Assembly: GCA_903951425.1 (NCBI GenBank)
Contig: CAJBBX010000133.1
Span: forward strand, 1-64,000
Reading direction: 5' to 3'
Source of the DNA: an uncultured Chthonomonas sp.
GTDB taxonomy: Bacteria > Armatimonadota > Chthonomonadetes > Chthonomonadales > CAJBBX01
DNA length: 64,000 nucleotides
Shown here: positions 1 through 64,000 of the stretch, in pieces
How the letters are laid out: every line of letters begins with the position of its first letter
Numbering within the stretch: position 1 is the first letter of the stretch
Position numbers and translations under genes: made by a program
The notes under the pieces: model-generated
Told to the model about the DNA's origin: nothing
The model's database searches: none
What the model saw: only the letters and a program-made list of their open reading frames with translations

Positions 1-194
1 ATCTCTCATGACGGTGTACGCAAGCCATCCCCCTTTGGGTCGGCACCGGCTCCTATTGCCTGTCCTTCTGGCGGTACTCACGCGCCGTCGCGCCGTGCGT
101 TCTAGATATGTACAATGCCCAACGCGCAACGGGAGGCCATGCCGGGACGCATGCCTCGGTACGCTCGTGCGTGTGAGCAAAGGAAGGACAACCC
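1..194. other. Intergenic leader before first gene
   Basis: No convincing gene is seen here. A TACAAT hexamer at 111-116 could be a -10 box for the gene starting at 195, but no good -35 lies 17 bases upstream. A purine-rich Shine-Dalgarno-like stretch (aaggaagg) sits just before the ATG at 195. Confidence 0.4.
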
Positions 195-3050
195 ATGGTC
201 AAACCATCACTGCGGTCGCTACTGGCGACTCTGACCCTTGCGATGCTGTCCGCCGCGCCTGGCTGGGCGGTCGGTATCGATCTTGATCGCGGGCCCGATG
301 CCATGCTGGCGGTAGGCGGCCCGTACCGGTTTACGCTGTCCGACGCCGTGCGGGCCGATGCCCAGCATCGAGCGGACGTCCTCGCAGGGCGTGCGGCGCC
401 CAACTCGCCCCTGGTTGATGCGCTGATCCGGCAGCAGGGCCGGCGCTGGAACGCCAAGCCCAAGACCCGCGGCGGCCTCTCCGCCCTCGGCGCGCCTTGG
501 CACGGCCTCTACGCGAAGCGCGGCTTTGCCGAGGAGTCGGCGGTCTACTTCGCACCGCCTGCTTTCACGGGCAAGCAGCCGCTACCCAACGCACCCCAGA
601 CGATCAACACCAGCTTCGTCGGCCTAGCGCTCAGCGACACGTCCGGATGGATCCCTCCGGACACCAACGGAGCGGTGGGTCCGAACCACTACGCCATCAC
701 CGTCAACGCCGATGTGGCCTTCTACTCGCGCGCAGGCGCCAAACTGGCGCAGGTCTCGCTTGAGAGCATGTTCGCGGGCGCCATGGTCGGCGGCGGGTTC
801 GACCCGCGCATCATCTACGACCGCCTCAGCGGCCGATGGATGATCGCCGCGCTCGAGATGAACTCATCGTCGAACAACAACGTCTTCCTGTCCGTCAGCA
901 ACACGTCCGACCCCACAGGCGGCTGGACCTCGTGGGAACTGGGCGTCGGCGCGGCGACCTACTTCACGGACTTCGACACACTGGGTACCGATGACAACGG
1001 CGTCTACATCGGCGTCACGAAGTTCGATGCCTCCGGCAACGCCACGAGCACGATTCTCGCGCTCCCAAAGGCGCAGGTTCTGGCGGCATCCGGCGTCACG
1101 GTCTACTCCTTCACGGGTATGACGGACTTCTACGGCACGCCGCAGCCTCTACCCGCCCTTACATCGGTAGGCGCGAGTGGCGCGGCCTGGTTCGCGGGTA
1201 GCTCAACGACCGTCTATGCCAACGCCATGTTCCGGAAGCTGACCTGGTCCGGTGGTGTTCCCACACTGGGAACCTCCATCGCCGTGACCACTCCTAGCTA
1301 CGGTTCCGGTCCGTACGCCAAGGCCAACGGCAGCAGCACGGATATCTGCACCAACGACGACCGCGTCCAGATGGGCCTCCGCCGCGGTAACCGCATCTGG
1401 ATCACTCGCAACGTGGGCACCAACTCCGCCGGCGCCGCCGGCAGTACGCGGTGCAGCGTCGAGTGGATGGAACTGGATGTCTCCGGCGCCTCGCCCACGC
1501 TGGTCCAGTCGGGCCGCGTCTACGACACCGCCGCCACCGACCCGCGCATGTACTACTACCCGGCCATCTCGGTGAACGGGCAGGGGCATGTGGCCCTGGG
1601 CTTCTCCGGCTCCAAGAGTACCGAGTACGTGGCGGCCTACACGTGCGGACGCCTTGCCACGGATGCGGCAGGGACCATGCAGGCCATCGCCACGGTCAAG
1701 GCCGGCGCGGGCTCCTACAACCAGGTCGTCGACGGGCTCAACCGCTGGGGCGACTACAGCTACACCAGCGTCGACCCGAACAACGACATGGGCATCTGGA
1801 CCCTGCAGGAGTATGCCCGCAGCACCAACAACTGGGGCACCTGGGTGGCTGAGCTTCGCTCCCCGGCTCCTACGGCCTCCAATCCCAGCGCATCAGCTGC
1901 GCAGGGCCAGGCCGGCGCCTCCTTCACGCTCACCGGCACGGGCTTCTTCGATCCAGGCGCCGGCTTCGCGAGCCACCTCGGCGTGGCTCTCACCGGCGGG
2001 TCGCCCAACGGCATCTCGGGCATTGTAGCCACCTACAACAGCCCCACCAGCGTCACGGTGACGTACAACGTGGCTGCCGACGCCCAGGCTACCACCCGGA
2101 ATATCGTGCTCACCAACCCGGACGGCCAGTCGGCCACCGTGACCGGCGGCCTCACAATCGTCGTCTCCAAGGTGGCCTCGAAGCTGATTGTGTTTGACCG
2201 CACCGGCAACTACACCGATACTATCGCCCTGAAGGCCAACCTGTACCGCTCCAGCGACAACGCCATGCTGGGGAGCCGCTCGGTCTCGTTCAGCATCGCG
2301 GGTACCAACGTTGGTTCTGTGAACACCGACGCCTCGGGCCTTGCCACGCTGAACTGGGCCATCACCAGCGGTGCGGCGTCACGGACCATCGGCGCCGATT
2401 TCGCCGGAGACGTCTCCTTCCTGCCCTGCTCGGGCAGTGCGACGCTTACCTCCACTGTCCAGCCGACCAAGGTCTACGTTGTAGACCGCCTGAACGTGAA
2501 GATCAAGACCTATACCGTGCTCAAGGCCTACCTCTACACCACGGCCAACGTCATCCTGCCCGGCCGCACTCTGAGCATGTCGGTGGACGGCACGTCGCTG
2601 GGCTCCCAGGTCACGAACGGCAGCGGCTACATCCAGTACGGCTACACCGTGCCGGAGGGCGTCGGCGCCGGCAATCGCGTGGTCGGCTCAAGCTGGGCCG
2701 GCAACGCGGGCTACCCCGCCTCGTCCAACACCGGCAAGCTGGGTGTGGTGCAGGGCAACCTCTACATCTGGCCCTACGTTCGCTCGGGCAAGCGCGGCAC
2801 GGTCCACCCGCTCAAGGGCTACGTCCGCAGCCTGCCGGACTATGTGATCCAGCCCGGCAAGAGCATCACCTTCAAGGTGAACGGTTCCGTCATCGGCTCC
2901 GCCAACGTGGCGGCCGACGGCTGGGCCACGGTGAACTGGACCATCCCCGCGGGCGAGCCAGTCGGCTCCCACACGGCCGCAGCCGAGTTCGCCGGCGACG
3001 CCTGGTACGCCGCGGTGACAGCGACGACTACGTTCAACGTCGTGCTGTAG
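195..3050 (+). CDS. Secreted multidomain protein with IPT/TIG and three Ig-like repeats (paralog 1)
   Basis: This 951-residue protein has an N-terminal signal peptide (basic start, hydrophobic stretch, A-x-A-like end near residue 25). Residues ~135-560 form a large extracellular domain with the 'PPDTNGAVGPNH' motif and 'FDPRIIYDR', a pattern typical of secreted proteins of unknown function with propeller-like predicted folds. An IPT/TIG-like segment (~565-660) follows, then three Ig-like repeats of about 95 residues to the C-terminus, each ending in a 'FAGD' or 'WAGN' type strand. The next gene is a full-length tandem paralog. A strong terminator-like hairpin follows at 3081. A cell-surface or secreted binding role is inferred; no catalytic residues were recognised. 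Confidence 0.85.
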   Translation: MVKPSLRSLLATLTLAMLSAAPGWAVGIDLDRGPDAMLAVGGPYRFTLSDAVRADAQHRADVLAGRAAPNSPLVDALIRQQGRRWNAKPKTRGGLSALGAPWHGLYAKRGFAEESAVYFAPPAFTGKQPLPNAPQTINTSFVGLALSDTSGWIPPDTNGAVGPNHYAITVNADVAFYSRAGAKLAQVSLESMFAGAMVGGGFDPRIIYDRLSGRWMIAALEMNSSSNNNVFLSVSNTSDPTGGWTSWELGVGAATYFTDFDTLGTDDNGVYIGVTKFDASGNATSTILALPKAQVLAASGVTVYSFTGMTDFYGTPQPLPALTSVGASGAAWFAGSSTTVYANAMFRKLTWSGGVPTLGTSIAVTTPSYGSGPYAKANGSSTDICTNDDRVQMGLRRGNRIWITRNVGTNSAGAAGSTRCSVEWMELDVSGASPTLVQSGRVYDTAATDPRMYYYPAISVNGQGHVALGFSGSKSTEYVAAYTCGRLATDAAGTMQAIATVKAGAGSYNQVVDGLNRWGDYSYTSVDPNNDMGIWTLQEYARSTNNWGTWVAELRSPAPTASNPSASAAQGQAGASFTLTGTGFFDPGAGFASHLGVALTGGSPNGISGIVATYNSPTSVTVTYNVAADAQATTRNIVLTNPDGQSATVTGGLTIVVSKVASKLIVFDRTGNYTDTIALKANLYRSSDNAMLGSRSVSFSIAGTNVGSVNTDASGLATLNWAITSGAASRTIGADFAGDVSFLPCSGSATLTSTVQPTKVYVVDRLNVKIKTYTVLKAYLYTTANVILPGRTLSMSVDGTSLGSQVTNGSGYIQYGYTVPEGVGAGNRVVGSSWAGNAGYPASSNTGKLGVVQGNLYIWPYVRSGKRGTVHPLKGYVRSLPDYVIQPGKSITFKVNGSVIGSANVAADGWATVNWTIPAGEPVGSHTAAAEFAGDAWYAAVTATTTFNVVL

Positions 3051-3080
3051 CCCGTCCGTCGTACCCCGCCACACGCAAGG

Positions 3081-3116
3081 CGGCCCCGGAGCAACCTGAG
3101 CTCCGGGGCCGTTTTG
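3081..3116 (+). terminator. Rho-independent terminator
   Basis: A perfect 12-bp inverted repeat (cggccccggagc / gctccggggccg) with a 7-base loop is followed directly by TTTT. It lies 30 bases after the stop of the first paralog and before the second, so the two paralogs are probably separate transcription units. Confidence 0.9.
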
Positions 3117-3240
3117 CATCTGCGAGGGAACCCTCAAAGGGCTCTTCCCGTGGTGACCCTTAGGTTGCAGCAGGAGGCGAGGCAGTCCCGCACGTGCTGG
3201 TCGTTGAGCTTGAGGCGGGCTCGGCCAACGGAGATCGACG

Positions 3241-6114
3241 ATGCGATTTGGCAGGCCACTGGTCAGCGGCATGGTGACCATGGCTCTGGGCGCCGTGTTG
3301 GCGCCGGTAGGTGCGGAACCGTTCGACCTGGACCGCAAGCCCGATGCCATGGCGATGGCGGCTCCGGTGCGGACCAGTTGGGCTGAAGCGGCACGCCGTG
3401 ACGCTCAGCATGCAGCCGATGTGGCGGCCGGTCGAGTCCCCGCCAGGACAGGCTTGACCGAGGTGCCGTGGCGTGAGCCGGATGTCGAGCGTGAGGCAGG
3501 CGTGGCCGACGCCATCTACTTCGTGCCGCCGATCTTCGAGGGGCGGAGGTCCCGCCCTGAGCAGGAGGCGCCCCAGACGTTGGGCGTCAACTTCCTCGGC
3601 GTCGATATGCCTGGGGCCCGCTACTGGTGTCCACCGGACAGCAACGGCGCCATCGGCCCCAACCACTTCGTTGCGGCGTTCAACAATGCTGTCTGCATTT
3701 ACAGCAGGTCCGGCACCCTCATCTCCAACGTCTTTCTGGACAGCTTGCTCGGAGGTAGCCCTGCAAACGGCGCATTCGACCCGCGCATCATCTATGACCG
3801 CCGCTGCGGGCGCTGGTTCATCGCGGTGCTGGAGTTCGCCTCCAAGACGAACAACCGCGCCTTCATCGCCGTCTCCAGCAGTTCCGACCCCACAGGCGGC
3901 TGGTACTGGTATGCGCTGGGGATCGGCATGGCCAGCACCTTCAACGATTCCGAAACCCTGGGCACCGACGGCAACGGCGTCTACATGGGCTTCACGCGCT
4001 TCGGCGGGATCAACCCGGGTGCGGCGGTGTTGGCCGTGGCCAAGGACCCGGTGGTGGCGGGGGCCGGCATCACCTACTTCTGGTGGAACTCGCTGACCGA
4101 TCTCTACAGCACTCCGCAACCCGCGCTGAACGTCTCCGCCGCGGCCACCGATGCCCGGGCATGGATCGCGGCCTCATCGACCGCGGCACGGAGCGACGTC
4201 CGCCTGAGGCCGATCACCTGGAGCGAAACGACGCCCACCCTCGGGAGCACCGTGACCGTCTCCACCTCCGGCTATGGCACGCCTCCGGCTGCGAACGCCA
4301 ATGGCAGCAGCACGGACGTTTCGGTCGGCGATGATCGCATCCAGATGTCTTTCCTCCGCGATGGGCAGTTGTGGGTCTGCCGGAACGTCGGAGTGGACGC
4401 ATCCGGAGCCGCCGGCACCGACCGAACCGCCTGCGAGTGGATCCAGATCAACACCATCCCGGCCACGCCCATCAGGGTTCAGTCCGGGCGCGTCTACGAT
4501 CCCACAAACCCTGACCCGCGCATGTACTACTATCCCTCGCTTGCCGTCTCGGGCCAGGGCCACGTGGCCATGGGGTTCTCAGGCTCCAAGGGCACCGAGT
4601 GTGTGTCGGCCTACACCGCAGGGCGCCTGGCGACCGACGCCGCAGGCACAATGCGATCGATCATGACCATCAAGGGCGGCACGAACCCATACACCGTGCT
4701 GGTCGACGGCGTAAACAGGTGGGGCGATTACAGCTACACGAGCGTCGACCCCAATGACGACCAGACGATCTGGACCATCCAGGAGTACGCCTCGGCCACC
4801 AACACCTGGGGTACATGGATCGCGCAGCTTCTCGCGCCGGCGCCCAAGGCCAACGATCCCGGAGCCTCGGCGCTGCAGTTCACGTCAGGCGCGGGCTTCT
4901 TCGATCCCGGCGCCGGGTTCGCCAACCATGTGTCCGTGGCCCTCACCGGCGGCCTGCCCAACGGCATCTCGGGCGTGACGACCACTTACAACAGCCCCAC
5001 CAGCGTCACGGTGACCTCCAATGTATCGGCCACCGCCAGGCCCGACACGCGGAACATCGTTCTGACCAACCCCGACGGCCAGTCCACCACGGTCCTGGGC
5101 GGCCTTACGATCATCGGCAAGCCGGCATCCAAGCTCTCCGTGTACGATAGGACCGGCAACTACACCGACACCATCGCGCTGGAGGCGAACCTGTACCGGT
5201 CCAGCGACAACGCGCTGCTGACCGGCCGGACGGTGACGTTCAGCATCGCAGGCACCACCGTGGGTTCGGTCGCCACCAACGCTTCGGGCCTCGCCACGCT
5301 GAACTGGGCCATCACGTCCGGGGCCGCGTCACGGACCATCGGCGCCGCGTATGCCGGCGGCGTGGACTTCCTGCCTTGCTCCGGCACGGCCACGCTCACC
5401 TCCACGGTGCAGGGGACCAAGGTCTACGTGGTGGATCGCCTGAACGTGAAGATCAAGACCTACACGGTCCTGAAGGCCTACCTCTACACCACGGCCAATG
5501 CCATTCTTCCGGGGCGGGTGCTGAGCCTGTCGGTGGACGGAACCGCCCTGAACTCCTCAGCCACCAACAGCAGCGGGTACATCTCGCTCGGCTACACGGT
5601 GCCGGAGGGCGCCGGCGCCGGCATCCGCGTGATCGGCTCCGCGTGGGCCGGGAACGAGGGCTACTCGGCCTCAAGCAACAAGGGCAAGCTCGGCGTGGTG
5701 CAGGGGAGCCTCTATATATGGCCCTACGTGAGGACGGGCAAGCGGGGAATGGCCATCCCGCTCAGCGCCTACGTTCGGAGACTGCCGGACTACCTGATCC
5801 AGCCCGGCAAGAACATCGCCCTCAAGGTGAACGGTTCCATCATCGAGTCCGCTAAGGTCGCCGCAGACGGTTGGGCCATGGCCAAGTGGGCGATCCCGAT
5901 CAGCGAGCCGATGGTCGCGCATACGGCCACGGCCGAGTTCGGGGGCGATGCCTGGTACGCGGCAGTATCGGCCAGTACCACGGTCAACGTCGTGCATCAG
6001 GGTGTCCGACGTGCCCCGGCGCATAGGGAGCGGCGCCGGAGCCACCGAAGGCCTAGGGTCGTTCCCTTCGCTGCCAGTGTCGGCTACCATGGTGTGAGGG
6101 GGCTTCCGCCGTGA
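3241..6114 (+). CDS. Secreted multidomain protein with Ig-like repeats (paralog 2, C-terminal extension)
   Basis: This 957-residue tandem paralog of the gene at 195 has the same order: signal peptide, 'PPDSNGAIGPNH' domain, TIG-like segment, three Ig-like repeats. Similarity is highest in the Ig repeats and in blocks such as 'NRWGDYSYTSVDPN'. The TIG region is about 7 residues shorter. Paralog 1 ends with 'FNVVL' and a stop. Here the matching stretch reads 'VNVVH' and runs on for about 37 Arg/Pro-rich residues unlike the rest of the protein, which suggests loss of the ancestral stop codon. The new stop (6112-6114) overlaps the start of the Rpn remnant. A ggag Shine-Dalgarno precedes the ATG at 3241. 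Role unknown; surface or secreted. Confidence 0.82.
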   Translation: MRFGRPLVSGMVTMALGAVLAPVGAEPFDLDRKPDAMAMAAPVRTSWAEAARRDAQHAADVAAGRVPARTGLTEVPWREPDVEREAGVADAIYFVPPIFEGRRSRPEQEAPQTLGVNFLGVDMPGARYWCPPDSNGAIGPNHFVAAFNNAVCIYSRSGTLISNVFLDSLLGGSPANGAFDPRIIYDRRCGRWFIAVLEFASKTNNRAFIAVSSSSDPTGGWYWYALGIGMASTFNDSETLGTDGNGVYMGFTRFGGINPGAAVLAVAKDPVVAGAGITYFWWNSLTDLYSTPQPALNVSAAATDARAWIAASSTAARSDVRLRPITWSETTPTLGSTVTVSTSGYGTPPAANANGSSTDVSVGDDRIQMSFLRDGQLWVCRNVGVDASGAAGTDRTACEWIQINTIPATPIRVQSGRVYDPTNPDPRMYYYPSLAVSGQGHVAMGFSGSKGTECVSAYTAGRLATDAAGTMRSIMTIKGGTNPYTVLVDGVNRWGDYSYTSVDPNDDQTIWTIQEYASATNTWGTWIAQLLAPAPKANDPGASALQFTSGAGFFDPGAGFANHVSVALTGGLPNGISGVTTTYNSPTSVTVTSNVSATARPDTRNIVLTNPDGQSTTVLGGLTIIGKPASKLSVYDRTGNYTDTIALEANLYRSSDNALLTGRTVTFSIAGTTVGSVATNASGLATLNWAITSGAASRTIGAAYAGGVDFLPCSGTATLTSTVQGTKVYVVDRLNVKIKTYTVLKAYLYTTANAILPGRVLSLSVDGTALNSSATNSSGYISLGYTVPEGAGAGIRVIGSAWAGNEGYSASSNKGKLGVVQGSLYIWPYVRTGKRGMAIPLSAYVRRLPDYLIQPGKNIALKVNGSIIESAKVAADGWAMAKWAIPISEPMVAHTATAEFGGDAWYAAVSASTTVNVVHQGVRRAPAHRERRRSHRRPRVVPFAASVGYHGVRGLPP

Positions 6115-6552
6115 TGCAGGCGCCCGCCGCGCTGCACCGGTTCGTGCCGAGGCACGAGACGCTGTTCGTGGGTCTGGACGGCCTGCCCGCGCATTCCGAT
6201 GATGCGTCGTCGCCGCTGGCCACGGTGCTGCGGGTGCTGCGGTTGGCCGATAGCGACACCGAGGCCATGAGGGCGGCCCTGGCTACCGCCGTGGGCGAAC
6301 TGGGAGCATTGCCGCCGGAGGCGCAGGATGAGTGGCGCCGCGCGGCGCACTACCTGATCCTGCTGGTGCGCCACAAGCGCACGGTAGACGAGCAGGATGC
6401 CTTGAGCCAAGCGCTGGCAGACGCCATCGCCGGCGAGAGGCACGTTAACCGGTACCCAGCGGGGCAAGATCGCGGTGCTCACCGGCGAACAGGCGAGCTT
6501 GATGGGGGTTCAGCTACTCGACGCACGATCGCTGGACGAACTCGGGCTGTAG
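6114..6552 (+). pseudogene. Decayed Rpn-family (PD-(D/E)XK nuclease) remnant
   Basis: From ATG 6114 the reading frame gives about 108 residues resembling the middle of Rpn/YhgA-like recombination-promoting nucleases. The helical part around 'LPPEAQDEWRRAAHYLILLVRHKR' positions fits their post-catalytic region. The N-terminal nuclease half is absent. Near 6440-6450 the frame appears to shift by one: the other frame then reads a typical C-terminal tail ('LTGEQASLM', 'LDARSLDEL') ending at TAG 6550-6552. The linker normally between these parts is missing, so both a deletion and a frameshift are inferred. The uncorrected frame stays open to 6689 but only by running antisense into the esterase gene. 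Family assignment is from remembered sequence style, so moderate confidence. Confidence 0.5.
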
Positions 6553-6554
6553 GA

Positions 6555-6589
6555 CGGGGCCCCGAACCCAATCAGGATTCGGGGCCCCG
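6555..6589. terminator. Bidirectional terminator-like hairpin
   Basis: A perfect 12-bp inverted repeat (cggggccccgaa / ttcggggccccg) with an 11-base loop sits between the convergent Rpn remnant and the esterase gene. There is no T-run on either side, so termination is inferred from position and stem strength. Confidence 0.6.
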
Positions 6590-6619
6590 CGTGCTCTGCG
6601 CAGTTGCGGCCGCGCCCGG

Positions 6620-7351
6620 CTACCGCTTCGGTTCGGCCAGCGGAAGCTTGTGGCTCAGTAGCCACTCGAACAGCTCCGGCGTGTTGTAGGCTTCGGTCCA
6701 ACTGTCGTGCCCGGCCTCGGGGTAGACGGTGAAGCGGTTCTCGATCCCGCCGGACTTGAGTGCTGCCACCATAGCCTCGCTCTCCGCAAGCGGCACCACG
6801 TTGTCCTTGGCGCCGTGGAACACCCACGCAGGAGAGCGCATCATCCACCCGGCCATCCGCGCCTGGCCGCCTCCGCAGATGGGCGCGACTGCCGCGAAGC
6901 GCTTCGGGTAGGCCAACGCCATAGCCCAGGTGCCGTAGCCGCCCATGCTGAGCCCAGTGCAGTAGACCCGGTCCAGGTCCACGCGGTGCTTGCCCTGCAC
7001 GTCGTCGAGCAGAGCGCCCAGGGTCTCGGTCTCCCACCAGCTATTCTCGGGGCACTGCGGCGCCACGAGGATGAACGGAACCTCCTTGCCCGCGGCCGCC
7101 AGCTTGGGCGGGCCGTGGACCTTCAGCTTCTCGAGGTCGCTCCCGCGCTCGCCTGCGCCGTGCAGGAAGAGCATGAGCGGCCACTTCTTCGCCTTGTCGT
7201 CGTTGTAGCCCTTCGGCAGGAAGAGCAGGTAGCGGGCGGTGAGCGTCCGCACGATGCGCTTCGTCAGCGTGCATGGCTCACCTGCCCCGTCCTGCGCCGG
7301 GGGCGGCGCGGCGAGGGCGGTCATCGTTAGGCCGACCAACGGCAGTAGCAT
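6620..7351 (-). CDS. Secreted alpha/beta-hydrolase (carboxylesterase / PHB depolymerase-like)
   Basis: The 243-residue protein has a short hydrophobic N-terminal export signal (residues 1-15). The alpha/beta-hydrolase core shows the oxyanion region 'FLHGAGERGSD', the nucleophile elbow 'GLSMGGYG', an acid in 'GAKDNVVP' and the catalytic His in 'EAGHDSW'. Related enzymes are predicted phospholipase/carboxylesterases or feruloyl/acetyl-xylan esterase-like proteins. The gene lies 38 bases downstream of the GH127 gene on the same strand, so removal of ester decorations from a plant polysaccharide is a plausible role. The ATG is preceded by gaggagg. Confidence 0.85.
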   Translation of the reverse strand: MLLPLVGLTMTALAAPPPAQDGAGEPCTLTKRIVRTLTARYLLFLPKGYNDDKAKKWPLMLFLHGAGERGSDLEKLKVHGPPKLAAAGKEVPFILVAPQCPENSWWETETLGALLDDVQGKHRVDLDRVYCTGLSMGGYGTWAMALAYPKRFAAVAPICGGGQARMAGWMMRSPAWVFHGAKDNVVPLAESEAMVAALKSGGIENRFTVYPEAGHDSWTEAYNTPELFEWLLSHKLPLAEPKR

Positions 7352-7389
7352 GTCATTGCCTCCTCAGGCGGCGCGGCGGCCGCCACGCC

Positions 7390-9786
7390 TCACTCTTCGT
7401 CTTCCAGGATCTGCCACTCGTGGATGCCGCTGGCATAGCCCTCCTGCTGCTTCAACGTCAAGCGAAGCGACTTGGTGGCGACGGTCGAGAAGCGGACCTC
7501 CGCCCACCGGTCCTTGAGCACAGGGAACTCGGCCGCCTTCACCACGGTCCACGTACCGTCCGGCTGCAGGGCCTCCACCAGCCAGCTCGCCGGGATGCGG
7601 CACTCGCCGCGGCCGGTGTCGTCGAACCAATAGACACGGACCCCGTTCACGCGCACGGGGCTGGTCCACGTGTACTGCGCCCACTCGGAGCCGCCCTTGT
7701 GCGGCCACCAGTGGCAGAGCGCGGCAGGCTGCTCGCCGGAGGACTTGGGCTCAATGCCGTCGTGGATGCCCCTCGGCTGGGCGTTGCCGCTGACGTAGGA
7801 GAGGCTGACTTTGGCCGAAACCTCGGGGCCGCCGGCCGTGGGCGCTCCCGGCGCCAGAGGCAACCAGACGCGCATGGCCCCTGCCTCTCGGTTGTCCCAG
7901 AAGGCGTAGGGGATGGCGGTCACGTGGGTCGGATGGGGCTTGCGGGCGGACTGGTAGAGCTTGGGGCCCCACTCGGACTGGCCGGCGGTGTAGGCGGTGC
8001 CCTCCAACGTCGTGATGCCTCCAAAGAGGTCGGGCCGCTCCTTGGGCTGGAGCTGCGCCTCCATGGGCAGGTAGAGGTCGGCCACCGGCGCCTTCTGGTC
8101 CACGGCCTCCAGGCAGTAGACCAGCGGGCCGCGCTGCACGGCAGCCAGGCCTCGGTTGGCCGTGACGTTCGGGTTGGCCTCCACGCGGCGGGCGGGCATG
8201 TCCAGCGTCAGGGTCACCACGTCACCGGGCTTCCACTGCCGCCGAACGACCACGTAGCCGTTCTCCAAGGGCCACCGGGTGGGCGCGCCCGCCGAGATGG
8301 ACCACTTCTCGCACCAGGACGGGATGCGCAGGCGCAGCGAGAAGGTGCGGGGCGCCTCGGGCTTCAGGGTGAGGGTCACCTTGCCGTCCCAGGGGTAGTC
8401 GGTCTTCACGTCCACCTTCACGGCGCCGGCGCCCACCTTGGTGTTGACGCCGCCCTGGATGTAGAGGTTCACGGTCAGGCCGTCGGTGTCGGTGGCGTAG
8501 GCATAGCTTCCCAGCGACGAGAGGGTCCGGGCCACGTTGGGCGGGCAGCAGGCGCAGCCGAACCAGTCCGACCGGTGGTGCGTGCCCATGCTCTCCAGCG
8601 GGTTCACGTAGAAGAAGCGCTTGCCGTCCACCGAGACGCCGTCCAGCACGCCGTTATAGAGCGATGTCTCCACGATGTCGGCGTACCTGGCGTCGCCGGT
8701 GAGGAGGTTCATGCGGTGGTTCCAGAGGGCCAGGGCCACGGAGGCGCAGGTCTCCTGGTATGCAGTGAGGTTGGGCAGGTCGTAGTCAGCCGTGAAGCCT
8801 TCGTTATGCGACGACGGCCCGATGCCGCCGGTGATGTAGGTGTTCTTGCGGCTGGTGTTGCGCCAGACGCGGTTCACCATATCCAGCAGGCCCTGGTCGC
8901 CGGTCTCCGCCGCCACGTCCACCACGCCGGACATGAGGTAGGCGGCCCGCACGGCGTGGCCCTTGATGTTCTTGTGCTCGCGGATCGGCACATCGTCCTG
9001 GAAGTAGGCGCCGTCGTACTCCGCGTCAGGAGTGCGATGCTCCACGGCGAAGAAGTGCGAGCCCCGGGTGTTGACGAAGTAGTGGGCCATGTCGAAGTAG
9101 GCCTTGTTGCCCGTGGCGCGCCACAGCTTCACGAGGGCCAGCTCGATCTCGGGGTGGCCGCAGTAGCCGGGGCGCTTGCCGGGCCCTTCGCCGAAGGTGG
9201 CAACGAGATGGTCGGCGTACTTGGTGGCGATGGTCAGCAGCGTGCGCTTGCCGGTGGCCTGGAAGTGGGCCACGGCTGCCTCGAAGAGGTGTCCGGCGCA
9301 GTAGAGCTCATGGTTGTCGCGCAGGTTGGTGAAGGTCTGGTCGGGAGCGTTCACCTGGTACCAGGTATTCAGGTATCCGTTCGGCCTCTGGGCGGCGGCT
9401 ATCCGGGCGATCATGCCGTCGATGCGGGCCTCCAGCGCCGGGTCGGGATCGGTGGCCAGCGAGTAGGCCACGGCCTCCAGCGTCTTGTAGAGGTCCGAAT
9501 CCATGAAGACGGGGCCGGAATAGCCCTCCCGCTTGCCCTGCGCCGCAAGGTCGAAGTTGCGCAGGTTGTTGGTCTTCTCGAGCTGGTCCAGGCTGTGCTT
9601 GAGCGAGACCTTGCGGTTGGTGTCCCGCCGCGGCTTCCAGAACCGATCCGTGATGCTGACCTGGGTGAACGGTACTTCCGAGAGCTTCATGCCTTTCCTT
9701 GTCTGCGCGGCAGCCGGCACCGAGAGGGCTGCCAGGTGGGCCGCCAGGCAGATCGCCAGTGCGGCGGGAACGCAATGTCCTATCAT
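7390..9786 (-). CDS. GH127 (DUF1680) beta-L-arabinofuranosidase-like enzyme
   Basis: The 798-residue protein begins with a signal peptide ending near 'VPAAAQT'. The body is the (alpha/alpha)6-barrel GH127 family: 'RPNGYLNTWY', 'HELYCAGHL', and the zinc/cysteine site. In characterised HypBA1 the site is Glu338, Cys340, Cys417 and Cys418, with Cys417 as nucleophile. Here the matching residues appear to be E345 and C347 ('ETC') and C413-C414 ('CCPPN'). A C-terminal discoidin-like segment (~690-798) follows. Arabinofuranoside removal from arabinan or glycoprotein is the family's known role; the true substrate is unknown. First gene of a probable two-gene operon with the esterase. A gaggga Shine-Dalgarno precedes the ATG. 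Confidence 0.9.
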   Translation of the reverse strand: MIGHCVPAALAICLAAHLAALSVPAAAQTRKGMKLSEVPFTQVSITDRFWKPRRDTNRKVSLKHSLDQLEKTNNLRNFDLAAQGKREGYSGPVFMDSDLYKTLEAVAYSLATDPDPALEARIDGMIARIAAAQRPNGYLNTWYQVNAPDQTFTNLRDNHELYCAGHLFEAAVAHFQATGKRTLLTIATKYADHLVATFGEGPGKRPGYCGHPEIELALVKLWRATGNKAYFDMAHYFVNTRGSHFFAVEHRTPDAEYDGAYFQDDVPIREHKNIKGHAVRAAYLMSGVVDVAAETGDQGLLDMVNRVWRNTSRKNTYITGGIGPSSHNEGFTADYDLPNLTAYQETCASVALALWNHRMNLLTGDARYADIVETSLYNGVLDGVSVDGKRFFYVNPLESMGTHHRSDWFGCACCPPNVARTLSSLGSYAYATDTDGLTVNLYIQGGVNTKVGAGAVKVDVKTDYPWDGKVTLTLKPEAPRTFSLRLRIPSWCEKWSISAGAPTRWPLENGYVVVRRQWKPGDVVTLTLDMPARRVEANPNVTANRGLAAVQRGPLVYCLEAVDQKAPVADLYLPMEAQLQPKERPDLFGGITTLEGTAYTAGQSEWGPKLYQSARKPHPTHVTAIPYAFWDNREAGAMRVWLPLAPGAPTAGGPEVSAKVSLSYVSGNAQPRGIHDGIEPKSSGEQPAALCHWWPHKGGSEWAQYTWTSPVRVNGVRVYWFDDTGRGECRIPASWLVEALQPDGTWTVVKAAEFPVLKDRWAEVRFSTVATKSLRLTLKQQEGYASGIHEWQILEDEE

Positions 9787-9842
9787 GGGTGTCCCTCACG
9801 ATGCGCCGCCAGAGTTCCGCGCGGCGCGTGTCTGGCCCTCTA

Positions 9843-9886
9843 GTTAGCCGGGAGCCGCCCCTCTTCCTTCCCGAAAACCGGCTAAC
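9843..9886. promoter_or_regulatory. Inverted repeat in divergent promoter region
   Basis: Arms gttagccgg (9843-9851) and ccggctaac (9878-9886) form a perfect 9-bp inverted repeat with a 26-base spacer. It lies between the divergent GH127 gene and HzsA-like gene, where a shared operator would be expected. No regulator gene is adjacent, so this is suggestive only. Confidence 0.35.
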
Positions 9887-9972
9887 GGGCCAGCGATGTG
9901 GGAATGGAGGGTACACCGTATGCGTGAGAACCGGATCGGGCGAGACGGCCGGCCGGTGGCGAGGTACGCGAC

Positions 9973-12900
9973 ATGAAGCGATCTGCGGGGTTTGCCGGTG
10001 CGGCGTTGGTGGCCGCCACCGCGCTTGGGCTGGCCGTGCTGGCCGGCGCGGGTCCGGATGAGGGGCTCATCAACGTGGGCCTGACGTCGGCGGGCGCCCG
10101 CGTGGAGGCTGAAAGCCAGTTCAGCCCAGCCCACGCCGGGAGCAACGCCGCCGATGGGCGCATGGAGTCGGGCAACGGCTGCTGGTACTCGCGCGACCAG
10201 AGCAAGCTCCCCGTGGCCCTCACCTTCCGCTTCGCCCAGGCCGAGGAGGTCCGCCGCATCGTCGTCTGGCAGGCCCGCTGGACCGGCAACATGTACCACA
10301 CCCGCGACTTCGCGCTGGAGACCTCGCAGGACGGCAAGGCCTGGTCGCGCGTGACCGCCGGCTCGCTGGCCGATGACAACGAGGCCCGCGCCGAGTTGCC
10401 CGTCAGCTTCAAGGCGCCCTGGGCCCGCATCGTGGTCCTAAGCTCGTACAACGACTTCCAGACCTGCGGCCTGGCCGAGGTGGAGTTCATGGCCCGGCGT
10501 CCGCTGGCGTTCGGCACGCCCGCCGCGCGGCTGGACAGCGTCGACGCCGCCTGGTCGCTCCCCTTCTGCGGCCTGACGCTGGCGGGCACGGACCGCGGCT
10601 CTCAGGCGGCGGCGACGCCCGGCTCCTTCCTGGCCGACCTGCCCGCAGGCGGCGCGGCCGAACTGGGCATCCCCGTGGCCGCCGCCGAGCATGCCTTCAG
10701 CGTGTCGGGCAAGCTCGAAGCAGCTGGCGGACGCGTCGATGCGGCCCTCTACCAGGGTGGCAAGCTGCTCTGGGAGGCCAAGGGCGCCGAGGGTGCGGCC
10801 CGTGTGGCGGCTCAGTGCGAGCCCGGCGCGGGCGCCCTGCGGATGGTCCTGCGTGCGGCGGGCGGCCCGGTCTCGGCGAAGCTCTCCGGCTGGTCCGCCA
10901 CCATGGGCGCGCTCAGCGTGGCGCTGCCGCTGGCGCCGCCTCCGGGGTCGAACTATCTGGCGCGGACGCCGGTCTACCGCCCCGCCATCGAGCGCGCGCT
11001 CATCGAATGGGACTGGCGGCAGCAGGACGGCCTGGGCACGCCCAACGAGCCGGTCACCCCGGCGGCGGCGGCGGCAAAGGCGGTGGCAAGGCTGGAGCGG
11101 CTGGCCAAGGGTGCGGAGGACTCGGGCACGGAGGCCCGAGCCACCAGTAGAGCCCAGGGCAGCAGTACAGCCCAGAACCCCCAACATGCTCGAGCCACCT
11201 ATCAGGCCTGCGGCGCCGCGCTGGCCGCCGCCAAGCGCAGCGGCTCTGACGAAGCCTACGAAGCCGCCTACCTCCGCGCGCGCTGGGCTTCGCGGCGGCT
11301 CCTGCTGACCCGCGCCGGCGACCGCATCCGGCCGCTCGTCTTCGCGAAGCAGGCCCCCGGCGTCTTCAGCCACCAGCTCACGCAGTACTACGGCCGCTAC
11401 GCACGACCCGGCGGCGGCATCGTCACGCTGGCAAACCCCGGCCAGGCCATGGCCGTACGCTCTCTCACCGGCGCCCTAGGCAAGGGCAGCGTCATGCAGC
11501 CCGACGTCTCATGGGACGGGAAGCGCATCCTCTTCACCTTCTGCGCCACGGACTCCGACCCGGTCGACACCGTGCGGGGCCAGTACGGCCGCTATTACAG
11601 CCTCTACGCCGTGAACGCCGACGGCTCCGGCCTCCGGCGCCTCACCAGCGGCCCCAACGACGACTTCGCGCCCCGCTGGCTGCCTGACGGCAAGTACGTC
11701 TGCGTCTCCACTCGCCGCGGCGGGTGGCACCGTTGCGGCACGCCGGGCTGCGAGAACTACACCCTGGCCGTGGCCGCCGGCGAGGGCGCCGTGCCCGTAC
11801 CCATCTCCTACCACGAGACGCAGGAGTGGGACCCCGCCGTGCTGCATGACGGCCGTATCGTCTACACGCGCTGGGACTACGTGGACCGCCACCCGGTCTT
11901 CTACGAGCACCTCTGGACCACCAATCCCGACGGCACCCGCGCGGCCATCCTCTCGGGCAACGCCACCTTCAACCCGGTGGGCATCTGGGAGCCGCAGGCC
12001 GTGCCGGGGTCGAACCTCATCATGGCCACCGCCGCGGCCCACCACGCCATGACCGCCGGCTCCGTCATCCTGGTGGACCCGACCAAGGGGCCGGACAGCA
12101 AGTCGGCGCTCATCCGCCTGACACCCGAGACGCCATTCCCCGAGAGCGAGGCGACCGTGACGCCCAACTGGCGAGCCACCATGCCCGGCACCACGCCGCT
12201 GGAGACCGTGGAGAGCCGCCGCTGGCCAGGCCACTGCTATCGGAGCCCCTTCCCGCTGGCCGAGGACCTCTTCCTGGCCTCCTTCAGCTACATCGAGCTA
12301 CTGGGCGAGCCGCGATGCAACGCGCCGGGCATGTTCGGCCTCTACCTCTGCGACGCCGCCGGCAACCGCGAGATGCTCTACCGCGACCCCAACATCTCGT
12401 CGGTCTGGGCCATGCCGCTCCGGCCCCGGCCCATGCCCCGGCGCATCTCGTCGCCCCTGGCCAAGTCCATGGGTGACGAGGGCCTCATGCTGCTGCAGGA
12501 TGTCTACCACGCCACCCCCGCGCTTCCCCGGGGAAGCGTGAAGTCCCTGCGCATCGTCCAGATCCTGCCCAAGTCAACCCCCGGCAAGGACCTGCCCGCC
12601 GTGGGTGTGCCCAGCGGCTCGCCGGGCAAGCAGGTGCTCGGCACCGTCCCCGTGGAGGCCGACGGCTCGGCCTACTTCCGCCTGCCCGCCCGCCGCGAAG
12701 TGGCCCTGCAGGCGCTGGACCATCGGGGCATGGCCGTGCAGACCATGCGCAGCGGCATCTACGTGCAGCCGGGCGAGCGGGCCTCCTGCGCCGGGTGCCA
12801 CGAGCGCCGCACGGCGGGGCCCCCGGCCCGCGCGCCCATGGCCTCGCGCCGCGCACCCTCGAAGATACTGCCTGGTCCCGACGGCTCCAAGCCCATGAGT

Positions 12901-13281
12901 TACCCCATCCTCGTGCAGCCGGTGCTGGACAAGCTCTGCGTCTCGTGCCACTCCGGACCCAAGCCGGGCGGCGGCGTGGAGCTGACGGGCAGGATCGACG
13001 GCCACTACACAGCCTCGTACAACGCCATGTCGGCCCGCGTGCCCTACTCCGACATGAACAACTCGGAGCCCGTCAGCCAGCCCGGACGCTACGGCTCTAC
13101 CGGCAGCAGCGTGATGAAGCTGGTCCTGGCGGGCCACGGCGGGGTCAAGGCGAGCCCGGCCGACATCGAACGGCTGGCGACCTGGATGGACGCCGGCGCC
13201 ATCTTCTACGGCACGTTCGATAGGGAGCAGCAGGCGCTGCAGCAGGCGGGAGGTCGCCTCACCAAGCCCGTGCTGGAGTAG
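9973..13281 (+). CDS. HzsA-related secreted protein: discoidin + PD40 repeats + two CxxCH haem sites
   Basis: This 1102-residue protein has a signal peptide (1-~27), a discoidin/F5-8-type domain (~35-175), and a low-complexity stretch near 370-405. TolB/PD40-like beta-propeller repeats follow ('MQPDVSWDGKRILF', 'FAPRWLPDGKYV'). The C-terminal part resembles the middle domain of the hydrazine synthase alpha subunit found in many non-anammox planctomycete and armatimonadete proteins. It carries CAGCH at 939-943 and CVSCH at 989-993, both c-type haem motifs. Such proteins are common but uncharacterised; real hydrazine synthesis is not implied, because the other subunits are absent. A periplasmic or extracellular redox role is inferred. 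A gaggt Shine-Dalgarno lies before ATG 9973. Confidence 0.82.
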   Translation: MKRSAGFAGAALVAATALGLAVLAGAGPDEGLINVGLTSAGARVEAESQFSPAHAGSNAADGRMESGNGCWYSRDQSKLPVALTFRFAQAEEVRRIVVWQARWTGNMYHTRDFALETSQDGKAWSRVTAGSLADDNEARAELPVSFKAPWARIVVLSSYNDFQTCGLAEVEFMARRPLAFGTPAARLDSVDAAWSLPFCGLTLAGTDRGSQAAATPGSFLADLPAGGAAELGIPVAAAEHAFSVSGKLEAAGGRVDAALYQGGKLLWEAKGAEGAARVAAQCEPGAGALRMVLRAAGGPVSAKLSGWSATMGALSVALPLAPPPGSNYLARTPVYRPAIERALIEWDWRQQDGLGTPNEPVTPAAAAAKAVARLERLAKGAEDSGTEARATSRAQGSSTAQNPQHARATYQACGAALAAAKRSGSDEAYEAAYLRARWASRRLLLTRAGDRIRPLVFAKQAPGVFSHQLTQYYGRYARPGGGIVTLANPGQAMAVRSLTGALGKGSVMQPDVSWDGKRILFTFCATDSDPVDTVRGQYGRYYSLYAVNADGSGLRRLTSGPNDDFAPRWLPDGKYVCVSTRRGGWHRCGTPGCENYTLAVAAGEGAVPVPISYHETQEWDPAVLHDGRIVYTRWDYVDRHPVFYEHLWTTNPDGTRAAILSGNATFNPVGIWEPQAVPGSNLIMATAAAHHAMTAGSVILVDPTKGPDSKSALIRLTPETPFPESEATVTPNWRATMPGTTPLETVESRRWPGHCYRSPFPLAEDLFLASFSYIELLGEPRCNAPGMFGLYLCDAAGNREMLYRDPNISSVWAMPLRPRPMPRRISSPLAKSMGDEGLMLLQDVYHATPALPRGSVKSLRIVQILPKSTPGKDLPAVGVPSGSPGKQVLGTVPVEADGSAYFRLPARREVALQALDHRGMAVQTMRSGIYVQPGERASCAGCHERRTAGPPARAPMASRRAPSKILPGPDGSKPMSYPILVQPVLDKLCVSCHSGPKPGGGVELTGRIDGHYTASYNAMSARVPYSDMNNSEPVSQPGRYGSTGSSVMKLVLAGHGGVKASPADIERLATWMDAGAIFYGTFDREQQALQQAGGRLTKPVLE

Positions 13282-13290
13282 CGGCCAGGG

Positions 13291-14583
13291 TCACGATGCG
13301 GGGCTGACGGCCTCCACCACGTTGGCGGCGCCGATGAGGCCGGAGTGCTCGGCGTCGGCGCGGTGGGGGCGGAGGCCCAGTTTGGCCTCCACCAGGCCCA
13401 GCCACGCATCGCTACGGGACATGCCGCCCGCCGCCGTGAGCCGCGCCGGTAGCCCCTTCGGCCAGAGCGCACCGGCCATGGCGCGCACCCGGCCCAGGTA
13501 GTAGGCCAGCGTGGCGCGGCCCAGGCCCAGGCGGTCCACGCCGGGTCCCACGCCGTGCAGTGAGCATCGGCCGCCGCCCGTGGGCGCGAAGTCGGGCACG
13601 CTCGGCCACGGCGCCCCATCGGCGCAGGCCTGCAGCATGGCGCCCACGCCCTCGGCGGGCCAGAGCAGCTCGGCCAGCCACTCCACCATGTTGCCGAACT
13701 CCGACTCCACGCCGAGCAGGAACCAGCGCTGCGGCAGGGGGCTGATGCCCGCGATCTGCCAGGCCTCCGCCGGCGCGGCGGGCGCCGTCAGCGTGCGGTA
13801 GGCCACCATGGCCGTACCGAAGTTGAGGAAGCCCGCGCCATCGTCGAACGCCCCGGCGCCGATGGCAGCGCAGCTCTGGTCGTTGCCGCAGGAGTAGACC
13901 GGGATGCGCCCGACGCGAAGCTGCCGGGCCACGCCGGCGAGCAGCGGCTCCGAGAGGGCGGCGGCGGGGCCGCAGGGCGCCAGTTGTCCCTTCTGGATGT
14001 CCGCGAAGGCCAGGGCGGCCGGGTTCCAGCTCCGTGACCGGATATCGATGAAGCCGCCCATGCCCTGGTTCACGTCGTCGCCGTAGACCTGTCCCGTCAG
14101 CGCCTGCATGATCCACTCATTCAGAAGCAGGTACCGTTCTGCATGGCCATGCAATCGGCCCATCCGCGCCACCTTGCAGACGAACTGCAGCGGGCTGGGC
14201 TCCGTGAAGCCGGCCGAGGCGGCGAAGTCGGACAGGGCCGCATCGGCTTCGGCGGCTTCGCACACGGCTCGCGCGTCGGTCCAGACGACGGCCGGGCCCG
14301 CGGGCGTGCTGTCGGCCTCCATGGGCACGAAGGTCTGGGCCTGCGAGGTGACGGCCACCGCGCGCGGCTCCAGCCCGGCCTCGCGCGCCGAGGCGGAGGC
14401 CCCGGCCAGGGCGGCCAGGGCGGTGCGGGCGTAGAGCGCCGGCTCGCAATGCACGGCTCCGTCGGGAAGGTGATCCAGCCGGTAGGGGGCCACGACGGGC
14501 GGAGCGGCGAGCCTTCCGGAGGCCACGGGCCCGGCCTTGAACGCCGTAGTGCCCAGGTCCAGAGCCAGGATGCAGGGCTGCAT
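13291..14583 (-). CDS. FGGY-family carbohydrate kinase
   Basis: The 430-residue protein opens with the phosphate-binding motif 'LALDLGTTAFKAG' and has 'VTSQAQTFVPM' and 'VWTDARA', matching the sugar-proximal part of FGGY kinases. 'SCGNDQSCAAIGAGA' and 'NFGTAMVAY' fit the second FGGY domain. It is somewhat shorter than typical xylulokinases (about 480-500). It lies 5 bases downstream of a D-lyxose isomerase-like cupin gene on the same strand, so phosphorylation of a ketopentose such as D-xylulose is a reasonable inference. Specificity cannot be read from sequence alone. Confidence 0.85.
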   Translation of the reverse strand: MQPCILALDLGTTAFKAGPVASGRLAAPPVVAPYRLDHLPDGAVHCEPALYARTALAALAGASASAREAGLEPRAVAVTSQAQTFVPMEADSTPAGPAVVWTDARAVCEAAEADAALSDFAASAGFTEPSPLQFVCKVARMGRLHGHAERYLLLNEWIMQALTGQVYGDDVNQGMGGFIDIRSRSWNPAALAFADIQKGQLAPCGPAAALSEPLLAGVARQLRVGRIPVYSCGNDQSCAAIGAGAFDDGAGFLNFGTAMVAYRTLTAPAAPAEAWQIAGISPLPQRWFLLGVESEFGNMVEWLAELLWPAEGVGAMLQACADGAPWPSVPDFAPTGGGRCSLHGVGPGVDRLGLGRATLAYYLGRVRAMAGALWPKGLPARLTAAGGMSRSDAWLGLVEAKLGLRPHRADAEHSGLIGAANVVEAVSPAS

Positions 14584-14588
14584 GGAGG

Positions 14589-15071
14589 CTACAGCACCCC
14601 GTCCGAGCCGATGCTGCGGTCCTCGAAAACGTTGTCGCCGGGGATGGATGGGAGCGACACCTCCAGCACCAGCGCCGGGCCGTCCACTGCGGCGAAGGTG
14701 TGCGCGTGGCCCGGCGCCAGCTTCAGCGTCCGGCCCTGCTCCAGCCGGCTGCGGACGCCGTCGATCTCGAACTCGAACGCTCCGCGCACCACGAAGAAGG
14801 TCTCATCCTTCATGGTGTGCCGGTGGCAGGGGCAGCGCTGGCCTTCGAAGAGGAAGAGGAACTTGCCGCAGTAGTGGTTGACGGTGTCGTTGACGATCCA
14901 GTACTCGGTCTCGCCGATCCGCCGGAAGTCGCCCAGCCCGAAGTGGAGCGGCATGGGCTCGCAGGGCGGCATGGTGAGCCCCCAGCCGGCGATGATCGCG
15001 GCGGCCTCGGCCAGCGCGGCGGCTCGCTCCTCGCCCTGCACCTCGTAGCGGTCGGTCCAGTCGTTGGCCAT
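14589..15071 (-). CDS. Cupin protein, probable D-lyxose ketol-isomerase-like
   Basis: The 160-residue single cupin has the metal-binding pattern 'CPCHRHTMKDE' (His-x-His and Glu) and a later His in 'PGHAHTF'. The N-terminal part ('WGLTMPPCEPMPLHFGLGDF') and 'KFLFLFEGQRCP' resemble D-lyxose isomerases, manganese enzymes interconverting D-lyxose and D-xylulose. It is followed after 5 bases by an FGGY kinase, which fits an isomerise-then-phosphorylate pathway. A plain sugar-binding cupin of unknown function remains possible. A gaggag Shine-Dalgarno precedes the ATG. Confidence 0.65.
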   Translation of the reverse strand: MANDWTDRYEVQGEERAAALAEAAAIIAGWGLTMPPCEPMPLHFGLGDFRRIGETEYWIVNDTVNHYCGKFLFLFEGQRCPCHRHTMKDETFFVVRGAFEFEIDGVRSRLEQGRTLKLAPGHAHTFAAVDGPALVLEVSLPSIPGDNVFEDRSIGSDGVL

Positions 15072-15074
15072 GGC

Positions 15075-16166
15075 TCAGCTCCTCTTCTTGCGCGGCGACG
15101 GGGCGGGCGGGGCGGCGGGCCTGGGCGGCGCCACCTGTGCGGCGAGCTTGCGCGTCTTGCCGTCGGGCGAGATGAGAAGCGCCCGCTGGCCCAGCGCCGA
15201 CTCGGCGGTAACGCAGACCCAGCGACCGTCGGGCGACCAGGTCGGCGCCCACGCATCGGCCGCCTTCTCGTCCGGCGCGGTGAGCAGGGCGCTCGCCTTG
15301 CCGTCGGCGGTCAGGCAGTAGACCACGGCCACCTCGTGGGGCGAGCCCTTGGCGTCGGGCCGGGCCACGGTGGCCAGCAGCGCGATGCGGGAGCCGTCCG
15401 GCGAGAGGGCGGCGTAGACGACCTTGCGCGGCGCCCGGCTCTGGCCGGGGTTGATGGCGGCGGCGCGCTCGACCTGGGTGAGCTTCCCGGCGAAGCGCTG
15501 GGCCAGCGTCTGCTGGTAAGTGGAGATAAGCACGAAGCGCGGATCCTTGGCGCGGCGCACCCACCGCACGTGGCCGTCGGGCATGAGCCGGTAGCCCAGG
15601 ACGTCGCCGGTGGAGGTGAGGCTCACCACCTCGCCGGCCTCGAAGAGTGTGAGGTCGGACTTGTCGTCCACGGAGACCAGCGCCAGCAGGTTGTTGGCCC
15701 CGGGAACCCAGGTCACATCCATCAGGCCTTCGGGCTTGCCGGGTAGCTCGTAGGAAAAGGCCAGGCTGCCGTCCAGCGCGTCGTATGCCTCCAGCGCTCC
15801 GGCCCCGCTGAGGTTCAAGACCGCCGCCAGCGCACCGTCGTCGCGCCAGGCCGCGGGGAACGCCTTGGCGGCCACGATGCGCCGGGCGCGGCGCTGGTCC
15901 ACATCGTAGACCCAGACACCCAGGTTGGGCCCGTCCTGGACGCTGTAGGCCACGCGGCGTCCGTTAGGCGACCAGAAGCCGCCGAGGGAGCCCTTGGTCC
16001 CCGGGATGAGCGTCGAACTGCCCCCAGCCGTGGCCACCATGCGGAGCCCCGCGTCGGTGGGGACGAGCAGGCGGCGGCCGTCGGGCGAGAAGTCGCACCG
16101 CACCGCGCAACCGCCCACAAAGAGCGCGGCGATGGACAGAAGGCAGACGATCCCCTTATGACGCAT
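15075..16166 (-). CDS. PD40/TolB-like beta-propeller lipoprotein
   Basis: The start is set at ATG 16166, which has a strong gggagga Shine-Dalgarno and opens a lipoprotein signal with lipobox 'VGGC'; upstream codons are Arg-rich and implausible. The 363-residue protein then shows repeated 'SPDGRR', 'SPNGRRVAY', 'SPDGSRIAL', 'SPDGRWVCV' blades of a WD40-like PD40 propeller. The C-terminus is Pro/Lys/Arg-rich. It is the first gene of a three-gene operon with the cupin (3-base gap) and the kinase. A periplasmic binding or scaffolding role is inferred; ligand unknown. Confidence 0.8.
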   Translation of the reverse strand: MRHKGIVCLLSIAALFVGGCAVRCDFSPDGRRLLVPTDAGLRMVATAGGSSTLIPGTKGSLGGFWSPNGRRVAYSVQDGPNLGVWVYDVDQRRARRIVAAKAFPAAWRDDGALAAVLNLSGAGALEAYDALDGSLAFSYELPGKPEGLMDVTWVPGANNLLALVSVDDKSDLTLFEAGEVVSLTSTGDVLGYRLMPDGHVRWVRRAKDPRFVLISTYQQTLAQRFAGKLTQVERAAAINPGQSRAPRKVVYAALSPDGSRIALLATVARPDAKGSPHEVAVVYCLTADGKASALLTAPDEKAADAWAPTWSPDGRWVCVTAESALGQRALLISPDGKTRKLAAQVAPPRPAAPPAPSPRKKRS

Positions 16167-16423
16167 GGCGGTCCTCCCAGAGCGTTCTCCCCAAGAGTCT
16201 ACACCCGATTGCCGGGCAGGCGGCAACTCGCGGACAGACGCCCCTCGCGGCAGCCTCGGGCGCCGAGACCAGACACGGACAGAGGTGGTCGGGCAGCGGT
16301 TCGTGCTCCCATTCGGCCGACAATTGAGGTGACTTCGAGGGCGCCTGGCCCTTTGCCCTGGACACCTGCTGTACTGCACTCTGGCGGTGTGTGGTACACT
16401 TGGATGCCAAGGAGGTGCGGATC

Positions 16424-16690
16424 ATGACGACGACTGTCAGCGTTCGGATGGACACGGAGCTTGTCCGCAAGCTGCGTCAAGCAGCCACACGCGAGCGGAA
16501 GAGCATGAACCAGCTCATCGTCGAGGCGGCCACGGACACGTGCAGCAGGGTCCTGGAGGGTCCGTCTGCGTATGACGCCCTGGCGGATGCGATCGGCTGC
16601 ATCGACACGGGTGGCAGGTTCGACTCAGGCCGAGCAAGCGATGAGTTCGCCGAGTCCCTTGCAGCCAGGGCGGGAGAGGGACGCCTATGA
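16424..16690 (+). CDS. Antitoxin of VapBC-like pair (ribbon-helix-helix)
   Basis: ATG 16424 is chosen because aaggaggt lies at the right distance upstream and it starts the typical ribbon-helix-helix strand 'TTTVSVRMD'. The 88-residue protein has 'ELVRKLRQAATRERKSMNQLIVEAA', a CopG/Arc-type DNA-binding fold, and a flexible C-terminal part expected to bind the toxin. Its stop overlaps the toxin start by four bases (ATGA), a common arrangement in toxin-antitoxin operons. A TACACT box at 16395-16400, preceded by a TG, may be its promoter, which such antitoxins usually autorepress. Confidence 0.8.
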   Translation: MTTTVSVRMDTELVRKLRQAATRERKSMNQLIVEAATDTCSRVLEGPSAYDALADAIGCIDTGGRFDSGRASDEFAESLAARAGEGRL

Positions 16691-17109
16691 TCCTCACGGA
16701 CACCGGGCCCTTCGTGGCCGTCATGGATCGCGGTGATCGCCACCATGCTCGGTGCACTGAAGCACTGCGGGCGCTTACTCCCCCGTTCGTGACGACCCTG
16801 GCTGTGGTGACTGAGGCCATGCACATCCTCGGACGAAGGCAGGGATGGCGCGCCCAGCGGGCTCTCGCCGATTTGGTGCGATCAGGCAAGGTGGAGGTCG
16901 CCGCGCTGGAGCCGGTGGCGCTGATTCGGGCACTTGAGCTCATGGAGCGCTACAGCGACACGCCGATGGACTTTGCCGATGCATCGCTGGTGGCGCTGGC
17001 GGAGCAGCGTGGGCTGCAGCAAATCTTCACGCTCGACAGCGGCTTCCGTGTCTATCGCCTGCGCGGACGGAGCGTCTTCGACATCGTGCCCAGTCCCGGA
17101 CAGCCGTAG
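16687..17109 (+). CDS. PIN-domain toxin (VapC-like RNase)
   Basis: The 140-residue PIN domain starts 'MILTDTGPFVAVMDRGD'. It has the conserved acidic residues expected for metal-dependent RNase activity: D5 near the N-terminus, E in 'VVTEAMHIL', D in 'DFADASLVALAE' and D in 'TLDSGFRVYR'. VapC toxins cleave tRNA or rRNA when the antitoxin is degraded. It overlaps the antitoxin gene by four bases and is followed by purB, with which it is not functionally linked. Confidence 0.85.
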   Translation: MILTDTGPFVAVMDRGDRHHARCTEALRALTPPFVTTLAVVTEAMHILGRRQGWRAQRALADLVRSGKVEVAALEPVALIRALELMERYSDTPMDFADASLVALAEQRGLQQIFTLDSGFRVYRLRGRSVFDIVPSPGQP

Positions 17110-17130
17110 GAGTGATCGGGCCGGGCGGTG

Positions 17131-17136
17131 TATAAT
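17131..17136 (+). promoter_or_regulatory. -10 box of purB
   Basis: A perfect TATAAT lies 31 bases before the purB ATG, in the short gap after the toxin gene. No clear -35 is seen. The spacing leaves a leader of about 25 bases containing the ggagg Shine-Dalgarno. Confidence 0.55.
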
Positions 17137-17167
17137 CGGCCTGCACCTACTTCCGGAGGCCGCAACC

Positions 17168-18457
17168 ATGATCGATCGTTACACCATGCCCGAGATGGGC
17201 GCCCTGTGGGACCTGAACGCACGCACCCAGCGCTGGCTGGATGTTGAGATCGCCGTCTGCGCTGGGCTGGAGCACTACGGCAAGATCCCCGCCGGCGTGA
17301 CGGAGAAGATTCGCGCGGGAGCACGGTTCGAACTGGACCGCATGCTGGAACTGGAGAAGGTCACGCGCCACGACGTCATGGCCTTCGTCAAGAACGTGCA
17401 AGAGCACCTGGGCGAGGAGGGCCGCTTCGTCCACTACGGCATCACCTCCTATGACGTGGTCGACACCGCCCTCTGCATGGCCCTGCGCGACGCCGCGGAT
17501 ATGATCATCGGCCGCGCTGAGACGCTGCGGGAGACCATCCTGCGCCGCGCCCGCGAGCACAAGGACACGCTGCAGATCGGCCGGACCCACGGCATCCACG
17601 CCGAGCCCATCACCTTCGGCTTCAAGCTGGCCAACTGGCTCGACGAGATGAACCACAACGTCGACCGCCTCCGCACCGCCCGCGACGGCATCGCCGTGGG
17701 CAAGATATCCGGCGCCGTGGGCACCCACGCCAACATCAACGCCGAGATCGAGGCCCACGTCTGCCGCTCGCTGGGGCTTGAGCCCGCGCCGGTCTCCACG
17801 CAGATCATCGCGCGCGACCGCCACGCCGAGCTCGTCTGCACGCTGGCCATCGTCGCCTCCTCGCTGGAGCGCTACGCCACCGAGGTCCGCAACCTGCAGC
17901 GGACGGAGATACTCGAGGTGCAGGAGTACTTCGCCCAGGGCCAGAAGGGCTCGTCGGCCATGCCGCACAAGCGCAACCCCTGGAACTGCGAGACCGTCAC
18001 CGGCCTGGCGCGGGTCGTGCGCGGCAACGTCATCCCCATGCTGGAGAGCGTCACCACCTGGCACGAGCGCGACCTGGCCAACTCCTCCATGGAGCGCATC
18101 ATCCTGCCGGATACCTGCACGCTGGTCGACTGGATGCTCTGGAAGTTCAACGACATCCTGTCGGGCCTCATCGTCCATCCGGCCAACATGAAGCGGAACC
18201 TGGAGCAGATGGGCGGGCTGGTCTTCTCGGAGCAGATCATGCTGGCCCTCATCGCCCGGGGCCAATCGCGCGAGGACGCCTACACCACCGTGCAGCGCAA
18301 CGCGGCCAAGGCGTGGGAGGGGCAGGCGTTCCGCGACTGCATCGCCGCCGATCTCGACGTGCAGGCCCTGCTCACGGAGCACGAGGTGGCGCAGTGCTTC
18401 GACGTGAACCACCACCTGGCCAACCTGGCGCACACCTGGGAGCAACTGGGAATCTGA
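17168..18457 (+). CDS. purB: Adenylosuccinate lyase
   Basis: ATG 17168 is chosen for its ccggagg Shine-Dalgarno and the canonical N-terminus 'MIDRYTMPEMGALWD'. The 429-residue length is normal for the short bacterial form. The fumarase/aspartase superfamily signature 'GSSAMPHKRNP' is present, as are 'TSYDVVDTALCM' and 'GRTHGIHAEPITFG'. The enzyme removes fumarate from SAICAR and adenylosuccinate in purine biosynthesis, in the cytosol. A -10 box lies just upstream, so it is probably transcribed independently of the toxin pair. Confidence 0.95.
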   Translation: MIDRYTMPEMGALWDLNARTQRWLDVEIAVCAGLEHYGKIPAGVTEKIRAGARFELDRMLELEKVTRHDVMAFVKNVQEHLGEEGRFVHYGITSYDVVDTALCMALRDAADMIIGRAETLRETILRRAREHKDTLQIGRTHGIHAEPITFGFKLANWLDEMNHNVDRLRTARDGIAVGKISGAVGTHANINAEIEAHVCRSLGLEPAPVSTQIIARDRHAELVCTLAIVASSLERYATEVRNLQRTEILEVQEYFAQGQKGSSAMPHKRNPWNCETVTGLARVVRGNVIPMLESVTTWHERDLANSSMERIILPDTCTLVDWMLWKFNDILSGLIVHPANMKRNLEQMGGLVFSEQIMLALIARGQSREDAYTTVQRNAAKAWEGQAFRDCIAADLDVQALLTEHEVAQCFDVNHHLANLAHTWEQLGI

Positions 18458-18482
18458 TGCACCCGCCGCACCACGCGAGCAG

Positions 18483-18511
18483 ACGGCCGGCCCCACAGCG
18501 GGGCCGGCCGT
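18483..18511. terminator. Bidirectional terminator-like hairpin
   Basis: A 12-bp perfect inverted repeat (acggccggcccc / ggggccggccgt) with a 5-base loop lies between purB and the convergent outer-membrane-like gene. No T-run follows. Confidence 0.6.
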
Positions 18512-18537
18512 CGCCGTTGCAGGGCTCGAGGCTCGGG

Positions 18538-19332
18538 CTACCGCTTGAGGTGGATGCCGAACATGACGGCGCTGGCGCCGCCCCGGCCGGCCACCATGCT
18601 GGTGGCGGTGGTGGGGCCGATGGCGTTGGTCCAGGCCACATCCAGGGCCATGCTGTCATCGTCGGTCCGCGGCTGGTAGCAGGCCCGGATCGCCCAGGTC
18701 TCGGTGCGGGTAGCCGTGCCGCTCAGGCGGCTGTGGATGTTGTCGCCGTAGATGACGCCGCCGGCCTCGCCGGAGAAGGTGAGCCGATCCGTGGCGCGGG
18801 CGCAGATGCCCCCGCTGAAGGTGGCCAGGAAGTTGGGGAAGAAGATCGCCTTCGGGTTGAAGTAGAGCGTGGTGTGCGTGGGCATCTCGTGGGCCACCAT
18901 CACCTGCGTGGTGAGGTAGGTCCCGTTGTACTGCGATCCGCCCGGCGAGCAGACGCCCAGCTCGACGGCGTGCGTCGACTTCCGGGGGTCCTGCCAGCGG
19001 ACCATGGCCTCCACATCGCGCCCGCCGTAGGGGTAGCTGATGCTGTCGGCGGTCGTGCCGGTCTCCTTGTTGCCCACCGTGCCCCGGAGCAGGCAGGCCC
19101 AGGGCCCGCCCAGCCCGTAGAGGGCGCTCAGGCCGCCGTAGAGGTTGTCCTCGCGGCCGCCGAACGAGCGCAGGTCGGCCGAGAGCCGTAGCTGGCCCTG
19201 GGCGGGCACGTAGGGCGTATCGACGATGACGAGCCGGCCCAGGTCAAAGCCCGGCGCGTCGGCGGCGGCCGGCTGCAGGGCCATTCCGAGCAGGGCAGCC
19301 GCGACGGAAAGCCACGCCAGGCGGCGCATCAT
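18538..19332 (-). CDS. Exported protein, possibly outer-membrane beta-barrel
   Basis: The start is ATG 19332 (a second ATG follows at once), overlapping the stop of the upstream gene as ATGATG. The 264-residue protein has a clear signal peptide ('LSVAAALLGMALQPAAADA'). The rest is rich in alternating polar/aromatic strands, such as 'TTLYFNPKAIFF' and 'RTETWAIRACYQPR', and ends 'SAVMFGIHLKR', which suggests a beta-barrel or surface beta-sandwich. No family was recognised. Overlap with the isomerase-like gene implies translational coupling. Confidence 0.7.
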   Translation of the reverse strand: MMRRLAWLSVAAALLGMALQPAAADAPGFDLGRLVIVDTPYVPAQGQLRLSADLRSFGGREDNLYGGLSALYGLGGPWACLLRGTVGNKETGTTADSISYPYGGRDVEAMVRWQDPRKSTHAVELGVCSPGGSQYNGTYLTTQVMVAHEMPTHTTLYFNPKAIFFPNFLATFSGGICARATDRLTFSGEAGGVIYGDNIHSRLSGTATRTETWAIRACYQPRTDDDSMALDVAWTNAIGPTTATSMVAGRGGASAVMFGIHLKR

Positions 19333-20126
19333 CGAGCCCCGCACGCCTGCAGGCAGGCCTGCATGTGTCCGCGGGACTCGGCGGCGATGATGCAGCACTG
19401 CTCCAGGCTGTAGTCCTTGGCTCCGATGACCTCCAGGTCCACGGGGCCGGTGTAGCCATGCTGGTGCAGCACGCCGATGTAGCCGAGCAGGTCGATGTCG
19501 CCGCGTCCGTTGGCCTGCATCTCGGGCTTGCCGGGGTTCTGCTGCAGGCCCTTGCAGTCGCGGATGTGGACGTGCTTCACGCGGGAGACGACCGCCGCGA
19601 TGGCCTCCACGGGGTTCTCGCCGGCCCGGTGGATGTGCGACGGGTCCATGTCGATGCCGAACGCGGGCGAGCTGATCGCCGCCATGGCCTTCAGCGTGGT
19701 GGGCGTGTTGTAGATCGCGGCGCCGACGTGGGCTTTCACGCAGAGCGACACGCCGTAGCCCTGCGCCATGTCCGCCAGGCGGCCCAGCGAGCCGATGCTG
19801 GCCTGCAGGCTCTCCTCGTCGTCGCTCTTGCCGCCGGGGCCGCAGTTGACGATGGGGATGCCGATCTCCACGGCGGCCTGGAATGCGGCCTCCATGGTGG
19901 CCGGGTCCTGCGAGGGCTGCTCCATGCCGAGTAGCTCCAAGCCGTAGACCTCGGCCAGGCGCTTGATCTCCGGCGCCACCTCGCGCCAACGGGAGAGCGT
20001 CAGGTGGTCGCTCATGCCGTCGATGGCCGACAGCTCAATGCCGTCATACCCGGCCATGGCCAGATACTTGAAGGCGGCTTCCATGTCATAGCCGCCGAAG
20101 AGAACCGAATTCGCGCCTAGCTTCAC
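19329..20126 (-). CDS. Sugar phosphate isomerase/epimerase-like TIM-barrel protein
   Basis: The 265-residue protein belongs to the xylose-isomerase-like AP endonuclease 2 fold. Typical features are 'GYDGIELSAID', 'LELLGMEQPSQD', 'GIDMDPSHIHRAG' and 'VKHVHIRDCKG', which supply the metal-ligand His, Asp and Glu residues, and 'GPVDLEVIG' near the end. Such proteins isomerise or epimerise sugars or inositol derivatives. The start is GTG 20126 with gaggt about eight bases upstream. It is the first gene of a two-gene unit with the exported protein. Confidence 0.8.
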   Translation of the reverse strand: MKLGANSVLFGGYDMEAAFKYLAMAGYDGIELSAIDGMSDHLTLSRWREVAPEIKRLAEVYGLELLGMEQPSQDPATMEAAFQAAVEIGIPIVNCGPGGKSDDEESLQASIGSLGRLADMAQGYGVSLCVKAHVGAAIYNTPTTLKAMAAISSPAFGIDMDPSHIHRAGENPVEAIAAVVSRVKHVHIRDCKGLQQNPGKPEMQANGRGDIDLLGYIGVLHQHGYTGPVDLEVIGAKDYSLEQCCIIAAESRGHMQACLQACGAR

Positions 20127-20220
20127 GTGACGTTACCTCACTGCTTAGTCCGGCGCACTGCGCCGCGGTGTGTTGTTCGCCGCGGGGTGGTGTGAGTCCT
20201 GCCATAGCGCCCAGAAGGGC

Positions 20221-20256
20221 CGTCGGACGAGCCAGACAGGTCCGACTCGTCCGACG
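20221..20256 (-). terminator. Terminator-like hairpin
   Basis: An 11-bp perfect inverted repeat (cgtcggacgag / ctcgtccgacg) with a 14-base loop lies 23 bases after the stop of the glycoside hydrolase gene at 20279. It separates that gene from the downstream isomerase-like gene. There is no T-run. Confidence 0.5.
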
Positions 20257-20278
20257 TGTCATCCCGTCGATTGCCCGG

Positions 20279-22675
20279 CTACTCCTTGATCAGCCAGACC
20301 TCGCTGACCTGGGCGCCGCGGCCGATGGTCCGGTCCCAGCGTAGCTCGAGCGTGCCGCCAGCCGTGGCCTCGCGGGGAACGGGCCACTCCTGCGGGCCCG
20401 GCGCTGCCGGCGTGGCGACCGGGCCGTGGACCTTGGTGCGGCCGTTGGCGGTGAGCGTCATGGTGGGCTTGTAGCGCCCGCTGTAGACGGCGCGGACCCT
20501 GTACGAGGCGTTCGGGTCGAGGCCCGTGTAGCGCAGGATGAGCGGGCTGCCATAGAGCGTCTCGGCGTACTTGGCCCAGCTCAGCTTGTCGCCGGGCTGC
20601 GTATGGCGGAAGTCACACCGGGGGCTCTCCACGTGGCCGGGATCGTCGTCCCAGGCCTTCTGGTGGACCAGGTGCGGCTGGCGTCGGGCATCGCCCAGGT
20701 TGTCGTAGAAGCCACCCGCGCCCGGGTCCTCCCAGTTCAGAATGCGCTGGACGCCCGCCAGGAGGGTGGGCGTAGCGCTGATGGTCGTGAGCTTGGTCAG
20801 CTCCGCCTTGAGCCAGTCGCGGTCCCACAGCACCTGGTCCAGCGAGTCCATGATGGCCCCGCGCTCGGCTCCGCTGGCTCCCCAGAGCGGCACGCTCATC
20901 TGCATGCCGATGCTCTTGAACATCCTGCCGCCCAGGCTGAGCAGCTCCTGCTTCATCTCCGGCTCCACCGGTGCGGCGGCGGCGGCTTCGATGATGTCCA
21001 GGGCCTTGCCGATGGCCACCGGGACGCCTGCCTCGGCGCTGTCGGCCACTCCCGCGCGGAGGGCGGCGTAGACCTTCGCCTCGGTGGCCTTGTGGGCCAA
21101 CAGGCGGCGGCGCACGTAGGCGTGGTAGGTGGCGGCGGTAAGGGCCATCTGGTAGCGCCAGTTGGCCTGGAGCGAGGGCCGCTCATCGCCCACGGAGCGC
21201 CAGAAGGCCAGCGTCGCCTCGATGCCCTCGTTGGCCGCCACAGAGCCGCGCCAGGCCGCCTCCAGCCCGCGGAGCCCCTGCACCACGCGAGGCGCCACGG
21301 CCTCGCCGAAGTACCAGCGCGCGTAGTCGCGCAGGACCTCGTCCGTGGTCGCTTTGCCGTCCCACATGACGGCGCTCCAGACGGCCTTGTTCAGGTCATC
21401 CGTCACTCCGTCGGAGTAGGTGATGCCGCCGGTGGAGTTGGGGAGGGTGAGCCTGGCGATCCGGGCGTGCTCGTCGGGCCGGAACATGGGCGGCTCGCGG
21501 TTGAGCGTCAGCGCCCAGGCCTGGTCCCACTCGCGGGCGGGGTACTGGCACCGGACGGTGTGGCAGATATCGGGGTAGAGGCGGATCGGGTAGCGCTTCG
21601 GCGTCCGCGCACGCATGGCCGGGATGGTCTCCTCGGCCCATGGCCCGGCGGCCAGCCCCGCCAGCCACCTGGGCTGCTCCTTCTGCAGGTACTCGTAGAA
21701 CCAGTCGTTGTCGGCGCCCTTGAAGCCCTGGTTGGAGACCCACATCTGCGAGTTCGGGTGGTACCGCTTCATGATGGCGGTGATCTCGGCGCAGACGGGC
21801 AGCATGGTGTGGACCCACGGCTTGCACTGGTCGCAGGGGCATCCGGCAGGGTCGCCGCCGGGCACGAAGACGGCGTCCAGGTGCCGCATGGCCTTGAAGA
21901 GCTCGGTTCGGCGGCTCAGGATATACTTGCGGCCTACGGGCTTCGAGGGGCAGACCGGTTCGCCCGGCGTGACGCCCTGCGAGGCCATCTCCCTGGGCCA
22001 GACGTCGTCCAGCCCGTACCAGAGCCATACCTTCATGCCGTAGGAGTGGACCAGGTCGGCCAGCTTGCAGGTGAAGTCCAGGTTCTTGGCGCGGTCGTAC
22101 TTGGTGTCGAACGGGATGAGCTCGATGGCGTTCACGCCCCAGACCACCAGGTCACGGAGGTACTGCTCGAACTCCTTCAGGCCCCATCGATCGTAGCTGT
22201 TGGCGGTGGGCCGCCATCCGAGCTGGTGACCGCGAATCGCTTTGGCCGGAGCCGCCGCTAGGTCGAGCACAGGCGCCTCGACCTGGCCGGCGGTGCATGC
22301 CAGCAGGCGCAGGAGCCGCCCGGCGCCGAACATGAGGCCCCGGTCCGAAGCCCCGGTCACGACGATCCTGGCCCTTCCGGCCACCGCGTGGGAGACGATA
22401 CGGTACCCCTCGGGATTGCCCCCGCCGGAGCCCGTTCGGAGCACGATGACCGGGCCCGCCTTCGGCTCCTCGGACGCCACGGGCAGCTTCACGCCGGAGC
22501 GCTTGGCGACTTCCTCTGAGACCATCCGGGCCGCCAGCTTCACCATGGGCGTGGCTGAGGCCGGTGTAACGATCACGCCGCCGTTCAGCTTGAGCCCGGC
22601 GGCGGTGGCGGCTGGCGCACAAGCGGCGCTCAAGGCGAGCGCCGCCAGGGCCGGCAAGGCGTGGGTATACAGCAT
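20279..22675 (-). CDS. Secreted glycoside hydrolase, alpha-glucuronidase / hexosaminidase-like
   Basis: The 798-residue protein has a signal peptide to about residue 25. An N-terminal alpha/beta domain (~30-140) with 'VTPASATPMVKLAARMVSEEV' and 'GRARIVVTGASDRGLMFGAGRLLRLL' is the accessory domain found before GH20, GH67 and GH84 catalytic barrels. The barrel region shows 'RGHQLGWRPTANSYDRW', 'WGVNAIELIPFD', 'MKVWLWYGLDDVWP' and 'VPGGDPAGCPCDQC'. A C-terminal beta-sandwich ('NASYRVRAVYSGRYKP') ends the protein. The family is a glycosidase of this clan, but exact specificity is not resolved. Start ATG 22675 has ggagg upstream. Confidence 0.72.
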   Translation of the reverse strand: MLYTHALPALAALALSAACAPAATAAGLKLNGGVIVTPASATPMVKLAARMVSEEVAKRSGVKLPVASEEPKAGPVIVLRTGSGGGNPEGYRIVSHAVAGRARIVVTGASDRGLMFGAGRLLRLLACTAGQVEAPVLDLAAAPAKAIRGHQLGWRPTANSYDRWGLKEFEQYLRDLVVWGVNAIELIPFDTKYDRAKNLDFTCKLADLVHSYGMKVWLWYGLDDVWPREMASQGVTPGEPVCPSKPVGRKYILSRRTELFKAMRHLDAVFVPGGDPAGCPCDQCKPWVHTMLPVCAEITAIMKRYHPNSQMWVSNQGFKGADNDWFYEYLQKEQPRWLAGLAAGPWAEETIPAMRARTPKRYPIRLYPDICHTVRCQYPAREWDQAWALTLNREPPMFRPDEHARIARLTLPNSTGGITYSDGVTDDLNKAVWSAVMWDGKATTDEVLRDYARWYFGEAVAPRVVQGLRGLEAAWRGSVAANEGIEATLAFWRSVGDERPSLQANWRYQMALTAATYHAYVRRRLLAHKATEAKVYAALRAGVADSAEAGVPVAIGKALDIIEAAAAAPVEPEMKQELLSLGGRMFKSIGMQMSVPLWGASGAERGAIMDSLDQVLWDRDWLKAELTKLTTISATPTLLAGVQRILNWEDPGAGGFYDNLGDARRQPHLVHQKAWDDDPGHVESPRCDFRHTQPGDKLSWAKYAETLYGSPLILRYTGLDPNASYRVRAVYSGRYKPTMTLTANGRTKVHGPVATPAAPGPQEWPVPREATAGGTLELRWDRTIGRGAQVSEVWLIKE

Positions 22676-22815
22676 CGGTAGGCCTCCATTGGCAGTGGCA
22701 ATACTGGCGAACGCCCCGCCGGCCCCGCCGCGGTGGTGCGGGAGGACCGGCGGGGCATCAGGGGTCGCTCAGGTCTGGTTCCGGGCTCCGACCCGGGCGA
22801 TGCGTTCACCGTCGG

Positions 22816-23568
22816 CTAGAAGACGTTCTCGTTGCCGACCATCCACTTGGCATGGCCGTCGCGGTAGCCGCTGTTGCGCCCGTACACGCCGCCGCTCTGG
22901 GCGGAAGCGTGGACGGCGTGCTCCTCCAGCCAGAGCAGGTAGCGGTACGGCGTCACCTGGTAGTCCACACCGTTGATGTTCTTGATGAACTCCGTGTCCC
23001 AGAAGGAGGGCGGCGGGGCGTCGTCCTGGTCGCAGGATGGGTCGCCGCTCTGCCTCTTGTAGAAGCGGTAGCTGTTGTAGTAGTGGTCGTAGGCCATCTG
23101 GCCGCGCCACGCGATGAAGGCGTCGTCCTGAACACCGGCGTTCAGCGTCACGCCGCTGCCGTAGCCGGTCTCGGGAGGCGTCGGGTAGGTGAAGGTGTGC
23201 TGCGTCTTGTACTTGTCGGACGGGCAGTAGAAGCAGCCGAAGTTCTTGATGTAGGGCTGGAAGACGCGGACCATGAACCAGTTGTAGTTCGGGGCGCCCA
23301 TGGCGGCAGGGGGAACCACGATGGTCTTGGCGTTGTCCGCATAGACCGTGGTGCTGGGTCGGCCCCGGAACCAGAAGTTCATCTGGTCATAGTCCTGGGA
23401 GTACATCTGTGCGGCGAGGCAAAGCTGCTTCAGGTTGCTGATACAGCTGGCGCCCCTGGCCTTCTCCCGGGCCTTGGCGAAGACCGGGAAGAGGATCGCC
23501 GCCAGAATGGCGATGATGGCGATGACGACGAGCAGTTCAATGAGGGTGAAGCCACGACGACGTGACAT
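22816..23568 (-). CDS. DUF1559 prepilin-like protein
   Basis: ATG 23568 begins '[25 protein letters not shown]', a type IV prepilin N-terminal methylation motif (cleavage before F, Glu at +5) followed by a hydrophobic helix. The continuation '[22 protein letters not shown]' and 'MYSQDYD' are typical of the expanded DUF1559 family in Armatimonadota and Planctomycetes. The C-terminus has '[16 protein letters not shown]', the usual 'DGHAKW' ending. 250 residues. A sigma-70-type promoter lies upstream at 23668-23696. Probably a minor pseudopilin or surface structural protein; function unknown. Confidence 0.88.
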
Positions 23569-23667
23569 GGTGGTCCTTTCTCCTGAATGGCCACGTGTGA
23601 CGAACCGGCCCGGACCGGCTAACCCATTGCTCCGTCGTGAGCGGCCCATGCCGCCCATGCGTTCCAT

Positions 23668-23696
23668 AGTGTAGGCCCTTGTCTCAGAGTTGTCAA
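23668..23696 (-). promoter_or_regulatory. Sigma-70-type promoter of DUF1559 gene
   Basis: On the minus strand TTGACA (23696-23691) is followed after exactly 17 bases by TACACT (23673-23668). It lies about 100 bases before the ATG at 23568, leaving a leader near 90 bases. This is the best promoter match in the window. Confidence 0.75.
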
Positions 23697-23864
23697 TATC
23701 CCGTGAGCGGGAGCAGTCCCCATTTCGACGCCATGGCTGGGGCGCAGGCGGTGGCCTGGCCGCCCCGGCATCAGCACCCTCCAGGTTGTCCAGCAACGCA
23801 CCAGCGCCCCGGGAAGCCGAAGCCATCGAGGACGCTGGTGCGTGCTTCGGTTGGGGCGCTGGGT

Positions 23865-25657
23865 CTACGGTGCGATCGTCAGCGGACCGCTGGCGCTTCC
23901 TGCGTTGTAGTCGGCGTCCGCCGCGAACATCACGGTGAACGGGAACGCGCCCACGGTGGCCGGGGCCGTGAGGCTGGCCGAGGCCTTGCCGGAGGAATCG
24001 GTGAGGGCCGCGGCACTGGTCCACGGATCGCTGGATCCGATGCGGAACTGGAGCTGCAGGCCCGCGACGAGCGTGGTGGCGGCCGGCGCGCTCACCGTGA
24101 GGGCGGCGGAGCCATCGGAAGCTACGCCGTCCGCGTCGCCTTGGAACCGGACATAGAATGGTATGCGCTCCGGTGGTCGCCGGGGCGGTCACCGAGAGGG
24201 TGGCCTTGCCGTCGGCGCCGGTTGCGGCCGCGGCGTCGGTCCATGTGCCGCCGGCATCGACCTTGAACTGGAGGGTCTTGCCGGAGATGGCCGCGCTGTC
24301 CGAGGTCTTCGTCAGAGTGCCTGTGAGCGTGATCGTGTCGGAAGCGTAGCGGGTGACCGCGTCGGCGGCGACCGCGGTCGGAGCGGCGCTGAAGCTCAGC
24401 CGGAGCACGATGGCGTCATCGTCGTCGATAACCTGCGTGCCGGCGTACAGGGTCTGGAATGCGCCCGCAGTGGTGGGGAACGAACCTGTGGAGTACCCAT
24501 CGACGGTCGCATCGCCGGCGGCGTCCAGGGCGATGGCGCGGCCCTCTTCATACCCGTACCCGCCATAGTAGGTGCCGTAGACGAGGCCGGGGCTGCTCTT
24601 CACTGCGCCGGCTGTGACGGGGAAGCCGCCGCCGGCATGCCCGCAAACGGTTGCCTCGCCGGAGGCGTTGAGCGCTATGCCGCTGGCGCGATCTTCGTTC
24701 GTGCCGCCGAGGTAGGTGCTGTAGACCAGCCCGCTCCCGGTTGCGTTGAGCTTCGTGACGAACGCATCATCATTCGTGTTATTCGTGACATCATAAGAGC
24801 CGCCAACGGTCGGAAATGTGTCGTTGCAGTAGCCTGCGATGTAGGCCGCGCCCGTGGCATCCAGGGCGACCGCGTTCGCCCCGTCCAACGAATGTGCCGC
24901 CGATGTAGGTGGCATACCCCACCGCAGGGTCTACCACCAGCGGCCGCGAGGTGTCGTAGCGGGCCACCTGGAACGCCACGGTGTTCCGCTCCAGCGTGAA
25001 CGCGCAGGCGACGTGCTTGCGTACGCCGTTGGTGGTCTGGTAGGCGTAGGGGCGGTTCAGCGTCACGTCGCCGCACTCGGTGGAGGCGATCACCTTGCCG
25101 CCCGCGCTTCGCAGCGATCTCGCGCCCGAGACGACCATCCGAATGCGCTTCGGGTCGGCGCCGGGCTTCACGACGAAGTCGTACTCCAGCGTCCGGTCCT
25201 TGCCCGCGCCGTAGGTGACCAGGTCGATGCCGGGGTAGACGCCGGCCAGCTTAACGCGAGAGTAGATCGGAACCCTCGTCCGCCACTTAGCGGCATCGCT
25301 CCCGATGAGGTAGTTCACGATCCCAGGCTGCTTGTCGAGGCCGAAGGCGACGGCCTTCGGGTTGGGGCCCTGCATCCTGAGGCGGAGCGCGGTAGCCTTC
25401 ACGCCGTTACGGAGTGCGAGGACGAACTCATTCCCTGTCAGGAAGAGCGTCCCGCCGCCGCTGCGGGCGACGAACTGAACGGACTTCGGCCAGTGGCCCG
25501 TGTTCTTCTCGAACGTCAGTGGCAGCTAGGGCATAGAAACGCGCGGGCCGGGCGCCGATGGCTTGGCGACCACGGCCGTTGTTGCGACGGCACAGGCCAG
25601 GAGGGCCAGCGAGCGCGCGAACGCACGCAGAGACAGGTGGAGCGGTCCAATTGCCAT
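23865..25657 (-). pseudogene. Broken SBBP-repeat / Ig-like secreted protein
   Basis: Read from ATG 25657, a signal peptide is followed by an in-frame TAG at 25528-25526. The same frame then gives the N-terminal domain of SBBP-repeat proteins ('LPLTFEKNTGHW', 'TLFLTGNEFVLAL', '[15 protein letters not shown]'), clearly paralogous to the intact gene at 52612-55212. The frame breaks near 24891 by one extra base, after which SBBP beta-propeller repeats and an Ig-like repeat are read. A second extra base near 24157 breaks the second Ig repeat, which ends at TAG 23867-23865. Removing one T (minus strand) at each indel restores '[11 protein letters not shown]' and '[13 protein letters not shown]'. 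One stop and two indels make a pseudogene unless they are sequence errors. Confidence 0.8.
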
Positions 25658-25944
25658 GTGAGGCTCCTCGTCGGAATATAGCGAGCACCGCAACCGAGGC
25701 GAACGCTCAAGGCTCCAGGGCGCTTGCTCCCCTGGTTCTCTCCGTTCAGCATTACCAAGATGACGGCCGGACGGGAGAACTACCCATCGGCCCAGCTATC
25801 GCCTAATATGACACGCGGGCCGCGGTGCGCGCAAGCCGGGTTGCGGGGCAGATATGGTGAAAGGGCGAACGCCCGCCGCTGCCATCCGCCGCAGGTAGAA
25901 TGCCTGTGAGCGCCTGTACGGCGCACAGACCGTGGAGGCTGCCG
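25658..25944. other. Divergent intergenic region
   Basis: No gene is seen between the broken SBBP gene and the glycyl radical enzyme. A poor ATG at 25900 is in frame with the latter but lacks a ribosome site. No convincing promoter pair was found. Confidence 0.4.
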
Positions 25945-28173
25945 ATGTCGCCGGCGAACCAAGCCGAACTCCTCTTCTCCTTCAGCCGGGCCCATGCGTG
26001 GGCCGAAGCGCGGGGCATGGGTCACGACGAGGCGCTGGGCTGGGCCTGGGCCGAGGAGTGGCGGGCTCGAACGCCCGTGGTCGTGCGCGAATGCCTGCTC
26101 GCCGGCATGCCCGGCTCGCGGTCGCTCGTCCGCATGGGCGTCGGCGGGCTCACCTGCGACGGCGAGCCGCCGGCCGACCTTTCTGGCGCCGAGCTTAGCG
26201 AGGCCCACGCCACCATCGCCCTCTGGATGCCCCGCACCACCGGGGTGCGCTTCGCCGAGGCGATCCGGGACCGGTTCACGCCGGAAGAGCGCGAGGCCAT
26301 GGACGAGCCCTCGTTCGGCTGGGGCGGAGGCTGGGGCGGCCACGCGATCCTGGGCTACGAGGAGCCCCTGCGGGACGGCATCGTCGCCCTCGTCGCCCGA
26401 CTGGAGGCCGCCGAGGAGGCCGCGCGGTCGGCCGGAGCCGACCCCACTGAACTTGACTGGCGGCGCGGCACGCTGCATGTGGCCCGCGCCATCGGCGACT
26501 TCATCGGCGCTCATGCCGATCTGGCCGAGGCGCTGGCAGCGGAGGCCACCGATCCCGATGACGCGCGCCACTTCGCCGAGATCGCCGGCACCTGCCGCCG
26601 CGTCTCGCGAAGCCGCGCACGCGACATGCGCGAGGCCGTGCAGCTCCTCTGGATGCTCCACGTACTCGACGAGACCGACTCGCCGGGCCGCATCGACCAG
26701 TACCTGTACCCGTTCCTCGCCGCCGAGCCGGGCGAGACCGACTGCCAACGCGCTACGTCCGCCATGCCCGTGCTGGATGCGCTCTGGGGGCGGTTCGTGG
26801 CCTGCCGCAGCTGGAACGTCTGCTTGGGCGGCCAGACCGCCGACGGCCGCGACGCCGCCAACACCCTCTCATTCGCCTTCCTCGACCTGCAGGCCAAACA
26901 CCGCCGCGAGGCGCCGAACCTGAGCGTGAGGCTCTTCGCGGGCTCTGACCCGGCCCTGCGGCGACGCTGCACCGAGGTGATCGCTCTGGGCGCCGGCATG
27001 CCCGCCCTGTACAATGATGATACGCTGGTCCCCGCCCTCACCGACCTCGGCATCCCGCTGGAGCACGCCCGCAACTACGCCATGAACGGCTGTATGCAGG
27101 TGGACATCCAGGGCATGAGCCACATGGGCCTGGAGGACGGCGAGCTGAACCTGGCCAAGTGCCTTGAGCTGGCATTGCACCAGGGCCGCAGCCCCGTGAC
27201 CGGCAGTCAGGTCGGGCCGAAGACGGCTCCGCTCCCCGAGATCACGAGCCTGGAGCAGCTCAAGGAGCAGTTGCGCCTTCAGATCGAGCACGCCACGCGG
27301 CTCTTCACCCGGCGGGCCAACATCTTCCAGGAGGTGATCGCCGCGAGCGCGCCACACCTCTACCGCTCCCTCTTCCTGGCTGACTGCATCAGCCGCGGGC
27401 GCGACATGAAGCGCGGCGGGACGCTCTACAACCATGGCCAGTTCTTGACCGAAGGCGTGGCCAACACGGCCGACGCGCTGGCCGCTATCCGGATGCTGGT
27501 CTTCGAGGAGCGCTCACTCAAGCTGGCCGGTCTCGTTGAGGCGCTGGACCGCGACTGGGCCGGCGACGAGCCGCTGCTGCAGCGCATCCGCACCTGCGCG
27601 CCGCGCTTCGGTAACGACCTGCCGGAGGTGGACGCCCTGGCCGCCGAGGTGTTGGGCTGGTACTTCAACTGCCTCAACACGCTGACCACCTGGCGCGGAG
27701 GGCGCTACTCGGGCGGTCTTTGCACGTTTACCCGCGCACCGGGCTACGGCAAGCACCTGGCCGCCGGGGCCGACGGCCGGCGTGCCGGCGAGACTGTGGC
27801 CGACTCCTGCGGGGCCGCGCCGGGCCGCGACCGCGTGGGCCCCACCGCCCTCCTCCGCTCTGCGGCGCGCCTGCCTCAGCGGCTGGCCACCAGCGGCTTC
27901 TGCCTGAATCTGAAGCTCTCGCCCAGCGCCCTCCAGCCCGAAGACGCCGGCTCCATCGACCGCGCCACGGGCCTCTTCGCCGGCTACTTCGGCCTGGGTG
28001 GCCAGCAGCTCCAGGTGAACGTGGTCGACGCCGACGCCCTCCGCGCCGCCCAGGCCGACCCACAGGCGCACGCCGGGCTCATCGTGCGGGTGGGAGGCTT
28101 CTCGGCGCGTTTCGTTGCGCTCGATCGCGACCTGCAGGATGCCATCATCGCCCGGACGGAGCACGGGTTGTAG
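25945..28173 (+). CDS. Glycyl radical enzyme (pyruvate formate-lyase-like), divergent active site
   Basis: ATG 25945 is preferred over 25900 because gtggagg lies just upstream. The 742-residue protein is a glycyl radical enzyme. The C-terminal motif 'RVGGFSARF' with Gly718 matches RVxG[FYW], followed by 'LDRDLQDAIIARTEH' as in the family. The thiyl cysteine is C383 in 'NYAMNGCMQ', preceded by 'PALYNDDTL'. In diol dehydratases and choline lyase this loop is C-x-E, with Glu acting in catalysis; here the position is Gln385. No radical-SAM activating enzyme is encoded in the window, although activation is required in known members. The substrate is unknown. It precedes a GHL6-like hydrolase by 89 bases. 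Confidence 0.85.
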   Translation: MSPANQAELLFSFSRAHAWAEARGMGHDEALGWAWAEEWRARTPVVVRECLLAGMPGSRSLVRMGVGGLTCDGEPPADLSGAELSEAHATIALWMPRTTGVRFAEAIRDRFTPEEREAMDEPSFGWGGGWGGHAILGYEEPLRDGIVALVARLEAAEEAARSAGADPTELDWRRGTLHVARAIGDFIGAHADLAEALAAEATDPDDARHFAEIAGTCRRVSRSRARDMREAVQLLWMLHVLDETDSPGRIDQYLYPFLAAEPGETDCQRATSAMPVLDALWGRFVACRSWNVCLGGQTADGRDAANTLSFAFLDLQAKHRREAPNLSVRLFAGSDPALRRRCTEVIALGAGMPALYNDDTLVPALTDLGIPLEHARNYAMNGCMQVDIQGMSHMGLEDGELNLAKCLELALHQGRSPVTGSQVGPKTAPLPEITSLEQLKEQLRLQIEHATRLFTRRANIFQEVIAASAPHLYRSLFLADCISRGRDMKRGGTLYNHGQFLTEGVANTADALAAIRMLVFEERSLKLAGLVEALDRDWAGDEPLLQRIRTCAPRFGNDLPEVDALAAEVLGWYFNCLNTLTTWRGGRYSGGLCTFTRAPGYGKHLAAGADGRRAGETVADSCGAAPGRDRVGPTALLRSAARLPQRLATSGFCLNLKLSPSALQPEDAGSIDRATGLFAGYFGLGGQQLQVNVVDADALRAAQADPQAHAGLIVRVGGFSARFVALDRDLQDAIIARTEHGL

Positions 28174-28262
28174 CCTGCGACCGCCCGAACGGGACCGCAA
28201 CCCGGGAGTGCGCCGTTGACCCGGCTCGGCCGGGCCGTGAGAGAGGGGAGCGTTCACCGACC

Positions 28263-30506
28263 ATGCACAAACTGCCGCGAAACGCCCTCCGGGGCCGCGC
28301 CTGGAAAGGGGCACTTGGCGCCATGGCGCTGCTAGCCTTCCTGCCGGCATGCGCCGGCGCCGCTCCTGGCACAGGAACTGGTTCGGCAAACGGAACTCGG
28401 GAGCCCTGGTTCACGCGCGCGCTGGTCGGCATGGAGATCGGCCCGACCGGCGCCCAGTTCGGGCATAGCGATCCCAAGGACGCCCGGTACTGCGCCGACT
28501 TCGATGGGCGCGAGTTGGTCCGCCGCGCGGTGGCCGCACGGAGCGAGTACCTGGTGGTCTGGGTGCGGGATGGAGACTACGCCTACCACGACTCGAAGCT
28601 GCTGCCCAAGGCGCCCGGCCTTGGACCGCGGGATCCGCTGCGGGAAGCCGTGGACGAGGCCCGCCGCCACACGCTCCCGATCATCGCCTACTGCGTGATG
28701 CAGCAGGGCGGCCACTACCTGAAGGCCCATCCGGAGTGGGAGATGCGCGGGCCTGACGGGCAACCCATCGGGCGGTTCTGCCTCAACTCCGGCTACCTCG
28801 AGGCGATGAAGCAGATCGTGGCAGAGGAGCTCACCTACGGCATTGCCGGGTTCCATATCGATATGCTGGACCAGGGCTTCGGGCCGCCCTACGGCTGCTG
28901 GTGCCCCGCCTGCCGCACCCAGTTCGAGCGCGAGTTCGGCCACCCGATGCCCGCAGGCGCCACCTGGGATGCCGCATGGGATGATATGCTCGAGTTCCGC
29001 TACCGGTCCAGCGAGCGATTCGAGAAGGCGCTGGCCGCCCACATCAGGGCGCTGGACCCGGCCGCCACGGTGGACTTCAACTACCACGGCAACCCGCCGT
29101 TCTCGTTTGAGGTGGGCCAACGCCCCGTGCAGCACGCGGGCAACGGCGACTTCATCACGGGGGAGACCGGCGTCTGGGGCTTCAGCGCCCTGACGGTAGG
29201 CCTCAACGCCGAGTTCTACCGCGCGGCTGTGCCGCACCAGCGCGTTCAGGTCGCCATGCAGCGGGGCGTCCGAATGTACCATGACCAGACCACGCGTCCG
29301 CTGAACGACATGCGCTGGGAACTGATCACGCTCCTCGCGCATGGGGCCTTCGCCACGATGGTGGACAAGACGGCCTTCGACGGTCGGCTGGACCCCGTCG
29401 CCTACGAGCGGATCGGCGCGGCATTCGAGGAGGCGCGCGCCAAGCGAGCGCATTTCGGGCACCCCGCCGTGGCGGAGGTGGGCCTCTACTTCAGCAGCCG
29501 CACCCGTGACTGGCTGGCCCGCGACAGACCGAACGACTACTTCCAGGGCTACTTGGGCGCCCACAAGGCGCTGGCCTACGAGCATATCCCGTGGGGCGTC
29601 GTGCTGGACGAGAACGCTACCGCCGCGTCGCTGCGGCGGTTCCCGGTCATCATCGTGCCGAACGCGGGCATCGTCAGCGCGGCCGAGGCCGAGCGGCTAC
29701 GCCAGTACGTCGAGGAGGGCGGTCGCCTGGTAGTCACGGGCTTGTCCGGCTGTTTCGGTCGCCGAGGTGAGCCGCTTCAAGCGTCCACCCTCGAGGCCCT
29801 CATCGGCGCACGGCTCGTCCGCAAACTGGGCACCGTCGACAACTGGGCGCGTTTCTCCTCCGCCGACCTGCGGGGCCTGGGCCTCAGCGAGAACTCTCTC
29901 CGGGCCGACTGGCCTTTCCTCGTGAAAGGGCCGGCAGCCGTCTTCGCGCCGACGACGGCGAGCCCTATCGGCGACCTGATGGCCCCCTACCGGACGACGC
30001 GCCAGACGCAAGGCATGGAGGGCGCCGAGTGGCCCATGAGCGCCGACGCGACGGTGGGCCCGGCGATCCTGTCCAACGCCCTGGGGCGGGGCCAGGTCCT
30101 GTCATTCGCATGCTCACCCGACTTCGCTGTGGCCGGCGAGCACGCCGTCGTCGAGGCCCGAAAGCTCCTGGCCGCCGCCGTGCGGCGCCTGAACCCGCGG
30201 CCGCGGGTCCGGATTACGGCGCCGGCCAACGTGGAGGCTATCGTGACGGACGACCCGGTTAAGCGGACGATCCGGGTGCACCTCATCGGCTACGACTCAC
30301 CGCCTCAGACGATGCCGACACGGGAGCGGCCCTACGTCCTGCCTGCCCTGGTGGAGGATGCACCCATGTTCCGGGCAGTCGTGGAGCTGCAGTCGCCGCC
30401 GCGCAGCGCGAAGGCGCTCAACCCGAGCACAGACCTGAAGCAGGTCGGCGCCCGGACGGAGGTCACCGTCAGCGACATTCACGAGGTGATCCTGCTTCGC
30501 TACTGA
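28263..30506 (+). CDS. Exported GHL6 / GH42-like putative glycoside hydrolase
   Basis: ATG 28263 opens a signal peptide ('GALGAMALLAFLPACAGAA'); 747 residues. The N-terminal TIM barrel contains 'GIAGFHIDMLDQG' and 'CWCPACRTQFEREFG', typical of the hypothetical glycosyl hydrolase 6 group, and 'FITGETGVWGF'. A beta-galactosidase trimerisation-like (GH42M) domain follows from about residue 400 ('FPVIIVPNAGIVSAAEAERLRQYVEEGG'). The C-terminal beta-sandwich ends 'VTVSDIHEVILLRY'. Members are often annotated as beta-galactosidase-like or alpha-fucosidase-like but are mostly uncharacterised. It is downstream of the glycyl radical enzyme on the same strand. Confidence 0.72.
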   Translation: MHKLPRNALRGRAWKGALGAMALLAFLPACAGAAPGTGTGSANGTREPWFTRALVGMEIGPTGAQFGHSDPKDARYCADFDGRELVRRAVAARSEYLVVWVRDGDYAYHDSKLLPKAPGLGPRDPLREAVDEARRHTLPIIAYCVMQQGGHYLKAHPEWEMRGPDGQPIGRFCLNSGYLEAMKQIVAEELTYGIAGFHIDMLDQGFGPPYGCWCPACRTQFEREFGHPMPAGATWDAAWDDMLEFRYRSSERFEKALAAHIRALDPAATVDFNYHGNPPFSFEVGQRPVQHAGNGDFITGETGVWGFSALTVGLNAEFYRAAVPHQRVQVAMQRGVRMYHDQTTRPLNDMRWELITLLAHGAFATMVDKTAFDGRLDPVAYERIGAAFEEARAKRAHFGHPAVAEVGLYFSSRTRDWLARDRPNDYFQGYLGAHKALAYEHIPWGVVLDENATAASLRRFPVIIVPNAGIVSAAEAERLRQYVEEGGRLVVTGLSGCFGRRGEPLQASTLEALIGARLVRKLGTVDNWARFSSADLRGLGLSENSLRADWPFLVKGPAAVFAPTTASPIGDLMAPYRTTRQTQGMEGAEWPMSADATVGPAILSNALGRGQVLSFACSPDFAVAGEHAVVEARKLLAAAVRRLNPRPRVRITAPANVEAIVTDDPVKRTIRVHLIGYDSPPQTMPTRERPYVLPALVEDAPMFRAVVELQSPPRSAKALNPSTDLKQVGARTEVTVSDIHEVILLRY

Positions 30507-30728
30507 GGCGGCGCCGGCCGGTGCGCGAAACATCCCCGAATGTGCCATACTAAGCGTGACGTACCTCCCCAGTGCATCGCTGCTTCGTGTCGCACCCCGG
30601 TTTGCGCCCTCAGCTCGCTCGAGGCGTCCCATTGGACAGCCCCGACCTTTGCACCCAACTCGAAGCGTCCGAAGCCGGACCTGCGCCTCTGCGCGGGGCT
30701 TGGATCGCTTCAGGAGACTTCTCCCAAC
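30507..30728 (+). promoter_or_regulatory. Long untranslated leader before DEAD-box helicase gene
   Basis: About 220 bases separate the preceding stop from ATG 30729. The frame open through most of it is low-quality and lacks a ribosome site, so it is treated as non-coding. An aggag Shine-Dalgarno sits near 30712. Long structured leaders are common upstream of cold-induced RNA helicases, but no conserved box was identified here. Confidence 0.35.
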
Positions 30729-32129
30729 ATGTCGTTTGACGAACTCGGCCTCAGGCCCGAGCTGCTTCGCGCCGTCGCCAAGGCCGGTTACACCGAGCCC
30801 ACCCCCATCCAGTCGCAAGCCATCCCGCTGGTGCTTCAGGGCCGCGACGTGATGGCCGGCGCCCAGACAGGCACCGGAAAGACCGCGGGCTTCGTGCTCC
30901 CGATCCTTCAGCGGCTCACGGCAGGCGGTCCTCCCACGGGCCGCGGGCGCCGCATGATCCGCGCCCTCATCGTCACCCCCACCCGCGAGCTGGCCGCACA
31001 GGTGGAAGAGAGCATTCGCGAGTACGGCCGCTTCCTGCCCGTGCGCTCCGCCGTCGTCTACGGCGGCGTGGGCATGCGCGGCCAGCTGGACGCCCTGGCC
31101 CGCGGCGTCGATATCCTGGTAGCCACTCCCGGCCGCCTGCTGGACCACTCCGAGCGCCGCTCCGTCGACCTGAGCGCCGTGGAGACCGTGGTGCTGGATG
31201 AGGCGGACCGGATGCTCGACATGGGCTTCCTGCCGGACATCCGCCGCGTCCTCAAGCTCCTGCCGACCCAGCGCCAGAGCCTGCTCTTCTCCGCAACCTA
31301 CACCGACGAGGTGCGCGGTCTGGCATCCGGCCTGCTGCGCGACCCCGCCACGGTGGAAGCCCCGCGCGAGACCGTGGAGAGCGACCTGGTCGAGCAGTGC
31401 GTCTACCCGGCCACCAAGGAGGGCAAGAAGGCCCTGCTGGTACACCTGCTGGGCAACGAGGTCGGGGCCGGCGCGCTGGTCTTCGTCCGCACTCGCCACG
31501 GCGCCGACAAGCTGGCCAAGCACCTGGATCACTCCGGTATCAACGCCGTGCCGATCCATGGCAGCCTGAGCCAGAACCAGCGCATCCGCTCCCTGGGCGA
31601 CTTCAAGGCCGGCCGGGCGCGCGTGCTGGTAGCCACCGACATCGCCGCGCGCGGGCTGGACATCGACCAGTTGCCGCACGTGATTAACTTCGACCTGCCC
31701 AACGTCCCGGAGGACTACGTCCACCGCATCGGCCGCACGGGCCGAGCCGGGACGCAGGGCGCTGCCATCTCGCTTGTCTGCGGTGAGGAGATCCCCTTCC
31801 TGCAGCAGATTGAGAAGCTGGTGAACAAGCGCCTCCCCCGCGTCCGGGTTGACGGCATGGAGGAGCACACGCCCTCCGGGAGCCTGGAACACTGGGGAGC
31901 GCCCCGCGAGTACGCGCCGCGCCCGGCGCAGTCTCAGGCCAATAAGCCGGCCAGGCGTCGCGGTCCTGAGCGCGTGGCGCTGCAGGAGCGGTTCACGGCG
32001 CTTCGCGGTTCGGCCGGCGAGCCTGTGGCCGAGGTCTCCTCGCCGCGGCCGCCGCGCCGCAGCCGGCCCGAGGGCGTCCGGCCTCCGGATGTCGATCAGT
32101 CCCGTGCTGCCATGCGCGGCGCACGGTAG
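30729..32129 (+). CDS. DEAD-box ATP-dependent RNA helicase
   Basis: ATG 30729 begins 'MSFDELGLRPELL', the usual start with Q-motif 'YTEPTPIQSQAIP'. All superfamily 2 motifs are visible: Walker A 'AQTGTGKT', 'PTRELAAQ', 'TPGRLLD', the DEAD box 'VLDEADRMLDMGF', 'FSATY', 'LVATDIAARGLDI' and 'HRIGRTGRAG'. The 466-residue protein ends in a short basic, Pro/Arg-rich tail as in RhlE-type helicases. It unwinds RNA in ribosome assembly or decay. A 14-bp hairpin follows the gene. Confidence 0.94.
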   Translation: MSFDELGLRPELLRAVAKAGYTEPTPIQSQAIPLVLQGRDVMAGAQTGTGKTAGFVLPILQRLTAGGPPTGRGRRMIRALIVTPTRELAAQVEESIREYGRFLPVRSAVVYGGVGMRGQLDALARGVDILVATPGRLLDHSERRSVDLSAVETVVLDEADRMLDMGFLPDIRRVLKLLPTQRQSLLFSATYTDEVRGLASGLLRDPATVEAPRETVESDLVEQCVYPATKEGKKALLVHLLGNEVGAGALVFVRTRHGADKLAKHLDHSGINAVPIHGSLSQNQRIRSLGDFKAGRARVLVATDIAARGLDIDQLPHVINFDLPNVPEDYVHRIGRTGRAGTQGAAISLVCGEEIPFLQQIEKLVNKRLPRVRVDGMEEHTPSGSLEHWGAPREYAPRPAQSQANKPARRRGPERVALQERFTALRGSAGEPVAEVSSPRPPRRSRPEGVRPPDVDQSRAAMRGAR

Positions 32130-32147
32130 CTTCGCAGCACGCAAACA

Positions 32148-32182
32148 GAAGGCGCCCGCCAGTTGGATTGGCGGGCGCCTTC
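32148..32182. terminator. Bidirectional terminator-like hairpin
   Basis: A perfect 14-bp inverted repeat (gaaggcgcccgcca / tggcgggcgccttc) with a 7-base loop lies between the helicase gene and the convergent small membrane protein gene. Confidence 0.7.
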
Positions 32183-32210
32183 GTTGCGACTGGACCGGAG
32201 CGGCCGGCGG

Positions 32211-32477
32211 CTAGTTGGTCTTGATCGCCCCCGACTTGGTCACGGTCGATGTAGACCACTCTGACGACGTGGCGGCGCCGGTAGGCGGCGGGACGACCCT
32301 GCCGTCTTCGGTGGTGTACGTTGAGGGGTTGTTCTTGTTGCGCATGGGCCCCGAATAGTAACCCGACTGGGACGGAGCGGCTTGCACCTTCTTGCCCGGA
32401 CGCATGGTTATCGCTACAACCACGGCGAGGACGATCAGTGCGCCCAACAAGATGAAGTGGTTACGCTGCAATCGCAT
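32211..32477 (-). CDS. Small membrane-anchored protein with GYYxGP motif
   Basis: ATG 32477 is chosen because it opens directly into a single transmembrane segment ('HFILLGALIVLAVVVAITM'); 88 residues. The outside part carries 'GYYSGPMRNKNNPS' and a Ser/Thr-rich tail. The next gene upstream encodes a lipoprotein with the related 'GYYEGPIKPKND'. It is the third gene of a run: DUF1559 pseudopilin, lipoprotein, this protein. No known family was recognised. Confidence 0.72.
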   Translation of the reverse strand: MRLQRNHFILLGALIVLAVVVAITMRPGKKVQAAPSQSGYYSGPMRNKNNPSTYTTEDGRVVPPPTGAATSSEWSTSTVTKSGAIKTN

Positions 32478-32558
32478 GGCATTCCGTTCCGTATTCCGGT
32501 CCGCCGTGCGCCCCGAGCACATCCTTGTGCATGCGACGCACGGCGGACCGGCACTGAC

Positions 32559-32780
32559 CTACTCGCCTACTGATGCGCCCTTCGCGCCCGGCTTCGCCTC
32601 AGCGCCGCCCGGCCCAGGAGCCACATCGTTCTTCGGCTTGATCGGGCCCTCGTAATAGCCGGGCACCGTCGGCTCGGGCTTCTCCTTGCCGCAACCGGCC
32701 AGACCGGCCAGGCAGCAGGCCAGGAGACTGAGCGGCAAGACTACCCTCAGGCTGAGGTTCCGCCGGATATCCGATGGCAT
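32559..32780 (-). CDS. Small lipoprotein with GYYxGP motif
   Basis: The 73-residue protein has a lipoprotein signal with lipobox 'LAGC' (Cys near residue 30). The short mature part contains 'GYYEGPIKPKND' and a Gly/Ala/Pro-rich tail. It starts 9 bases after the stop of the DUF1559 gene, which suggests co-transcription, and shares its motif with the membrane protein downstream. Function unknown. Confidence 0.75.
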   Translation of the reverse strand: MPSDIRRNLSLRVVLPLSLLACCLAGLAGCGKEKPEPTVPGYYEGPIKPKNDVAPGPGGAEAKPGAKGASVGE

Positions 32781-32789
32781 AGGAGATGC

Positions 32790-33578
<789 letters not shown>

Positions 33579-33739
33579 TGAGTACTCTCCTCTGGAGTGT
33601 AGTGGGCCACTTGGACCCTTGCGCGCCACGGGGCGAGAAACGGTAGCGATGCGACATCGCCGAGCGCACGGCCCGGACCTGTCACCGCTGCCCCAGTGCA
33701 GAGGCGTCGGCGCTGACGCCTCCTGCTACGTCATTCTAT

Positions 33740-33768
33740 AGTCTAGCCGCGAAAGAGGTTCCTGTCCA
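33740..33768 (-). promoter_or_regulatory. Probable promoter of DUF1559 operon
   Basis: On the minus strand TGGACA (33768-33763) and TAGACT (33745-33740) are separated by 17 bases. The arrangement parallels the better promoter of the other DUF1559 gene. The leader to ATG 33578 would be about 155 bases. Confidence 0.5.
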
Positions 33769-33826
33769 GTGTCTGGGACGGCCTCGGGCGGCTTTTCGTT
33801 AGCATCACGTCGGATTCCGGCCGGCT

Positions 33827-35110
33827 CTACCGCGCCGGATGCAGCCGGCTTGGCCATCGGCTGTCCACTTCGGCGCCCTTGATGGTCGCCTGGCTGTGCC
33901 ACTGGACCGGCGCGGCGCCGGCGGGCAGCGCGCCGAAGATGGGGTTGAACGTGACGTCGGCCTTGAGCTTGGGGCGCGCAAGGATGCCGGCGTTGGGCTG
34001 GGTCCGGACGATCCAGTCGTAGATGGGGCGCGGTGTCCGGCCGTCGGCCCGCAGGATGCCGAAGCCGTAGTCGTCGATCGTCCGCCCCGCCGGTAGCTTG
34101 ATGCGCTGCTTGATCTTGCCCTCGGCGTCGTCGCGCTCGTTCCCGGCTGCGAGCTGGTATGGCAGGATCTTCTGGTAGAGCCGGTTCTTTGCGTTCCACT
34201 CGATACACTCGCGCCACTGCTCGAGCTGCGCCTGGTCCAGCGCCTGCGCGTCGTCCCTCGGCGGCTTCTCGGCGTGCGGATAGCCCCACGCGGCGATGAC
34301 GTTGCCGCCGTCGATCCCGAACTCGGTGTTCCAGAGCGGCTTGTCGCCGTCGCCATAGGATCGCATGATCTCGCGGACGGTCTTGCCCCGGTCGATGAAG
34401 GACCAGGTCACCGGCACGCCATAGGTGTGGATGGCGAGGATATCAAAGTACTCCTTGCCGCCGCCCTCGTAGATGCCGCGCGGGAAGTCCTGGAAGTCGG
34501 TCATGCCGCCGGTGAGCACCCAGGCATTGGGGTTGGCCGTCCGGATGGCCGGGTATGCCAGCTTCAGCATGCGGGCGTAGAGCTTGCCGCGCTCCAGCAT
34601 GCCGAGGCCCTTCTCGTTGGCGCCGAAGAGGTCCGTGAAGGCGCCGTCCATCTCGTTGAACAGCTCCCAGTAGCGCACCGTGGGGTAGCGCCTGGCCATG
34701 GCCGCCATGAAACGAGCGAACCGCTCGTAGGCCGGCTGTTTGTGCGCCCAATCGAGCCCGGGCGGCGGTGCATGGACCACGGCAACCAGCTCGATGCCCT
34801 GCTCGCCGGCGAGCCGCACGTGGCCGTCCCACGCCTTCAGGTAGTCCGGCGCGTACTGCCCCTCGGCGGCGGGCTCCATCTGGTTCCAGTAGAGCGTCAG
34901 CCGCACGAACCGGATGCCCAGCGGCTTCAGCAGGGCGACCTGCTGCGGCGTGAAGGCGTGCATGCCGATGCCCAGTTCGGGCCGCGCGTCGTACAGCGCC
35001 GTCTCAGAGGCCGACCGCTGCCAGACCACGATGTCATCGCCGGCGCGGCAGCCGAGGGCCGACGCGGTGAGCGCGGTGAGCGCAACAAGCAAGCAGGCAA
35101 TGGCGTTCAA
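33827..35110 (-). CDS. Exported GH5/GH39-type glycoside hydrolase
   Basis: The catalytic TIM barrel shows 'GIRFVRLTLYWNQMEP', 'YPTVRYWELFNEMDG' with the acid/base Glu (E153), and 'KPLWNTEFGID' with the nucleophile Glu (E263), the clan GH-A pattern. The frame is open to ATG 35203, but the first 31 residues from there are Arg/Pro-rich and the leader peptide ('AIACLLVALTALTASALGC') starts after them. A TTG at 35110 with gggggt upstream is therefore the likelier start, giving 427 residues. This end lies close to the left repeat of the defence island. Beta-xylosidase, beta-glucanase or related activity is possible. Confidence 0.75.
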   Translation of the reverse strand: MNAIACLLVALTALTASALGCRAGDDIVVWQRSASETALYDARPELGIGMHAFTPQQVALLKPLGIRFVRLTLYWNQMEPAAEGQYAPDYLKAWDGHVRLAGEQGIELVAVVHAPPPGLDWAHKQPAYERFARFMAAMARRYPTVRYWELFNEMDGAFTDLFGANEKGLGMLERGKLYARMLKLAYPAIRTANPNAWVLTGGMTDFQDFPRGIYEGGGKEYFDILAIHTYGVPVTWSFIDRGKTVREIMRSYGDGDKPLWNTEFGIDGGNVIAAWGYPHAEKPPRDDAQALDQAQLEQWRECIEWNAKNRLYQKILPYQLAAGNERDDAEGKIKQRIKLPAGRTIDDYGFGILRADGRTPRPIYDWIVRTQPNAGILARPKLKADVTFNPIFGALPAGAAPVQWHSQATIKGAEVDSRWPSRLHPAR

Positions 35111-35203
35111 GGCGACCCCCTGGGCCCATGGCGGGCAAGCGCAGGTTCGGCGCAGAGGCAGGCGACTCCTGCGTGAGGGCCAACCGCCCGCCTCCGTCCT
35201 CAA

Positions 35204-35381
35204 CCCTCAGCCCATCTGCTGCAGGATCGCCTCAATCCTGGCTATGGCCACGATCTCGTGTGCCTCGGCTTCAGTCAGGTGCGCCAGCTTGGCCTCAGGG
35301 GTGGCCTCCTTGTCCGCGCAGGAGTGGAGCAAGGAGCCTATGGCCGCGTAGTGATCCGCCGGCGGGGCGGCGGCCGACGGG
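35204..35381 (-). repeat. Left copy of 178-bp imperfect direct repeat (fragment of gene at 42914)
   Basis: This segment matches 42911-43088 in the same orientation with 6 mismatches by eye (about 97% identity). It encodes the last ~50 residues of the gene at 42914-43822, in frame to its TGA stop (35209-35207), but is cut off from the rest of that gene. The two copies bracket the restriction/PARIS-like island, so they may be attachment-site-like ends or products of a duplication. Confidence 0.9.
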
Positions 35382-35453
35382 CTCGCGTTCGACCGACGTC
35401 CTGGGCCGGCGGTTCGCCCTGTGCCGGGCTCGGAGCGTGCGCCGCCCTTGACG
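35382..35453. other. Island left-edge filler
   Basis: Homology to the 42914 gene stops at 35381. No gene or repeat was recognised between here and the small open frame starting at 35454. Confidence 0.4.
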
Positions 35454-35666
35454 TCATCCTGACACGAAGTGGAAGGATCCCCCGGCGGAACCCGCCGCAC
35501 CACCGCGAAGCAGCCAGCCGCCGTAGCCTGGCCACGCCGCACGAGCCCAGCCGTCGGTTGAGTAGGCCCGCGCCGCCGTCGCGCGGACCATACCGAAACC
35601 ACCGGTGAACCCGTGCGGTCGCAGGTAGGCGCGGCCGTCACCGTGGGGAAGTTGGGGGCCGGCCAT
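35454..35666 (-). other. Short open frame, probable gene debris
   Basis: A 70-residue Gly/Ala-rich frame starts at ATG 35666, 3 bases after the stop of another truncated frame. It has 'RPHGFTGGFGMVRAT' and 'GYGGWLLRGG', and no ribosome site of its own. It may be the tail of a lost gene at the island edge. No family was recognised. Confidence 0.25.
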
Positions 35667-35669
35667 CGT

Positions 35670-35873
35670 TCAGTCCCACAGCCCCGCCGACCGAAAGCGC
35701 AGCGTCGGCTTGCCGCAGCGCGGGCATCGGAAGGCGGCGGTCGTCAGGCGCTCCTCGGCGGCCCGGTACGCCTCCCACTGGTCTACGGTGGCCCGTACCG
35801 CCGAGACGTACCGCGCCTCGCCTACCCGGATACTCGCACGAGGAGGCCGGGAGCGGAAAGGGAGCGGGAGGGA
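35670..35873 (-). pseudogene. 5'-truncated fragment with CxxC zinc-ribbon-like end
   Basis: On the minus strand the frame is open from just after TAA 35876-35874 to TGA 35672-35670, but contains no start codon. It reads about 67 residues, with a helical 'VDQWEAYRAAEERL' and a C-terminal 'FRCPRCGKPTLRFRSAG', half of a zinc-ribbon. It looks like the 3' end of a gene whose beginning was lost where the defence operon was joined. The following short frame starts 3 bases after its stop. Confidence 0.35.
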
Positions 35874-35911
35874 TTATGGTAGATGGCGGGGAGGCCGTAG
35901 CCGGGGCTGGA

Positions 35912-36739
35912 CTACCGGGCCAGGGCTAGGATATCCTCGAACAAAGCAGCGAGATCGGGGGCGATCGGCAGGCCCTTGAACAACTCGGTCCGCCACGTCA
36001 CGGACTTGCCCTGCCCGAGCATGGGGTTGAGGGCCGCGCACACATGCTGGTTGAAGTAGACCTTGCCGTGGACCCAGTTCGCCAGTCGCTCATGGAGCGG
36101 CGCCGCCTGAGCCGAAGCCAGGTTGCGCTGGAACGCGCCAAACGCCTTATCCGGGTCCAGGGCGGCCTGCCAGCCTGCCAGTGTGGCCTTGATCGCGTCG
36201 TCACTTTGCGCCGCGTTCACGCTGTACTTCGAGGCCAGGGCATTCGTGAAGTCGAGGCCCATGAGCACGTCCCACAGCGGCCGCACCGTATGCCAAAGGG
36301 CGCCGTGCCGTAGGTACCGATCCAGGTCGGTGAGCAGGGCCGACTCAAATGCTTCCTCGCCGCCCTGGATTCTGCTCTGCTGGGCCGGGGGCAGCGCCCG
36401 CCACAGCTCACGTGGGTTTATGAGATAGCTCTCAAGGCAGTAGCGGGGTAGTAGCCGAAGGTTCGGGTGCTTCTTCAGCTCCGCTTGTGCCCGGGCCTCT
36501 GTCCACTCATCATGGTCCAGCAGGCCGAACCAGTTGGGGCGGCTCCCCAGGATCTGGCAAACCTCTCGTTTGCCACCAGCCTCAGCGACGGCCACCTTGC
36601 CGTCGGAGCCGGGCCGATGCCTCTCAAGCAGGAGTCCATAGGCCTCGACGTCGCTTGACCCCTCAACAAGAAGGATTCGCACCTGCCGTGAGCCGACGTG
36701 CCTCTCCTCGACCTGCCTGATCCGCTCCGCCGCCGTCAC
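35912..36739 (-). CDS. DUF4435 / TOPRIM-like protein, AriB-like effector of a PARIS-type system
   Basis: The GTG at 36739 overlaps the ATPase gene's TGA stop as GTGA, so it is preferred over a longer frame that would reach 54 bases into the ATPase gene. The 275-residue protein has 'ILLVEGSSDVEAYGLLLERH' (E26, D30), 'FGLLDHDEW' (D75, D77) and 'LPRYCLESYLINP' (E103). These match the metal-binding VEGxxD, D-x-D and (E)-(N/S)-YL motifs of DUF4435 TOPRIM-like proteins. In PARIS, AriB is the DUF4435 nuclease released by AriA when a phage anti-restriction protein is sensed; it cleaves tRNA in the studied systems. Last gene of the hsdR-hsdMS-ATPase operon. Confidence 0.75.
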   Translation of the reverse strand: MTAAERIRQVEERHVGSRQVRILLVEGSSDVEAYGLLLERHRPGSDGKVAVAEAGGKREVCQILGSRPNWFGLLDHDEWTEARAQAELKKHPNLRLLPRYCLESYLINPRELWRALPPAQQSRIQGGEEAFESALLTDLDRYLRHGALWHTVRPLWDVLMGLDFTNALASKYSVNAAQSDDAIKATLAGWQAALDPDKAFGAFQRNLASAQAAPLHERLANWVHGKVYFNQHVCAALNPMLGQGKSVTWRTELFKGLPIAPDLAALFEDILALAR

Positions 36740-37794
36740 GGTTGCGAACCAAGCGCAACGCGAAGCCCGCGCGCCTCGTACCTGTCCCACACCTGCGGCA
36801 GATGCGATGTCAGGAGCAGCTGCCCATCGCGCTCCGCGACCATCTGCTCTAGCTTGGACAGGAAGCCAGGAATGAGCGAGGGGTGCAGGTGCAGGTCCGG
36901 CTCATCAATCAGGACGATGCCACCCGGCTCCAGCCAGCGGCCCACCATATAGAGCTGGATGAGCACCTGATGCTCCCCGGAACTCAGGTCGTCCAGAAGA
37001 TGCCCAGGGCCCGACCCACCGCCGACCTGGACCGGGAGCCGGTTGGCGCCGGGAATGATGCCGCCGGTAATGCGCTTACCCACGAGGAAGGCGTTCATGT
37101 GCGCGAGCAGTGCGTCGAACCGGGCCGGGGCGGCCGCCTTGAGCCCGAGCATGGACTGCTCCAGCTGGCCTGCCCAGTCCTCAGTTGCTTCATAGGTCGG
37201 GCGCCATCGCCGAACGGGATCATCCGCCACGATCTGGCCCTCGCCGCGCGTCGGCGCGACCCACCGGCGAGCCTCGGCATCCATGTGCACAACATTCGGC
37301 GGACCTGCCTGTGACCAATCCACGAGCCTGCGTTGCGCGTCGGCCCACGCGAACCACTCGCCGCCGGGCTCCACGCGGAGGCGGCGGCGCCCGCCTGGCC
37401 GCCCAGCGATGGACGGCCGCTGCTCCCCGATCAGCCCGGCCGATGGGTACCGGGCCTGAAGCTCGCCGGCAAAGGCCTCATTACCCACAAACAGCACGAG
37501 AGGCGCCGGGCCGAACGGAGCCTGCTCCAGCACCACCGCCATACCCTCCCAGCCGCGCATGCCCGCGGGCCGGAGTCGAGTTCTGGCCCAGGCCGCCGCT
37601 TTGCCGGTCTGGAGCCACTGTCCGAACGCCGACCAGAGCATGGCCACGCCGCGGAGTAGCGTGGACTTGCCGCAGCCGTTGGGCCCACTAAAGAGGATGG
37701 TGGGGGCGATCTCGCCGCTCCAGTCGCTGCGGAACGCCAGATCCTGCGTGCCCAACGGTCCGACGCCGCGGGTATGGATAGCGCTGATGCGCAT
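36736..37794 (-). CDS. AAA/ABC-type ATPase, AriA-like sensor of a PARIS-type system
   Basis: The 352-residue ATPase has Walker A 'GPNGCGKST' (37-45), an ABC-type signature 'DLSSGEHQVLI' (~268-278), Walker B 'GGIVLIDEPDLHLHP' (~290) and a switch His in 'LLTSHLPQ'. This is the AAA_15/AAA_21 layout of defence ATPases such as AriA, OLD and GajA, but with no TOPRIM fused at the C-terminus. The TOPRIM-like function is instead the coupled downstream gene, as in PARIS. It is shorter than typical AriA (~400-450). It starts 32 bases after the hsdM-hsdS gene, with gtgaggtg before the ATG. Other ATPase-DUF4435 defence pairs remain possible. Confidence 0.75.
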   Translation of the reverse strand: MRISAIHTRGVGPLGTQDLAFRSDWSGEIAPTILFSGPNGCGKSTLLRGVAMLWSAFGQWLQTGKAAAWARTRLRPAGMRGWEGMAVVLEQAPFGPAPLVLFVGNEAFAGELQARYPSAGLIGEQRPSIAGRPGGRRRLRVEPGGEWFAWADAQRRLVDWSQAGPPNVVHMDAEARRWVAPTRGEGQIVADDPVRRWRPTYEATEDWAGQLEQSMLGLKAAAPARFDALLAHMNAFLVGKRITGGIIPGANRLPVQVGGGSGPGHLLDDLSSGEHQVLIQLYMVGRWLEPGGIVLIDEPDLHLHPSLIPGFLSKLEQMVAERDGQLLLTSHLPQVWDRYEARGLRVALGSQP

Positions 37795-37826
37795 GGCGGT
37801 TCACCTCACGCCACTATGGTACTCCC

Positions 37827-40266
37827 TCACTCCCCCCAGACCCGCGCCAGCACGCCCTCGATCTTCCTCTCGAACCGCGCGATCAACTCCCGGCTCGCCG
37901 CCACCAGCGCCTGCTCCGCCTCGATCTCAGCAACGATCGACTGCTGCGTGGCGAGAGGAGGGAGGGGGATCATGATGCTCCGAAGCGAGGTCAGCGACAC
38001 GGTCTTCTGCGCCGCCCCTGTCGCCAGCGCATCGGCCTGGCTTAGTACCGACGCCGATCCCAGTACAGCGTAGGCAAACTCACTCAGGAGTCTTGGGCTT
38101 GGCCGCACCAGCGCAATGTGTCGCTGGAAGCAGAACGACATGTCTGTAGTCACAAGGACCGGAATGCCGTAGGATCCTGTTACCGTGTATAGCACGTCGC
38201 CGGCCTTCGGGCGCCGGGTCGGCTTGAGCTCAGCGTAGTACGCCTCAGGCACATAGAAGGTCGCACCAAAGTCGATGGTCCGGTCAGCCGTGATGTTCGA
38301 GATCGTCACGAACGGAACGCCATGGGCAGCCTTCGGCGGTGGTTGGTGATCTCCATCGCTGATGGTCTCACAGACGTCGTCAAGCCGCACCATCGGCCAC
38401 GCCGGGTCCACGTCGATGTGCGGGCGGTAGTTCTCCACCACAGCCCGCGCGCCGTCGATTACCTTCTGGTAGCCCTCGATCTCCGCTACAATCGCACGCT
38501 GGACGTCGAGCGGCGGGAGGGGGATGCGGAATGCCGCGAAGCTTCTCCTGGTTCAGCTTTGGAACGGTCACGCCCGTGATATACGGGGAGAGGTCGGCTT
38601 CGTTCAGTATCTCGATCAGGTACCGGCTGACTACTAACTCACTGATCGGCCGAAGCACATGCGCATGGTTATTAACCCAGACCTTGCCTTCTACCGCGAA
38701 CGCTGTCCTGTCCCCAGAACCCCATTTCGCACCATCCTCGCCTACGAGGACCAGCGGCTCGTCGAACAGGTATCCATCCACGTGATCGAGAAGGCCGGAC
38801 GCACCGTAGTACGGGAATGGACCAGCCTTGCGGTCACTCCGTGTGATCGGCCGTCGGAGGTAGTCAAGGACCTCGACGATGTCGCCAAGGGCCACATGGT
38901 TGTACGCCGAGTGCCTTGTACTGCCGTCCCGATACCTCTCCCCGCTCAGGTTGTAGTCGCCGTTGGCGGCCACCCGGGACTTCTCCACCACGTGGCCCAG
39001 CGTGGTCGGCGTCTCCTTGACTGGCTCGCCCTCGCGTAGCCGGTGCAGGTACTCGGCCAGTTCGGCCGCCGCCGTCGGCAGGTCGTTCTTCTCGATCTCG
39101 CGGCGCGGGGCGCCCAGCCCGAAGCCGTCGTTCTCCACCTTCAGGAAGGCGATGGTGTCGGCCCGGCGGGCCAGGGCCTTGTCCAGGACCAGGATCGACG
39201 TCTTCACACCCGAGTAGGGGTTGAAGACGCCGGCGGGCAGCGAGACCACCGCCACCAGGTACTCCTCCACCAGCATCTTGCGGAGCTGCCTGTAGGCGCC
39301 CTGGCTCTGGAAGATGATCCCCTCCGGCACGATGATGGCGGCGCGGCCCCGGGCCGTCAGGTGCTCCGCCATGTAGTCCACGAAGAGCACCTCGCTCCGC
39401 TTGGACTGCACCGAGAAGCGGTCGTGCGGGCGGATGCCCCCCTTGGGCGACATGAACGGCGGATTGGCCAGGATGATGTCCGCCACCTCGTTCCAGCGCT
39501 CCTGACTCGTCAGGGTGTCGTACTCGTGGATGTGCGGGTCGACGAAGCCGTGTAGGTAGAGGTTCACCAGGGAGATGCGGACCATGTCCGGCGAGATGTC
39601 GTAGCCGGTGAAGTTGCGGGCGAGGGCGCCGTTCTCGTCGGGCGTGAGCGGGACGGCGCCTTCGCCGCTGTGTGCGTTGCGGATATGCTTGTAGGCCGAG
39701 ATGAGGAAGCCCGCCGTGCCGCAAGCCGGGTCCAGCACCGTCTCGTCCTTCTTGGGGTCCACCACCTCCACCATGAAGTCGATGATGTGCCGCGGCGTCC
39801 GGAACTGGCCGGCGTCGCCCTGGGAGCCGAGGACCGAAAGCAGGTACTCGAAGGCGTCGCCCAGCCGCTCGCTGTGGTCGTACGTGAACTCGTCGATGGT
39901 CTTCAGGAAGGCGCGCAGCGTCTCCGGGTCGCGGTACGGCAGGTACGCGTTCTTGAAGATCTCGCGGAAGAGGAGCGGGATGCCGGGGTTCTCGGGCATC
40001 TTCGCGATGGCCTCGGCATAGAGGTTCAGCGTGTCGTGCCCGCCCAGGCCGGCGCGCATCAGCTTGGGCCAGCCGTACCGCTCGAACTCGCCGGCGAAGA
40101 AGGTGCGCCTCCCGCCCCACTCTTCGGCCTCGGCGTCCATGTCGTCCATGAACTTGTAGATGAGCGCGATGGTGATCTGCTCGACCTGGCTCTTCGGGTC
40201 CGGCACTTTCCCGACCAGGATGTCCCGTGCGGTATCGATTCGTCGCTTGGTATCGGTGTCTAGCAA
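37827..40266 (-). pseudogene. Fused type I methylase-specificity gene (HsdM-HsdS), frameshifted
   Basis: From TTG 40266 (aggag upstream) the protein is an N6-adenine methylase of type I systems: N-terminal helical domain, SAM motif 'DPACGTAGFLISAY', catalytic 'NPPF'. After about residue 480 it continues directly into a specificity target-recognition domain. At 38530-38531 one extra base shifts the frame; without it the text reads 'RGIRIPLPPLDVQRAIVAEIEGYQKV', the standard HsdS spacer helix, then a second recognition domain ending at 37827. The repaired product is about 812 residues: M and both halves of S in one chain. As sequenced, translation ends at 38380 with only the first recognition domain intact. 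A start inside the second half (GTG 38441) has no ribosome site. Confidence 0.82.
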
Positions 40267-40279
40267 CGGGTGGGCTCCT

Positions 40280-42826
40280 CTAGTGTGCGAACTGGTTCAG
40301 CGAGACGTAGTCCTTGACGTAATCGGGCACCGCATTGCGGAACCGCTCCGGCACGGCACGGTAGTCCTGCGTGTTGAAGACCGGGTTGGTGGCCAGGACG
40401 CTGTAGGTCCGCTTGTCGATGGTGTCGCGGACGACGCCGTCGGTGACGTAGGCCTTGAAGAAGGTCTTGATGGCCGGGACGCTCCTGGGGTCCGAGGGCC
40501 GGCAGTCGGCGAGGAACTTGGCGAACTCCTCCTCCAGCAGCTCGTCGCGGGACTTGAACCGCGTGATGCGGCCGAAGACCTTCTCCAGAATCTCGCGGAG
40601 GCTGATCCGGCGGTCCACGGCGGCCGCACGCCGCAGCTTGTCCAGCGTGTAGTTGGCATCGGGCCTGCCCAGCACCTCCCGCCGCACATGCTCCACGGCG
40701 TGGTCCCACTGCCCGGCTTCCACCGCCCTGGCGACGACCTCGTTCGCCCGCACGGTCTCCTCGAACTTCTCGAAGAACATCCGGTCGATCTTCATGCCGT
40801 CGAGGCCCACGGCCTCCTCCTTGACGGACGCGAGGATATCGGAGCCGAGGTGGTTGTAAGCGCCCTCGGGCGGGAGCGGGGGCGGATCCGGGCCGATAGG
40901 AGGCTTAGGTCTCTCCTTTGGCTCCACCGGCAGGGCGATCACCTCGTCGTACTGGAACTCCTCCTCGAAGTAGCGGCAGTTGGCGAAGAAGTCAAAGAGC
41001 TTGAACGCGGTCTTGTGCGGGCGCTCCACCTGCTCCTCCAGCTCCTTGTCGCGGAGCTGATCGAGGAAGTTGTGCTTCCGGGTGCCGCGCCCCTTGATCT
41101 GGATGAAGTCGGTGGGCGAGAAGATGGGGCGGAAGAGGCCCAGGTTCAGCAGGTCGGTGCAGTCGTAGCCCGTGGTCATCATCCCGACGGTGACGCAGAC
41201 TCGGGCCTTGCTGGTCTTGTAGGCCGCCAGGACGTTGGCCGACCCCAGCAGGTTGTTGTTGGCGAAGTTAATGGCGAACTGCTGGGCGTCGGCGATCTGT
41301 GAGGTCACCTGCACTGCGAAGTCCGAGTGGTACCTGCCGGGGTACATCAGGTCTGCCAGCTGGTTCAGCAGTTGCGTCAGCTTGGAGGCGTGGTGCTGGC
41401 TCACCGCGAAGATGATCGACTTGCCCATCTCGGCGCTCACGGGGTCGCGCAGGGCGTGCTGCAGGAAGGTCTGGCAGAAGAGCTTGTTCGTGGCGTCCGA
41501 GAAGAAGCGCCTCTCGAACTCGCTCTTCTTGAAGGCCTCCTGGCTGTCCTCGCCCTCATCATCGGTGAATGTGACGATGAAGCCCTCCTCGGAGAGCAGC
41601 GCGGTCGTGACCTCGGTGCGCACATCGACCACCGTGGGGTTGACGAGGAAGCCGTCCCTCACTCCGTCCAGCAGGGAGTAGCGGAAGGTAGGCTGGCTGC
41701 TTTCGCAGCCGAAGGTGCGGTAGGTGTCGAGCAGGATGCGCCGCTCCGCCTCGCGCGGGTCGCGGCCGGTCTGCCCGCCCTGCTCGAAGCGCTTCAGGTA
41801 GTCGCGCGGCGTGGCCGTGAGGCCCAGTTTGTAGCCCACGAAGTAGTCGAAGACCGCCCTCGCGTTGCCGCCGATGGAGCGGTGGGCTTCGTCCGAGATG
41901 ACCAGGTCGAAGTCGGTAGGCGAGAAGAGGCGCTGGTACTTGTTGCCGGCCAGTAGCGACTGGACCGTGGTGACCACGATCTCGGCCTTGTTCCAGTCAT
42001 CGCGGTTCTGCTTGTAGATGACGGTCTGGTAGTCGGAGGCAAGCAGGTCCTTGAAGGACTTCTGGGCCTGGTCCTCCAGCTCGAGCCGATCCACCAGGAA
42101 GAGTACGCGGCGGGCGTTGCCGGTGCGCAGGAAGAGCTTGATCACCGCGGCGGCAGTGAGCGTCTTGCCGGTGCCGGTGGCCATCTCGAAGAGGAAGCGG
42201 TCGTTGCCCTCCTTCACCGAGGCCTGCATCGCGGCGACCGCCCGAAGCTGGTAGGGCCGCAGGAAGCGCAGCTTGTTGGCCTGGATCAAACCGGGCCGCT
42301 CCGCCTCGCTCAGCCACGCCGCCTCGGAGCGGTACCCTGGGCGCTGCGTGAGCACGATGAAGTCGTCGCCCACCTTCTCGGCGACCAGCTTTGCCGGGTC
42401 CGGCGTCGTCTTGCTGTAGCCCACAACGGACTCGGGGGTAGGGAAGGCGGTGACGACGTGCGGACTGCCGCGCTCCAGATCCCAGAAGTAGTGGAGGTTG
42501 CCGTTGGAGAGCATGACGAAGCGGCAGTTCAGCGACTTCGCGTACTTGCGGGCCTGCTCCTTGCCGACCAGCGGGTTCTTGTCCTGCGCCTTGGCCTCCA
42601 GGACGATCAGCGGGAAGCTCCTGCTGTCCAGCAGCAGGAAGTCGACGAAGCCCTTGGAGCCCTTCTCAAACTCCTCGCCCATGGCGTCGAGGTCGGTCGT
42701 CTTGAGCGTGACGCTGGGCTCCAGCCGGATGTTGGCCGGCGCGTCGCCGCGCGGGAAGAAGCGCCACCCGGCGGCCTCAAGCAGCGTGTTGATCTTGACG
42801 CGGGCGCTCGCCTCTTTGTCTGCCAC
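40280..42826 (-). CDS. hsdR: Type I restriction enzyme R subunit
   Basis: The 848-residue protein has an N-terminal PD-(D/E)xK nuclease ('FVDFLLLDSRSFPLIVLEAKAQ') and a superfamily 2 translocase with 'MATGTGKTLTAAA', 'LVISDEAHRSIGG', 'GLTATP' and late motifs 'TVGMMTTGYDCTDLLNL' and 'QIKGRGTR'. A C-terminal helical domain follows. It translocates DNA and cleaves unmodified DNA in complex with HsdM and HsdS. The start is GTG 42826 with ggagg upstream. First gene of the defence operon; the fused hsdM-hsdS gene starts 13 bases after its stop. Confidence 0.93.
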   Translation of the reverse strand: MADKEASARVKINTLLEAAGWRFFPRGDAPANIRLEPSVTLKTTDLDAMGEEFEKGSKGFVDFLLLDSRSFPLIVLEAKAQDKNPLVGKEQARKYAKSLNCRFVMLSNGNLHYFWDLERGSPHVVTAFPTPESVVGYSKTTPDPAKLVAEKVGDDFIVLTQRPGYRSEAAWLSEAERPGLIQANKLRFLRPYQLRAVAAMQASVKEGNDRFLFEMATGTGKTLTAAAVIKLFLRTGNARRVLFLVDRLELEDQAQKSFKDLLASDYQTVIYKQNRDDWNKAEIVVTTVQSLLAGNKYQRLFSPTDFDLVISDEAHRSIGGNARAVFDYFVGYKLGLTATPRDYLKRFEQGGQTGRDPREAERRILLDTYRTFGCESSQPTFRYSLLDGVRDGFLVNPTVVDVRTEVTTALLSEEGFIVTFTDDEGEDSQEAFKKSEFERRFFSDATNKLFCQTFLQHALRDPVSAEMGKSIIFAVSQHHASKLTQLLNQLADLMYPGRYHSDFAVQVTSQIADAQQFAINFANNNLLGSANVLAAYKTSKARVCVTVGMMTTGYDCTDLLNLGLFRPIFSPTDFIQIKGRGTRKHNFLDQLRDKELEEQVERPHKTAFKLFDFFANCRYFEEEFQYDEVIALPVEPKERPKPPIGPDPPPLPPEGAYNHLGSDILASVKEEAVGLDGMKIDRMFFEKFEETVRANEVVARAVEAGQWDHAVEHVRREVLGRPDANYTLDKLRRAAAVDRRISLREILEKVFGRITRFKSRDELLEEEFAKFLADCRPSDPRSVPAIKTFFKAYVTDGVVRDTIDKRTYSVLATNPVFNTQDYRAVPERFRNAVPDYVKDYVSLNQFAH

Positions 42827-42850
42827 TCTGCCTCCATCCTCAATGCGGTA

Positions 42851-42909
42851 GGGGCGCCGCCACGGCGACGGACAACTTGGTTATAGTGTACATCCCGCAG
42901 CGGCGCCCC
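42851..42909. promoter_or_regulatory. Inverted repeat around hsdR promoter region
   Basis: Perfect 10-bp arms ggggcgccgc (42851-42860) and gcggcgcccc (42900-42909) flank an AT-richer segment that contains, on the minus strand, TATAAC (42885-42880) as a possible -10. It is the only gap upstream of hsdR, so it may be an operator, or a hairpin terminating the gene at 42914. Confidence 0.4.
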
Positions 42910-42910
42910 G

Positions 42911-43088
42911 CCCTCAGCCCATCTGCTGCAGGATCGCCTCAATCTTGGCTATGGCCTCGATCTCGTGTGCCTCGGCTTCAGTCAGGTGCGCCAGCTTGGC
43001 CTCAGGGGTGGCCTCCTTGTCCGCGCAGGAGTGGAGCAGGGAGCCTACGGCCGCGTAGTGATCCGCCAGCGGGTCGGCGGCCGACGGG
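42911..43088 (-). repeat. Right copy of 178-bp imperfect direct repeat
   Basis: This is the matching partner of 35204-35381, in the same orientation. It forms the intact 3' end of the gene at 42914-43822 plus three bases beyond the stop. Recombination between the copies would remove the 7.5-kb island and leave that gene with a complete 3' end. Confidence 0.9.
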
Positions 43089-43822
43089 TCAGGCAGGAGC
43101 GGAGCGATCTCGCGGAAGTACTCACCTGCCCTGGTGCGCGACTCGGACCAGACCATGCCGTTCCACCAGCAGCCGTGGCCCGTACCGTGGCCCGCCTCGA
43201 CGGCGGACTTCCAGTTCGTGTACGCGTCCGGACCCATGCCGTAGTCGCCCGCACTGTGGGCTGTAGGGTTGCGCCAGAGGTCGACCGCGTAGGCCAGCGC
43301 CGCCCGGGCCGCGGCGCGGTGGGCGACAATGCGGCCGCGGCGGAAGACATAGAAGTTGATGTGCACCTCTTCGCCCAGCTCGGACCATGAGCCATACGTG
43401 AGCCGAGCCGGCGGGAAGTCGTGCCCCGGCCAGGGCTGCGCGGTGAGGAACGCGGTCTCGTCGCACCCGGTGATGAGCTGGAACTCCATGTTGACCAGCA
43501 TGCAGGGCTCGCCGCTCTCCAGCGCGTCGCGCATCTGCACCTCCGCATGGTCGCGCTCGTCGGCGCTGCTGCCGCCATGGAAGAAGCCCAGCGACGCCGT
43601 ATGGAGCCCCACGTTCTCCAGTAGCGCCAGGATGGGCGCCCGGTCGAAGCAGTAGGGCCCGCTGGGGCAGAGCTGGTTGTGTATGTTCATGGCGAAGGCG
43701 TGACCCGAGGCGCCGTAGACGAAGGCGTCCGTCACGCCGATGCCGTAGTGGTTAAGGGCACCCCGTACCGCGCCCATGAAGGTGCCGCTGAACGGGGCCT
43801 GGTGCAGGCGATCAAGTTGCAT
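42914..43822 (-). CDS. Conserved protein, possible BtrH-like / cysteine-peptidase fold
   Basis: ATG 43822 begins 'MQLDRLHQAPFSGTFMGAVRGALNHYGI'; residues coded upstream are unlikely. The 302-residue protein has 'GASGHAFAMNIHNQLCPSGPYC', 'HAEVQMRDALESGEPCMLVNMEF' and 'GHGTGHGCWWNGMVW'. The start resembles the butirosin H N-terminal domain, a papain-like fold with Cys and His, but this is uncertain. Its 3' end is the repeat that recurs at 35204. It lies 25 bases downstream of the GH127-related gene on the same strand and may belong to that unit. Confidence 0.6.
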   Translation of the reverse strand: MQLDRLHQAPFSGTFMGAVRGALNHYGIGVTDAFVYGASGHAFAMNIHNQLCPSGPYCFDRAPILALLENVGLHTASLGFFHGGSSADERDHAEVQMRDALESGEPCMLVNMEFQLITGCDETAFLTAQPWPGHDFPPARLTYGSWSELGEEVHINFYVFRRGRIVAHRAAARAALAYAVDLWRNPTAHSAGDYGMGPDAYTNWKSAVEAGHGTGHGCWWNGMVWSESRTRAGEYFREIAPLLPDPSAADPLADHYAAVGSLLHSCADKEATPEAKLAHLTEAEAHEIEAIAKIEAILQQMG

Positions 43823-43847
43823 GGGGTCTCCTCCTCCGGCGGCGGGC

Positions 43848-45680
43848 CTACCTGAGCCGCCAGTAGTCGATGGGGCTTCGGTCTTCGTGCAGCGGCGTCG
43901 GTTGCGGCTCCACATCGGCCAGCATGTGCGAGCGCTGGTAGAGCCTGCCCGGGCCCTCTTCGCCGTAGAAGAGCTCGACGCGCTTCTTCTCGAAGTCGGA
44001 GAAGCCGGTCTTCGGCATGCGGCCCACCGGCTCCATTCGAACCACGGTATCGCCCTTCCATGTCACGCGGTAGGTGTAGCGGTTGAAGCCGCCCTGGGTC
44101 TTGACGCCGGTCTCCTTCAGTAGCGGGTACCAGACCTGCGCCTTGCCGCCGGACTTGCGGTTGCCTATGGTCACCTTCTCGGTGCGCGTGGGCATCGGGT
44201 AGCGGACCTCGAGCCTCTGACCGGCGCGGGCGCCGGCGATGCGCAGGAAGCTGCCGGTGGTGGCGGTCTCGATCGCCTTGCCGTCGATGGTGACGGTTAG
44301 CTCCTCGTGGCAGGTGAAGTCCGGGATGCGGACGCGGACGTCGCAGTCGGCCTTCAGCTCGATGCGCAGGAGGCCTCGGTAGGGCTGTTGGCAGCGGACC
44401 TCGGCCTGCGGCAGGAGCTTGTCGAGGTGCATGTTGACCCAGAGGACGCCGTCATCGAACCGCGCGGCGTTCTTCCAGGCGATGTAGTAGGCATGGGTGC
44501 CGGAGCCGCCACAGCAGTTCTGGAAGGCACGCGTCTTGCCGCGCAGCTCGGGGCCGCCCCAGTGGAGGAACTCACGGCAGGCCACGAAGTGCGTGGGCGA
44601 GCTCCATCCGGCGTAAGCGCCCACCATGCGCTCGCCCACTTCGCGGTGGGTGAACTGCTCCGTGTCCTTGCTGTTCGGATCGGAGACGAGCCACGAGTTG
44701 TCCACGGCCTGGCTCTCGGCGAGCTGGTTGCGCACGAGCCGCTCGATACCGGCCCAGTACTCGGGGTGCCCGTTGTTGGCCAGCGTCGCGCCGATGCCGA
44801 TGTAGTCCATGAGCGAGCAGGTCTCGCAGGCGATGACGTCGCCCTGGCGGTCCACCACCTCGGGCAGGAAGCCGAAGCCCGGATCCAGCGACCGGAGGTA
44901 GCGGTAGGCGCCGTCCACGCGGCTGAACAGCACGGGGTCCTTGACGTAGAGCGCGTAGTCGGCAATCCCCACCAGTCCGCGGGTGAACATGTGCATATGG
45001 CCGCCGCGCGGGTAGGTGTTGTCGTCCTGGATGATGGGCGCCTTCTCGGTCACCAGCCGCACGCACTCGCCGGCGTAGGCCACGGCGGGCTCGTACTTGA
45101 GGCTCCGGGCGGCGGCCATGAGGCTCTTGATGACGAAGCACATGAAGCCGGGGTTGTCGTTGCGCACCCTGGGAAAGCCGTCCACCATGCGCCGGATGAC
45201 GGCCGCAAGCTCGGGCGTGGGCGCGTCGTCGTAGACCGTGACCAGCGCGTAGAGCGTCAGGGCGTAGTCGCCGGGATCGGCCACGCGCTCGCTGAAGCCG
45301 GTCTTGGGCCGCGTGAGGAGGCCTGTCTCGGGGTCGATGAAGCCCAGCGCCTTGCGGAGCCAGGGCTGCTCGCTGGTCGAGGCGCGGCCGGTCATCTGCC
45401 TCGCCATGACGGCGCCCTGCAGGGCCCGCGTCATCACGTCGCCGAAGTCGGGCCAGTCGTGCGCGGCCTCGGCGGGCGTCTCCCAGAAGACGTTGAAGTA
45501 GGGCAGGTGGTCGGCGTCGACCATGCGGTCCAGGTAGTTGTACGCCCGGCGGGCGTAGGTCTCCAGCGCGAACGTCTCGTGCATCGTGGGTTCCTTTGGC
45601 TTGGTGCGGCCTTGGGCGGCAGGCGCCAGGGCGAGGCAGGCCAGGCAGGCAAGCAGGGCCGGCTGCATGGCGCGTCTCAC
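43848..45680 (-). CDS. Exported GH127-superfamily glycoside hydrolase
   Basis: The 610-residue protein has a signal peptide ('LLACLACLALAPAAQG') and an alpha/alpha barrel. A zinc-site pattern like GH127 is kept: E286-T-C288 ('CETCSLMDYI') and C389-C390 ('QNCCGGSGTHAY'). The usual 'CCPPN' is replaced by 'CCGGSG', so it belongs to a different branch from the enzyme at 7390. 'HFVACREFLHWGGPELRG' and a C-terminal beta-domain follow. Its start overlaps the stop of the dehydrogenase gene by four bases (ATGA). Confidence 0.75.
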   Translation of the reverse strand: MRRAMQPALLACLACLALAPAAQGRTKPKEPTMHETFALETYARRAYNYLDRMVDADHLPYFNVFWETPAEAAHDWPDFGDVMTRALQGAVMARQMTGRASTSEQPWLRKALGFIDPETGLLTRPKTGFSERVADPGDYALTLYALVTVYDDAPTPELAAVIRRMVDGFPRVRNDNPGFMCFVIKSLMAAARSLKYEPAVAYAGECVRLVTEKAPIIQDDNTYPRGGHMHMFTRGLVGIADYALYVKDPVLFSRVDGAYRYLRSLDPGFGFLPEVVDRQGDVIACETCSLMDYIGIGATLANNGHPEYWAGIERLVRNQLAESQAVDNSWLVSDPNSKDTEQFTHREVGERMVGAYAGWSSPTHFVACREFLHWGGPELRGKTRAFQNCCGGSGTHAYYIAWKNAARFDDGVLWVNMHLDKLLPQAEVRCQQPYRGLLRIELKADCDVRVRIPDFTCHEELTVTIDGKAIETATTGSFLRIAGARAGQRLEVRYPMPTRTEKVTIGNRKSGGKAQVWYPLLKETGVKTQGGFNRYTYRVTWKGDTVVRMEPVGRMPKTGFSDFEKKRVELFYGEEGPGRLYQRSHMLADVEPQPTPLHEDRSPIDYWRLR

Positions 45681-46669
45681 GCCAGCCCCGGCAGCATGGC
45701 CGGCGTGACGGCGTCCTGGAGCGGCTCGCCGCGCAGGAGGCGGCCCAGCTCATCGAGCATCCGCTCGCCCAGCACCCCCACCTCGCACTGGATCGCGCCG
45801 GCAAGGTGCGTGCTCACCTGAACGTTGGGGAGCCGCCAGAGCGGCGATCCGGGAGGCATGGGCTCGGGGTGCGTCACGTCCAGCAGGGCGGTGAGGTCGG
45901 GCCTCTCGGCCATGACGGCGGCCAGATCGGCCTCGTTCACGGTGCGGCCTCGGCCGGTGTTGATGAAGCAGGCGCCCGGACGCATGGAGCGGAGGAGGCG
46001 CCCACCGATGAGCCCCGCCACCTCGTCCTTGTCGGCCAGGTGGTTCGAGACCACGAAGCCCTGCGCGAAGGCCTCCTCCACGGTGACCTTCTCCACGCCC
46101 AGCGACGCGGCCCTCTCGGCGGTGAGGAAGGGATCGAAGACCAGCAGCCGCAGGCCCAGCGGCCGAAGCAGGTCCAGCACGGCGCAGCCCACGGCGCCGG
46201 CGCCCAGCAGCGCCACCGTCTCGCCGCACGAGCCCGGCCCCATGAAGGCCTGCTGCCAGATGGCGGGATCGGCCCGATACTCGCGGACGTTGCAGAAGTA
46301 GCCCTTCAGCGCCAGCAGCGTCTGCGCCAGTACCGTGCGGGCCACGGGCGTGGCGTTGGCGCGCCAGGCGCTGGAGATGGCGATACCCCGCTCAAGCAGT
46401 GGCCCGGCGAAGGGATGCACCGACCCGGCGGCGTACAGCACGGCCCGCAGGCGCGGCAGGCGGTCGAGATCGGCAGCCTCGAGGCGCGGCATGCCCCAGG
46501 TGGAGAGGATCACCTCCACGCCGACCAGCTCCACAAGCCGATCGCGGACCTCGACGGGTTCCATATGGAGCGCAGGCACTCCCGTCATGGCCTCGATGCG
46601 CGCCATCCGCTCGGGCCCGTATACGCGATCTACAAGGCGCCGGGGCGCCAGCAGGGCGGTGGTGACCAT
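45677..46669 (-). CDS. D-isomer-specific 2-hydroxyacid dehydrogenase family protein
   Basis: ATG 46669 is used because aaggagg lies just inside the longer GTG-started frame. The 330-residue protein has the NAD-binding 'VALLGAGAVGCAVLDLL' and an acidic 'LLVFDPF', then 'NHLADKDEVAGLIGG', 'FINTGRGRTVNEADLAAV', 'LLDVTHPEPMPPGSPLW' and 'STHLAG', the usual order including the catalytic Arg/Glu/His neighbourhoods. It reduces a 2-keto acid or oxidises a 2-hydroxy acid. Its stop overlaps the GH127-related gene, implying coupled expression and a role in sugar-acid metabolism. Confidence 0.85.
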   Translation of the reverse strand: MVTTALLAPRRLVDRVYGPERMARIEAMTGVPALHMEPVEVRDRLVELVGVEVILSTWGMPRLEAADLDRLPRLRAVLYAAGSVHPFAGPLLERGIAISSAWRANATPVARTVLAQTLLALKGYFCNVREYRADPAIWQQAFMGPGSCGETVALLGAGAVGCAVLDLLRPLGLRLLVFDPFLTAERAASLGVEKVTVEEAFAQGFVVSNHLADKDEVAGLIGGRLLRSMRPGACFINTGRGRTVNEADLAAVMAERPDLTALLDVTHPEPMPPGSPLWRLPNVQVSTHLAGAIQCEVGVLGERMLDELGRLLRGEPLQDAVTPAMLPGLA

Positions 46670-46818
46670 GGGGCAAGGCCTCCTTCTCACCGGCAGGTTC
46701 GCCGTACGCGCCGCTGTTCCCTTCGCGTTCGCGCAGGAAGGAGTCCCGGGTTCCCATATAGAATGTGGAACGCGACAAGACGCGGCGCCGGACGCCGCGT
46801 GCCAAGGGAGCCATTGCC

Positions 46819-48123
46819 ATGCATGAGAGTAGCGAGAACGGCGCCACGCGCCGGGAGTTTATTGAGAACACGGGGAAGGTGGCGGGCGTCGCGGCGCTGG
46901 CCGGCATGCTTCCCGTAGGCGTCCATGCGTCCCCGTCAGCCGACAAGATCAAGGTGGGCCTCGTGGGCTGCGGCGGGCGCGGCACGGGCGCGGCCATGCA
47001 GGCGCTGTCGGCTGACCCCAGCGTCAACCTGGTGGCCGTGGGCGACGCCTTCAAGTCGCAGATCGACGGGGCGCTGGCCGCGCTGAAGGGCGAGGCCTCG
47101 GTGGCTGCCCGCGTCGACGTGGCGGCCGACAAGCAGTTCGTGGGCGTCGACTGCTACAAGGACGTGATCAACTCCGGCATCGACGTGGCGCTCCTGGCAT
47201 CGCCGCCGGGCTTCCGCCCGCGCGAGATCCGCTACGCCATCGAGGCCGGCAAGCATGTCTTCGCCGAGAAGCCCGCGGGCACCGACCCGGTGAACGCCCG
47301 CAACGTGATCGAATCGGCCGCCATGGCGGAGCAGAAGAAGCTCTGCTTTGTGGCGGGCTACTGCTGGCGGTACGACACGCCTCGGCGCGAGTTCTACAAG
47401 CGCGTGCTGGGCGGCGACCTGGGCGAGGTTCGCCACGTCCACGCCACCTACATCACAGGCCCGGTCAAGCCCATGCCCCCCGCCTCGGAGCGTCCCGCTG
47501 GGATGGGCGACGTGGAGTGGCAGATTCGCAACTGGTACAACTTCGTCTGGCTCTCCGGAGACGGGCTGGTCGAGCAGGCCTGCCACAGCGTGGACAAGAT
47601 CCTCTGGGCGTTCAACGACCAGCCGCCCCTCCGCTGCGTCGGCACCGGAGGGCGCGTGAACCCCAACCACGAGGGCAACATCTTCGACCACATCGATGTC
47701 TTCTACGAGTGGCCCAACGGCGCACGAGCCACCATGGCCCAGCGGCAGATCAACGGCTGCAAGTCCGACAACTCCGACTACCTGGCCGGAGCCAAGGGAT
47801 ACGGCATCATCAGCGGCGGCAATATCGCCATCAAGGCCGGCGACGGCTGGGCTTGGAAGGGCAACTCCAAGTCGATGTACCAGATCGAGCACGATGAGCT
47901 CTTCGCGGCCATCAAGGCGGGCAAGACCATCAACGACGGCAAGCGGATGGCCATCAGCACCATCGCGGGCATCATGGGCCGGATCGCCGCCTACACCGGG
48001 CAGGAGGTCACCTGGCAGCAGGTGATGGAGTCCGGCTGGGACCTCTTCCCCAGCCCGCTTACGTGGGAGACCAAGCTGGCCATCGATCCCATGGCCGTAC
48101 CGGGCAAGACGCCCCTCAAGTAA
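46819..48123 (+). CDS. Exported Gfo/Idh/MocA oxidoreductase (Tat signal)
   Basis: ATG 46819 opens a Tat-like leader 'GATRREFIENTGKVAGVAALAG' (RR motif), so the protein is exported folded with its cofactor. The Rossmann domain 'KVGLVGCGGRGTGAAMQAL' binds NAD(P). 'AGKHVFAEKPAGTDPVNAR' contains the conserved EKP lysine. The 434-residue length and 'AFNDQPPLRCVGTGGRVNPNHEGN' fit the secreted oxidoreductase group common in Planctomycetes and Armatimonadota. Some of these proteins act on glycosides through a keto intermediate; the substrate here is unknown. Confidence 0.88.
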   Translation: MHESSENGATRREFIENTGKVAGVAALAGMLPVGVHASPSADKIKVGLVGCGGRGTGAAMQALSADPSVNLVAVGDAFKSQIDGALAALKGEASVAARVDVAADKQFVGVDCYKDVINSGIDVALLASPPGFRPREIRYAIEAGKHVFAEKPAGTDPVNARNVIESAAMAEQKKLCFVAGYCWRYDTPRREFYKRVLGGDLGEVRHVHATYITGPVKPMPPASERPAGMGDVEWQIRNWYNFVWLSGDGLVEQACHSVDKILWAFNDQPPLRCVGTGGRVNPNHEGNIFDHIDVFYEWPNGARATMAQRQINGCKSDNSDYLAGAKGYGIISGGNIAIKAGDGWAWKGNSKSMYQIEHDELFAAIKAGKTINDGKRMAISTIAGIMGRIAAYTGQEVTWQQVMESGWDLFPSPLTWETKLAIDPMAVPGKTPLK

Positions 48124-48131
48124 GCGCCACC

Positions 48132-48158
48132 GGGCCCCCGGCGCTTGCCCAGGGGCCC
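48132..48158 (+). terminator. Weak terminator-like hairpin
   Basis: gggcccc (48132-48138) and ggggccc (48152-48158) can pair just after the Gfo/Idh/MocA stop. The stem is short and no T-run follows. Confidence 0.3.
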
Positions 48159-48187
48159 ATCCTATTCCGTCTGGAAGGGTGCCGGAT

Positions 48188-49021
48188 ATGCTGAACTTCG
48201 TGGTGAACGCTGAGACCTGTACGCGATGCGGCGAGTGCGCGCTCGATTGCCCGGTGCGCATCATCGAGCAGCCCGGCGAGGGCCTGCCGTACATCAAGCC
48301 CGAGGAAGAAGCCGACTGCATGCGGTGCCAGCACTGCCTGGCGGTCTGCCCTGTGGGAGCCATCTCCATCCTTGGCAGGGACCCAGCGCAGAGCCTGCCG
48401 CTGGACCCCGCCAAGCTGCCCACGCTGGAGCAGATGGGCCTGCTGGTGCGAGGCCGTCGGACCTGCCGCCGCTACCTGGATGTGAACGTGGACCCGGACC
48501 TGCTCTCGGGCATCCTGGCGCATCTCTGTCACGCGCCCACGGGCGTGAACCGGCAGGAGCTCACGCTCCGCGTCATCGACGACAAGGAGAACATGCGAGT
48601 CATCCGCGAGAAGGTGCTGAACAGCGTCCTGGCGGCGCGCGAGGCGGGAACGTTGCCCGAGGGCGCCGCCTACCTGCACAGCGTGGCGTCGCGGTTCTAC
48701 TCCAAGAAGCTGGACATCCTCTTCCGCGGAGCGCCGCACGCGCTGATCATCTCCGCGCCGGCCGACGCGCCCTGCCCCGAGCAGGACGTGACGCTGGCTC
48801 TGGCCTACTTCGAGCTCATGGCCAACAGCGCGGGGTTGGGGACCGTCTGGTGGGGCCTCCTCAAGATGGCGCTGGGCGCCCTGCCGGAGCTGAAGCCGCT
48901 CTTCGGCATCCCCGACGGGCACGTCTACTACGCCATGCTCTTCGGCGTGCCGGCCTTCCGTTACCAGCGGACCACCCAGCGCGACGGGCTGTCACCCATC
49001 GTCAGGATCACCGCTCCGTAG
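48188..49021 (+). CDS. Ferredoxin-nitroreductase fusion protein
   Basis: ATG 48188 (ggaagg nine bases upstream) is better placed than GTG 48179. The 277-residue protein starts with two 4Fe-4S motifs ('CTRCGECALDCP' and 'CMRCQHCLAVCP'), followed by an FMN nitroreductase domain from about residue 85 ('RGRRTCRRYLDVNVDPDLL', 'APTGVNRQELTLRVI', 'GLGTVWWGLLKMAL'). Such fusions pass electrons from the clusters to FMN. Substrate unknown. It follows the Tat-exported oxidoreductase by 64 bases. Confidence 0.88.
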   Translation: MLNFVVNAETCTRCGECALDCPVRIIEQPGEGLPYIKPEEEADCMRCQHCLAVCPVGAISILGRDPAQSLPLDPAKLPTLEQMGLLVRGRRTCRRYLDVNVDPDLLSGILAHLCHAPTGVNRQELTLRVIDDKENMRVIREKVLNSVLAAREAGTLPEGAAYLHSVASRFYSKKLDILFRGAPHALIISAPADAPCPEQDVTLALAYFELMANSAGLGTVWWGLLKMALGALPELKPLFGIPDGHVYYAMLFGVPAFRYQRTTQRDGLSPIVRITAP

Positions 49022-49044
49022 CCGCGACGACGGGGGCCGCCGGG

Positions 49045-49494
49045 CTACTCCATGCCCTCGCTGGCGGCCTCCGGAGCCTTACGCCCCTCGCCCACGCCGT
49101 CGTCCGGCGGACCGGACACGGGCGGCGTCTGCCTGAGCCCGGACTGCGGCGGCGTCACCGACCTCCGCTGCCCGCCCGCCGCCATGGGTCCGGCGCCGCC
49201 CGGCACGACGGTGGGACCGGAGGGCTTGCCCACGGTGACCTGCTTGGGCGTGGTAACGTCAAGCGTGTTGGAACCCTGCTTCTTCTTCTGGGCGACCTGA
49301 TAGAGCATGAAGCCGATCAGCGAGGCGAAGATCACCACCACCAGCGTCACGATCCGGATGTTCTCAGCTCGGCGCAACTGCGCGGGCGTGGGGCCGCGAC
49401 GCTTGCGGCGCGACGCGCTCTCGGAGCGGATGATCAGGCCTGCGTCGGCCTGACCGGCGCCGTCTTCGGTGTTGTCGTCGAGATCGATGCGCAT
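49045..49494 (-). CDS. Single-pass membrane protein of unknown function
   Basis: The 149-residue protein has a basic, charged N-terminal half ('ASRRKRRGPTPAQLRRAENIR') directly before one transmembrane helix ('IVTLVVVIFASLIGFMLYQVA'). A Pro/Gly-rich disordered tail follows. The positive-inside rule places the N-terminus in the cytoplasm. No family recognised. A good extended -10 box (TATACT with TG) lies upstream at 49544-49549. Confidence 0.7.
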   Translation of the reverse strand: MRIDLDDNTEDGAGQADAGLIIRSESASRRKRRGPTPAQLRRAENIRIVTLVVVIFASLIGFMLYQVAQKKKQGSNTLDVTTPKQVTVGKPSGPTVVPGGAGPMAAGGQRRSVTPPQSGLRQTPPVSGPPDDGVGEGRKAPEAASEGME

Positions 49495-49543
49495 GGGACT
49501 TCCCCTGGGGCTCGCCCCGGCGGGGCGGATGTCGCTCGGGTAG

Positions 49544-49552
49544 AGTATACCA
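49544..49552 (-). promoter_or_regulatory. Extended -10 promoter of membrane protein gene
   Basis: On the minus strand the sequence reads TTGGTATACT: a TG one base before TATACT, the extended -10 form. It lies 50 bases before ATG 49494. No clear -35 is needed for this type. Confidence 0.5.
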
Positions 49553-49589
49553 ACCTTGGCCTCGGACGGGGCCGACGCAGGAGGCGTGG

Positions 49590-50312
49590 GTGAAGCAGCC
49601 CCTCATAGGCATCTCGTGCAGTGTGTTCGCGAATGACGGCGGTGAGCCGGCCGGCGACCGACTCGTGTGGGCCTACGCTCGAGCGGTGATCGGGGCGGGT
49701 GGGACCCCGGTCCTGCTGCCCAACCTGGCAACCAACATCGAAGCGCTCCTGGAGCGGCTCGACGGCCTGCTCCTCGCCGGCGGCGAGGACATCTGCCCGG
49801 AGCGTTACGGCGACGCTGAACGCCACCCCAAAGTGGTGGTGACGCCCGCACGCGACGACCTGGAGATTCCGCTGGCCCGCATGGCGGTGGAGCTCGGCCT
49901 CCCCGTGCTGGGCATCTGCCGGGGCATCCAACTGCTGAATGTGGCGCTGGGCGGGACGCTCTACCAGGACCTGCCCGACGAGCGGCCGTCGCCGGTCGTC
50001 CACCGGCAGAGCGAGGCCCGGCATATCGGCACCCACGGCTTCACGCCGGAGGCGGGCGCCCGCTTGGCGGCCCTGATCGGTGCCGAGCCGCTACGGGTGA
50101 ACACCTTCCACCATCAGGCAGTGCGTGACGTAGCCCCGGGCCTTGTGGTCGGCGCGCGGGCCGAGGACGGCCTCGTCGAGGCGCTTGAGACGGCCGACGG
50201 GCGTGTGGTGGCCGTGCAGTACCACCCGGAAGACATGGCGCCCGTCTGCCCGCGTGCGGCGGCGCTATTCGCCGGGTTCGTGACGATGTGCCGCGAGGAG
50301 GGTGGACGGTGA
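49590..50312 (+). CDS. Class I glutamine amidotransferase-like protein (PuuD-type)
   Basis: The 240-residue protein matches gamma-glutamyl-gamma-aminobutyrate hydrolase-like proteins: 'DGLLLAGGEDICPERYG', nucleophile elbow 'GICRGIQLLNV' with the catalytic Cys, 'VNTFHHQAVRDV' and the His-Glu pair in 'VAVQYHPED'. It hydrolyses gamma-glutamyl amides. The start is GTG 49590 with aggagg close upstream. Its TGA stop overlaps the next gene's ATG (TGATG), so the two are translationally coupled. Confidence 0.85.
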   Translation: MKQPLIGISCSVFANDGGEPAGDRLVWAYARAVIGAGGTPVLLPNLATNIEALLERLDGLLLAGGEDICPERYGDAERHPKVVVTPARDDLEIPLARMAVELGLPVLGICRGIQLLNVALGGTLYQDLPDERPSPVVHRQSEARHIGTHGFTPEAGARLAALIGAEPLRVNTFHHQAVRDVAPGLVVGARAEDGLVEALETADGRVVAVQYHPEDMAPVCPRAAALFAGFVTMCREEGGR

Positions 50313-51256
50313 TGGCGACGCAGGCTCTGCGGCTTCGGCCGAAGGTGAAGAACGTGGTCTGGGGCGGCGACTGGCTACTGACAACGCTGGGCCGTACGCC
50401 CGAAGCCCCCGGCCCGGTGGGCGAGAGTTGGGAAGCCTGGTCGGGCTCCGAAGTCCTCAACGGCCCCGACGCCGGCGCCACACTGGGCGACCTCTTCGCC
50501 ACCGGCCGCCGAGACCTGTTCGGCTCCACGGTTGAGCGTTACCCCCGCTTCCCGCTTCTGGTGAAGTTCATCGACGCCCGCGAGAACCTCTCGGTGCAGG
50601 TGCATCCCACCGACGCGCTGGCCATGGAGCTGGAGGAGTACCCCTACGGCAAGACCGAGTTCTGGTACGTCGTGGCCGCAGAACCGGGCGCCGAGATCCT
50701 CTTCGGCCTGGCCGACCGGGAGTTGGCGGCCGACGCGATCGCGGCCGCCGTGGCTGGCAACGATGCCGCCTCGATCTGCGCCCGCGTGCCCGTGCGCCCC
50801 GGCGACGTGGTGGACATCCCCGCCGGAACCGTTCACGCCCTCACGGCCGGCGTCGTCGTCTACGAGCTTCAGCAGGACTCGGACATCACCTACCGCCTCT
50901 ACGACTGGGGCCGCGTGGGGCGTGAGATCCATATCGAGAAGGGCCTCGCCTGCATCGATCCTGCGCGCAAGGGCCTCCGCGTGGCGCATCCCGGGCCGCA
51001 AGGCGACGGTCCTGTGCGATCGGCGCCGCTCCCGTCGAGCCATGTCTTCGGTTCAGAACTGCTGGAGTTGGCCGGCCCCGTGGAGCTTGCGTCCGCGGGC
51101 GACGGCTTCGGCCTGCTCAGCGTGGTGGACGGTTCCGGACGTCTGGACGGCGGGCCGTTGGCCATGGGCGACACCGCACTCCTGCCGCCGGGCCATGCCG
51201 CGCACGTGGCGCCCGGACCGGCGGGGCTACGGCTGGTCCGCGGCTGGGCGCTGTGA
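50312..51256 (+). CDS. manA: Mannose-6-phosphate isomerase, class I
   Basis: ATG 50312 overlaps the previous stop. The 314-residue protein has the zinc-site motifs 'LSVQVHPTD' and 'GKTEFWYV', the 'IPAGTVHAL' element and 'YDWGR', the type I phosphomannose isomerase pattern of short bacterial enzymes. It interconverts mannose 6-phosphate and fructose 6-phosphate in the cytosol. It lies between a PuuD-like gene (overlapping) and nhaA (22-base gap); these neighbours do not share an obvious pathway. Confidence 0.88.
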   Translation: MATQALRLRPKVKNVVWGGDWLLTTLGRTPEAPGPVGESWEAWSGSEVLNGPDAGATLGDLFATGRRDLFGSTVERYPRFPLLVKFIDARENLSVQVHPTDALAMELEEYPYGKTEFWYVVAAEPGAEILFGLADRELAADAIAAAVAGNDAASICARVPVRPGDVVDIPAGTVHALTAGVVVYELQQDSDITYRLYDWGRVGREIHIEKGLACIDPARKGLRVAHPGPQGDGPVRSAPLPSSHVFGSELLELAGPVELASAGDGFGLLSVVDGSGRLDGGPLAMGDTALLPPGHAAHVAPGPAGLRLVRGWAL

Positions 51257-51278
51257 GAGCGCCCGAAGGGTAGCCACC

Positions 51279-52637
51279 ATGCCTGCCCGCCGGTTACGCC
51301 GCATCCTGCAGCCCTTCCAGCAGTTTGTCCGCATTGAGGCCTTTGGCGGCATCGTGCTGCTGGCGGCCACCCTGGCGGCGCTGGTCTGGGCCAACTCGCC
51401 CGCGGCGGGCCTCTACCACCGCCTGCTCGACCTTGAGGTCGTCGCCGGAGCGGGTTCGCTCCGCCTGGCCAAGCCGCTCCACCTCTGGGTGAACGACGGG
51501 CTGATGGCCATCTTCTTCTTCCTCGTCGGCCTCGAGATCAAGCGTGAGATCATCGCCGGTGAGCTGGCTACCCCTCGCAAGGCGGCACTGCCGGTGGCGG
51601 CGGCCCTGGGCGGCATGGTGGTCCCGGCGCTGATGTACGCCTCCTGCAACCTGGGCACGTCCGAGGTGCGCGGCTGGGGCGTGCCCATGGCGACCGATAT
51701 CGCCTTCGCGCTGGGCATACTCACCCTTGCCGGGCCGCGCGTTCCGTTCGCGCTGAAGGTCTTCCTGACGGCGCTGGCCATCGTGGACGACATCGGCGCC
51801 GTCGCCGTCATCGCTGTCTTCTATAGCCACGGCATCTCTCTGCCGGTGCTGCTGGCGGGTATGGGCCTGCTCGGCCTCTCGTTGGCGGCCAACCGGGCGG
51901 GGGTGCGGAGCCCGCTGGCCTACACGCTCATCGGCATCGCTGCGTGGCTCGCCTTCCTGCAGTCGGGTGTCCATGCCACGGTGGCGGGAGTGCTGCTGGC
52001 CTTCACGGTACCGGCCGCCACGCGCATCGACCGGAAGGACTTCCGCGACCGCGTGGCCGAGAGCCTGGCCGAGTTGGGAAGCAGCGGCTCGACAGGACCG
52101 GGGCTCGACACGCAGGAGCAGGCCGCCGTCTACGCCCTGGAGCGTGCCTGCGAGGAGGTGCAGACCCCCCTCCAGCGCATGCAGCATGCCCTGCACCCGT
52201 GGGTCTCCTACGGCATCATGCCTCTCTTCGCGCTGGCCAATGCGGGCGTCTCCTTCGCCGGCCTCGACGCGTCGGGCCATGCGGGCGTGCCTGCGGGCGT
52301 CATCCTGGGACTGCTGCTTGGCAAGCCCATCGGCATCACCCTCTTCTCGTGGCTCGCCGTCCGCCTGCGCGCCGCGGAGATGCCCGCCGACGTCACCTGG
52401 CTGCAACTCCACGCCGCGGGTTGGCTGGGCGGCATCGGCTTCACCATGGCGGTCTTCATCGCAGGGCTCGCCTTCGCCGAGCCGGCCCTGCTGGCCACGG
52501 CCAAGGTAGCAATCCTCTGTGCCTCGGCCATGGCGGGGGTCGTGGGCTTCACGCTGGTGCGACGGGCCGGCCGACCCGGTGCAGGAACGGCCGACCCGGA
52601 TGGGCCCGACGCTACGGAACCGTCAGCGTCGAACTGA
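51279..52637 (+). CDS. nhaA: Na+/H+ antiporter NhaA
   Basis: ATG 51279 has gaaggg upstream and gives a 452-residue protein, longer than E. coli NhaA. It has multiple membrane helices with 'WVNDGLMAIFFFLVGLEIKREI', 'VPMATDIAFALGIL' and the ion-binding 'LAIVDDIGAVAVIAVFY' (paired Asp). The last helix reads 'GWLGGIGFTMAVFIAGLAF'. It exports sodium for pH and salt homeostasis. The extra length is in a loop (~255-290) and a C-terminal tail that overlaps the convergent SBBP gene by 26 bases. Confidence 0.93.
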   Translation: MPARRLRRILQPFQQFVRIEAFGGIVLLAATLAALVWANSPAAGLYHRLLDLEVVAGAGSLRLAKPLHLWVNDGLMAIFFFLVGLEIKREIIAGELATPRKAALPVAAALGGMVVPALMYASCNLGTSEVRGWGVPMATDIAFALGILTLAGPRVPFALKVFLTALAIVDDIGAVAVIAVFYSHGISLPVLLAGMGLLGLSLAANRAGVRSPLAYTLIGIAAWLAFLQSGVHATVAGVLLAFTVPAATRIDRKDFRDRVAESLAELGSSGSTGPGLDTQEQAAVYALERACEEVQTPLQRMQHALHPWVSYGIMPLFALANAGVSFAGLDASGHAGVPAGVILGLLLGKPIGITLFSWLAVRLRAAEMPADVTWLQLHAAGWLGGIGFTMAVFIAGLAFAEPALLATAKVAILCASAMAGVVGFTLVRRAGRPGAGTADPDGPDATEPSASN

Positions 52638-55212
52638 ACGAGCTGCCGTCGTGCTCTGCGTCGCCCCGGAACTCCGAGAGGATGGCGTGGGCGCCCGACA
52701 GCATGTCGACGGGCACGGTGTAGAGGTACGAACCGCAGCCTGATGCCTCCGTGACGGCCTGACCCACCTCGACGCCGTCGATGCTGAAGGCCAGCGTCTT
52801 CCCTGCCAGCCAGGCGTAGTCCGGTAGCCGCCGCAGGTAGCCCCGCAGGTAGGTGCGCTGGCCGGGTCCGGCGGTGCGGTCGATGGACCAGAGCACGGTG
52901 GCGCCCTTGGTCACGCGGAGAACGGCAGAACCGGAGCAACCCGCGAAGCCGCCGTCGCCGGCAAAGGTCACCGTCAGCGCATGGTCGCTGACGGCCTGGG
53001 TGACGATGATTGGCAGCATCGCATGACCGACGGCGTCGGTCACACCCGTACCCAGCGATGTGCCGTCGACCGAGAACTCCAGCGTTTTGCCTGCGACCCA
53101 GGTCCGGTCCACCCCATTGCGCAGGTAGCCCCGAAGGTAGACCGCGTAGCCCGGCCTCCCCGTCCGATCCGGCACGTACATGATAGATGGCAGCAGGCCC
53201 ATGTTCAGCCGCATGATGAAGCCGTCGGTGTTGCCCTGATTCGTGCTGCTGTAGCATATAGGCGTGGTCGGGAACGGCTTTGACCACGTGGTGCCGACGA
53301 CGTAGAGGCCTCCGGTGGAGGCGATGGTAACGCCATAGGCTGTGTCGGCGCCGGCGCCTCCGAGGGGTGTCGAGAACTCGAGCGCCGAGCCCGTTGGGCT
53401 GTACCGGACGAGGAACGCATCGCCCGTGTCTGTCGGTCCGGTCACCTTTAAGGCGTCCGCGGTAACCGGGAAGTCCGTCGATGCGGTGGTGCCCACGACG
53501 CACGCGCGCCCCGCCGCATCCACGTCGATGCCTACGGCCGCATCGTTCTTGGCGCCGCCGACTATGGAGCCGAAGACCAAGCTGGAGCCGTCCGCTGAGA
53601 ACACCGCTACAAACGCATCCTGAAGCTCGCCCGCATGCCCATACGCACCAGGAGTCGTCGGCGCAGTGGCCAGAGTGGTGTAGCCGCAGACGTGGGCCTG
53701 CCCGCTGCCGTCCACCGCGATGGCGTTCACCACCTCATAGCCTTCGCCACCGTAGAGCGAGGCCCATTTGACCGATCCGCTCGCGCTCAGCCGCGCCACA
53801 GTTGCTTCCCAGCGCCCGCTGACGCCGACATAGTAGGGCTGGAACACACCGACGGTGGTGGGGAAGTCATCGGAGTTGGTCCAACCGCCGACATACGGGT
53901 CACCGTCAGGACCCAGCGCGATGCACGTGGCGAGGCTGTTCAGCTCGCACGCGAACTCGTGCCGCCAAACCATGGCGCTGCCATCGCCCGAGAACTCCAT
54001 TGCGTTGGCCTGTAGGCGGGAGCCGCCGTTAACCAGGTACATCAGGCTGCCGCACGCATAGATGCGGCCGGTACTGGACACGGCCACGCCGGTCATCTCG
54101 TCCGACCGGGCATCACCCACGTAGGTGGAGAACTCCAGTGCAGAGCCGTCCGCGTTCAGCCGCGCCACGAAGCCGTCGGAGTTGCCGCCGTTGACGGTCT
54201 GGTACGCACCGGTCGTGACGGGAAAGTCGGTCGACACGGTGGTGCCGCACACCAAGACCCGGCCGCTGCTATCGAGTGCCATGCCCATCGGCTCATCGTC
54301 GCTGCTGCCGCCGATGAAGGTCGAATAGACCAGGGCCGTTCCCGCGGGGTTGAGCTTGGTGACAGCCACGTCATAGCCGGGGTTCTTCGTTACGTCGAAC
54401 ACGCCAGGCGTGGTCGGATACCCGGGTGAGGAGGTCCAGACGACAATGTACATGGAGCCGTCAGCAGCCACTTTGATCGCCTTGCAGACGTCGCGCGTGG
54501 GCGCCCCGATGAGGGTGGCGTATTCGACGACAGGGTCGATGACGAGGGTGCGGCTCGTGTCATAGGCCGCGACCCGGAAGCCCACGCGAGAGGCGCCGCC
54601 CCGACGGGCGGGCGTCAACTGGTAGGAGGCAGGCACCGCTACGCGCCGACCGGCGTTAACCTGGTACGCGACAGGCGCCCGCAGCGTGACGGCGCCGAGG
54701 GCCGTGACGATCTCCAGATCGCCGCCGCGCAGCCGCACGCGCTCAGCGCCCTCCAGCGCCAGCAGGATGCGTCGCGGGTCGGCGCCGGGCCGCAGGACGA
54801 AGTCATGCTCAATCCCGCCGCCGGGCAGGCCGTAGGTGACCATGTCGGTCCCAGGGTAGACGTCGGTGGCCCGCACCGAGCGGTAGGTGGGCAGGCCGGT
54901 GCGCCACGCGCACCGGTCGCGGCCCAGCAGGTAGCTCACCTTGCCCGCGGCCATCTCCTGGCCGCGCACATCGGCCCGGGCGTCGGCGCCCAGCAGGCGG
55001 ATGCGGACCGCAGCGCCCGACATGCCGCGCAGGGCCGCCAGCGTCATCTGATCCGAACCGATGAAGAGCGTAGACGAGCCGCTACGCGCTATGAACCGCG
55101 CCTGCGGAGCGGCCTGCCCGGCGTTGGGTTCGAAGGTGATCGGCGGCCCCGCGTTCGCACACAAGGGGGCTATAGCTAACAACCACGTCGAAATGAAGAG
55201 CGTCTGACGCAT
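52612..55212 (-). CDS. SBBP beta-propeller protein with C-terminal Ig-like repeats
   Basis: ATG 55212 (ggaggt upstream) opens a signal peptide ('LFISTWLLAIAPLCANA'); 866 residues. An N-terminal domain (~25-225) shows 'ITFEPNAGQ', 'YRSVRATDVYPGTDMV' and 'LVIDPVVEYATLIG'. It is followed by SBBP propeller repeats ('GMALDSSGRVLVCGTT', 'GIDVDAAGRACVVGTT'). Two Ig-like repeats end the protein ('VDGTSLGTGVTDAVG', 'IDGVEVGQAVTEASG'), similar to those of the first two genes of the window. It is the intact relative of the broken gene at 23865. Probably secreted or cell-surface. Confidence 0.85.
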   Translation of the reverse strand: MRQTLFISTWLLAIAPLCANAGPPITFEPNAGQAAPQARFIARSGSSTLFIGSDQMTLAALRGMSGAAVRIRLLGADARADVRGQEMAAGKVSYLLGRDRCAWRTGLPTYRSVRATDVYPGTDMVTYGLPGGGIEHDFVLRPGADPRRILLALEGAERVRLRGGDLEIVTALGAVTLRAPVAYQVNAGRRVAVPASYQLTPARRGGASRVGFRVAAYDTSRTLVIDPVVEYATLIGAPTRDVCKAIKVAADGSMYIVVWTSSPGYPTTPGVFDVTKNPGYDVAVTKLNPAGTALVYSTFIGGSSDDEPMGMALDSSGRVLVCGTTVSTDFPVTTGAYQTVNGGNSDGFVARLNADGSALEFSTYVGDARSDEMTGVAVSSTGRIYACGSLMYLVNGGSRLQANAMEFSGDGSAMVWRHEFACELNSLATCIALGPDGDPYVGGWTNSDDFPTTVGVFQPYYVGVSGRWEATVARLSASGSVKWASLYGGEGYEVVNAIAVDGSGQAHVCGYTTLATAPTTPGAYGHAGELQDAFVAVFSADGSSLVFGSIVGGAKNDAAVGIDVDAAGRACVVGTTASTDFPVTADALKVTGPTDTGDAFLVRYSPTGSALEFSTPLGGAGADTAYGVTIASTGGLYVVGTTWSKPFPTTPICYSSTNQGNTDGFIMRLNMGLLPSIMYVPDRTGRPGYAVYLRGYLRNGVDRTWVAGKTLEFSVDGTSLGTGVTDAVGHAMLPIIVTQAVSDHALTVTFAGDGGFAGCSGSAVLRVTKGATVLWSIDRTAGPGQRTYLRGYLRRLPDYAWLAGKTLAFSIDGVEVGQAVTEASGCGSYLYTVPVDMLSGAHAILSEFRGDAEHDGSSFSSTLTVP

Positions 55213-55459
55213 GGTGACCTCCACCAGGGGAATGGTCCGCGACGGTTGCCCGTCCGGCACAGGGTCAGGATGTCGGCGCCGCGCGGGATGGCTGACGATG
55301 CCCATCCGCGCCGCCAGTGTCATGCTAATGGCAACCCCTGATTGGTGCAAGGTGGAGGCCGTGCATCGGGCGGCAGGGCCACGGTACGCCGGCGCCGGAT
55401 GCCGGACCATGGAATATCCGGTCCGCTCGAGCGTCTACAGAGCGGGAGGGCGGTACAGC
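55213..55459. other. Divergent intergenic region between SBBP and sigma-factor genes
   Basis: About 247 bases without a gene. Low-confidence minus-strand boxes TTGCAC and TAGCAT, 17 bases apart (55330-55358), could drive the SBBP gene. The sigma-factor frame is open through the whole gap but has no good start before GTG 55460. Confidence 0.35.
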
Positions 55460-57373
55460 GTGACGGACGCGGAACTCGTTGGGCAGGCGTTGGCAGGCAA
55501 GGTCGAGGCGTACGGCCGGCTCGTCAACCGCCACCAGGCGGCGGTGGCCCGCCTATGCCGGGGTCTTTGCGGCCCTGGCCTCGATGCCGATGAACTGGCG
55601 CACGACGCGCTGGTTGACGGCTTCCTGAAGCTGCCGCAACTGCGCACGCCGGAGCGGTTTGGCGCATGGATCCGCACCGTGGCGCTCAACCGGTGCCGGC
55701 AGTGGCACCGTGAGAGGGCGAGGCTGACGCCGCTCACCGAAGAAGAGTCCGATGCCCTCGTGGCCCCTGAGGACGACCCAACGGACCACGCCGCCCTGGC
55801 GCACGCCATGTTCGCGCTGTCGCCCGCACACCGACTGATCCTGGTCCTCCACTACTGGGAGGGGCTGCCGTACGCCGACATCGCCGCCTTCACGGCCCTG
55901 CCCATCGGCACCGTGATGAGCCGGCTCCATCGCGCACGAGCCAATGTGAGGAAGGCAATGGAAACACAAGACGAAAGCTTAACCCCGGCCTTCACGCCCG
56001 ACATTCGGCGCGAGGTCGACGCTGAGATCCGGCTCATGCTATCGATGGTGGAGAAGGAGCCGGCCCTGCGCGGCCGCCTGGCCGTCCTGCTGGCCCGGTC
56101 GCCGAACCGCTTCTCGGACATGATCCGCGGGGCCGGGGCGGCCGGGGCGCGGGACGTGGCGCTGCTGCTGCCGAGGCTCGGAGCCGAGGCGGTGGATCGG
56201 CTGCTGGATTGGTCGGCCGACGCGGATGATGCGCTGCGCGAGGGCTCCCTGGCAACGCTTCGGGCGGTGGCCTCGACCCCGGCGCAGGTGGCCGAGCGGT
56301 CGGGTACGGCGCGTGTGGCCTCGCGGGCGCTCTACCTGGTCGTGGACCGCATCCTCGCGCACGTCGAGGATCCCGGCCGGCGCGCGGGGCTGTTCCTCGA
56401 CCTGCTGAGCCGAGCGGGCAAGGACGACCGGGCCGCTCTGCTCCTCACGGGAGCGCTCGTGAGCCTGAGCCGGCCCGCGCTCGATGCGCTCGTCAGCGCC
56501 ATGGCCCCGCTCCGCTCCGCCAGGGAGCTGCACTCCGGCGGCGACGCGCTCTACGCCGCGTGCCGGTTCGGGTCGCGGTTCGCCGCGCACCTTGAGCCGT
56601 CGCTACACGGCGAAGGGCCGTTGGCCCTGCCGGTGGCGCTGGCCGCAGCCGAGGGCCTGGGCCGGGCGCTGCGGATGTGGTCCGACATCGGGAGGCCAGA
56701 CGAAGCGAGACGCCGCGCCGACTCCCGCCACCGCCGCAAGTGGGCGCCCCCGGCCGAGGCCGACCGCGCGCCTGCCGCGCTGGCGGGCCTTGCCGATGCG
56801 TTGGCGGCTCATACATCCGGACCGGCGGGCGAGGAGCGGCAGCGTGCCATCCGCGCACTGGGCATGCTGCCTGTGACGACAGGTCTGGAGGCGCTACTCG
56901 CCGGCACCCGTTCCGACTGCCCGCGCACACGCCTGACGGCCATCCGGGCACTGGGCGACCGGGCTGATCCGGCCGCAGGGCCGCGTCTGGCAGAGCTGGC
57001 CGAGGGCGCGTCCGCCGAGGAGCGCGCGGCCGCGGTCCAGGCGCTCAACGGGCTGCGAAACCGCAATGCGGCCGGGACGCCGGTGACGCCGAGCGCTTCG
57101 GCTGGCTTCCGGATGGCCGATGTTGTGCGCGACGGCGCGCAGCCTGCCGGCAACGTGTCGGTGGAGGTGGCGCTCTCCGGCATCGGCGAGGACCGCGAGT
57201 ACGACGAGCCCGAGATCACCCGCGTCATCGCCTCGGCCTGCTGGGACTACTCCACCGTGCGCCGGTACCTGATCGAAGAGGGCCTGATGCAGCGCGCTCG
57301 GGGCCGGTACACCTTCACGGAGGCCGGTCGCGTCGCCTGGAGGGTAGAACGTATGATCGCGGCGGCGCCATAG
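55460..57373 (+). CDS. ECF sigma factor fused to HEAT-like repeats and a DUF2087-like domain
   Basis: GTG 55460 has gggaggg upstream and gives the classic ECF start 'VTDAELVGQALAGKVEAYGRLV'; 637 residues. Sigma region 2 ('DADELAHDALVDGFLKLPQL') and region 4 ('LSPAHRLILVLHYWEGLPYADIA', 'PIGTVMSRLHRARANVRKAM') end by about residue 170. A long helical section (~185-555) follows, with HEAT-like units such as 'RLTAIRALGDRADPAAGPRLAELA'. The C-terminus (~570-637), with 'EYDEPEITRVI' and 'STVRRYLIEEGLMQRARGRYTFTEAG', resembles the DUF2087 winged-helix module. No anti-sigma gene is adjacent, so the extension may control the sigma factor itself. Confidence 0.82.
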   Translation: MTDAELVGQALAGKVEAYGRLVNRHQAAVARLCRGLCGPGLDADELAHDALVDGFLKLPQLRTPERFGAWIRTVALNRCRQWHRERARLTPLTEEESDALVAPEDDPTDHAALAHAMFALSPAHRLILVLHYWEGLPYADIAAFTALPIGTVMSRLHRARANVRKAMETQDESLTPAFTPDIRREVDAEIRLMLSMVEKEPALRGRLAVLLARSPNRFSDMIRGAGAAGARDVALLLPRLGAEAVDRLLDWSADADDALREGSLATLRAVASTPAQVAERSGTARVASRALYLVVDRILAHVEDPGRRAGLFLDLLSRAGKDDRAALLLTGALVSLSRPALDALVSAMAPLRSARELHSGGDALYAACRFGSRFAAHLEPSLHGEGPLALPVALAAAEGLGRALRMWSDIGRPDEARRRADSRHRRKWAPPAEADRAPAALAGLADALAAHTSGPAGEERQRAIRALGMLPVTTGLEALLAGTRSDCPRTRLTAIRALGDRADPAAGPRLAELAEGASAEERAAAVQALNGLRNRNAAGTPVTPSASAGFRMADVVRDGAQPAGNVSVEVALSGIGEDREYDEPEITRVIASACWDYSTVRRYLIEEGLMQRARGRYTFTEAGRVAWRVERMIAAAP

Positions 57374-57454
57374 GGTAACCTCCCGGCATGATCGTCAGGG
57401 CCTCGCCGTTCTGAGGGAGGTCGAGACGGAGGCCGATCAGCTGGAGGAGGGACG

Positions 57455-58483
57455 ATGGCGTACGAACTGAGGGTGGGGCTCATTGGATGCGGGGCCATGG
57501 GGCAGGGGCACGCCGATGTCTGGCTCCGCACGCCGGGCGCACGCTTGGCGGCGGTCTTCGACACGGCCGCAGAGCGCGCCGAGGCGGTGGCCGCGCGTGC
57601 CGAGGCGAAACCCTTCGGCGATCTGCGGGCCATGCTCGAGTCGGGCCTCATCGACGCCGTCTCCATCGCCACGCCCTCCGGCCTCCATGCCGACCAGGGG
57701 CTCGCGGCCGCCGAGGCGGGGCTCCATTTGGTCTGCGAGAAACCACTTGACCTGAGCATCGAGAAGGCCGACCGGCTCATCGAGGCCTGCCGCATGCGCG
57801 GGCTGGCCCTGGCCTGCGTGCTGCAGCGCCGCACCTTCTCCGGGACGAAGGCCGTGGCTCGGGCCATCCATCAAGGCCGCATGGGCCGGCTGCTCTCGTG
57901 CAGCGCCTCCATCAAGTGGTGGCGGTCGCAGGAGTATTACGACGCCGCCGGCTGGCGCGGCACCTGGGCGCTGGACTGCGGCGTGCTGGCCAACCAGGCG
58001 ATCCACGCCATCGACCACCTCTGCTGGATGGCCGGTCCCGTGGCCGAGGTGGAGTATGCCTACATCGGCACGGTCGGCCACGCCATGGAGGCCGAGGACC
58101 ACGCGCTGGCCGTGGTGCGCTTCGAGAGCGGCTGCCGCGGCGTCATCGAGGCCACCACCTGCTGCTCCCCGGCGCTCTGCTCACGCGTGGAGGTCTATGG
58201 CCAGCGGGGCTCCGCCTCGTTCGACGACGCGCAGGTGACGGCCTTCGGCATCGACGGCGCCGACGCCACCGCCGAGTTGCCCGCCGAGGCCGCCAGGCTG
58301 GGCGGCCGTGCAGAACCCATGGCCATCAGCATGGCCGGCCACGAGGCGATCTTCACCGACTTCGTGGAGGCGTTGCGCGACGGACGCCCGCCCATGGTCA
58401 CCGGCGAGGACGCCCGCGCGGCGGTCGACGTGCTGAACAAGATCTACCGCAAGGCGACCCCCGGCCAGAAGCTGGGCACGTAG
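57455..58483 (+). CDS. Gfo/Idh/MocA family oxidoreductase (cytosolic)
   Basis: The 342-residue protein has 'RVGLIGCGAMGQGHADVWL' for NAD(P) binding and 'GLHLVCEKPLDLS' with the conserved EKP lysine. The substrate domain carries 'DCGVLANQAIHAIDHLCWM' (catalytic-site Asp/His region). It lacks a signal sequence, unlike the copy at 46819. Typical substrates are inositols or sugar derivatives. It precedes the sulfatase gene by 65 bases on the same strand, which suggests shared use in decorated-sugar catabolism. Shine-Dalgarno ggaggaggg lies before the ATG. Confidence 0.88.
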   Translation: MAYELRVGLIGCGAMGQGHADVWLRTPGARLAAVFDTAAERAEAVAARAEAKPFGDLRAMLESGLIDAVSIATPSGLHADQGLAAAEAGLHLVCEKPLDLSIEKADRLIEACRMRGLALACVLQRRTFSGTKAVARAIHQGRMGRLLSCSASIKWWRSQEYYDAAGWRGTWALDCGVLANQAIHAIDHLCWMAGPVAEVEYAYIGTVGHAMEAEDHALAVVRFESGCRGVIEATTCCSPALCSRVEVYGQRGSASFDDAQVTAFGIDGADATAELPAEAARLGGRAEPMAISMAGHEAIFTDFVEALRDGRPPMVTGEDARAAVDVLNKIYRKATPGQKLGT

Positions 58484-58548
58484 CCCCGCCGCCGTGGGCG
58501 GCACGCGAGCTGCACGCCTGCACCTTTGCGCGAACCCGGAGGCCCGCC

Positions 58549-60159
58549 ATGCTTACGCCCGCCACGCCGCCTGCCGAGGCGCCCCGACGGCCGAACATCG
58601 TGCTCATCATCACCGACGACCAGGGCTATGGCGACCTGGGTTGCCACGGCAATGACCGGCTGCGGACGCCCAACCTGGACCGCATGGCCGCCGAGGGTGC
58701 GCGATTCAGCCGCTTCTACGTCTGCCAGGTCTGCTCGCCCACCCGCGCCGGCGTGATGACCGGCCGATGGAACTACCGCACCGGCGTGGTGGATACCTAT
58801 CTTGGCCGCTCCATGATGCGCCCCACCGAGGTGACGCTGCCGGAGATGCTCCACGCTGCGGGTTACCGCACGGGCCTCTTCGGCAAGTGGCACCTGGGCG
58901 ACAACGCGCCCATGCGGCCCATGGACAAGGGCTTCGACGAGGCGCTCTGGAACAAGGGCGGCGGCATCACCCAGCCCTGCGACCCGGAGGGCAACAGCTA
59001 CACCGACCCCGTGCTCTACCGCGGCGCACGGGCCGAGAAGCAGAAGGGGTACGTCACCGACGTCATCACCGATGCGGCGCTCGCCTTCATGGAGCGCAAC
59101 CGCACGCGCCCCTTCTTCCTCTACCACGCCACCGTCGCACCCCATACGCCGCTGGAGGTGCCCGACGCCTGGGTGGAGCCCTACCGCAAGGCCGGGCTGG
59201 ACGAGGAGACCGCCAGGGTCTACGCCATGGTTGAGAACATCGACACCAACGTCGGACGCTTGCTCCACGGTATCCGCGAGATGGGCATGGACCGGGAGAC
59301 ACTGGTCGTCTTCGTGGGAGACAACGGCCCTGCCCACCCACGCTTCAACGGCGGCCTGCGCGGCCTGAAGGGAGGTCCCTACGAGGGCGGCGTCCGCGTT
59401 CCATGCCTGGTGCGGTGGCCCGGTTCGGTACCGCCGTCGGTCATCGATACGGCCGGGGCCAACGTGGACCTGGCGCCCACCCTCCTGCAGATGGCCGGCG
59501 CCAGGCCGCCAGAGGGGTTGCGCCTCGACGGCCGCAGCCTTGCTCCGCTGCTTCGAGGCGAGAGGCCGCCGTGGCCCGAGCGGACGCTCTTCTACCAGTG
59601 GCACCGGGGCGATGAGCCCCGCCGCGGCGAGGGCTACTGCGCCATCGGTAGCCGCTACAAGCTCGTGAACGGGACCGAGATGTACGACCTGGCCTCCGAT
59701 CCCGCCGAGACGCGCAACCTGGCGGCGGAGATGCCCGACCGCGCGGCAGACCTGCGCAAGCAGTACAACGCCTGGTTCGACGACGTCTCCTCGCAGGGCT
59801 ACGACCCGCCGCGCATCCTGATCGGCTCCAGCCGCGAGCCCGTTTCGACGCTCACCCGGCAGGACTTCCGCGGCCCGGCCGCCTCGTGGGCCGAAGGCGC
59901 GGTGGGTTACTGGGAGGTCGAGGCGGCCGAGCGAACGCGGGTGGACGTGCGCGTCGCGCTCTGGCCGATCACGACGACCGGGCGCGTGACCCTCCGACTG
60001 GGCGGCGTGGAGCGGACGGCCCACGCCCGCCCGGGCGCCAGTACCAGCACGCTGCGCGGCATCGACCTCCCCGCCGGGCCCACGCGCCTGGAGGCCTGGT
60101 GCGAGGCCGACGGCAAGACGCAGGGCGCGCGCTACGTGGTGGTGCGGCGGAGGCCGTAG
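58549..60159 (+). CDS. Arylsulfatase-type sulfatase
   Basis: ATG 58549 gives a 536-residue sulfatase. The N-terminal metal site 'IVLIITDDQGYGDLG' is followed by the formylglycine signature 'CSPTR' with the modified Cys at residue 62. 'GLFGKWHLG', 'HTPLEVP' and 'VFVGDNGP' supply further active-site residues. A C-terminal beta-rich part (~440-536) is extra. It removes sulfate from carbohydrates; a maturase is not encoded in the window. No secretion signal is visible at this start, which is odd for such sulfatases. Confidence 0.9.
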   Translation: MLTPATPPAEAPRRPNIVLIITDDQGYGDLGCHGNDRLRTPNLDRMAAEGARFSRFYVCQVCSPTRAGVMTGRWNYRTGVVDTYLGRSMMRPTEVTLPEMLHAAGYRTGLFGKWHLGDNAPMRPMDKGFDEALWNKGGGITQPCDPEGNSYTDPVLYRGARAEKQKGYVTDVITDAALAFMERNRTRPFFLYHATVAPHTPLEVPDAWVEPYRKAGLDEETARVYAMVENIDTNVGRLLHGIREMGMDRETLVVFVGDNGPAHPRFNGGLRGLKGGPYEGGVRVPCLVRWPGSVPPSVIDTAGANVDLAPTLLQMAGARPPEGLRLDGRSLAPLLRGERPPWPERTLFYQWHRGDEPRRGEGYCAIGSRYKLVNGTEMYDLASDPAETRNLAAEMPDRAADLRKQYNAWFDDVSSQGYDPPRILIGSSREPVSTLTRQDFRGPAASWAEGAVGYWEVEAAERTRVDVRVALWPITTTGRVTLRLGGVERTAHARPGASTSTLRGIDLPAGPTRLEAWCEADGKTQGARYVVVRRRP

Positions 60160-60172
60160 AAGGCTACGGCCT
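60151..60172. terminator. Hairpin overlapping two convergent stop codons
   Basis: aggccgtag (60151-60159) and ctacggcct (60164-60172) form a 9-bp perfect stem with a 4-base loop. It contains the stop codons of both the sulfatase and the GH30 gene, so one palindrome may serve both ends. Confidence 0.5.
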
Positions 60173-61678
60173 GAGCGCCACCTCGTAGGTCGTGACCGAT
60201 AGGGGCGGGATCTGGTCCTCGAAGCGCCCGCCGGCGACGGCGATGGGCGGTAGCGGCTTCTCGTCCCACGCGCCGTCGGGGCCGTCATCCTTGGTGCGCC
60301 ACGCCCGCACCGGCTCCCCTGCCGTGCGGAAGCGCGAGAGATCGAAGGCAATCTGTCGGGGCGCCTTCTCGTCGCTATGGACCACCAGCTTCAGGCGACG
60401 GCGGTCGCGGCTGACGGCGGCCAGCGTCCAGTCATCGCCCGAGGCCACCAGCTTGTCGCCGGGGCGGATGTGGGCGGTAAACTGCCGGATAGCCGCCAGC
60501 TTCTTCGTGGCGACGAACTCGCCGGGCTTCAGCCTGCGACCCTTGTACTCCACGTCGGCGTCGAAGGCCGCGGCGAAGACGCCGTAGGTGAAGTGCCACC
60601 AGAGGCAGTACTGCAGCGGCTCCACGGGCTGCCAGTAGACCCACGCATCGCACCGCAGGTTCTTGATGTCGCTGACGATGGAGCGCGTGTCCGGCAGGGC
60701 GCACCGCATATCGTCGGGCGCGAAGCCCAGGTTCTCCCACTCGCGATGGCTCACCTCGGACATCCAGAGGCGCTTGATGCCGCTCTTCCGGGCCAGATCG
60801 CCCAGGCGCTTCTGCCAGTCCCAGTTGTTGTAGGCGTGGACGTTCAGCCGGCCGATCCAGCGCGGGTCGAGGCCCGCGCCCGGCGGCTTGGCTGACGGCG
60901 AGCGGAGCAGATAGTCCAGCGTGGCATGGCCGTCGGCCGAGCCGTTCTCGTCAGATGCTGCGAGGAGCCTGCGACGGCCTTCGCGGGCGAGCTCGGCGTG
61001 GAGCTCGGTGATCACCTTCGCCTGCAGCGGGCGCTCGATCTTGCAGCCCTCCTGCCCGCCCTTGGCGCCGTCCCACCACCAACCCGAGGGCTCGTTGAAG
61101 GGCTCCACCGAGGCGAAGCGCACGCCGGCCGCGCGCTCGGTCCTGCGCGCGGTCTCCATGATCCACTTCGCGAAGGCCGGGGCCTCCTCGGGCTTCAGGT
61201 TCTCAGCGGCCTTGTCGCCGCCGCGGCTGTTGCCGTTCTTCAGCATCCAGTAGGGCGGCGAGTTGACGAAGAGCTCGAAGGTGTCGGCGCCAAAACGCTT
61301 GGCCAGCTTGAGGCACTCGACCTGGGCGCGGTCGCGGTCCGCGTCGAACGACCCGTCGCGCTCCAGGGCAGGCAGCACGCGCCCGCCGATGCGGAAGGGC
61401 TTGGGGTCGGCCGAGGGGTCGGCGCCACCCGCGTTGTACCGTGCGATGGTGAGGCCCAGGCAACCCGCCTCCGAGGAGAAGACCCGCCGGCATAGCTCGG
61501 ACCGGGCCGCGTCGGACCAGCCTGCGGTGGCCACGGCCCACCAGCTGAGGCTGGTGCCCCAGCCCTCCCACCGGGCAACCTCCACGGCGGCGGGGTCGGG
61601 ACGAACGGTGCGCGGCCCGGCGGCGGGGGCTTGTGTGGCCGCCAACGCGGCGATCAGTGGTAGCGCAAACATGGCCAT
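60164..61678 (-). CDS. Exported GH30-family glycoside hydrolase
   Basis: ATG 61678 starts a signal peptide ('MFALPLIAALAATQAPAAG'); 504 residues. The GH30 features are 'WEGWGTSLSWWA', 'FVNSPPYWML', acid/base E196 in 'SVEPFNEPSGWW' and nucleophile E308 in 'LWMSEVSHREW'. A beta-sandwich side domain ends the protein ('IPPLSVTTYEVAL'). It resembles the endo-beta-1,6-galactanase branch, which fits arabinogalactan degradation with the GH127 enzymes. The ribosome site is weak, so the start could be a few codons off. Confidence 0.85.
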   Translation of the reverse strand: MAMFALPLIAALAATQAPAAGPRTVRPDPAAVEVARWEGWGTSLSWWAVATAGWSDAARSELCRRVFSSEAGCLGLTIARYNAGGADPSADPKPFRIGGRVLPALERDGSFDADRDRAQVECLKLAKRFGADTFELFVNSPPYWMLKNGNSRGGDKAAENLKPEEAPAFAKWIMETARRTERAAGVRFASVEPFNEPSGWWWDGAKGGQEGCKIERPLQAKVITELHAELAREGRRRLLAASDENGSADGHATLDYLLRSPSAKPPGAGLDPRWIGRLNVHAYNNWDWQKRLGDLARKSGIKRLWMSEVSHREWENLGFAPDDMRCALPDTRSIVSDIKNLRCDAWVYWQPVEPLQYCLWWHFTYGVFAAAFDADVEYKGRRLKPGEFVATKKLAAIRQFTAHIRPGDKLVASGDDWTLAAVSRDRRRLKLVVHSDEKAPRQIAFDLSRFRTAGEPVRAWRTKDDGPDGAWDEKPLPPIAVAGGRFEDQIPPLSVTTYEVALRP

Positions 61679-61747
61679 GAGTGTAGCAGCCACGCCGGGG
61701 CGGCTGGGGCGGTACTCTGGAGTGGAGTTCAACCGAGGAGACCCGCC

Positions 61748-62905
61748 ATGCAAGCCACCGACCTGGCCGCCGTCTACCGCCATGCCCTGATGGAGGACTC
61801 GCTCCCATTCTGGTTCCCGCGATGCGTTGATGCGGAGCATGGCGGCTTCCTCCATTGCCTGGACCGCGACGGCTCGGTGCTGGATACCGACAAGTCGATC
61901 TGGGCGCAGGGGCGCATGGCCTGGATGCTCCTGGCGCTCTACAACACCGTGGAGCGACGGCCCGAATGGCTGCAGTGGGCCGAGGCCGCGTTGGGCTTCC
62001 TGGAGCGCCACGCGTTCGACGAACGCGGACGCATGTACTTCCACGTCACCCGCGAGGGCCGGCCCATCCGCATGCGGCGCTACGCCTTCAGCGAGTCGTT
62101 CGCCGCCATCGCCTACGCCGCCCATGCCCGGGCCACCGGCAGTGAGCACTCGGCCCAGCGGGCGCGCGACCTCTTCAATGCCTTCACGCAGTGGAGCTTC
62201 ACGCCGGGTCTCATGCCGCCCAAGTTCACCGGCGAGCGCCCCAGCGAGGGGATGCCGCCGCGGATGATCACGCTCGTCACCGCGCAGGAGCTACGCCTGA
62301 ACCTGGGCGATGGCCCCGACCTCCGCGCCTGGATCGACCGCTGCCTCGAGGAGATCGAGACCCTCTTCGTGAAGCCCGACCTCCGCTGCGTCATGGAGTG
62401 CGTGGCGCCGGACGGATCGATCCTGGACCATTTCGACGGCCGGATGCTGAACCCCGGCCATAGCCTGGAGGGCGCCTGGTTCATCCTCGAGGAGGGCCGC
62501 CACCGAGGCGACGCCCGGCTGGTCCAGCTGGGCTGCGACATGGTCGACTGGATGTGGGAGCGCGGATGGGACGCCGAGCAGGGCGGCATCTTCTACTTCC
62601 GCGACGTCTACGGCAAGCCGGTCAGCGAGTACTGGCACGACATGAAGTTCTGGTGGCCCCACGACGAGGCGCTCATCGCCACCCTCATGGCCTGGAAGCT
62701 CACCGGCGAGGCCCGCTTCATGGATCGCCACCTGAGGCTCCACGACTGGTCGTTCCGCCACTTCGCTGACCCGGAGCACGGGGAGTGGTTCGGCTACCTG
62801 CACCGCGACGGCAGCGTCTCCAACACCATCAAGGGCAACATGTGGAAGAGCTTCTTCCACCACCCACGGGCCATGTGGCTATGCGCCCGGCTGGCGGCCG
62901 ATTGA
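61748..62905 (+). CDS. N-acylglucosamine 2-epimerase (AGE) family protein
   Basis: The 385-residue alpha/alpha-barrel protein has 'EHGGFLHCLDRDGSVLDTDKSIWAQ', 'GRMYFHVTREGRP', 'LNPGHSLEGAWFILEE' and 'KFWWPHDEALIATLMAWKLT', with the two His expected for epimerisation at C2. Family members epimerise N-acetylglucosamine, mannose or cellobiose. The divergent GH30 gene is 69 bases away. A gaggag Shine-Dalgarno precedes the ATG. Confidence 0.88.
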   Translation: MQATDLAAVYRHALMEDSLPFWFPRCVDAEHGGFLHCLDRDGSVLDTDKSIWAQGRMAWMLLALYNTVERRPEWLQWAEAALGFLERHAFDERGRMYFHVTREGRPIRMRRYAFSESFAAIAYAAHARATGSEHSAQRARDLFNAFTQWSFTPGLMPPKFTGERPSEGMPPRMITLVTAQELRLNLGDGPDLRAWIDRCLEEIETLFVKPDLRCVMECVAPDGSILDHFDGRMLNPGHSLEGAWFILEEGRHRGDARLVQLGCDMVDWMWERGWDAEQGGIFYFRDVYGKPVSEYWHDMKFWWPHDEALIATLMAWKLTGEARFMDRHLRLHDWSFRHFADPEHGEWFGYLHRDGSVSNTIKGNMWKSFFHHPRAMWLCARLAAD

Positions 62906-62960
62906 CGGGCCTGCGGCGCCTATGCCAGACTCGCCCACCACACGCCGGGGGAACCGACCG

Positions 62961-64000
62961 ATGACATCCAGCCGACGAGCATGGCCGCTCCACACACGCA
63001 TCCTCGCCGGCCTGCTCCTCGGGGCGCTGGCGGGCGGCCTCGCACAGGCCATCCTCGGCCAGACGCACCCCGGCCTCCAGTGGACCGTGAAGCAGGTGGC
63101 CCAGCCGATGGGCCAGGTCTTCCTGCGCATGATCTTCATGATCGTGGTGCCGCTGGTCTTCTCCGCGCTGGCCATGGGCGTGGCTGAGATCGGCGAGGCG
63201 CACCGGATCGGTCGGGTCGGCGCCCGATCGCTGCTGCTGACGCTGCTCCTCAGCGGCATCGCCGTGGGACTGGGGCTGGTGGCGGTCAATGCCGTCCGCC
63301 CCGGCGACGGCGTATCGCCCGAGCGAAGGGCGCGGCTCACGGCGCTCTACGCCGATACCGACACGGCGAAGAAACGCGTGGACGACGCCAAATCCAGCGC
63401 CGCGTTCGTCGACGCGCTGGTTGAGATGATCCCCAGGAACCCGGTGCAGGAGGCGGCGCGCGCCCTCGAGGGCGGCCTGCTGCCGCTCATGTTCTTCGCG
63501 CTCGTCTTCGGCCTGGCCCTGAGCGCCGTCGGGCAGGAGGCGTCGGCGCCGCTGCGGGCAGTGCTCAACTCGCTCTTTGCGGTCAGCCAGAAGGTGATCG
63601 ACTTCGCCATGCGGCTGGCGCCCGTGGGCGTCTTTGCGCTGGTCTTCTCCACATCGGCCACCGTGGGCGTCGAAGCGGTGGCGGCGCTAGGCAAGTACGT
63701 TGCCCTGGTGCTGGCGACGCTGGCCATCCACCTGACGGTCACCTACAGCCTTGCGCTCCGCCTGATCGCCCGCCAGAGCCCGATCGAGTTCTTCCGGCGC
63801 ATCCGGGGCGTCATGCTGACGGCCTTCGCCACGGCATCCAGCAACGCCACGCTTCCCGAGGCCCTCCGCGCCGCCCGCGAGGAGTTGGGGCTGCCGCGGG
63901 ACATCAGCACGTTCGTCCTCACCGTGGGCGCCACGGCCAACCAGAACGGCACAGCGCTCTTCGAGGGGATCACCGTGCTCTTCCTGGCCCAGTTCTTCGG
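62961..64000 (+). CDS. Dicarboxylate/amino acid:cation symporter (DAACS), partial
   Basis: ATG 62961 begins an integral membrane protein that runs off the window end after about 346 residues. Hydrophobic helices start with 'RILAGLLLGALAGGLAQAIL'. 'VFLRMIFMIVVPLVFSALAMGV' and the family's hairpin motif 'TAFATASSNATLPEAL' are present. The signature 'VGATANQNGTALFEGI' corresponds to the usual NMDGT loop, here NQNGT. It imports C4-dicarboxylates or acidic amino acids with Na+ or H+. A charged loop (~120-155) is longer than usual. Confidence 0.87.
   Translation, partial: MTSSRRAWPLHTRILAGLLLGALAGGLAQAILGQTHPGLQWTVKQVAQPMGQVFLRMIFMIVVPLVFSALAMGVAEIGEAHRIGRVGARSLLLTLLLSGIAVGLGLVAVNAVRPGDGVSPERRARLTALYADTDTAKKRVDDAKSSAAFVDALVEMIPRNPVQEAARALEGGLLPLMFFALVFGLALSAVGQEASAPLRAVLNSLFAVSQKVIDFAMRLAPVGVFALVFSTSATVGVEAVAALGKYVALVLATLAIHLTVTYSLALRLIARQSPIEFFRRIRGVMLTAFATASSNATLPEALRAAREELGLPRDISTFVLTVGATANQNGTALFEGITVLFLAQFF

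Follow-up and report, generated by a model that had tools for sequence, protein, structure and literature searches.

A clade of glycyl radical enzymes from several phyla with a conserved glutamine in place of the catalytic glutamate, and probably with a reaction or substrate new to the family

The window, a stretch of 64,000 nucleotides from an uncultured Chthonomonas sp., carries on its forward strand a gene for a glycyl radical enzyme (GRE) at 25945..28173. The frame is open, with in-frame ATG codons at 25900 and 25945 and a stop codon ending at 28173, and from the second ATG it encodes 742 amino acids that match the Pfam families PFL-like (PF02901, 1.1e-109) and Gly_radical (PF01228, 1.8e-21). 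The translation confirmed both radical elements of the original prediction: the thiyl radical cysteine Cys383 in NGCMQ (27091..27093, plus strand), which the alignment pairs with Cys433 in glycerol dehydratase and with Cys489 in the choline TMA-lyase CutC, and the glycyl radical site Gly718 in RVGGFSARF (28096..28098, plus strand), which lies in the Pfam Gly_radical domain and has the RVxG[FYW] form of the C-terminal loop of the superfamily. Both residues are invariant in the GREs that we aligned. An AlphaFold2 model built with 19 aligned sequences (mean pLDDT 89, pTM 0.90) showed the GRE barrel, with the radical cysteine on a mid-protein finger loop. The gene product is an oxygen-sensitive glycyl radical enzyme. 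It shares 88-89% protein identity with its counterparts in two sister species, and the gene is under purifying selection across the genus (dN/dS 0.15-0.19).

Downstream of the GRE lies a putative secreted glycoside hydrolase (28263..30506, plus strand), a prediction for the neighboring gene that Pfam bore out with matches to GHL6 and GH42M. It is the one gene of a ~2.3 kb species-specific segment (28176-30520) missing in both sister species, in which the leader of a DEAD-box helicase begins ~25 bases after the GRE stop codon. Because neither sister has the hydrolase at this site, we rejected it as an operon partner and did not take it as evidence of the function of the GRE; within the genus we found no conserved functional partner gene. 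The original prediction was also right that there is no shell-protein partner: no PF00936 match was found in the whole genome, while two control genomes did match, and a microcompartment association was rejected. Elsewhere the window encodes a 1102-aa protein (9973-13281, plus strand) with an HZS_alpha domain (hydrazine synthase alpha middle domain, 2.4e-24) together with F5/8 type C and PD40 domains, and, on the minus strand (38380-42826), restriction-modification genes for an N6 methylase that carries a specificity domain and for a helicase of the ResIII/HSDR type.

The residue two after the radical cysteine sets the window GRE apart. Instead of the CxE motif of the eliminases it reads, as the original prediction had noted, C383-M-Q385, and Gln385 (27097..27099, plus strand) aligns with the catalytic Glu435 of glycerol dehydratase. 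Two residues further on, Asp387 (27103..27105, plus strand) aligns with Gln437, so that the pair at C+2 and C+4, which is Glu/Gln in the diol dehydratases and in CutC, is Gln/Asp here. In the motif HMGLEDGE (residues 393-400; 27121..27144, plus strand) Glu397 stands where glycerol dehydratase has Asp447, and Cys593 where it has Tyr640, whereas His133 (26341..26343, plus strand) is the retained equivalent of His164. Both sister species also have Gln at position 385; since the same residue recurs in two species under purifying selection, it is not a sequencing error, and a pseudogene was likewise rejected.

A scan of ~85,000 species genomes returned as nearest relatives the two genus mates together with two contigs from Poribacteria and two from gut Clostridia, all six sharing the loop NGC[MSN]Q[VI]DIxGxSHMGL. 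We then scanned genomes with a degenerate DNA pattern for NGCxQ[LIVMF]DIxG, using the reversed pattern as a control, which over all the scans matched once, in the Poribacterial phylum. Of the 291 Armatimonadota genomes scanned, 3 carried the pattern, each of them from the window genus; it also occurred in 13 of the 394 genomes from the Clostridial order, in 3 of 85 from the Poribacterial phylum and in 4 of 388 from the phylum to which a Victivallales genome belongs, where three of the matches read as full GREs; among 398 genomes sampled from the Clostridial phylum only the starting genome matched. The C-x-Q enzymes thus span three species of the window genus of Armatimonadota, Poribacteria, gut Clostridia and a fourth phylum centred on the Victivallales genome, a sparse and patchy distribution that suggests horizontal transfer. 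For a tree we aligned 106 GREs and removed the Cys-loop columns. In this quick tree, computed without bootstrap, the 20 C-x-Q proteins formed one group with an SH-aLRT of 99. Within this group the branch of the Armatimonadota pair is long (1.17), and its enzymes may act on a different substrate from those of the Clostridial branch. The seven solved GREs included for reference, whose sequences were taken from HMMER alignments and covered the aligned parts only, fell outside. The consensus loop NGC[MSN]Q[VI]DIxGxSHxGLED is fixed in the clade, which is almost certainly a distinct GRE subfamily. The branch apparently had not been described before: our literature searches found no published C-x-Q GRE and no paper connecting GREs with Armatimonadetes, and earlier similarity networks may show the cluster without comment.

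Other departures from the usual motifs were also seen. A second natural C-x-Q GRE of Armatimonadota (L026:736-3276, G057 contig 19), with the loop GCGQVYPYG, was rejected as a clade member since the tree placed it outside on a long branch, and it is apparently separate. GREs with C-x-W (L068:7502-9778, in contig 156 of the window genome, and L040, L115, L116 and L119; loops GCNWTALPG and GCHWSAIPG) and one with C-x-D (L056) fall in two places of the tree. Four others (L035, L039, L092 and L099) have the Gly loop RIGGYLVP and not RVxGYSA. A recent variant of the superfamily that had gone unnoticed is that of the aminoacyl radical enzymes, in which Ala, Ser or Thr replaces the radical glycine (PMC11528403); the window GRE differs from these in keeping Gly718, its change being in the Cys loop.

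Conservation within the clade was then compared with that in the 85 other natural sequences of the alignment. Position 385 is Gln in 20 of 20 clade members and in one of the 85 others, 76 of which have Glu, a contrast that excludes chance as an explanation for Gln385. Asp387 is likewise invariant in the clade (20/20, against 2% of the others), and His133 is found in every clade member and in 95% of the rest. Ten residues are invariant in the clade and rare elsewhere (R288, W290, N381, Q385, D387, H393, E397, E400, Q499 and R597); for N381, Q385, D387, H393, E397 and E400 the clade letter occurs in at most 6% of the other rows. One member from the fourth phylum reads HSGLEDGE in place of HMGLEDGE. 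DSSP assigned a strand to residues 385-388 of the model, an alternation from which Q385 and D387 would face the same side and the C+4 Asp would point to the substrate. The invariant Asp387 and Glu397 suggest that the catalytic acid of the C-x-Q clade has been relocated, to which we give nearly an even chance; the conservation would also fit a structural role for these residues.

Regarding activation, the predicted lack of a radical-SAM activase in the window held for the whole 88-kb contig, on which the best TIGR02494 match was a 24-bit, ferredoxin-like one (48197-48382). The genome search that the original prediction had proposed yielded a single GRE activase above the TIGR02494 cut-off (333 bits), on contig 145, where we found no GRE. 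This genome is estimated to be 100% complete and gave nine GRE matches: the window GRE, one C-x-W enzyme and otherwise C-x-E enzymes. The same arrangement of one activase above the cut-off and 9-10 GRE matches was seen in each genome of the genus (this one and those of the two sisters). In a Clostridial relative (L049) three C-x-Q GREs, one of them at 7515-9677, stand in tandem immediately behind an activase gene (4322-5218) whose product is 43% identical to that of the window genome. Since each genome of the genus has one activase for its 9-10 GRE matches, and these kin have an adjacent one, we rejected the lack of a nearby activase as a sign of novelty. As the only activase gene above the cut-off lies on a contig where no GRE was found, it would have to act in trans if the nine GREs of the genome are active. 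Several Armatimonadota carry 9-16 GRE matches per genome, and one activase for nine GREs is the ratio in the window genus. Myxococcota, Smithella and Deltaproteobacteria also showed natural activase-GRE fusions, in which one ORF of 1103-1158 aa (L055, L057, L058, L059 and L060; e.g., L058:8540-12013) encodes both a GRE activase (CxxxCxxC) and, C-terminal to it, a GRE with CVEP and RVAGYC or RIAGYC.

The neighborhoods of the relatives gave a hint about the substrate. Two GFO/IDH/MocA dehydrogenases and an aldo-keto reductase end ~55 bases before the GRE of a Poribacterial relative (L177), one MocA dehydrogenase lies 43 bases upstream of a Clostridial one (L174), and a short-chain dehydrogenase (SDR) lies 18 bases upstream of the GRE at L166. 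A weakly scoring MFS transporter was found just downstream at L050. The neighbors of most relatives are unrelated and vary between loci, and an all-against-all BLAST of the Clostridial loci found no general conserved neighbor. Because dehydrogenases adjoin the GRE at three loci, and because the GREs PflD and YbiW offer a precedent in acting on sugar derivatives, the 1,5-anhydrohexitol 6-phosphates (PMC12441222), it is reasonable to guess at a substrate of the sugar or cyclitol type. That the window GRE is a dehydratase of a sugar-like compound is accordingly a tentative assignment, which we rate somewhat below an even chance. PflD and YbiW (entries 8id0 and 8id7 belong to this group) are similar in fold to the model (Z 39-41); PflD and 8id0 have the CxE motif and sit on a tree branch separate from the C-x-Q clade.

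The reading that we favor, while holding it to be slightly less than evenly probable, is that the window gene encodes an active C-x-Q GRE with a dehydratase-type fold that is activated in trans and carries out an elimination on a polyhydroxylated substrate with a relocated acid. The single radical-SAM activase of the genome would most likely install the radical on Gly718, from where it would move to Cys383, and the resulting thiyl radical would take a hydrogen from a polyhydroxylated substrate resembling a sugar or a cyclitol. An elimination, most likely of water, would follow. Gln385 would only hydrogen-bond the substrate, the acid/base carboxylate would not be at C+2, and the proton chemistry would come from Asp387 at C+4, from Glu397 or from both. 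In the eliminase HypD, a trans-4-hydroxy-L-proline dehydratase with the same fold as the window GRE, the CxE glutamate was proposed not to be the base and Asp278 to be the acid/base (PMC7077986). The broader proposal, of a multi-phylum GRE subfamily in which the carboxylate has shifted from the C+2 Glu to the C+4 Asp, accompanied by a corresponding Glu where glycerol dehydratase has Asp447, and whose substrate is new to GREs, is possible and distinctly less than evenly likely. Taken more generally, either the reaction of the window GRE or its substrate is probably new to the family.

The strongest alternative, which we consider unlikely, is that the clade does not perform eliminations at all but rather C-C bond formation or cleavage, decarboxylation, isomerisation or epimerisation, having lost a C+2 Glu that it did not need. 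Pyruvate formate-lyase and the alkyl- and benzylsuccinate synthases are without the CxE Glu and do C-C chemistry, and two arginines private to the clade, R288 and R597, would suit a carboxylate or a phosphate. Against this, both the fold and the position of the His are closest to those of the diol dehydratases. Foldseek gave as nearest solved folds the B12-independent glycerol dehydratase 1r8w (TM 0.88) and the propanediol dehydratases 9rco, 5i2g and 5i2a, with TM scores of 0.85-0.89 (0.86-0.89, at 27-28% identity, for 1r8w, 9rco and 5i2g); the whole fold, the Cys, the Gly loop and the His164 equivalent are common to these enzymes and the window GRE. A second structure comparison ranked an Archaeoglobus GRE (2f3o, Z 46.5) first, with the diol dehydratases at Z 41-42 (rmsd 2.4-2.7, 27-30% identity) and the succinate synthases lower, at Z 33-38; pyruvate formate-lyase ranked lower too. 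Moreover, the Cys-Cys pair of pyruvate formate-lyase is missing, the window GRE having Gly382-Cys383, and TIGR01255 scored 104.6 bits against a cut-off of 994.

Somewhat less probable still is a conventional mechanism like that of the diol dehydratases, in which Gln385 would substitute for Glu in binding and the ketyl radical would be deprotonated by water or by His133. The retained histidine and the glycerol dehydratase fold agree with it. Yet the change from Glu to Gln inactivates two other eliminases, in the mutants HypD E436Q (PMC7077986) and IslA E470Q (PMC8473560), which makes standard eliminase chemistry through residue 385 unlikely; HypD, unlike the natural C-x-Q enzyme, still requires its Glu436. 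That Asp387 and Glu397 are fixed along with Gln385 also argues for a rearranged site rather than a simple swap.

We regard it as very improbable that the window GRE belongs to a characterised family and merely happens to have Gln. It does align over its full length with several solved GREs, at 260-325 bits. But its best NCBIfam score, among equivalogs and the PFL2-3 subfamily, was 408 bits against a cut-off of 678, and all the GRE equivalogs scored at most one third of their cut-offs (e.g., 253 vs 1050 for CutC and 317 vs 1100 for HypD) and under half for four relatives, which likewise reached no curated cut-off. No solved GRE in the tree lies inside the clade, so the window GRE does not fall within a characterised subfamily that already has Gln. 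The sole C+2 Gln among the solved sequences whose loop we read is that of 5fav, a laboratory mutant (E491Q) of CutC, an enzyme of the same fold that in its wild type has Glu491 and a C+4 Gln where the window GRE has Asp. One Clostridial clade member scores about equally against CutC and the diol dehydratases. The suggestion of a new specificity class is supported: the enzyme clusters with natural C-x-Q enzymes of four phyla, outside every characterised GRE that we placed and far below the curated equivalog scores. Two of the arguments first given for it, from the absent activase and from the glycoside hydrolase, fail. Least credible of all is an inactive or decaying GRE whose dead site is kept by chance or as a structural or regulatory partner, for although the Glu-to-Gln mutants of HypD and IslA are dead and the genus has no conserved partner gene, the low dN/dS, the intact Cys, Gly loop and His, the tandem triplication behind an activase at L049 and a motif fixed across several phyla all speak against it.

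The C+2 Glu is regarded as a conserved catalytic residue of the GRE eliminases, and its change to Gln kills those tested. That the role of this residue can move would be shown by a conserved lineage in which C-x-Q is natural and goes with a compensating pattern of acids, and such a lineage provides a clear way to test the ketyl-radical mechanism. The motif also supplies a simple annotation rule for genes that otherwise match only general PFL-like models. The C-x-Q clade probably marks a new anaerobic metabolic reaction, common to gut Clostridia, Poribacteria, Armatimonadota and a fourth phylum.
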